Virus record (IMG/VR): IMGVR_UViG_3300050034_000353
Location: 1 to 24,253 of that record
Strand: one strand, 5' to 3'
Source of the DNA: a virus
Length of the DNA: 24,253 bases
Below are positions 1 through 24,253 of the stretch, in pieces (position 1 is the stretch's first letter; the number at the start of each line of letters is the position of its first letter). Both the position numbers and the translations under genes were made by a program. Below the pieces are notes generated by a model that searched no databases, was not told the origin of the DNA, and worked only from the letters and a program-made list of their open reading frames with translations.

Positions 1-407
1 CATAGTTTTTGTTCAGCGTGCCGCTGAACGGCGGTTCCGTGCCCTTCTTGTGAGAACAGAAAGTATATGTCCGGTGGTGGGAAGTGGTAGGAAGGCGCAG
101 GAAGTGGGCGGACGGCGCGGGTTTTATGCGTGAAAACGGCGCGCGCGGCGGGCTGATGATTACAGGAATTATATGGCCGGAAGCGGGGTAGTTCGCTTGG
201 ATTTTATAGCTAAGTCACTGATTCCCCGTCAGCATCCTAGCGAACCAAACGAACTCGGCGGTGAATGGCGGCAGTGGAAACTTCTAAATTATCAAAAACC
301 CGCGCCAACTGCGGATCTAAGCCACCTACAAATCCTAACGAACTCGCCCTGACAGCCCCAGTGTGGCCCTAATCCTAGCGAACTGGGGCCGACGGGCGAC
401 TGGGGCG
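1..407. other. Gene-free left margin; possibly host DNA followed by prophage end
   Basis: I see no convincing coding region here. Positions 11-18 and 22-29 form a perfect 8-bp stem (GTTCAGCG / CGCTGAAC) with a 3-nt loop, but no T-run follows it on either strand. A CAT at 1-3 could be the start codon of a gene running left out of the window, without a visible ribosome site. The right half (190-384) carries the short repeats listed separately. The change from host to prophage probably lies in this stretch, but I cannot place it. Confidence 0.5.
190..384. repeat. Five copies of a 13-bp motif; candidate transposase-binding sites at prophage end
   Basis: The copies are 234-246 (ATCCTAGCGAACC), 243-255 (AACCAAACGAACT, overlapping the first), 332-344 (ATCCTAACGAACT), 372-384 (ATCCTAGCGAACT), and one inverted copy at 190-202 (reverse complement ATCCAAGCGAACT). 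The core CC(T/A)A(G/A)CGAAC is invariant in form. I noticed no equal copy elsewhere in the window. MuA binds several short sites at each Mu end, so a cluster in the outer 200 bp of a Mu-like element fits end-recognition sites. The function is inferred. Confidence 0.6.
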
Positions 408-776
408 CTAAGCGGGCGTACCGGCGGCCAATATCGCCGCTGTGGCGGGGTGGGTTTTGAGGCCCACATACGCCTGCGAGATATCGATGTCGTCGACGTT
501 GACGGCGGGCGCTGGCAGGGTATCTGCGGCGACTGGCGGCGCGCTGAAAAGAGAGCTGTATTGGCTGGGTGCGGTGGTGGCATCCATGAACTGCACCGGC
601 AGCATGAAAACGGGGTCTTTGAGAGCGGTGCGGGCGGCCTGCGAAGCGAAGACTTCGAACTGCACGATGGCGACCTTTTGAGCCTTATTCTTCTTGACTG
701 AAAAGACGCGCGCGTAGGCGTTGGGATAGACCGCGCCATTGCCTGGATGAGTGAACGTCGGGAGCAGAAAAGCCAT
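408..776 (-). CDS. Hypothetical phage protein, 122 aa
   Basis: This is the last gene of the leftward arm. The start ATG is preceded by GAGG about 8 nt upstream. The protein has no signal peptide or membrane segment. Its first 50 residues (LPTFTHPGNG, then PNAYARVFSV, then QKVAIVQFEV) look like one beta-rich domain of a type I associate with small proteins of phage tail regions, but I cannot name a family. The remainder is Ala/Pro/Thr-rich. It sits downstream of three secreted-protein genes and next to the repeat-bearing prophage end. A longer overlapping frame on the same strand was judged a shadow. Virion accessory role or lysogenic cargo are both possible. Confidence 0.65.
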   Translation of the reverse strand: MAFLLPTFTHPGNGAVYPNAYARVFSVKKNKAQKVAIVQFEVFASQAARTALKDPVFMLPVQFMDATTAPSQYSSLFSAPPVAADTLPAPAVNVDDIDISQAYVGLKTHPATAAILAAGTPA

Positions 777-855
777 AGTGCCTCGCGGTGTGAAATGGGG
801 CTAAAGGTGGATGCGGATTTGGACAGCTCTATAGGCCTGCCCCTCACCGCTTCAG

Positions 856-1245
856 TTAGGTCGTTGGGCAGGTTGCGCCGGCTGGAATCTTGATCGGATT
901 GACGGTGAACTCCAGCTTATTTTGCGGGTGTGCATCGAAGGTCACGAGACGATAGACGCGCACCATCAACATCGTCTGCGGATTCGCCGTAAAGAACTTC
1001 GCGATGGCATTATTCACGAGCGTCTGTTGGCTGGTGATGAGAGCCAGTTCTCCAGCATCTGTGATGCCTGTCGCAGCGGTGGTAAATTGCGGCGCGAGGG
1101 TCGCAGGAAGAGCGCTTGGGGCCGGGCATCCGATCGCCTGGACTGTCCATGTAATCGGAGGCGTCGGAGCCGGCGATTGAGCGTGCGTGAAGGGCCCAAA
1201 AAAGATGAGCGCCGAGAGGATCAGAAGAGGTGTAAGTTTACGCAT
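856..1245 (-). CDS. Small secreted protein of unknown function, 129 aa
   Basis: The protein opens with a clear Sec signal peptide: a MRK n-region, a hydrophobic core LLILSALIFF, and a cleavage-like THAQ at about residues 20-23. The mature part is about 106 residues, with a Pro-rich start and two cysteines (near residues 40 and 126) that could pair outside the cytoplasm. A good ribosome site (AGGAG) lies 7-8 nt before the ATG. No family was recognised. It follows the fibre-like gene with a 21-nt gap, so the two are probably co-transcribed. Phage structural proteins rarely carry Sec signals, so export of this product points to surface or periplasmic action in the lysogen or infected cell. That role is inferred. 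Confidence 0.75.
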   Translation of the reverse strand: MRKLTPLLILSALIFFGPFTHAQSPAPTPPITWTVQAIGCPAPSALPATLAPQFTTAATGITDAGELALITSQQTLVNNAIAKFFTANPQTMLMVRVYRLVTFDAHPQNKLEFTVNPIKIPAGATCPTT

Positions 1246-1266
1246 GATTACTCCTATTGGGTTGAT

Positions 1267-2664
1267 TTAGAAAAGCGGTGAGCGCCAAATTTGTCCAGCA
1301 CCCGCAGCACAAAAACGAATATGACCATCAGGAGTAAAGTCCCATTTAGCATATCCATCATTGCCGCAGACTCCAGCGGGAAAATTCGCGTTCTGAGCAA
1401 AGAAGTATTCCTGAAACACTCCATTGTCCACAAAGTTGTAGATAGTTCCATACAGTTGAACGTCTACACTATTGCCATCAGTATCAGTCATATTCAAATC
1501 ACTACCATTCAATTTAGCGTGGCTGCCGTCGTCACCCGCCATAGATAACCATGACGATGACGCAGTAAATCCGCCTCCACTACCATCTGAGCCAGCTAGA
1601 TGCCAAGAATCCAATATGGTTGTTTCGCCAGCATATCCATCTCCATTCAGCATCAGCACTTCTGAATACCCGGATGAGTACAGGCTAGAGAAGTCGCCAT
1701 TACCATCCTGTAGCATCAGTGCTCCGCCGCCTAAATTTGTGGCGGACAGATTAGCGGTCGGCCCATAGTTGGAGTTCATACTGAGGTTGGGATTGCCAGA
1801 GTTTGTGCTCCAACTTGCTACAGAGCCAGTTGAGTCGTCTAGATACAATTGCGATGCATCAGAAGACTCATTGACAAGCAGCGTAATCCTGTCCATATAG
1901 TCAGCAGTGCCGAAGTTCAGCGCGGGCTGCCCTGATTGAAAACTTCTGGTCAGATACGCATCACAATTTGCAACGCCAGAAGTACCGCCATAGATGACGA
2001 ATGAATCCCAACCACTGCTGTTTATGCAGTTGGCGTTTGTCAGACTGTCCGGCGTGGTTGCCATCGCCGCTGCCACGTTTGCTCCGGTGGGCGTACCTCC
2101 TCCACTCGGCGCGGTCCAAGTGCCGCCGGGGCAATCCCACACCTTGCCACCTGCGTCCTCCTGGATGTAGAACGACGGATCGACGCACGCGCCGCTCGGC
2201 GCGCCGTTGCCGGCGGTCCAGTTAGTGCCGGGCTGATAGGTGCTGCCGCCGAAGTTCGCCGTGTCGAGCGAGTAGGTGCTGCCACCGATGGAGCACGTCT
2301 TGCCGAGCGGAATGACCTGCTGCGAGCTGGCATCCTTCACCGTGATCAGGTAGCAGATATTGGCGGGCAGGGTGTGTGCGGGATTGGGAACGGCGAGCGA
2401 CCCGGTGAGCGCGCCGGCGGTGACCGTCTGACAGAAGGCGCGGTTGGCGAGGTTGAGGCCGCCGCCGCCCTGGGTAAAGCTGAGCGGAGCAGCGTACGCA
2501 TCCACGGCGAGCAGGCAGAGCGTGCCGCTGGCTAGCGGAGTAGCAGCTCCGGCTGAGGCTCCGTTATAGACGGTGGTAGCTGTGATTGTGGTAGTGTTCT
2601 GCGCGAGCGCAGGCAGCGCGAAGGCGAAGGCGAGAACGAGCGAGAGTGCATGGCGCAATTTCAT
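1267..2664 (-). CDS. Secreted fibre-like protein with mosaic C-terminal domain, 465 aa
   Basis: I chose the internal ATG at 2664 because it opens a classic signal peptide (MKLRHALSLVLAFAF, cleavage near ALAQ) and has GGAG upstream. The upstream in-frame extension overlaps the neighbouring gene and looks non-coding. Mature residues from about 21 to 155 match the paralogue at 2693-3271 closely (NTTTITATT, GGGLNLA.RAFCQTVT, VPNPA.TLPANICY). After a Gly/Thr linker near residue 205, the C-terminal half is rich in Gly, Ser, Asn and Asp with repeated beta-strand-like units, as in phage fibre or adhesin tips. G+C falls sharply in that half: row 1441-1500 counts 37%, row 2401-2460 counts 73%. It may be a tail fibre or an exported adhesin; the signal peptide favours export. 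Confidence 0.7.
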   Translation of the reverse strand: MKLRHALSLVLAFAFALPALAQNTTTITATTVYNGASAGAATPLASGTLCLLAVDAYAAPLSFTQGGGGLNLANRAFCQTVTAGALTGSLAVPNPAHTLPANICYLITVKDASSQQVIPLGKTCSIGGSTYSLDTANFGGSTYQPGTNWTAGNGAPSGACVDPSFYIQEDAGGKVWDCPGGTWTAPSGGGTPTGANVAAAMATTPDSLTNANCINSSGWDSFVIYGGTSGVANCDAYLTRSFQSGQPALNFGTADYMDRITLLVNESSDASQLYLDDSTGSVASWSTNSGNPNLSMNSNYGPTANLSATNLGGGALMLQDGNGDFSSLYSSGYSEVLMLNGDGYAGETTILDSWHLAGSDGSGGGFTASSSWLSMAGDDGSHAKLNGSDLNMTDTDGNSVDVQLYGTIYNFVDNGVFQEYFFAQNANFPAGVCGNDGYAKWDFTPDGHIRFCAAGAGQIWRSPLF

Positions 2665-2692
2665 AGTCGATTCATCTCCAGCATGCGTTCCG

Positions 2693-3271
2693 TTAGAAGC
2701 TGCTGAGGGCAGCACGCTTGATGGTGTTGGTCGCGGTGCAGACGTAGACGTAGGTGGCGTCAACCCATATCTGGCCAGCGGTACATGCCGCGCTGCTATT
2801 AGCTGGCGTGGACGGAGCGACCTGCAGCGCGGTAGAGGGGAAGGTGCTGGGCGCACCACCGAGCAGCGCAGTATCAAAGCTGAAGGAGCTGCCTGCGATA
2901 GTGCAGGTGATACCGAGGTCGATGGTCTGATTGTTGCCGGCGTCGGAGACCTTGGCGTGGTAGCAAATGTTGGCGGGCAACGTGAGCGCAGGGTTTGGAA
3001 CAGTGAGCGATCCGGCGAGTGCGCCGCTGGTGACCGTTTGGCAGAAGGCGCGGCCAGCCAGGTTGAGTCCGCCGCCGTGCGTGGTGAAGGTGATGTTGTT
3101 GCCGTTCACGTCTGTGCCGGTGAGGCAGAGCGTGCCACTGCTGAGCGCAGCACCACCGGAGAGGATGGTGGTCGCGGTGATGGTGGTGGTGTTCTGCGAG
3201 AAGGCTGGAGTGGATACGGCGACGGCTGAGACGGCGATGAGCGAGAGGAGTGAGGCGCGAAGGAATCTCAT
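2693..3271 (-). CDS. Secreted protein, short paralogue of the fibre-like protein, 192 aa
   Basis: The signal peptide is clear (MRFLRASLLSLIAVSAVAV, cleavage near AFSQ). The mature N-terminal 130 residues parallel the next gene's product: both begin QNTTTITATT and share GLNLA.RAFCQTVT.GAL and NICY, with matched cysteines. The C-terminus is a compact AACTAGQIWVDATYVYVC unit ending KRAALSSF. I recall similar endings on fibre-like proteins in acidobacterial prophages, but cannot check this. The gene starts 19 nt after the stop of the double-HTH gene and no strong ribosome site is visible. Tandem duplication followed by C-terminal exchange explains the pair best. Function (virion fibre or secreted cargo) is not established. 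Confidence 0.7.
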   Translation of the reverse strand: MRFLRASLLSLIAVSAVAVSTPAFSQNTTTITATTILSGGAALSSGTLCLTGTDVNGNNITFTTHGGGLNLAGRAFCQTVTSGALAGSLTVPNPALTLPANICYHAKVSDAGNNQTIDLGITCTIAGSSFSFDTALLGGAPSTFPSTALQVAPSTPANSSAACTAGQIWVDATYVYVCTATNTIKRAALSSF

Positions 3272-3290
3272 AGCCCAAAGTTTGAGCTAT

Positions 3291-3824
3291 CTACTCTGTA
3301 AAGAGGGTCTGCGCGGAAACACACTTCCGCGCGGAAACATTCGCGTCGATTGGCTCCGGTTTGCGCCCACCGAGGCGCGCGATGTACTCGTGGAAGCTGC
3401 GCATGCTGATGCGCCAGCGAAGTCCGTCCTCAAGCTTGTAGCTCAGCAGCACACCGGCCTCGCACATCTCGCGGACGTTGCGCTCCGTGCAGTTCAGCAC
3501 ACGCGCTACATCGCCCACGCCCATCGTGTCAGTGAGTGGGAACGGCAGCAGGTCCACATCTTTGTGCCGGCCAAAGATGCCGTCGCGCTTGGGGCGGTTG
3601 TCACCGATCGCATACTTCACGCGCAGCGCGTCGCAGTAGCGCACGAGACTGGCATAGCTGATGTAGCAGTAGCCGCGCGGCTGCTTGCGCATGAACTCCA
3701 GGTCGCCGGCCTTGAGCATCATCAGCACCTCTTTGCGGCTCACGCCCAGGATGCGCATCACGCGCGAGGTCTCCACCTCGTCGCGCTCGGCGAATGGCAT
3801 CACGAATTGGCGAAGGTCGATCAT
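3291..3824 (-). CDS. Double helix-turn-helix DNA-binding protein, 177 aa
   Basis: Two similar HTH units of MerR/excisionase style are visible. The first covers about residues 17-66 (SRVMRILGVSRKEVLMMLKAG followed by a wing with GYCYISYASL). The second covers about 100-150 (GVGDVARVLNCTERNVREMCEAG, wing with LRWRISMRSF). Each ends in a helix like VRYCDAL or FHEYIARL. The start overlaps the stop of the GemA-like gene by ATGA. It is the last gene of the early operon, so an early-to-late or excision-type regulator is plausible, but this is inferred. The C-terminal residues (about 163-170) are encoded by a duplicated hairpin element. Confidence 0.75.
   Translation of the reverse strand: MIDLRQFVMPFAERDEVETSRVMRILGVSRKEVLMMLKAGDLEFMRKQPRGYCYISYASLVRYCDALRVKYAIGDNRPKRDGIFGRHKDVDLLPFPLTDTMGVGDVARVLNCTERNVREMCEAGVLLSYKLEDGLRWRISMRSFHEYIARLGGRKPEPIDANVSARKCVSAQTLFTE
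3311..3336. repeat. REP-like hairpin, copy 1 (inverted relative to copy 2)
   Basis: On the plus strand the element reads GCGCGGAA, ACACAC, TTCCGCGC, then GGAA. It therefore contains both an 8-bp stem with a 6-nt loop and a perfect 12-bp palindrome TTCCGCGCGGAA (3325-3336). The same structure recurs inverted at 17900-17925. Here it lies inside the last codons of the double-HTH gene, just before the secreted-protein genes. A role as transcript-end or processing signal is possible; no T-run follows. Confidence 0.7.
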
Positions 3825-4417
3825 GCGGCGTTGGCGCTCTCCTGTTGCTTGCGATACTCAGATGCCTTCACCCACACGCCCTTGCGCTCTGCGATACGCT
3901 TGAGCGCCCAGTACACCTTGTTCGCATCGGATAAAGTCCGGATCGCTGGGTTGCTCCTGCCGCGCAGCGGCGTGCGCGAGCTGCGCAGGAAGGCTTCGAG
4001 CTGCGCCTGCTCCCAGCCCAGCAGCGTGAGGACGTGGGCGATGCGGGCGAGATCGGCGGATGAGGCCATTGTGGTCTCGTTGGTCTGTGCGGCGTCATGC
4101 CGGCCAGCGGTGCCGGCCTGCTGCGCTGCACTGCGCGACAGGCGCTGCTTCTTCTTCGCTGGTGCTTTCACGCCAAGCACGCCCTGCAGCCAGTCGATCA
4201 GGAGCTGCGCCTCGCTGAAGCTGAGTTCGCTGAAGCTCTGCACAGAGCGGCCAGTGCGTTCGCTGGCCCATGCCAGGCGCGCTGCTTTGGCCTGCTGTGC
4301 GGTCGGCAGGGGGAAGGTGGCCGCGTCCATCGTGGCGCGGGCGTAGAGGCCGTATACGGTCTGCAGGCGCTTCATCTGCGCGCCGGTGATGTGGGCTGAC
4401 TTGTTGCCGGGAATCAT
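3821..4417 (-). CDS. GemA-like (Mu gp16 / DUF1018-type) regulatory protein, 198 aa
   Basis: The N-terminal third has the DUF1018 pattern: an ITGAQMKRLQTVYGLYAR helix, then ARLAWASERTGRSVQSFSEL, and SEAQLLIDWLQ (residues about 10-80). A Lys/Ala/Gln-rich linker follows. The C-terminal block (residues about 120-182) runs DLARIAHVLTLLGWEQAQLE to IRTLSDANKVYWALKRI, a layout I associate with GemA-type phage proteins. In Mu, GemA is an early product reported to affect host DNA supercoiling and gene expression. The ribosome site is strong (AGGAGGT) and the start overlaps the upstream stop by ATGA. Its place after transposase and ATPase in the early operon fits Mu synteny. Family assignment is by pattern recall. 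Confidence 0.65.
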   Translation of the reverse strand: MIPGNKSAHITGAQMKRLQTVYGLYARATMDAATFPLPTAQQAKAARLAWASERTGRSVQSFSELSFSEAQLLIDWLQGVLGVKAPAKKKQRLSRSAAQQAGTAGRHDAAQTNETTMASSADLARIAHVLTLLGWEQAQLEAFLRSSRTPLRGRSNPAIRTLSDANKVYWALKRIAERKGVWVKASEYRKQQESANAA

Positions 4418-5133
4418 AGTGCAACCTCCTGGGTGAGCGCGGCCTTAGCTGCCGCTTCGCCCTTCATGCAACACATACAGATCGGCGACCAGTAGTTCGT
4501 CACGAAAATATTGAACACTTCGGGGTACAACCGCACATCGTGGCCGCAGATTGAACAGATGTAGCGCACGTCACGCTGTGCGGCTGGGACGGCCTCTGTG
4601 CTGCATAGGAACCGTCTTCTTACAACTGGAGCAGGTGAGCTGTACATCGGTTCGGCGGCGGAGCTTGCGTTCGACCTCTTGCAGCACGAGCTTGTTGAGC
4701 TTCTCTCGCTCGTCGCGCTTGCGCTCGTTGTAGTCTTCTCGCTTGTGGACGGGGCCGCAGAAGCGCGAGGTGCCTGGGGCGAGTTGTTTGCAGCCGGGTC
4801 GCTGGCATTGACGTGCGTGCATTCTTCCGCGCTCTCTTTCTGTTCCTCGTGCAGGATGGTGATGCAGTAGCCAGCTACGTCGATGAGCGGCGATTCGCCG
4901 AAGCTGTCGTTGTCTGTCGCGTACCGGTTGACCTTGTCCAGGATGCGCACCAGGCGCAGCGCACGCGGCATCCGCTGTGGCGTGATGCCCGCCGGGTAGA
5001 GTATGGCCATGATGCGGTCTCCCGCGTCTACGCTGTTGCCGTAGGCGGCATTCTTGCGCTGCACCAACTCACCCAACTCGGCGGCGATCTGTTGGTAGGT
5101 TTTTATTACGGTCGTGCGGCCATCAGCACTCAT
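4414..5133 (-). CDS. Nmad1/DUF1599-like protein with unusual C-terminal read-through, 239 aa
   Basis: The ATG at 5133 overlaps the upstream stop by ATGA with GAGGTG before it; longer extensions are shadow. Residues 12-100 carry the pattern I know from DUF1599 (nucleotide modification associated domain 1): ELVQRKNAAYGNS (K27, N28, Y31, G32), LRLVRILDKVNR, then ESPLIDVAGYCITIL. Such proteins are linked to phage DNA or nucleotide metabolism, but no reaction is established. From about residue 105 the frame stays open yet becomes Ser/Ala/Thr-rich, because it runs antiparallel in phase over the nested zinc-finger gene at 4571-4822. The last 51 residues (CSICGHD, then CMCC) look like a separate zinc ribbon that could start at a GTG at 4569, one base after the nested gene's stop. 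Confidence 0.6.
   Translation of the reverse strand: MSADGRTTVIKTYQQIAAELGELVQRKNAAYGNSVDAGDRIMAILYPAGITPQRMPRALRLVRILDKVNRYATDNDSFGESPLIDVAGYCITILHEEQKESAEECTHVNASDPAANNSPQAPRASAAPSTSEKTTTSASATSERSSTSSCCKRSNASSAAEPMYSSPAPVVRRRFLCSTEAVPAAQRDVRYICSICGHDVRLYPEVFNIFVTNYWSPICMCCMKGEAAAKAALTQEVAL
4571..4822 (-). CDS. Small zinc-finger protein nested in another frame of the Nmad1-like ORF, 83 aa
   Basis: Residues 6-27 hold a CQRPGC and FCGPVH pair typical of a treble-clef or zinc-ribbon knuckle. A charged helical stretch follows (NERKRDEREKLNKLVLQEVE), then a second pair CSSC. This composition looks far more protein-like than the overlapping frame, which is Ser/Thr/Ala-rich. The ATG lies just after a purine-rich GCGGAAGA. 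It ends one base before a possible GTG start for the 51-residue zinc ribbon at 4414-4569, so three consecutive genes is the alternative reading of 4414-5133. Function is unknown; small zinc-binding proteins recur through this operon. Confidence 0.5.
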   Translation of the reverse strand: MHARQCQRPGCKQLAPGTSRFCGPVHKREDYNERKRDEREKLNKLVLQEVERKLRRRTDVQLTCSSCKKTVPMQHRGRPSRTA

Positions 5134-5795
5134 GCGGCCACCTCGCGTTGCACAGGCTTTGCCACAGCCACCGACGTAAGATCGCGCAGAACAGTGCGGA
5201 ACCAGCGGGGATTGATGCTGCGGATCGTGTATGCCTCTGGGTAGCGGCAGATGAAGCGGCAGACAGCGGCGTGAGTGTAGCGCCGTTCGCGGTCGGGCAG
5301 CAGCAGCCCGCGCCGCAGCCATTTGCGCACGGTGTGTGCATTCACGCCCATGTACTCCGCCAACTGCGTCTGGCTGTAGACGCCGGTGAGTTGGCGGCTC
5401 AGCTTCAGCTCGTTCATCTTCTGCACGACAGAGGTGGTACTGCGGTGAAGCTGCTTGGCTATCAGCTTCGGGGAGCAGACGCCGGCATTGTTCAGCACAT
5501 ACTGGATTTCGCGCGGCGTCCAGAAGCGGCGCAGGTCGTTGACGACGGCAAGGGCCGAAGCGCGCTTCAGTATCACCTGGCGCGGCCAGCCCATCTCTGC
5601 GGCAAAGGCATTGAGCTGCCGGCTCAGCTCCCGCCGGCCATAGGCGGTGCGGTAGATGGTGCGCAGCTTCTCATCACTCTCCGGCGTGTGGTTGTACTTG
5701 CGCAATGCAGAGCATTTGCGGCACAGCCGTGTGATGGGGTAGCCCTTCGCGCTGCCGCATCCGGTGCATTCCGTGTAGCTCTTCGGCTCTTTCAT
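5130..5795 (-). CDS. Zinc-ribbon plus multi-HTH DNA-binding protein, 221 aa
   Basis: A zinc ribbon at the N-terminus uses C10, C13, C25 and C28. Two SANT/Myb-like tri-helical stretches follow (about 43-85, YGRRELSRQLNAFAAEMGWP; about 91-130, RFWTPREIQYVLNN with LIAKQLHRSTTSVVQKMNEL). A MerR-like HTH is at about 139-180 (VYSQTQLAEYMGVNAHTVRK, wing with RRYTHAAVCRFI). The start has a good GGAGGT site and overlaps the previous stop by ATGA. So many DNA-binding modules suggest a transcription factor, perhaps a late-gene activator in the place Mu gives to Mor or C, but sequence resemblance to those was not seen. Confidence is high that the gene is real and low for its exact role. Confidence 0.75.
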   Translation of the reverse strand: MKEPKSYTECTGCGSAKGYPITRLCRKCSALRKYNHTPESDEKLRTIYRTAYGRRELSRQLNAFAAEMGWPRQVILKRASALAVVNDLRRFWTPREIQYVLNNAGVCSPKLIAKQLHRSTTSVVQKMNELKLSRQLTGVYSQTQLAEYMGVNAHTVRKWLRRGLLLPDRERRYTHAAVCRFICRYPEAYTIRSINPRWFRTVLRDLTSVAVAKPVQREVAA

Positions 5796-6112
5796 GCTGA
5801 CCTCCGTTGCTCTGTGGCGGCGCGCAGCGGCGTACCAATCTTGATTTGCTTGTGCTCGCGGCAGCGACCGTTCAGCGCGCGCGTCGTCTTGGAGCAGTCC
5901 TTCACCGCGCAGTACACCGCCTCACGCTGCAGCATCGCTGGCGATGCGTTGCCAGTGAGCGACCGTACCCTGGCAGCGTTCTTCTTCGCTCGGCAGCTAA
6001 AGCAGAGCGTGTCGCGATTGGCCTGCGCCAGCTTCTTGCCACAGCGCTCATCGGCGCAGTAGCGCGGTGCCGCAGGAACAACGAATGGCTCGAAGGTCGC
6101 AAAGGTATTCAT
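5792..6112 (-). CDS. Tandem zinc-finger small protein, 106 aa
   Basis: Two metal-binding knuckle pairs are visible: YCADERCGKKL with LCFSC (C19, C24, C37, C40), and YCAVKDCSKTT with GRCREH (C68, C73, C84, H87). The spacing CxxxxC is the same in both, suggesting an internal duplication. A basic stretch between them (RAKKNAARVR) could contact nucleic acid. GGAGG precedes the ATG, which overlaps the upstream gene's stop by ATGA, and its own stop overlaps the next start. No family was recognised; nucleic-acid binding is inferred. Confidence 0.7.
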   Translation of the reverse strand: MNTFATFEPFVVPAAPRYCADERCGKKLAQANRDTLCFSCRAKKNAARVRSLTGNASPAMLQREAVYCAVKDCSKTTRALNGRCREHKQIKIGTPLRAATEQRRSA

Positions 6113-6363
6113 GCGCGCCTCCGTGCGAGGGCTTTCTTCTGCATCGGCGTCAACAGCGAGGTTGCTGGCTTCACGCCGCGCTCGATCATGGAATCTGCAA
6201 TCAGAGCCAACAGAACACGATGCTTAGTGGAGAGCTTGTCGTCGCCGTTATACTTCGTGCCCAGCGCCTCGTTGATCTCCGCCGCCACGGTCCACGAGAG
6301 CCTGCGGCCCTTGATGGCGTCGATAAAACGCTTCAGCTTGATGGAGTCGTCGCGCTTGCTCAT
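6109..6363 (-). CDS. Hypothetical early protein, 84 aa
   Basis: I chose the ATG at 6363 because it overlaps the upstream stop by ATGA and has GGAGACAGG before it. The longer frame upstream overlaps a real gene. The protein is mostly helical and basic (KRFIDAIKGRRLSWTVAAEI, then TKHRVLLALIADSMIERG), ending in an Arg-rich tail. No cysteines, signal or membrane segments. No family recognised. Confidence 0.65.
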   Translation of the reverse strand: MSKRDDSIKLKRFIDAIKGRRLSWTVAAEINEALGTKYNGDDKLSTKHRVLLALIADSMIERGVKPATSLLTPMQKKALARRRA

Positions 6364-6563
6364 GCCTGTCTCCATTCGCTGTCCATTGGATCGTGTGCCA
6401 GCTTCGCGGCACGCGCTGCTGTTTTCTTCTCTGCGCGGGCGATGGCCATCGCCTTGTGTCGTGGGCATTCCGGGCTAGTGTGATCGCAGAGCCGGTGGCA
6501 GGGCTTCACCGCTTCACATCCTGGGCGCGGATCGTCGTAGGAGGGCGCGGGTTTGTTGCTCAT
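6360..6563 (-). CDS. Small cysteine-rich protein, 67 aa
   Basis: The ATG at 6563 overlaps the upstream stop by ATGA and has GGAGGT at an ideal distance, which decides this start over longer options. The middle holds CEAVKPCHRLCDH and CPRH, a Cys/His cluster likely to bind zinc, followed by a basic Ala/Lys helix (AIARAEKKTAARAAK). It is too small to assign. It belongs to the run of small metal-binding proteins that fills this operon. Confidence 0.65.
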   Translation of the reverse strand: MSNKPAPSYDDPRPGCEAVKPCHRLCDHTSPECPRHKAMAIARAEKKTAARAAKLAHDPMDSEWRQA

Positions 6564-6859
6564 GCTATGTACCTCCAGCCGAGGAGCCGAATGCCGCTGT
6601 CGTCGCCGGTGCAGGGAATCTGATGCATATCGCCGAAGAGCATGAAGGTGAAGAAGCTCTCTCCAGAGCCGTGCGGGTCGTCTTCGTGCCACTCCGCATG
6701 GACCTCAAAGACCTCCGGAACATCGAACCATGTAAGGAGTAGGCTGCAGCAGGTAAGCGCCCCCATCGGCCGTGTGCTGGCCGGTAGCCATACGTTTTGA
6801 GCATTAGCTACCCGCGCGAACTTACTCCAGCAGTTTTTATTACGTTCACTCTTACTCAT
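6560..6859 (-). CDS. Hypothetical early protein, 99 aa
   Basis: The start at 6859 has a textbook AAGGAGG site and an ATGA overlap with the ASCH gene. The protein begins basic and polar, then has a mixed alpha/beta body with FEVHAEWHEDD and FFTFMLFGD, which look like beta strands, and ends RLLGWRYIA. No signal peptide or clear membrane segment was seen. I do not recognise a family. Tight coupling to the ASCH-domain gene suggests joint expression. Confidence 0.65.
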   Translation of the reverse strand: MSKSERNKNCWSKFARVANAQNVWLPASTRPMGALTCCSLLLTWFDVPEVFEVHAEWHEDDPHGSGESFFTFMLFGDMHQIPCTGDDSGIRLLGWRYIA

Positions 6860-7233
6860 TGCGCCTCCTTCGGATAACGCCAGTGGATGATGTGTCCGTC
6901 GAATGGCAACCGTCCATGCCAAAACAAACTCATCATGTAGATATCGGCGAAGCCGTCACGTCGCGCCAATTGCTCACACTCGTCATTTGCGAGTCGAATA
7001 CCCTCGATGAAGATGCGTGGACCTTGCTTGTCCGCACCTTCCAGCCGGATATCTTCGACGCGGGTGCAGACCGTGGCGAACAGCTTCTGCACATACTTCG
7101 TGCGCAGACCGGTATAGAGATACATAGGGTTGCCGGGTTTGTCAGGGTGAGCGCGCCGCGCACGGATGGTGTGCGTCTTCTCGCCACTGAGGATCATGGG
7201 CGCAAACTGTTTTTTGAAGTTATAGAGTCCCAT
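6856..7233 (-). CDS. ASCH-domain protein, 125 aa
   Basis: The N-terminus has the ASCH signature: KKQFAPMILSGEKTHTIR (residues 7-24), then basic residues, MYLYTGLRTKY, and later FIEGIRLANDECEQLARRDG. ASCH domains have a beta-barrel fold related to PUA and bind RNA or modified nucleosides; a few are amidohydrolases acting on N4-acetylcytidine. I cannot tell which applies. The ATG at 7233 overlaps the preceding TAA (TAATG), preferred over the longer Arg-rich extension. ASCH proteins in phages may act on modified nucleotides, which would fit with the Nmad1-like gene and the methylase in this prophage. That link is inference. Confidence 0.75.
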   Translation of the reverse strand: MGLYNFKKQFAPMILSGEKTHTIRARRAHPDKPGNPMYLYTGLRTKYVQKLFATVCTRVEDIRLEGADKQGPRIFIEGIRLANDECEQLARRDGFADIYMMSLFWHGRLPFDGHIIHWRYPKEAQ

Positions 7234-7721
7234 TACTGCCCACCTCCGCCGTTGGCTTTGGGAACGGTGAGGTACACGGCGTACCAGTCGGTGGCGATGG
7301 CGTGCTGCGCGTCGGCCAGCGCCATCTTGTTGTTGCACACCTGGGCGTGCAGCCAGTTCTCTACAACGTCCTTCTGCTTGGCTGCGGGCGCTGGGAAGTA
7401 GGGCTGTGGCCATAGGTTCTTCAGATCATTGCTGCCGCCGAGTTCGAGCGAGATGAGGTGGTCAATCTCCACCTTCTCTCCAGTGCAGGCCGCGCCGGTT
7501 AGCCCATACTCGGCGCACGCCTGATGCTTCACGCTCTCCGGCACATTGCGGATGGTTCCGGTGTGGAAGTTTGGATCGCAGAGCTGCGCGACCGTGGCGT
7601 CTGGCCGCACATCGCCCGGCGTAACCGTCAGATCGTTGAGCACCGCAGGGCCATGCTGGCGGTAGTGCGCGGTCACTCCGAGAGGAACCAATAGGAAGAG
7701 TGCAATCAGTTTCCGTGTCAT
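7233..7721 (-). CDS. Exported HNH-like nuclease-type protein, 162 aa
   Basis: A short signal peptide is visible (MTRKLIALFLLVPLGVTAH). The mature domain contains EIDHLISLELGGSNDLKNLW at residues 86-105, which has the HNH layout: D87-H88, N98 or D99, and N102 in NLWPQ. It also has four cysteines (C48, C69, C79, C129) that could form disulfides after export. The start overlaps the upstream stop by ATGA and the stop overlaps the ASCH start. HNH folds cut nucleic acids with a metal ion. A secreted HNH protein in an early phage operon is odd: it could degrade DNA in the periplasm and block superinfection, but that is inferred. Confidence 0.7.
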   Translation of the reverse strand: MTRKLIALFLLVPLGVTAHYRQHGPAVLNDLTVTPGDVRPDATVAQLCDPNFHTGTIRNVPESVKHQACAEYGLTGAACTGEKVEIDHLISLELGGSNDLKNLWPQPYFPAPAAKQKDVVENWLHAQVCNNKMALADAQHAIATDWYAVYLTVPKANGGGGQ

Positions 7722-8029
7722 GGCCGTGTCGCCTCGCTTTCATCGCGGAAACGAACCATATTGTCATCCATGCAATCGCGGATCAGCAGGCCGCGCGCGT
7801 CGAGGTAATCGATACTTACCTGAAGGCTGCGACGTTCGTCTTCATCGGAGTGGCCTTCGGTGAGGTGATACCACGGCTCCTCAATCGAGCCGTACATTAT
7901 GCACTCGGCTTCGATATGCGAGACGCACAGTTCATAGGCCATCGAGTGCGCGAGCGCGTTTAGCTTTTCATCGCTGACTGTCTGGCTCGCTGACTGGCTG
8001 ACCTGATGCTTTGTTATGGCGGTTGTCAT
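7718..8029 (-). CDS. Hypothetical acidic protein, 103 aa
   Basis: The product is rich in Glu and Asp (HSDEDERRSLQ, CMDDNMVRFRDESE) and mostly helical by appearance. It has three scattered cysteines but no paired CxxC. AGAGGAAGA precedes the ATG. Both ends overlap neighbours in the usual ATGA way. No family recognised. Small acidic early phage proteins often act as protein-level inhibitors (for example DNA mimics), but nothing here shows that. Confidence 0.65.
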   Translation of the reverse strand: MTTAITKHQVSQSASQTVSDEKLNALAHSMAYELCVSHIEAECIMYGSIEEPWYHLTEGHSDEDERRSLQVSIDYLDARGLLIRDCMDDNMVRFRDESEATRP

Positions 8030-8250
8030 TGTGTTCTTCCTCTCTCCGTGCAGGTCTTGCTGTGCAATGTTGCGGGTGAAACATCTTCCAGCATCACGTC
8101 ATAGATGAGCGGGATGCGGTTGGTCGAGAGCCAGTACTCGATCACTCTTCCGCACTTCCTGCAGGTGCCCATGCGGGTGAAGGTGTAATAGCGGAACTTC
8201 AGCTCCGCGCGCGTCTTCGGCCAGCTATCGAAACGGCTGTGCCGGCTCAT
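8026..8250 (-). CDS. Small zinc-ribbon protein, 74 aa
   Basis: The start at 8250 has GGAGGG ahead of it and overlaps the upstream stop by ATGA. A CRKCG knuckle about a third of the way in is followed by a beta-like stretch (VIEYWLSTNRIPLIYDVM) and a closing HSKTC, giving a C-x2-C...H-x3-C metal site. This layout is common in small phage and bacterial zinc-ribbon proteins with no assigned function. Confidence 0.65.
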   Translation of the reverse strand: MSRHSRFDSWPKTRAELKFRYYTFTRMGTCRKCGRVIEYWLSTNRIPLIYDVMLEDVSPATLHSKTCTERGRTQ

Positions 8251-8453
8251 AGGTTCCCTCCGAATGCGGAGAGTATTGCGTTGACGCGATGGGCTTCCTC
8301 GCCGCAGGCATCCTGGATCAGTTTGCGAATACATTTAGGCCGCAAACACGATGACTTCCCGTTGATCGTGAGGATGTGCGTGGGCATATCCATCAGGACA
8401 TGGCAATACGGACATTGCGCTATAACCTGTGTGTTCAACTCAATCGGCTTCAC
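8247..8453 (-). CDS. Small zinc-finger protein with GTG start, 68 aa
   Basis: The GTG start overlaps the upstream stop as GTGA, with GGAGGTGCGC just before it, so the unusual start is well supported. The protein has CPYC and CLRPKC separated by 21 residues, a four-cysteine zinc site, followed by a helical tail (IRKLIQDACGEEAHRVNAIL). No family recognised. The junction before it is nearly identical in sequence to that at 11551-11554. Confidence 0.65.
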   Translation of the reverse strand: MKPIELNTQVIAQCPYCHVLMDMPTHILTINGKSSCLRPKCIRKLIQDACGEEAHRVNAILSAFGGNL

Positions 8454-8578
8454 CGCGCACCTCCGTGGTGAATGAAGTGGAGTGCGACCGCGAGGATCAG
8501 GCCGGTGAGCACGATGATGCCCCAGGCGGATGCAGCGAGCGGGTTTGATTTATGGCAGTAGAAATAATCGTTAGCCAT
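8450..8578 (-). CDS. Single-pass small membrane protein, 42 aa
   Basis: This short gene translates as MANDYFYCHKSNPLAASAWG, then a hydrophobic stretch IIVLTGLILAVALHFI, then HHGGAR. One transmembrane helix is evident. GGAGG sits 9 nt before the ATG, the start overlaps the winged-helix gene's end by 8 nt, and the stop overlaps the next GTG start as GTGA. That tight packing and the ribosome site support a real gene despite its size. Function is unknown; a similar small membrane gene lies at 11551-11727. Confidence 0.6.
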   Translation of the reverse strand: MANDYFYCHKSNPLAASAWGIIVLTGLILAVALHFIHHGGAR

Positions 8579-9053
8579 TGGCGGCCTCCAGGAAACCTTG
8601 TTCGAGAGTCTTCGCGTCGTCAGGGAAAAGCTGCAGCTTGAGCTGGCCGAATGCGGTGTGGAACCCGGCGTGGTCCAGCGCCTTGACGATGCGCAGCTCG
8701 GTGAGCGCCTGCCGCAGATAGCTGCTCAGCGTGGCTACCAGCTCGTCGTTTGTGGTGATGAGGTAGTAGCCGGAGGCATCCGCATCGCGCGATGTGCCGA
8801 TGCCGATACCGATCAGCCGCAGCTCCTGCACGTCGGCACTCAGCTCGCGGCGTTTGCAGCGCAGGCGCGTGCACAGCTCTGCGCCAGAGATCATATGGCG
8901 CTGGCCACGACGGCACTCGATCTGCCGCAGCAGCTCCGCCTGACGCGGCGTGATGTGCCAGTCCGTAAACCGGCCGGCGATGACCTCCCGCAGCCGCGCG
9001 ACGTTGCGGTCTTCCAGCGTGTCGAAGAGCGAAGCCATATTCGGTGCTGCCAT
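8571..9053 (-). CDS. Winged-helix DNA-binding protein, 160 aa
   Basis: A helical N-terminus (ITPRQAELLRQIECRRGQ) leads into an HTH (ISGAELCTRLRCKRRELSAD, residues about 55-74) and a wing region IGTSRDADASGYYLITT (about 86-101), followed by a helix LSSYLRQALTELRIVKAL. The GTSRD..GYYL strand-turn-strand is typical of winged-helix proteins found in phage replication or regulation modules. AAAGGAC precedes the ATG, and a 140-nt gap with a strong hairpin separates it from the upstream gene, so expression may differ from the genes before it. Exact role unknown. Confidence 0.7.
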   Translation of the reverse strand: MAAPNMASLFDTLEDRNVARLREVIAGRFTDWHITPRQAELLRQIECRRGQRHMISGAELCTRLRCKRRELSADVQELRLIGIGIGTSRDADASGYYLITTNDELVATLSSYLRQALTELRIVKALDHAGFHTAFGQLKLQLFPDDAKTLEQGFLEAANG

Positions 9054-9158
9054 CGGGAGTGTCCTTTCTTTCTAAAATTCAGCGGCGGGGTGTTTCATGC
9101 TGGAAATATACGTAAACCAGATCCATGCATCTCGCGTGGCATCATGCCCCGCCACTGC

Positions 9159-9184
9159 TTTCCGCTGCCTTGACTCAGCGGAAA
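9159..9184. repeat. Strong intergenic hairpin, 9-bp stem
   Basis: TTTCCGCTG (9159-9167) and CAGCGGAAA (9176-9184) pair perfectly around an 8-nt loop, in the only sizeable gap of the early operon (9054-9193). No T-run follows on the minus strand, so it is not a standard intrinsic terminator. It could slow transcription, protect an mRNA end or bind a protein. The GCGGAAA end resembles the REP-like elements at 3311 and 17900, though the whole sequence differs. Confidence 0.65.
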
Positions 9185-9193
9185 CTTATGGCA

Positions 9194-9463
9194 TCAAACA
9201 ATCTTTGGGAGGTTCTCAACCAACCAATCTCGTAGAGGTTTCTTCTTCGAGCAGCTAATGGAAGATTTGGTGCTCATCAGCCTGTAACGTTCGCCGCGAT
9301 ACACACCTGCATCGTCGATCCAGAGATTGATTGCTCCGTTATCTGCGGCGGTTGTTGTAGCCCGATGAGTAGTCAGGTTGCGCATTGCCTGCGTCACCGT
9401 ATTGAAATCCGGCGCTTCGAGCTGCGCGGCCTTGACTCCTGGAAGTCCTTTCAAAATTGGCAT
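9194..9463 (-). CDS. Hypothetical early protein, 89 aa
   Basis: AGGAGA lies 6-7 nt before the ATG. The protein has a mixed N-terminal half, a strand-like INLWIDDAGVYRGERYRL, and a basic Ser/Lys stretch (STKSSISCSKKK) before the tail RDWLVENLPKIV. G+C looks lower than in neighbouring genes by eye. It is followed by the hairpin at 9159-9184. No family recognised. Confidence 0.6.
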   Translation of the reverse strand: MPILKGLPGVKAAQLEAPDFNTVTQAMRNLTTHRATTTAADNGAINLWIDDAGVYRGERYRLMSTKSSISCSKKKPLRDWLVENLPKIV

Positions 9464-9501
9464 TGCGTTCTCCTATCTCACTACTGCGTTGGCGGTTGCC
9501 T

Positions 9502-9732
9502 CTACTGCTCTACTTCGGGCAGTGGAGTTGATTCGAGTTGTTTGAGCATCCTGGTCACTGCCGCTTCGATGCGCTGCGCTTCCGCGCGGCGATCCAGCAG
9601 CTCTTCGAAGACAGCTGCCTTTGCTTCGGTCGCTGCGCGTATGCCGCTGTCTGTGGTCTTCGCTGCCTGCTCACGGCACTCTGCCGCGATGCGGGTAAGC
9701 TCTTCATCGGTGAAAGGGCTAAGACGAATCAA
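9502..9732 (-). CDS. Small coiled-coil protein with TTG start, 76 aa
   Basis: The TTG start overlaps the preceding stop as TTGA and has GAGGTGACGGC before it. Nearly the whole protein is heptad-like helix (ELTRIAAECREQAAKTT, then KAAVFEELLDRRAEAQRIEA, then VTRMLKQLES), so it is likely an oligomeric coiled coil. No catalytic motif. A chaperone, inhibitor or structural adaptor are all possible; nothing decides between them. Confidence 0.6.
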   Translation of the reverse strand: MIRLSPFTDEELTRIAAECREQAAKTTDSGIRAATEAKAAVFEELLDRRAEAQRIEAAVTRMLKQLESTPLPEVEQ

Positions 9733-10145
9733 GCCGTCACCTCGCTTTTCACATTTACCGTGCGCGCAGCGCTTTGCGCCTCAGCCGCGCTGCAGAGGTC
9801 CGCGATCATACAGATGTACTCGCGGCCTTCCGCGCTGGTGCGGTAGCGGCTGGGCTCGGCTGCGGTGCCGTAAAAGTGGATGTAGAGGTAGCCGGTGCCA
9901 AGCAAACCGATGACGGCGATCATCGGAGTGGGAAGCGCGCCGCGTTCGAGCCGCTCCAGGTGATCGGAGATCTCTTTCACAGTGAGGCCCTCGGCGCAGT
10001 CGCAGAGTTCCAGCACCGCACGGTCACGTAGTAGCGAGGGTTGCAGTGGGATGATCATCTGCGTACGGATCGGCGGCGGCGGTGGCACCGTCGTCCCTTT
10101 CGGACGGCTGAGATGGGATGGCTTATAAGGCTTGAATTTGTTCAT
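9729..10145 (-). CDS. Winged-helix-like protein with proline-rich N-terminus, 138 aa
   Basis: The first 30 residues are basic and proline-rich (a run of five Pro). The middle has an HTH-like pattern, RAVLELCDCAEGLTVKEISD followed by HLERLERGALPTPMIAVIGL and a wing GYLYIHFYG, ending in a helical Ala-rich tail. This fits a small winged-helix DNA-binding protein. The start overlaps the upstream stop by ATGA. No specific family recognised. Confidence 0.65.
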   Translation of the reverse strand: MNKFKPYKPSHLSRPKGTTVPPPPPIRTQMIIPLQPSLLRDRAVLELCDCAEGLTVKEISDHLERLERGALPTPMIAVIGLLGTGYLYIHFYGTAAEPSRYRTSAEGREYICMIADLCSAAEAQSAARTVNVKSEVTA

Positions 10146-10495
10146 GCCTGCACTGCCTTCTCCGCGACGAGGAAGGGGCGGGCGAGGATGAGCTGCTCGT
10201 CAACGGAAGCGCGAGGCCCCTGCGCGAGCAAAGCCTCCAGCGATGCGTCGATCTTCTTTGCCCAGGTTGATTTCTCGGCTGTGCCAGTGGCGTAGAGCTG
10301 CAGGGTGTTGTAACAGCGCGCGCAGGGCGACCAGCCGTCCATTGCGACGAAGATAGTGGCGTTGTGGCCGCAGTGCGAGCACACGGCCTCTGGCTTGACG
10401 TGGATGAAGACCTGCCCCGCCGCCAGCTCCACGCGAACCTCGCGGTCGCCGGCGGTGATGGGTGCGATCTGAGCGATGCTGCGCGGGCGACTCAT
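10142..10495 (-). CDS. Zinc-ribbon protein, 117 aa
   Basis: A beta-rich N-terminal half (REVRVELAAGQVFIHVKPE) leads to CSHCGH and, 19 residues later, CARCY, giving a four-cysteine zinc site at about residues 39-61. A helical tail with SLEALLAQGP follows. Its pattern AVCSHCGHNATIFVAMDGWS resembles the zinc-ribbon tail of the frame ending at 4414 (CSICGHDVRLY). ATGA overlaps link it to both neighbours. Nucleic-acid or protein binding is likely but undefined. Confidence 0.65.
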   Translation of the reverse strand: MSRPRSIAQIAPITAGDREVRVELAAGQVFIHVKPEAVCSHCGHNATIFVAMDGWSPCARCYNTLQLYATGTAEKSTWAKKIDASLEALLAQGPRASVDEQLILARPFLVAEKAVQA

Positions 10496-11253
10496 TTGGA
10501 TGCGCCGCCTTTCTTCTCAGCCTTCGCTGCTGTCTTGGCTTCTTTGGCGGCGACAGTCTTGGCCGCTTTCTCCTCAGCCTTCTTCTGCTGCGCGGCCTGC
10601 TCTTCTGTCAGGTCAATCACCTTCAGCGACGGCGACTTCGGCTTCGGGGTGAAGCACAGCGCGTAGAGCGAGTGGAAGGCCAGTGCATATTTCTTCGGCA
10701 CCGGCGCTGTTTCAATCACTTTGTCAGCCTTCGGCACCAGCGTGTACTCCACGCGGCGCTGGAAGATGAACGGGAAGAGGGACGCGATGCGCGCCTTGCG
10801 GCAGATCGTCTGGAAGTCCTCTACGCGCGAGTCGTTGATCTCAACCGGAGTGGCGCGCTGAATGTCAGCCTGGTACCGCTCCGTCGCGCAGCGGGTGGTT
10901 TTGTCTGCGCCGGTGGGCACGTATCCGAACTGATCGACGAAGAGTTGCAGCTCTTTCTTCCGGAGTTCAAAGGCGTCACTCGCGGAATCCTTCAGCGCCT
11001 GGCTAACGGTGTAGGCATCACAGAGCTTATGGAATGTGGCCTTGTCAAAGCTGCACTGCTCAGACTGCAGCACGTTGGCGATGGCGCTGGCTGCGACCTC
11101 ACAGGCGAGGCTGCCGGTCTTAGTGGAGCGGGTGGTGTAGTCTTTGCCGTTGGCCGGTGAGGTTGGCAGCTTGTCGCCGGTGACCTGTTCGAAGTACTTG
11201 CCGCGAACGGCCTTGGTCATATCGAGTGGCTGTGCTTCTGTGGTGGTTGTCAT
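10492..11253 (-). CDS. Conserved-looking early protein of unknown function, 253 aa
   Basis: This is one of the largest accessory early genes. AAGGAGC precedes the ATG. The protein is soluble and mixed alpha/beta through residue 205, with FELRKKELQLFVDQFGYVP and VEDFQTICRKARIASLFPFI as notable stretches. It ends in a long Lys/Ala helix rich in EEKAAKTVAAKEAKTAAKAE, like tails that bind nucleic acid. By position (soon after the ATPase gene) it could match Mu Gam or another end-protecting protein, but I see no sequence likeness to Gam. Function unknown. Confidence 0.65.
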   Translation of the reverse strand: MTTTTEAQPLDMTKAVRGKYFEQVTGDKLPTSPANGKDYTTRSTKTGSLACEVAASAIANVLQSEQCSFDKATFHKLCDAYTVSQALKDSASDAFELRKKELQLFVDQFGYVPTGADKTTRCATERYQADIQRATPVEINDSRVEDFQTICRKARIASLFPFIFQRRVEYTLVPKADKVIETAPVPKKYALAFHSLYALCFTPKPKSPSLKVIDLTEEQAAQQKKAEEKAAKTVAAKEAKTAAKAEKKGGASK

Positions 11254-11272
11254 GGTGCTCCTTCAGTTCGGG

Positions 11273-11554
11273 TTAGAGGTGAGGTGCTGCCGGAATATCA
11301 GTTCCGGTGGTGTCGATGATCGGTGGTGCTTCGAAGCTGCCCTGGTAGAGATAGCGATCCACGAAGACGGCCACGCCGCGCCGTCCGCAGACGTAGACCT
11401 CACTGATGCAGTTGTGGCGGACGGGATCAATCTTCTGGATGTGAATCGTGCCATCCGGCGTCGACCATAGCTCGCGCCAGGCATCGTCGAGAGAGTGCTC
11501 GTGCCGGCAGAAGCTGCAGAAGAGTTCGCGCGGCTTGGCGGTCTGTTCGCTCAC
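11273..11554 (-). CDS. Zinc-ribbon small protein with GTG start, 93 aa
   Basis: The GTG start overlaps the preceding stop as GTGA and has GGAGGTGCAC before it. CSFCRHEH near residue 13 and a second pair in CISEVYVCGRRG near residues 49-56 form a zinc site across a beta-rich domain (TIHIQKIDP, VAVFVDRYLY). The tail is Pro/Thr-rich. No family recognised; it belongs with the other small zinc proteins of the operon. Confidence 0.65.
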   Translation of the reverse strand: MSEQTAKPRELFCSFCRHEHSLDDAWRELWSTPDGTIHIQKIDPVRHNCISEVYVCGRRGVAVFVDRYLYQGSFEAPPIIDTTGTDIPAAPHL

Positions 11555-11727
11555 CGTGCACCTCCACTGATCAGGAATGCGAGGCCGCGATCCGCGATGG
11601 CGCGAGCAACTTCAAACGCCGCCCAGGTAACGACGAGCGCGAAGCCGACGCACATCACGCGCTCCAGCATTCGGTCAATACAGGGCCAGTTCATGTCTTC
11701 GAGCTTGCGGAGAATCCAGCCGTTCAC
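11551..11727 (-). CDS. Small membrane protein with GTG start, 58 aa
   Basis: Translated by eye, the gene begins VNGWILRKLEDMNWPCIDRM (GTG read as Met), continues with a hydrophobic helix VMCVGFALVVTWAAFEVARA and ends ISGGAR. One transmembrane helix is likely. The GTG overlaps the ATPase gene's stop as GTGA with GGAGGTCACC upstream, and its own stop overlaps the next GTG. It ends with the same GGAR tail as the membrane gene at 8450-8578, because the next gene's ribosome site is embedded in its last codons. Function unknown. Confidence 0.65.
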   Translation of the reverse strand: MNGWILRKLEDMNWPCIDRMLERVMCVGFALVVTWAAFEVARAIADRGLAFLISGGAR

Positions 11728-12722
11728 TGGGTGACCTCCTTCGAAGCCTTCGCCTGCTTGATGCCCGCGATGGTGTTGAAGAGCTTGCGCGCGCTGAGAT
11801 ACTCCGGTGCGCTGCCACGCTTGCTGCTGAATACGTCCTGCACCATGCAGCCGTTCAGGAAGGTGCGCATCTTGGTTGCCGTGAAATCCTTGACGCCGTC
11901 CAGTTCCTGTCGCACGATCTCAGCCGCGCGCTCCTCGCTGATGCCGGGCAGGCTGACTACGGTCTCGATGCGCGACTCCCACTGCTGCAGGTCTCCGGCG
12001 CGGTTGCTGAAGAAGTTGCGCAGTTTATGGCTGCCCAGTAGCATGACGCCGAAGTATGGCGGCAGGTCGTTCAGCTCGCGCACGATCTCCAGGCAGCGCA
12101 TGTCAAGGTGCTGCGCTTCGTCGAAGGTGAAGACCACACGGCGCGAGCGGAAGAAGAGCCGCAGACTGTTGAGGTTCGCCTGCAGGCTGCGCGCGGCGGG
12201 CAGTGCGCACGCCTGCATGATCTTGCGGATGAGGTCGCTGGGACGAATGTCCTGCGAGCAGTAGACGTAGAAGGCGCGCGCGCCGTGGCCGTTCTTGCTC
12301 AACTCGTCACGGTTGAGCTGCTCTAGGAGCGCCAGCATACTGAAGGTCTTCTGGCTGCCGGGCGCGCCGTAGACGACCACCATCTTGCCGTTCTTCAGTG
12401 TGTACTGGAACCACTGACGCAGCGTGGCCACATTCTCAGTGTCGTAGAGTTTGCCGCGCACCTTCTCGACGTCCCCTGCCGGATGCGCGTCGACGAACTT
12501 GACGATCTTGGCGATCACGTTCTTGTTGGTGCCGCTGATGCGGGCGTAGTTACCCTTGAAGAGCATGGAGAGCGTGTTGTCTGCGCAGCCGACGTGCCGC
12601 GCAAATGCCGTGAGCGTGAGGCCAGTGGCGGCCATGTAATCGCGCGCAATCTTCGTAGCTGCCTGGGCGTCAGGCAACTGCATGGCTGCGATCTCCTTCT
12701 TCCGTTCGTAGCTGAGTCCCAT
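11724..12722 (-). CDS. MuB-type transposition ATPase, 332 aa
   Basis: The protein has an N-terminal HTH (about residues 25-75, TLTAFARHVGCADNTLSMLF) and an AAA+ core. Walker A is G119-APGSQK-T126, Walker B is VVFTFDEA (196-203, D201 and E202), and VMLLGSHKLRN (226-236) fits sensor 1. This is the MuB layout: an ATP-dependent DNA-binding protein that forms filaments on target DNA, delivers it to the transposase and activates strand transfer, and confers target immunity. Length is close to MuB (312). The ATG follows the transposase TAG directly with GGAGG before it, so the two are translationally linked. Assignment is strong from motifs and position. Confidence 0.92.
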   Translation of the reverse strand: MGLSYERKKEIAAMQLPDAQAATKIARDYMAATGLTLTAFARHVGCADNTLSMLFKGNYARISGTNKNVIAKIVKFVDAHPAGDVEKVRGKLYDTENVATLRQWFQYTLKNGKMVVVYGAPGSQKTFSMLALLEQLNRDELSKNGHGARAFYVYCSQDIRPSDLIRKIMQACALPAARSLQANLNSLRLFFRSRRVVFTFDEAQHLDMRCLEIVRELNDLPPYFGVMLLGSHKLRNFFSNRAGDLQQWESRIETVVSLPGISEERAAEIVRQELDGVKDFTATKMRTFLNGCMVQDVFSSKRGSAPEYLSARKLFNTIAGIKQAKASKEVTQ

Positions 12723-14834
12723 CTAATCCTCCAAGAGTTGCTGAACCAGATCATGCGTGTAGAGCGGTTGGCGGACTGTGACCGTCCGTTGGGGTTTGAG
12801 TTGTGAACGCTGGGTAATGGCATCTGTGCCGGTGGCCAGCAGGGGAAGAACGTCGGGCTGCGCGTCAGCGTGTGCGGGCTGGCCGCTACTGGCTACGGCG
12901 CGGGAGAGTCCGGCGAGCGATTCGCGGGTGCTGCGCATCAGCGAGCGGCGCTGCTGCATGCTGGCGCTGATGCGGTCGCGCGTTTCCTTATCTCCGCTCT
13001 GGCGCATCAGCAACTCCGCCTGCAGCGTGCAGAGCAGGTGGCCGTCGGTATCGTAGATATCGACCGACTGCATATCGCAGGGGTCGTAGGCGACCAGCAC
13101 TTTGCGCGTTGTGTATTCGTGCATGATGGCGCTGGCATGCAGATCGTCTGTGCTGGGAACGTAGCGCCGACCCTGCAGGCTGACGGCGCAGGAATCTACC
13201 TTGCGTATCTCACGCTCCATCAGCAGCGAGCTGAGCAGTGCGGGGCTGGGCGCGGGGCGCGCATCCTTCCAGCGATCCGCCACGAAGACCTGCGCCGGCG
13301 AGCGACCATTCATGCCTTCGCCGGACTGCGGCTCAGCGTGGTAGTAGACCTCCAGCCAGTTCATGAACGCCTGCACTAATTCGCTGCATAGCGGAATGTC
13401 AGACTCTGCTGCGACCTGCGCGGAATCCATCTGGCCGCGCTTGCGCAGCATCATCAATCCCTTGTGCCGCGCGAACATGGCGTGGGTGCTGTCAGGCCGC
13501 AGATGCGCCGCTGGGCCGGTGTAGCTGGGCCACACCTTATCGAAGCGGTTATGCAGTGAATTGTGGAAGCGCTCCACGCCCTTCGACTGCGCGTGGTATG
13601 GCAAGCAGAAGGTGACGGCGATGTTGAAGCGCTGCATGACGCTGCCGCCCTTGCCGTCGCCGGTGAGTGAGCGCACACCCTCGCGGTGCATCTCTTCGGC
13701 CATGCGCTCGGCTTCGTCTAGCTCGTGCCGCTGCGCGCCCTTGGTGAATTTTTTGTAGTCTTTGCCGTTGTCGCAGTAGAAGCCGTAAGGGATGCCATGC
13801 GCGGTGATAGCGCGGCGAAATGCTGTCGCTAAGGACCGGCTGCTGCCGTTGCGCGAGAAGGCGACGCCGGTGACGTAGCGCGAGTGGTAATCGAACATGG
13901 TGGTGAGGTGCATGCGGATGGGCTGCAGGTCGCAGTCGTCGAAGATATCGTTCTGGCCGAGCACATCGAAGATCATGTGATCGGACTCCCATATCTCGTT
14001 GCTGGCCACGTCTGTGTACGCGCGGCGCAGGAACGGGCTGAAGGTCGCCTCGTACTTCTCCTGCCCCTGCAGCGCCAGCATTTTCATACTCACGCTGACT
14101 TCGTTCGGATTGTTGAGGAAGGCACGCACCGTCTCGTAGCTGGGCACGGCGGCCTCCACTTCCAGAGCGCGGGCGCGGACGTACTCATGCGCGACGGTGG
14201 CGCTGAGTTTGCGCTCTAGAAATACATAAGCCGCCAGCGTGGCCAGCTCAGGGTTCTGCTTGGCCCATCGCGATTGATTCTTGTCGGCTCGGCGCTTGTC
14301 TGCCAGAGCTACATCGCCACCATTGCGGCGGTAGCTGGATGCCCAGCGACGGATGCTGCGCGCGCTGACGCCGTGCAGCTCTGATAGATACTGCTCCAGC
14401 AGCTCGACGGTGGTGACGTTGCGGCCATTGGATATCTTGAGCTGTAGGTATTTATTTCTTTCGTAGCTTCCCGCCTGCGAAGCTCGGTAGTCCAGTATGG
14501 GTTGGATGATCTGCAACCGCTCTGCAGCCTTTGCCTGGTCGCGCGGATCGACGAGGACGACGCGCTCAGTGGATTGGTGGCCGGCGAAGAGGGGCGACAG
14601 GGTTATGGCGGTTCCCTGTGCTGCGACGCTCGCAACGTCTCCGCCGGCCAACTTGTTCTGCGCGTCCTGCGGTAGCGAGGCGGCACAGTATTCTTTGAGG
14701 GGCTTGCCGTTGCGTCCGCGCTGCCGCGTCTCACGCGCATGCAGCTTGCCGGTTGCAACCTGCATCTCCACCCACTTGGCAGAGCAGCCAGTCAGCTCCA
14801 TCACGCGTTCCTTGCTGAGCCAGAGATTCTTCAT
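12723..14834 (-). CDS. MuA-type DDE transposase, 703 aa
   Basis: The transposase cuts the prophage ends and joins them to target DNA during lysogenisation and replicative transposition. Residues 1-60 form a Mu-type winged HTH (LSKERVMELTGCSAKWVEMQ). The region about 110-250 is helical DNA-binding. The RNase-H-like core has the DDE triad at D285 (WESDHMIFD), D355 (FYCDNGKDY) and E421 (SKGVERFHNSL), against D269, D336 and E392 in MuA. A beta-barrel region follows near 545-610 (REIRKVDSCAVSLQGRRYVP), and the Arg/Gln-rich tail should contact the ATPase. Length is slightly above MuA (663). Its start overlaps the upstream regulator's stop by ATGA. Confidence 0.95.
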   Translation of the reverse strand: MKNLWLSKERVMELTGCSAKWVEMQVATGKLHARETRQRGRNGKPLKEYCAASLPQDAQNKLAGGDVASVAAQGTAITLSPLFAGHQSTERVVLVDPRDQAKAAERLQIIQPILDYRASQAGSYERNKYLQLKISNGRNVTTVELLEQYLSELHGVSARSIRRWASSYRRNGGDVALADKRRADKNQSRWAKQNPELATLAAYVFLERKLSATVAHEYVRARALEVEAAVPSYETVRAFLNNPNEVSVSMKMLALQGQEKYEATFSPFLRRAYTDVASNEIWESDHMIFDVLGQNDIFDDCDLQPIRMHLTTMFDYHSRYVTGVAFSRNGSSRSLATAFRRAITAHGIPYGFYCDNGKDYKKFTKGAQRHELDEAERMAEEMHREGVRSLTGDGKGGSVMQRFNIAVTFCLPYHAQSKGVERFHNSLHNRFDKVWPSYTGPAAHLRPDSTHAMFARHKGLMMLRKRGQMDSAQVAAESDIPLCSELVQAFMNWLEVYYHAEPQSGEGMNGRSPAQVFVADRWKDARPAPSPALLSSLLMEREIRKVDSCAVSLQGRRYVPSTDDLHASAIMHEYTTRKVLVAYDPCDMQSVDIYDTDGHLLCTLQAELLMRQSGDKETRDRISASMQQRRSLMRSTRESLAGLSRAVASSGQPAHADAQPDVLPLLATGTDAITQRSQLKPQRTVTVRQPLYTHDLVQQLLED

Positions 14835-15322
14835 AGCGCCACCCCGCGCAGGCGGCGCTGCAGACGCACGATCTGATCGTCGGCTTGGTTGCGCAGCAGA
14901 TACTGACGGCCAAGTTCGAGCAGGTCATGCTCGTCGTCGTTGATCACATGCAGCCCGCTGCGCTCTACGCGGAAGATGAGAAGACGATGGTCGCCAGTGG
15001 CCTGGCAAAAGGCGCGGTCCCAAGCGCCGGGCCAGCGGTGCAGCTCCTTGGATTCGGCGGTGAAGCTGGTGATCATGCGCGCCGTTACCTGCACTGCAAG
15101 CGACTCGCTCATCTCCTCGGCGATCTGCTCGCGGCTCTTGCCGCTCTGCTTGATGGAAGAGGTGATGATGCCGCGTACCAGCGAATCATCGTTGAGCGCG
15201 CCGGGCGTGTTATCGATGGAGGCGAAGCAGAGCTGCTGCTGCAGGTTGATGGAAGAATTCAGCGACGAGTCTTGCAGTGACTTCGCGGGTGCCGGCGGGT
15301 GAAACTGTGTTTGTGAGTTCAA
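14831..15322 (-). CDS. Conserved early phage regulator-like protein, 163 aa, TTG start
   Basis: The conserved core (residues about 45-118) includes KQSGKSREQIAEEMSESL, VTARMITSFTAESKELHRWP and WDRAFCQATGDHRLL. I associate this block with proteins encoded just before the transposase in Mu-like phages of Gram-negative bacteria; an HTH-like first part suggests DNA binding. The N-terminal 35 residues are Gln/Ser-rich, and the tail is a basic helix. The TTG start overlaps the upstream stop as TTGA, and the first internal Met comes only within the conserved core. In Mu the gene here is ner, a small regulator of early transcription; this one is larger and unrelated by eye. Confidence 0.7.
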   Translation of the reverse strand: MNSQTQFHPPAPAKSLQDSSLNSSINLQQQLCFASIDNTPGALNDDSLVRGIITSSIKQSGKSREQIAEEMSESLAVQVTARMITSFTAESKELHRWPGAWDRAFCQATGDHRLLIFRVERSGLHVINDDEHDLLELGRQYLLRNQADDQIVRLQRRLRGVAL

Positions 15323-15552
15323 GCGGCACGCTCCGTGCGGCGCTCGATCTCACGCTCGATGCGCTGGAGTTCTTGCTGTAACGCACGGCTAATTCGTTTG
15401 GAGGTGGTTTTGCCATTGGCGACGCGGCAGACGACTGACTCGTGAACATTGAGCTTCTTGGCAACGCGAGCCTGGATTCCGATGTAAAGGGAGTGCCGCA
15501 GCATCAGTACCGTCGTGCTACGCTTTTCGGGGGCAAGATTCTTGCTGACCAT
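15319..15552 (-). CDS. Small HTH protein, first gene of the early operon, 77 aa
   Basis: An HTH-like stretch GIQARVAKKLNVHESVVCRV (residues 25-44) is followed by a basic helix ALQQELQRIEREIERRTERA. This is a Ner/Cro-like position: the first leftward gene after the repressor. Start choice is uncertain. An in-frame TTG at 15570 would overlap the repressor ATG; the ATG at 15552 lies one or two bases after the predicted transcription start, so the mRNA may be leaderless; an ATG at 15504 gives 61 residues and keeps the HTH. None has a visible ribosome site. Its stop overlaps the next TTG start. Confidence 0.65.
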   Translation of the reverse strand: MVSKNLAPEKRSTTVLMLRHSLYIGIQARVAKKLNVHESVVCRVANGKTTSKRISRALQQELQRIEREIERRTERAA

Positions 15553-15553
15553 G

Positions 15554-15588
15554 TAGACGAGTCTGACCAATGGCTAATCAAAAGTCAA
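15554..15588 (-). promoter_or_regulatory. Predicted leftward early promoter
   Basis: On the minus strand, TTGACT (15588-15583) is followed after exactly 17 bp by CAGACT (15565-15560). The -35 matches the consensus at five of six positions; the -10 keeps only A2, A4 and T6. Transcription would start near 15553, at or beside the ATG at 15552. The promoter lies within the first codons of the divergent repressor gene. A short dyad AGAC-GA-GTCT (15555-15564) overlaps the -10. Confidence 0.5.
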
Positions 15589-16289
15589 GAGGAAAATTAG
15601 CAACTAATTCGGCATCTTTGGACATCGGGGAAAACCTGCGGATGCTCCGTGCCCGGCTGGGAGCAAATCAGCGTGAGTTTGCAAGGCTTTTGGGGGTTAC
15701 CCAGGGTGCTGTTGCTCACTGGGAGTCCGGCAATATAAAGCCTGCCGCAATAGCCCTGATGGCCATCGGCAAGCTGGATGAGGTGAACCGGAGTTGGTGG
15801 TTTGAGCAGGCAGGACCGGACTATGCCCGGCGCGATCAGATTGTGCAGGCGGTGAAGGATGAGGACGCAGCAGAACATTTAGACAGTTGCACGGTGCGCA
15901 TCTATAGCTGCGTTGGCGACGAGCCGAACCGATTCCTGCAGGAGCATGTCGAAACCGTTATGACGCTGCCGCAGACCTGGATAAAGGATGCGCCGTGGAT
16001 TGTGGGGCTGCGCGTAGTGGGCAACGATATGCGTCCGCTTATCCAGGATGGATTCATTGTGATCGTGAAGGTGCATGGCAAGAAGAACCTGGGTACACTA
16101 GACGGCCAGATCGTGGCGGCGAAGAGCGAACAGGGTATCTGTGTACGGTGGCTCAGGAGGAGTGGCGATGCGTGGCTACTGATGTCGCAGAGTGCCGAGT
16201 GTGCTCCAATCGATGTAAAGACGAGCGGCTATGAAGTGCTTGGCCGCGTGGTGTTGTGGATTGGCAGGCCAACCCTGCCGGGAAAGTGA
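15570..16289 (+). CDS. Phage repressor: XRE HTH plus S24-fold domain without catalytic residues, 239 aa
   Basis: Residues 20-70 are an XRE HTH (ENLRMLRARLGANQREFARL, then VTQGAVAHWESG). The C-terminal half (about 140-235) has the LexA/cI S24 fold: VVGNDMRPLIQDGFIVIVKV, GQIVAAKS and CVRWLRRSGDAW. In active members the first motif reads G-D/N-S-M-x-P with Ser as nucleophile, and a Lys follows about 40 residues later. Here these are D153 and R193, so self-cleavage should not occur. The domain would serve for dimerisation only, and induction would need an antirepressor or another signal. The ATG lacks a visible ribosome site, so a leaderless message is possible. It faces the early operon across overlapping control DNA. 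Confidence 0.88.
   Translation: MANQKSRGKLATNSASLDIGENLRMLRARLGANQREFARLLGVTQGAVAHWESGNIKPAAIALMAIGKLDEVNRSWWFEQAGPDYARRDQIVQAVKDEDAAEHLDSCTVRIYSCVGDEPNRFLQEHVETVMTLPQTWIKDAPWIVGLRVVGNDMRPLIQDGFIVIVKVHGKKNLGTLDGQIVAAKSEQGICVRWLRRSGDAWLLMSQSAECAPIDVKTSGYEVLGRVVLWIGRPTLPGK
15595..15609. promoter_or_regulatory. Candidate repressor operator, 15-bp perfect dyad
   Basis: AATTAG-CAA-CTAATT is a perfect inverted repeat inside codons 9-14 of the repressor gene, six bases beyond the -35 of the predicted early promoter. A further CTAAT half-site lies at 15574-15578 within the promoter spacer. The AT-rich dyad stands out in a G+C-rich region. Binding by the repressor is inferred from position. Confidence 0.5.
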
Positions 16290-16295
16290 GAGACG

Positions 16296-16574
16296 ATGAG
16301 CTTGCTGAACGAAGAGAATAAGGACACGAGCACCAACGAGGAGTTGGAGAAGTACTCCGGCAAACTATTTAGCCGCGTAGCCTGGTTCTATGTGCTGATG
16401 CCCATTGTGGGCGCTGCGCCCGGAATCATCGCGGCGATGAGTGCCTCGAACGATGCTACACCATATTGTATATTTCTCGCGCTCGTGGGTGCGCTTATTG
16501 GTGGTGTGATGGCCGACATCCTCGTCAGTTTCTTCCGGCTGCAAGCGCTGCGCGCCCGGAAGCTGACAGAGTAA
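16296..16574 (+). CDS. Two-TM membrane protein co-expressed with the repressor, 92 aa
   Basis: A polar acidic N-terminus of about 24 residues precedes two hydrophobic helices (about 28-48, WFYVLMPIVGAAPGIIAAM; about 57-80, YCIFLALVGALIGGVMADIL), ending in a basic tail. It starts six bases after the repressor stop, so it is probably transcribed in the lysogen. Genes in this position often encode superinfection exclusion or other lysogenic-conversion functions; that role is inferred. It ends immediately beside the stop of the convergent XRE gene, with no terminator between. Confidence 0.7.
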   Translation: MSLLNEENKDTSTNEELEKYSGKLFSRVAWFYVLMPIVGAAPGIIAAMSASNDATPYCIFLALVGALIGGVMADILVSFFRLQALRARKLTE

Positions 16575-16790
16575 CTACATTCCTTTGAAGAACTCCTCTA
16601 GCTTCACGTCGAGCGCCTGGGCGATCCGCGCCAGCGCGCCGACGGTGACGGACTTCTTGCCGCGCTCCAGCTCACTGATATAGACCGTCGTCAGTTCGGC
16701 ATGGTCGGCCAGCATGGGCTGTGTGAGGCCTTTGCTCGTTCTGAGAAGCCGTATCCTGCGGCCAATCTTTACAGACAGTGTGATCGCCAT
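16575..16790 (-). CDS. Small XRE-family regulator, 71 aa
   Basis: Almost the entire protein is one HTH_XRE domain: IGRRIRLLRTSKGLTQPMLA, then LTTVYISELERGKKSVTVGA, LARIAQALDVKLEEF. The recognition helix is in the TTVYISELERG stretch. It resembles C (controller) proteins of restriction-modification loci and small phage Cro-type regulators. It is convergent with the membrane-protein gene and divergent from the methylase gene; the shared upstream region holds the 12-bp dyad at 16825-16836. The same dyad follows the predicted rightward promoter, so it may regulate itself, the methylase and the late arm. That circuit is inferred. Confidence 0.8.
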   Translation of the reverse strand: MAITLSVKIGRRIRLLRTSKGLTQPMLADHAELTTVYISELERGKKSVTVGALARIAQALDVKLEEFFKGM

Positions 16791-16824
16791 ATCTCAAGCA
16801 TGGCTTCGCGCCGGAGGCAAACAT

Positions 16825-16836
16825 AAACTATTGTTT
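16825..16836. promoter_or_regulatory. Candidate operator O1 for the small XRE regulator
   Basis: AAACTATTGTTT has AAAC/GTTT half-sites around a 4-bp AT centre, in the divergent region between the XRE gene (start 35 bp away) and the methylase gene (start 69 bp away). The identical 12-mer occurs in reverse orientation at 17748-17759. XRE-type dimers commonly bind such short AT-rich dyads. Function is inferred. Confidence 0.5.
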
Positions 16837-16904
16837 GTTTAGTTGCAGAGTACCTTCTGTGCGCTGGCATTGAATGCGCAAATTTATGGAGCGACACTGC
16901 GCAA

Positions 16905-17675
16905 ATGAACTCTCCCTTCGCATGGCCCAGCGGCAAACGCTGCCTGAAGAAAACACTGCTCTCGCTGATTCCCCCACACACTATCTATGTTGAGGTCTTC
17001 GCCGGATCGGCGAAGCTGCTCTTCGGCAAGGAGCCGTCTCCGCGCGAGGTAATGAACGACCTGAACGGCGAGGTGACCAACTTCTTCCGCGTGGCCAAGC
17101 ATCGCCCGGCGGAGCTGGCTGAGCGTTTCGAGACAGACCTGGTGCATGGCGGCAGGTTCCGCGAGTTGCGGAGCGGCACCAAGGGCGACGATGAGCTACA
17201 GGATGCGCTGCGCTTTGCCTACCTGGTTTGGTACAGCTACGGCGCAAAGGGCGAGCACTTTGCCAGTTCTAATGCCAAGACGCTGCTGGCCGGCCACACG
17301 CGGAAATCGCTGGACCGCATCCGTGAATTACTGCTGGCCGTGAGTGAGCGGCTTAGCCATGTGTTGATCGAGCAGCGTGACTTTATAGATATACTGACGC
17401 GCTACGATTCACCGGAGACCTTCTTCTATCTCGATCCACCCTACGTGCACTTTCAGGCAAACGGACGTTATGACGCGCTGACGCAGGAGAAGCGCGAAGC
17501 GCTGTTTGCTCGCCTGGCAGAGCTGCAGGGGAAGTTTCTAATGAGCTTCGATGATTGCGCCGAGGTGCGCGCGCACTGCCGCCAGTACGGCTTCACGGTG
17601 AAGAGTGTGAGTGTGCCATACAAGCTTGGACAGAAGAAGGCGAAGCTAGGGCGCGAGGTGCTGATATGCAAATAA
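16905..17675 (+). CDS. dam: D12-class DNA adenine N6-methyltransferase, 256 aa
   Basis: The enzyme should transfer a methyl group from S-adenosylmethionine to N6 of adenine in DNA. The AdoMet-binding motif I is VFAGSAKLLF (31-40), a variant of FxGxG. ND at 51-52 (NDLNGEVTNFF) fits the next AdoMet contact. The catalytic motif IV is DPPY (177-180), and FLMSFDD with VPYKLGQ closes the fold. Length is normal for the D12/Dam class. A weak GGAG lies rather far upstream of the ATG. No restriction enzyme gene adjoins it, so it is an orphan phage methylase, probably for protection from host restriction or for methylation-dependent control. The target sequence cannot be read from the protein. The gene name is by family. 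Confidence 0.88.
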   Translation: MNSPFAWPSGKRCLKKTLLSLIPPHTIYVEVFAGSAKLLFGKEPSPREVMNDLNGEVTNFFRVAKHRPAELAERFETDLVHGGRFRELRSGTKGDDELQDALRFAYLVWYSYGAKGEHFASSNAKTLLAGHTRKSLDRIRELLLAVSERLSHVLIEQRDFIDILTRYDSPETFFYLDPPYVHFQANGRYDALTQEKREALFARLAELQGKFLMSFDDCAEVRAHCRQYGFTVKSVSVPYKLGQKKAKLGREVLICK

Positions 17676-17706
17676 CGATGCCCATCACAATCGCGTAATT
17701 GATGTA

Positions 17707-17735
17707 TTGACCTACCGCTCCAGCGTGGCTAGGTT
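17707..17735 (+). promoter_or_regulatory. Predicted rightward late-arm promoter
   Basis: TTGACC (17707-17712), a 17-bp spacer, and TAGGTT (17730-17735) form a sigma-70-like promoter with a good -35 and a weak -10. Transcription would begin near 17742, just before the O2 dyad, so a protein bound at O2 would block it. It faces the endolysin gene. Confidence 0.4.
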
Positions 17736-17747
17736 TGCAAACAGCAT

Positions 17748-17759
17748 AAACAATAGTTT
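17748..17759. promoter_or_regulatory. Candidate operator O2 (identical inverted copy of O1)
   Basis: AAACAATAGTTT is the exact reverse complement of the 12-mer at 16825-16836. Both copies also share nearby GCAAACA and ATAAAC. Its place just past the predicted transcription start fits repression of the late arm by the small XRE protein. Function is inferred. Confidence 0.5.
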
Positions 17760-17899
17760 GAGTCGGCGGCGACCCCCACGCACACCGAGAAGCGCCGCAG
17801 TTCCATTTGCCGGATTCCTCCGGCTCTCCCTCGCGCAGAGCGAGTAAACCATTCTGTTGAAGTTCGAAGACAAAATCGCGCCGATAGGCGCACCAATCT

Positions 17900-17925
17900 T
17901 TCCGCGCGGAAGAGTGTTTCCGCGC
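17900..17925. repeat. REP-like hairpin, copy 2
   Basis: The order is TTCCGCGCGGAA (perfect 12-bp palindrome, 17900-17911), GAGTGT, TTCCGCGC (17918-17925), so either the palindrome or an 8-bp stem with a 6-nt loop can form. Read on the opposite strand, copy 1 at 3311-3336 has the same order with one base changed in the loop. Here it lies in non-coding DNA ahead of the lysis genes. Confidence 0.7.
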
Positions 17926-18135
17926 GAACGCATATCGCTGTGCGCGCAGCCTACTCTGCAATCTAAGCCGCAAGGCTGCTTCTGCACTGCGCCACCATCC
18001 CTGAAGGAAAAGGAGGTCGCGGAGAATCGCCAGAGCCGCCGTGGATTCTCGCCCTCTTCCGTGGTGGTTGCAGGGCGAGACCGGCGTTTTAGATGCAGTC
18101 GTCAGTTTTCAGTTGTCAGAAAAGGTATAGGCGCG

Positions 18136-18645
18136 ATGGCCAGCAAAGAACAGCTCGATTGGTTGAAGCAGATGGCGCCGGCGGCGCAGGCTGCTGATGT
18201 GAAGTGGGGAGTTCCGGCCAGCGTGACGCTGGCGCAGGCCATCCTAGAATCCGCCTGGGGACAGAGTAAGCTGACGCGCCAGGCGAACAACTACTTCGGC
18301 ATCAAGGCTGAGCACCTGAACGTACCCAATACCTATGTTGAGTTCCCGACGATGGAGTACGAGTTCGGTGAGAAGAAGCAGGTCACCGCCGGCTTCGAGA
18401 AGTATCCCGATGCCGCAGCGTGCTTTGTGGATCACGCACAACTGCTGCACGATGCGCCGCGCTACCAGCCGGCCATGCGGGCGGCGAAGTCTCCGCAGGC
18501 GTTCGCGCAGATGCTGAAGACCTGCGGATACAGCACATCGCCCACCTACGCGCCGATGCTGACTGCACTGATGAACGAGTTCGATCTGTACCAGTACGAC
18601 AATCCACTACCGCAGCCTCCGGCTGCAGAAAAGAAGGCAGCATGA
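18136..18645 (+). CDS. GH73-type endolysin (endo-beta-N-acetylglucosaminidase), 169 aa
   Basis: The enzyme should cut glycan strands of peptidoglycan at the end of the lytic cycle. The family signature is clear: a catalytic Glu in TLAQAILESAWGQSKLT (E38), NNYFGIKAE, FEKYPDAAACFVDHAQLL, and CGYSTSPTYAPML, which corresponds to the conserved Y-A/S-T-x-x-x-Y-A motif. Length is typical for a single-domain phage GH73. There is no signal peptide, so release should depend on the holin-like proteins downstream. I chose the ATG at 18136, with AAGGTA upstream, over a longer frame that covers the control region. It overlaps the next gene by ATGA and has a Pro/Lys/Ala tail. Confidence 0.88.
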   Translation: MASKEQLDWLKQMAPAAQAADVKWGVPASVTLAQAILESAWGQSKLTRQANNYFGIKAEHLNVPNTYVEFPTMEYEFGEKKQVTAGFEKYPDAAACFVDHAQLLHDAPRYQPAMRAAKSPQAFAQMLKTCGYSTSPTYAPMLTALMNEFDLYQYDNPLPQPPAAEKKAA

Positions 18646-19376
18646 ACCTGGACAAACTGAAAATGAATACGCGTGGTGGGATGCGACCGGCGTTTGCCGT
18701 CTTCGTGCTCGCCATCATCCTGTTCGCTGTGGCCACGCTGGCGGGTTGCCCGCAGAGCACCCCACTGCACAAGGCATTGGTCGCGGCGGATTCCATCGGC
18801 TCGGCGCTGAACAGTGCCGCACAGATCAACCATGAAGACACGCTGGAGACCGTCGCGGACCGCGCCGCGCTCGCCAGTTACATCGACGGGCTGGCCAAGC
18901 TCAACGACGCGTTTGTGGCGCAGCTCAAGACGGCAGAGGCAAACAATGGCCAGGTGACGGCCGCGCAGATTGTCTCCGCATTCAACGCGCTCAATACCCA
19001 GGCGCAGAGCCTGCAACAGCAGGGGTTGCTGCACCTGAAAAGCGCCTCGGCCCAGTCGCAGTTCAACAGTGTGACGGCGACCATCCAGACGCTGCTGACC
19101 ACCATCCAGGCGCTGTTGCCTGCGGTGAGCTCGCACAATCGCTTGCCGGGGCATGGCGCGCCGCTGGCGCTCTGCGTGCTGGCGCTTACGCCGGAGGAGA
19201 TCACGGCGCTGCTGGCACTGCTGATCCCGCTGGGCGAACAGGCCGTGACGCTGGTGGAAAAACTTACAGCCATGAAGAGCGAGACGGACGCGCAACTACA
19301 GGCAGACGCGCTATCGCAGGACGCACAGGCTGAGGCGGTGGCCGAAGCGGATGAGGCCGCGGGCTCGACAAGCTAA
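18642..19376 (+). CDS. Predicted lipoprotein in the lysis cassette, 244 aa
   Basis: A basic n-region (KMNTRGGMR), a hydrophobic core FAVFVLAIILFAVAT and a lipobox LAG-C36 indicate a lipoprotein exported and lipid-anchored at Cys36. The mature part is long, helical and rich in Ala, Gln and Leu (for example AALASYIDGLAKLNDAFVAQ). Near the C-terminus LTPEEITALLALLIPLGEQA is a second hydrophobic stretch, then an acidic Ala/Glu/Asp tail. Its place directly after the endolysin, overlapping by ATGA, suggests a function in lysis. An outer-membrane spanin-like part is a reasonable guess, though it is far larger than known Rz1-type spanins. Confidence 0.72.
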   Translation: MNLDKLKMNTRGGMRPAFAVFVLAIILFAVATLAGCPQSTPLHKALVAADSIGSALNSAAQINHEDTLETVADRAALASYIDGLAKLNDAFVAQLKTAEANNGQVTAAQIVSAFNALNTQAQSLQQQGLLHLKSASAQSQFNSVTATIQTLLTTIQALLPAVSSHNRLPGHGAPLALCVLALTPEEITALLALLIPLGEQAVTLVEKLTAMKSETDAQLQADALSQDAQAEAVAEADEAAGSTS

Positions 19377-19418
19377 ACCAAGACAAAACAACAACGACAG
19401 CAGTAGACGCAGCAAGGC

Positions 19419-19442
19419 GGGGAGGGGGCAAGACCCCTCCCC
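19419..19442 (+). repeat. Strong G-rich hairpin between late genes
   Basis: GGGGAGGGG (19419-19427) and CCCCTCCCC (19434-19442) pair perfectly around a GCAAGA loop. It lies 42 nt after the lipoprotein stop and 10 nt before the next ribosome site. No T-run follows, so termination is uncertain. It may stabilise or process the mRNA or modulate translation of the downstream gene. Confidence 0.7.
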
Positions 19443-19464
19443 GTCGAAGTACAGGAGATTTGAG

Positions 19465-20118
19465 ATGGTTCAGGTTGCGATGACACCCGAAGATTTCAAG
19501 GCGAAGGCAGCACAGCTCCGCGCCGAGCAGGGGCTCGATCTGGCAGGCTCGACCGGTGGCCAGGTATCGAAGGACGGCATCACCGCCGAGTGGGCCTACG
19601 ACGGCAGGAGGCTGACGGTCACGGTGCTGAAGAAGCCCTTCCTTTACAAGATGAGTATGTGCGAGGACAAGCTCCGCGCCTGGTTGAGCGCGTCGGCAGC
19701 GGTGCTGCTGATGTTTGTGCTGAGCTTTGTGCCGGCACGCGCCCAGGTGTTGCCCGATGCGCCGAGCGCGGTGAAGCATCTGGCGGATATCCAGTCTTGC
19801 GGCGATCAGTATGATGCAGCGGCCAACGCGGCCAACGATGCTTTCTGGCTCTCAATAGGACCGCAGGCCGAGCGCTTCAACAAGATGTTCGAGGACTTCT
19901 CGGCGATTGGGCTGCTGCTCTCGCCTTTGCGCGCGGAGCGGGAACCCGTCTACAAGCTCTTCTGTGGCGCGGCGGATCGCGCGGCGCTGGCAGCCATCGT
20001 GGCGCAGCTTCCGAAGAAACCTACGGAGGCGCAGGTGCGTGCGGAGTATCTCTCCGGCCTCAGTAAAAGGGTCCACGCAGAGCTCCAAAATGGCGGATTG
20101 GCAAAATTAGCCCCGTAG
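19465..20118 (+). CDS. Membrane-anchored protein with apparent domain fusion, 217 aa
   Basis: AGGAG lies 8 nt before the ATG at 19465, deciding the start. Residues 1-70 form a small cytoplasmic-type domain (MTPEDFKAKAAQLRAEQGLD, then GITAEWAYDGRRLTVTVLKK), a pattern I recall as a separate small gene in related prophages. From about residue 75 there is a hydrophobic segment (AVLLMFVLSFVPARAQ) that reads like a signal peptide, followed by VLPDAPSAVKHL and a helical domain with two cysteines. The LPDAPS motif after AQ is one I associate with secreted proteins of Acidobacteriota. The product may be a fusion of two genes, or the second part may also start internally at Met63 or Met65. Function unknown. 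Confidence 0.65.
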   Translation: MVQVAMTPEDFKAKAAQLRAEQGLDLAGSTGGQVSKDGITAEWAYDGRRLTVTVLKKPFLYKMSMCEDKLRAWLSASAAVLLMFVLSFVPARAQVLPDAPSAVKHLADIQSCGDQYDAAANAANDAFWLSIGPQAERFNKMFEDFSAIGLLLSPLRAEREPVYKLFCGAADRAALAAIVAQLPKKPTEAQVRAEYLSGLSKRVHAELQNGGLAKLAP

Positions 20119-20161
20119 AGCGACCGGAGGCGGTCAGCGTAGGGTAGCCGCCCCGAATTAC

Positions 20162-20175
20162 TGCCACGCGTGGCA
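20162..20175. repeat. 14-bp perfect palindrome
   Basis: TGCCACGCGTGGCA lies in the 126-bp gap between two late genes. It could form a small hairpin or bind a dimeric protein. No T-run follows. A further mini-hairpin with a GAAA loop lies downstream at 20221-20232. Confidence 0.55.
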
Positions 20176-20220
20176 CGAATTTCCTGACGCGATCTAAGGG
20201 CATCAGGGAGCAGGGTTTGA

Positions 20221-20239
20221 CCCCGAAAGGGGCAGGAGG
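20221..20239 (+). promoter_or_regulatory. GNRA-type mini-hairpin abutting a strong ribosome site
   Basis: CCCC-GAAA-GGGG (20221-20232) is followed one base later by AGGAGG (20234-20239), five bases before the ATG at 20245. A GAAA tetraloop hairpin touching the ribosome site could tune translation of the holin-like gene. This is a structural reading only. Confidence 0.45.
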
Positions 20240-20244
20240 ACGAA

Positions 20245-20661
20245 ATGCAGCAAATTTGGACAAACATGCGCACCTGGTTCATGGGCAAGAAGACGATGAT
20301 CGGCGGAGTCGTAGTGATTGCCGCTGCGGGGGTGAGCTGCTTCCTCGGTCACCTCTCGGTGGCCAACGCCGTGTTGGTCGCCGGTTTAGGGTTCAGCATC
20401 TGCGGGAAGGCCGCCAAAGATAACCGGCTGCTGGCCGCCCTGAGCAACGTGGCGCAAGCCGGCGTGGATCTGCGGCTGGGGGATAAGGCCGGCGCGCTGG
20501 CGGAGTTGAAGCCGCTGGCGATGACAGCCGGCGTCTCCCTGGTGCCGCAGGCGGCAGCCACGCTGCACCTGAGCGCAGCCAACGGCGCAGAGCTGCAGGG
20601 GATGGTGGATGAGCTGGCGACGCCGATGGTATCGCGCGTGAAGGACGGTGCCACCGCATGA
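20245..20661 (+). CDS. Holin-like membrane protein, 138 aa
   Basis: After a short polar start come two hydrophobic helices (about 17-35, TMIGGVVVIAAAGVSCFLG; about 38-55, SVANAVLVAGLGFSI), then a soluble Ala/Leu helical domain of about 80 residues. Two-TM proteins beside an endolysin are typical class II-like holins, which open the membrane so the endolysin can reach the wall. The long C-terminal domain is unusual for a holin, so another membrane role is possible. The ribosome site is excellent. The stop overlaps the next ATG. Confidence 0.65.
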   Translation: MQQIWTNMRTWFMGKKTMIGGVVVIAAAGVSCFLGHLSVANAVLVAGLGFSICGKAAKDNRLLAALSNVAQAGVDLRLGDKAGALAELKPLAMTAGVSLVPQAAATLHLSAANGAELQGMVDELATPMVSRVKDGATA

Positions 20662-21182
20662 GCCTGCTCAGCGCCGCCACCGCACACGCTCCTACGTCGA
20701 GCCGGGTCAAGATCGTCTTCCAGCGCTCCTGGTTCAAGGGCGTGATGGTCTTCAGCTTCGGCGTGGGCACGGTGCTCGCTATTGTGATGGCCACCTTTCA
20801 GATGCTGCAGAAGCAGCCGGCGGAGGCCTTCTCCCTGCTGAAGAGCTGGGGACCGTGGTTCCTGATCGCCGGGTTGGCCATGTACCTGTTCACGCAGTTG
20901 ATGAGCGAAGGCATACAGGGCGTGCGCGAGAGCTTCAAGGAGAGCACAGCGGCGCAACTGGCCAGCGCCGAGGCGCAGGGTAGAACCGCAGACGCGCTGA
21001 CGCGGCTGGCCGACCAGGGCAGCAGGTCGGCGGATGAGATCAAGAGGCTCACGATGTATGCCGCGCAGGAATTCCCCAGCATCTACGGTCGCTTTGACCG
21101 TCAGGATGTTGAGTTAGAAAAGATCACCTCTGCCCTTATTGCGTTGGGAGAGAAACAAACAGTACCAGGGAGAAGCCAGTAA
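20658..21182 (+). CDS. Second two-TM membrane protein of the lysis cassette, 174 aa
   Basis: A polar N-terminus of about 27 residues is followed by TM1 (about 28-48, GVMVFSFGVGTVLAIVMATF) and TM2 (about 63-82, SWGPWFLIAGLAMYLFTQL). The remaining 90 residues are amphipathic helix (STAAQLASAEAQGRTADALT and similar), likely a coiled coil in the cytoplasm. The start overlaps the previous stop by ATGA. It may be a second holin component, an antiholin or another membrane adaptor. The pair with the preceding gene suggests they act together. Confidence 0.65.
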   Translation: MSLLSAATAHAPTSSRVKIVFQRSWFKGVMVFSFGVGTVLAIVMATFQMLQKQPAEAFSLLKSWGPWFLIAGLAMYLFTQLMSEGIQGVRESFKESTAAQLASAEAQGRTADALTRLADQGSRSADEIKRLTMYAAQEFPSIYGRFDRQDVELEKITSALIALGEKQTVPGRSQ

Positions 21183-21505
21183 TGGACAAGACGAGGATGG
21201 AGCTGCTGCAGATGTTACGGCGTCGCGGCAATATGCTGAAGTTCATTCGGCAGGGGCACCAGGCGCAGATGCACAAGCTCGACGACTACATGATGTGGGA
21301 GATGATGTGCGACATCAATAACCGGATGTCGCGCAACAGCATCATCACCATGCTGCAGGATATGTCCGTACTGGGCTGGGTGAATTTTCAGACAGGATGG
21401 GACGACGAGAACGAGCGCGCGATTCTCAGCGATATCGTGCTGACGTCCGCCGGTCTCACGCTCGTTATCCGCAAGCAGAATACAGCCGAGGTCTTGTTCG
21501 ACTAA
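21182..21505 (+). CDS. Winged-helix-like protein before the terminase genes, 107 aa
   Basis: The sequence is helical at the start (ELLQMLRRRGNMLKFIRQGH), then QMHKLDDYMMWEMMCDINNR and SRNSIITMLQDMSVLGWVNF, an HTH with its recognition helix around SRNSIITMLQDM. It ends in strand-like SDIVLTSAGLTLVI. I recall similar small proteins directly before the small terminase in Mu-like prophages. A DNA-binding or packaging-accessory role is likely. TAATG overlaps join it to both neighbours, and GGGAGAAG precedes its start. Confidence 0.7.
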   Translation: MDKTRMELLQMLRRRGNMLKFIRQGHQAQMHKLDDYMMWEMMCDINNRMSRNSIITMLQDMSVLGWVNFQTGWDDENERAILSDIVLTSAGLTLVIRKQNTAEVLFD

Positions 21506-22260
21506 TGACAAAGCCCAGGGTAAAACGCGGCGAGCGGCGCGAGGTGAATCAGCCGCTCAAGATCGACGCGCTGCCGCAGAGCGTATGCGACGCCATTGAC
21601 TGGCTACGTGACAAGCGCAAGCCGTGCCTGAGCTGGGAGCAGATATCCGCAAAGTCGGCGCTGCCCTACGGAGAGAAGTGGCAGACCGAGGACGTGGGCT
21701 TTATCGATTGGGAGAAGCTCGACCGGGCTGTGAGGGAAAAATTCCCAGAGATGAAGCTCTCGCGTAACGGGCTTTCGAACTGGTATGACCAGCGCATCGA
21801 GCAGATACGCACGCGCGCCTTTGCGGAGAGTGCGGCTGCGCAGGCCTTCGCGGAGAAGTTCGTCGGCAAGACGATTGAGGGCGGTAACGAAGCCGTGCTG
21901 AACGCGATGCGCGATGAGGTCTTCAAGCTCTCGCGCAGCATGGACCTGGAATCGCGGATGAAGTACATCGACAGCCTGAACGCGCTGACGCTGGCGATGG
22001 CGCGCATCCAGCGCACTGAGTTGATGAAGAAGCGGGTGGATGCCGACGTGGCCAAGAGCGAGGCCGAGCGGGCGAAGTACGCGGCGCTGGCCGGCGACCC
22101 GCGCGAAGTGTATCTGCAGAGCGCCCAGGACGTGCTGAAGAAGCTGATGACGCGCGCCACCGTGCGTAAGGTACTTGAACCGTTGCAAGCCGAGTTAGTC
22201 CAGGAGTTGTCGCATGCCGCCGAAGTCTTCGCAAAACAAGTCGAAGCGGCAGCGTCTTGA
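21505..22260 (+). CDS. Terminase small subunit, DUF3486 (Mu gp27-like), 251 aa
   Basis: The N-terminal part fits DUF3486: LPQSVCDAIDWLRDKRKPC, SWEQISAKSALPYG and MKLSRNGLSNWYDQRIEQIR, with HTH character for DNA binding. The long remainder is helical (MDLESRMKYIDSLNALTLAM, then KSEAERAKYAALAG), suited to oligomer formation. Small terminases recognise phage DNA and activate the ATPase/nuclease subunit for headful packaging. The start at 21505 overlaps the previous stop as TAATG. Its 3' end overlaps the large-subunit gene by 47 nt in another frame, unusually deep for this otherwise 4-nt-overlap operon. Confidence 0.8.
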   Translation: MTKPRVKRGERREVNQPLKIDALPQSVCDAIDWLRDKRKPCLSWEQISAKSALPYGEKWQTEDVGFIDWEKLDRAVREKFPEMKLSRNGLSNWYDQRIEQIRTRAFAESAAAQAFAEKFVGKTIEGGNEAVLNAMRDEVFKLSRSMDLESRMKYIDSLNALTLAMARIQRTELMKKRVDADVAKSEAERAKYAALAGDPREVYLQSAQDVLKKLMTRATVRKVLEPLQAELVQELSHAAEVFAKQVEAAAS

Positions 22261-23866
22261 TCAGGCCGGCGCGAAGCTACGCGCCGCGTTTGGCATTGAT
22301 GTTGAGAACCCGCTCCGCAAAAAAGTAGACCCCGCAACACTGCTGGCCGACGCGTGGACGCTGGCCAGCAACATCACGGACTTCGCTACCACCTACCTAC
22401 GCCACTTCATGGTCGATCCAGTGTCGGGCGAGTTCACGCCGCCGGCGGAGTTCCACAAGGAGCTGTACCAAATCCTGATGGTGGAGAAGTATGCCGCCGT
22501 CGCAGCTCCGCGCGAGCACGCCAAGTCCACCGTCGTCTCGGTCATCCTTCCGCTCTACTGCATCTGCTACAAGCTGCGCCGGTTTATTGTGCTGATCAGT
22601 GACACACAGTCGCAGGCCGCGCTGCAGATGGCCGCCATCAAAGAAGAGCTGGAGACCAACGAGGAGCTGAAGAAGCAGTTCGGCGATTTGATGGGCGATA
22701 AGAAGTGGGATATCAACGACTGCCGCACGTCGACGGGCATCAGCATTGCGGCGCGTGGCGCTGGGCAGAGCCTTCGCGGATTGCGCTATCGCATGTGGCG
22801 GCCTGACCTGGTCATCTGCGATGACATGGAAAACGAAGAGGCCGTGGATAACCCGGAGTCGCGCGAGAAGCTGGTGCGCTGGTTCAAGGGCACGGTGATG
22901 AACCTCGGCAAGTACTGCCAGATCTTCGTGATCGGCACCATCCTGCGCTACGATTCGTTCCTCTCTGACCTATTGAGCGACGACAAATTCAAGACGTTCA
23001 AGAAGAAGCGCTATATGGCCGTCGATCTGGAGTGGACGCCGGAGAGCGTGCTGTGGCCGGAGAAGTGGAGCCTGGCCGAGCTGCGGCAGAAGGAAGAAGA
23101 CCTGCAGTCGGTGATGTTCAATCAGGAATTCCGCAACCTTCCCATCAGCGAAGAGACGCAGGTCTTCCGCGAGGAGTGGATCACGCGGCACCAGTACTGG
23201 CGGCAGGACGTGCAAAACATCCCGCTCTACAAGATCAGCTACTACGATCCGGCAATCAGCGAAAAGAAGAAGGCGGACTTCTTCGCCAGCATCACCGTTG
23301 GCATCGACCTTAGCGACGGACGCATTTATGTATTGCGCGCCGAGCAGGGGAAGATGCCGTTCATCAAACAGGTGGACTTCATCTGCGAGCGGTGGGATGA
23401 CGAGCGGCCAGAGGTTGTGGGCATTGAGGACGTGGCCTACCAGGTGGCGCTGCGGCAGACGGTGGAAGAGGTGAGCGCGCGAACCGGGCGCTACATGAAC
23501 ATCGTCGGCGTGCCGCACACCACTGACAAGTTCATGCGCATCGCCACGATGAGTGGCCTGGTCGAGCGCGGCATCATCCGCTTCTGCCTGGACGGCACGC
23601 AAAAGACGCTGATCAGCCAACTGCTCTTCCTGGGCAAGATCAAGGATGACTTGGCCGACGCGCTGGAGAGCGCAGTGGCGCTGGCGCGGGCAAACAACTT
23701 CCGCGCGGCGATTGCCTCCTGTGGTCCGGGAGTGGGAACGCGCGATCCGCTGCGCGGGCGCGGAGCATTCAGCGGATTGATGGCGGCGAACGCACAGCGC
23801 GATATGGGGATGCGGCAAACGCAAGAAGACTTTATACAGAGAGATCGAAGGAGTGTGTGGAGATGA
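22214..23866 (+). CDS. Terminase large subunit, 550 aa
   Basis: The protein is the packaging motor and headful nuclease. The ATPase half has a variant Walker A, APREHAKST (98-106, K104), and Walker B DLVICDDME (198-206). A coupling-type VIGTILR follows at about 239-245. The RNase-H-like nuclease half begins near residue 340 with SYYDPAIS (D345), VVGIEDVAYQ (E405) and IKDDLADALESA (D478/D479, D482), the expected acidic triad. The length is normal for the Mu gp28-like group. AGGAG lies 7 nt before the ATG, inside the small-subunit gene. The stop overlaps the portal start by ATGA. Confidence 0.92.
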   Translation: MPPKSSQNKSKRQRLDQAGAKLRAAFGIDVENPLRKKVDPATLLADAWTLASNITDFATTYLRHFMVDPVSGEFTPPAEFHKELYQILMVEKYAAVAAPREHAKSTVVSVILPLYCICYKLRRFIVLISDTQSQAALQMAAIKEELETNEELKKQFGDLMGDKKWDINDCRTSTGISIAARGAGQSLRGLRYRMWRPDLVICDDMENEEAVDNPESREKLVRWFKGTVMNLGKYCQIFVIGTILRYDSFLSDLLSDDKFKTFKKKRYMAVDLEWTPESVLWPEKWSLAELRQKEEDLQSVMFNQEFRNLPISEETQVFREEWITRHQYWRQDVQNIPLYKISYYDPAISEKKKADFFASITVGIDLSDGRIYVLRAEQGKMPFIKQVDFICERWDDERPEVVGIEDVAYQVALRQTVEEVSARTGRYMNIVGVPHTTDKFMRIATMSGLVERGIIRFCLDGTQKTLISQLLFLGKIKDDLADALESAVALARANNFRAAIASCGPGVGTRDPLRGRGAFSGLMAANAQRDMGMRQTQEDFIQRDRRSVWR

Positions 23867-24253
23867 ACGTTTTCTTTTGGAAACGCGCGAATGCGTCGGT
23901 TGAAGAGCGTAACGGCATGGTGATGATAGACCTTAGCGAAGCGCGGGCGGCGCAGGCTGAGCGGATAACTGCGGAGCAGGAGGCCGCTACAGAACTAGAG
24001 CAGAAGCGTGTCGCGGAGGCGCTTAGCCCTGCGCTCTACCAGCTCACCAGCGGCGATGGCAGCGATGCGAAGTTCCGGCGCATTACATCGCCGCAGACGA
24101 TGCGTGACCTGAATCCGCTGATGCATGAGCGCATGCAGCAGGTGTGCTTCTTCCTGGCTGTGACCACGCCCTTCGGCAAGCGCATTGTGGAGATACTCCG
24201 CAACTACATTGTGGGCGATGGCTTCAAGGTGGTGTGCGAGGATGCGGATGCAC
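23863..24253 (+). CDS. Phage portal protein, N-terminal part (cut by window end)
   Basis: Translated by eye, 130 residues are present. The start is MNVFFWKRANASVEERNGMV, followed by an acidic/Ala/Glu-rich helix. A portal-like block then follows: MRDLNPLMHERMQQVCFFLA, TPFGKRIVEILRNYIVGDG and FKVVCED. The pattern of a helix ending in a small-residue turn, then a VGDGF strand, is typical of portal proteins that form the 12-fold head vertex through which DNA enters. The ATG overlaps the terminase stop (ATGA), with AAGGAG upstream at a rather long distance. Position right after the large terminase supports the call. Confidence 0.8.
   Translation, partial: MNVFFWKRANASVEERNGMVMIDLSEARAAQAERITAEQEAATELEQKRVAEALSPALYQLTSGDGSDAKFRRITSPQTMRDLNPLMHERMQQVCFFLAVTTPFGKRIVEILRNYIVGDGFKVVCEDADA

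Follow-up and report, generated by a model that had tools for sequence, protein, structure and literature searches.

What is the role of a cluster of short repeats that lies just inside the left end of a Mu-like phage? The DNA in question, referred to here as the window, constitutes a separate virus record of 24,253 nucleotides (IMG/VR record IMGVR_UViG_3300050034_000353). The original prediction held that five copies of a motif at positions 190–384 are likely transposase-binding sites of the kind that Mu carries at each end. From the comparisons presented below, the array is instead proposed, with a probability of roughly 0.84, to be a free-standing transposition enhancer (internal activation sequence) of the Mu type, belonging to a Mu-like phage of Terriglobales bacteria, a reading drawn from sequence comparison and a predicted structure.

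The five-copy cluster is real. Three exact copies of ATCCTARCGAAC are present on the plus strand at positions 234, 332 and 372, accompanied by an inverted copy with one mismatch at 191–202 and a weak, overlapping copy with two mismatches at 243–254. A scan of the whole window at up to one mismatch identified four copies, all of them within 191–383, which bears out the observation that no equal copy is present elsewhere; approximate dinucleotide shuffles averaged 0.18 and never exceeded 2. At up to two mismatches, seven copies were found in the window against a shuffle mean of 2.13, and the only matches outside the array at this threshold were two weak, chance-level ones at 8364 and 14099. The array is located about 140–340 bp inside the left end of the phage, which is placed at base 49. 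The features of this region are as follows, with the array sites given as 14-mers.

49–74, plus strand: left end and end-type site L1, TGTGAGAACAGAAAGTATATGTCCGG, aligning with the left ends of relatives
114–125 and 295–306: arms of a 12-bp perfect inverted repeat, GGCGCGGGTTTT / AAAACCCGCGCC
157–182, plus strand: end-type site L2, TGATTACAGGAATTATATGGCCGGAA, a repeat common to L1 and R1–R3
190–203, minus strand: array site 1, inverted, AATCCAAGCGAACT on the minus strand, +141 from L1
209–223, minus strand: IHF-like site, AATCAGTGACTTAGC, between sites 1 and 2
233–246, plus strand: array site 2, CATCCTAGCGAACC
242–255, plus strand: array site 3, weak and overlapping, GAACCAAACGAACT
331–344, plus strand: array site 4, AATCCTAACGAACT
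371–384, plus strand: array site 5, AATCCTAGCGAACT, 40 bp past site 4 in most relatives

As a sequence match, the IHF consensus WATCAANNNNTTR is present with one mismatch in the window and perfectly in the relatives p079, p100 and p275. An IHF-like site is kept between sites 1 and 2 in most relatives.

The gene content of the window is that of a Mu-like transposable phage, with a DDE transposase, a MuB ATPase, a gp27-type small terminase and a large terminase. Early genes (transposase, MuB-like ATPase) are directed leftward and late genes (small and large terminase, portal) are directed rightward. The genes of importance to this study are listed below.

11724–12722, minus strand: MuB-like AAA ATPase (PF13401)
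12723–14834, minus strand: Mu-family DDE transposase, 703 aa (PF09299 and rve, phrog_310)
14655–14834, minus strand: coding region of an I-alpha-like winged-helix domain, transposase residues 1–60
15570–16289, plus strand: cI-like repressor (HTH_3 and Peptidase S24), some 15 kb away from the array
21397–22260, plus strand: small terminase of the Mu gp27 family (PF11985, phrog_426)

A D12-class adenine methyltransferase gene at 16905–17675 is kept in several relatives. An element of approximately 31 bp, GCGCGGAAAnACnCTTCCGCGCGGAAA, occurs at the non-adjacent window positions 3311–3341 and 17895–17926 and at 17823–17854 of the sister contig G001; it is perhaps a regulator or promoter site.

The left end was assigned to base 49 on the basis of an alignment to relatives with 5-bp target duplications, and window bases 1–48 would be host flank. 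These relatives come from complete Terriglobales genomes obtained via order-level searches; an initial scan of genome contigs with the transposase had produced no match. In G212 (p212), a 5-bp repeat, GCTTC, bounds a phage with TG...CA ends, while G009 (p9) has the repeat GGGTC and a left end of TT rather than TG. The contig of L224, the closest relative, stops short, and searching its DNA gave no left end. The right end is available from the sister contig G001 (IMGVR_UViG_3300047642_000013, 35,356 bp), which is 99.9% identical over window positions 8888–24242 and reaches past the right end into host DNA encoding tsaD and a CCA-adding enzyme. By alignment, this end is base 2329 of L037 (in G001). 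Since the flanks of the window and G001 differ, the two are different insertions. The final 11 bases of the window (24243–24253) do not align to G001 and are probably an assembly edge.

Both phage ends contain one repeat, ACAGGAATTATnTGgCCGG, represented by L1 and L2 on the left and by R1–R3 at positions 2329–2402 of the G001 right end. Sites L1 (49), L2 (157), R1, R2 and an inverted R3 have ACAGGAATTATATGgCCGG-like sequence in common, and the L1–L2 distance of approximately 110 bp is conserved in relatives. In p127, TACAGGATTTA..TGCACC is found at L1, L2, R1, R2 and an inverted R3; p037 and p087 each have three tandem copies of the end repeat at the right end. The array motif, on the other hand, was found neither at the right end in G001 nor at the right ends that were read in relatives. 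A Mu-style end site, as originally predicted, would be expected to recur at the other end, and this part of the prediction does not hold. The L1/L2/R1–R3 repeat is the better candidate for the end sites, judging from its distribution. An alternative left end at 174, suggested by a shared TGGCCGGAA, was rejected because TGGCCGGAA belongs to the L2/R1 repeats and because the ends of relatives with 5-bp duplications sit further out. The spacer between L1 and L2 (window 75–156, and also in relatives) contains GCGGG/GGCGGG blocks at roughly one per helical turn.

Counterparts of the array were identified in at least 26 relatives, in which the spacing of the sites is nearly the same and the sequence is different. 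In most relatives, the inverted site is found at +140 to +152 from L1, and across 27 phages the direct sites are at about +183–213, +282–302 and +322–349; the first direct site is often trailed by a second copy that is weaker or inverted. Such regularity in spacing is compatible with a nucleoprotein complex of defined structure. The motif consists of AATCC(T/A)A followed by a variable half in 22 of the 27 tabulated phages, the variable halves being GCGAACT (window), GCGACAG, GTGCCAT, CGGACAT, CGGAACT, CGCAACT, GTCCACT, GTCTCAC, CGGCAAC and others. The ATCC half is absent from the remaining five (p9, p168, L278, L236 and q112), whose motifs were aligned by eye on the variable half. All motifs were gathered by hand and eye and then counted by script. 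When all loci were scanned de novo by architecture alone, many false positives in GC-rich coding sequence came up, so only array positions at detected left ends were used. A scan of viral contigs for the exact window motif produced 25 loci with one copy each, no excess over a chance level derived from the information content of the pattern.

Sequence differences in the variable half-site follow those in the recognition helix of the transposase N-terminal domain. In the window protein, this helix comprises residues 19–28 (SAKWVEMQV) and is followed by a wing, RGRNGK, with its loop at residues 40–44 (GRNGK). Over 27 phages the Mantel correlation was r = 0.70 (p = 0.0002, Mantel p-values treating the phages as exchangeable), and it was maintained when the distance of the catalytic domain (0.71) or of residues 85–235 (0.70) was removed. 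With respect to the motif, no correlation was detected in the same type of test for the catalytic domain (r = 0.00), MuB (r = −0.04) or the small terminase (r = −0.04, p = 0.65, 19 phages). The small terminase served as a control for a packaging site, and in the same 19 phages the I-alpha helix had a partial r of 0.82. Residues 85–235 were uncorrelated once the helix was accounted for (r = −0.03). Since the catalytic domain is uncorrelated with the motif, shared ancestry is argued against as the cause. Weak correlations were obtained for the repressor (r = 0.23, partial 0.22), reg163 (r = 0.21) and other early genes (0.12–0.26), as linkage would give.

Individual cases illustrate the trend. 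Helices of the type (S/T)DRWLR are found in five different transposases, all of them paired with CGGAACT and most with catalytic domains of only 40–60% identity; SRRTFFR helices occur with GTGCCAT and GTGCCAC, TPRS(I/V)ER helices with GCGACAG and GCGACAT, and SDRT(I/V)R helices twice with CGGCAAC. Over these examples, the catalytic domains are mostly about 40–50% identical. The ATCC half is associated with the wing, being present in 22 of 22 phages with an NG(R/K) wing and in none of the five without an NG wing (Fisher 1.2e-5, or 7.7e-5 after adding six unclear phages; several of the Fisher tables in this study contain hand-scored cases). For example, p037 combines an SDRTIREK helix and an NGR wing with AATCCAACGGCAAC, and q112 combines an SDRTVRLK helix and an SGR wing with CAAAACGGCAAC.

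Loss of the domain is also reflected in the array. In six phages (p135, p198, p278, L249, L255 and L257) no I-alpha domain was detected; these have no array but mostly retain L1/L2 and mostly the IHF-like site, and two others with a transposase lacking I-alpha (L256 and L266) have decayed or degenerate array remnants at the left end. The association between I-alpha absence and array absence or decay gave a Fisher value of 3e-4. There are exceptions. In p275 (G275:C108, L191, 10030–10380) the array, AATCCAACCCAACT, is intact and I-alpha was not detected; the transposase gene is damaged at its start, and the loss is possibly recent. Conversely, no clear array accompanies the I-alpha-like domain of p114, and the fit to the helix and wing rules is poor or unclear for p047, p307, L270, q138 and q138b.

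An AlphaFold2 model of transposase residues 1–73 produced a winged helix with a mean pLDDT of 81, in which a helix spans residues 19–28 and a wing lies between strands 33–39 and 45–50. The covarying residues map to this recognition helix and to the wing loop at 40–44. A Foldseek search against the PDB identified the DNA-binding domain of the Mu repressor (1qpm, TM 0.60) and MuA I-alpha (1tns, TM 0.61) as the best matches; the VIA-align Z scores of 6.5 (1qpm) and 6.0 (1tns) are middling and of a size also seen for other winged helices such as a phage Xis. A sequence-profile search of the PDB with the I-alpha alignment returned chance hits only. Pfam did not call the I-alpha domain in the window protein itself, and PF02316 (Mu DNA-binding domain) matched three of 24 family members, with a best value of 8.6e-4. 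From the covariation and the predicted structure, the array sites are well supported as putative docking sites for transposase I-alpha. Transposase binding, as originally proposed, stands as a prediction based on the covariation of motif and I-alpha; the sites are not of the end type.

The array is read as an enhancer rather than as end sites: it covaries with the domain corresponding to MuA I-alpha, and neither the end-binding nor the catalytic portion of the transposase covaries with it. In the proposed mechanism, transposase subunits would hold the phage ends through L1/L2/R1–R3, and the same end-bound subunits would dock on the five array sites via the N-terminal winged-helix I-alpha. The recognition helix would read the variable half (GCGAACT in the window) and the wing loop GRNGK would read the constant ATCC half. 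A protein of the IHF type may bend the stretch that separates the inverted site 1 from site 2, and the resulting L–enhancer–R scaffold would start replicative transposition.

In Mu, I-alpha binds an internal enhancer while I-beta-gamma bind L1–L3 and R1–R3 (PMC3362531, PMC3562280). Mu also has an IHF binding site, at which IHF affects early transcription and transposition (PMC3820752). The window array resembles the Mu enhancer (IAS; O1–O2) in having several short repeated sites that are clustered near the left end and distinct from the end sites, with an IHF-type site inside the array by sequence match. As in Mu, recognition is attributed to an N-terminal winged helix of the transposase, with a predicted fold as in 1tns, that is separate from recognition of the end sites. 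Similarly, Mu attL and attR (L1–L3, R1–R3) have their likeness in L1, L2 and the TG...CA ends of the window phage, in R1, R2 and the inverted R3 of the sister contig, and in the 5-bp duplications of relatives. The two phages differ in their sites, only L1 and L2 being recognised at the left end of the window phage, and in that the end repeats are another repeat than the array motif. A further difference is one of location. The Mu enhancer is an operator/enhancer region beside the repressor gene, whereas the window array is stand-alone; it is neither situated at the early operator nor shared with the repressor, and no copies of the motif were found near the repressor gene (15570–16289). Given its position at the left end, approximately 15 kb from an S24-type repressor, the array is counted as a variant distinct from the Mu enhancer itself.

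Three other roles for the array were weighed. There is a slim chance that it is a packaging initiation site (pac/cosB-like) with the repeats bound by the small terminase. In λ cosB, gpNu1 sites flank an IHF site (R3–IHF–R2–R1), an order that the inverted site, IHF-like site and direct sites of the window resemble. The array is confined to the left end, and a Mu gp27-type small terminase is encoded. Mu packaging itself begins beyond the left end (PMC5977238). However, the motif of the window family differs from cosB in covarying with the transposase and not with the small terminase, in the very phages where the I-alpha helix correlation is strong, and phages without I-alpha retain their packaging genes yet lose or degrade the array. 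The chance is slimmer still for an operator array through which a phage transcription regulator would silence the early operon at its end, or else an outward promoter. The Mu repressor and transposase do share their site, and the repressor in the window family shows some correlation with the motif, but one far weaker than that of I-alpha; moreover, the array is downstream of the early operon and remote from a repressor that is HTH_3/S24 rather than a winged helix of the Mu c type, with no copies of the motif beside the repressor gene.

The slimmest chance is left for the reading originally put forward, with classical attL end-type sites bound by I-beta-gamma, and as stated it is refuted. While the array adjoins the left end and is linked to the transposase, the motif is missing from the right ends, another repeat occupies both ends, and residues 85–235 add nothing once the helix is considered. 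A reading of the inverted and direct copies as an RNA hairpin or anti-repeat was dropped since the motif tracks a transposase domain.

Beyond the window, the stand-alone enhancer may be representative of a large clade of Acidobacteriota Mu-like phages with free-standing enhancers, a two-part recognition code and enhancer loss upon domain loss, the overlap seen in Mu being derived; this wider proposal is tentative and placed at somewhat less than even odds. If true, the wing would correspond to the constant half and the recognition helix to the variable half, in a code that diversifies fast and keeps the transposase of each phage specific to its own genome. Such matched variation of site and domain hints at a way in which Mu-like phages residing together may escape cross-action on each other's genomes. 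In the open-licence literature, the enhancer is described for Mu and near relatives and is always tied to the operator of the repressor; if the proposal is true, this overlap of enhancer and operator would be a derived fusion and not the rule. With natural enhancer variants matched to variants of the transposase domain, reading by I-alpha and the need for an enhancer become testable by domain or site swaps, and the analysis offers a route to enhancers in other transposable phages.

Other sequence elements accompany the array. The 12-bp inverted repeat (114–306) encloses L2 and sites 1–3, and its arms contain TTTTCCACA in several relatives. The clearest example is L232, with arms of about 27 bp containing TTTTCCACA / TGTGGAAAA, a sequence similar to a DnaA box. 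A short palindrome, CTATGGAAAAYCATAG, is located directly 3' of site 5 in L232, L238, L243, L246, L231, L278 and p275, and it is also present where the array has been lost, as in L266.
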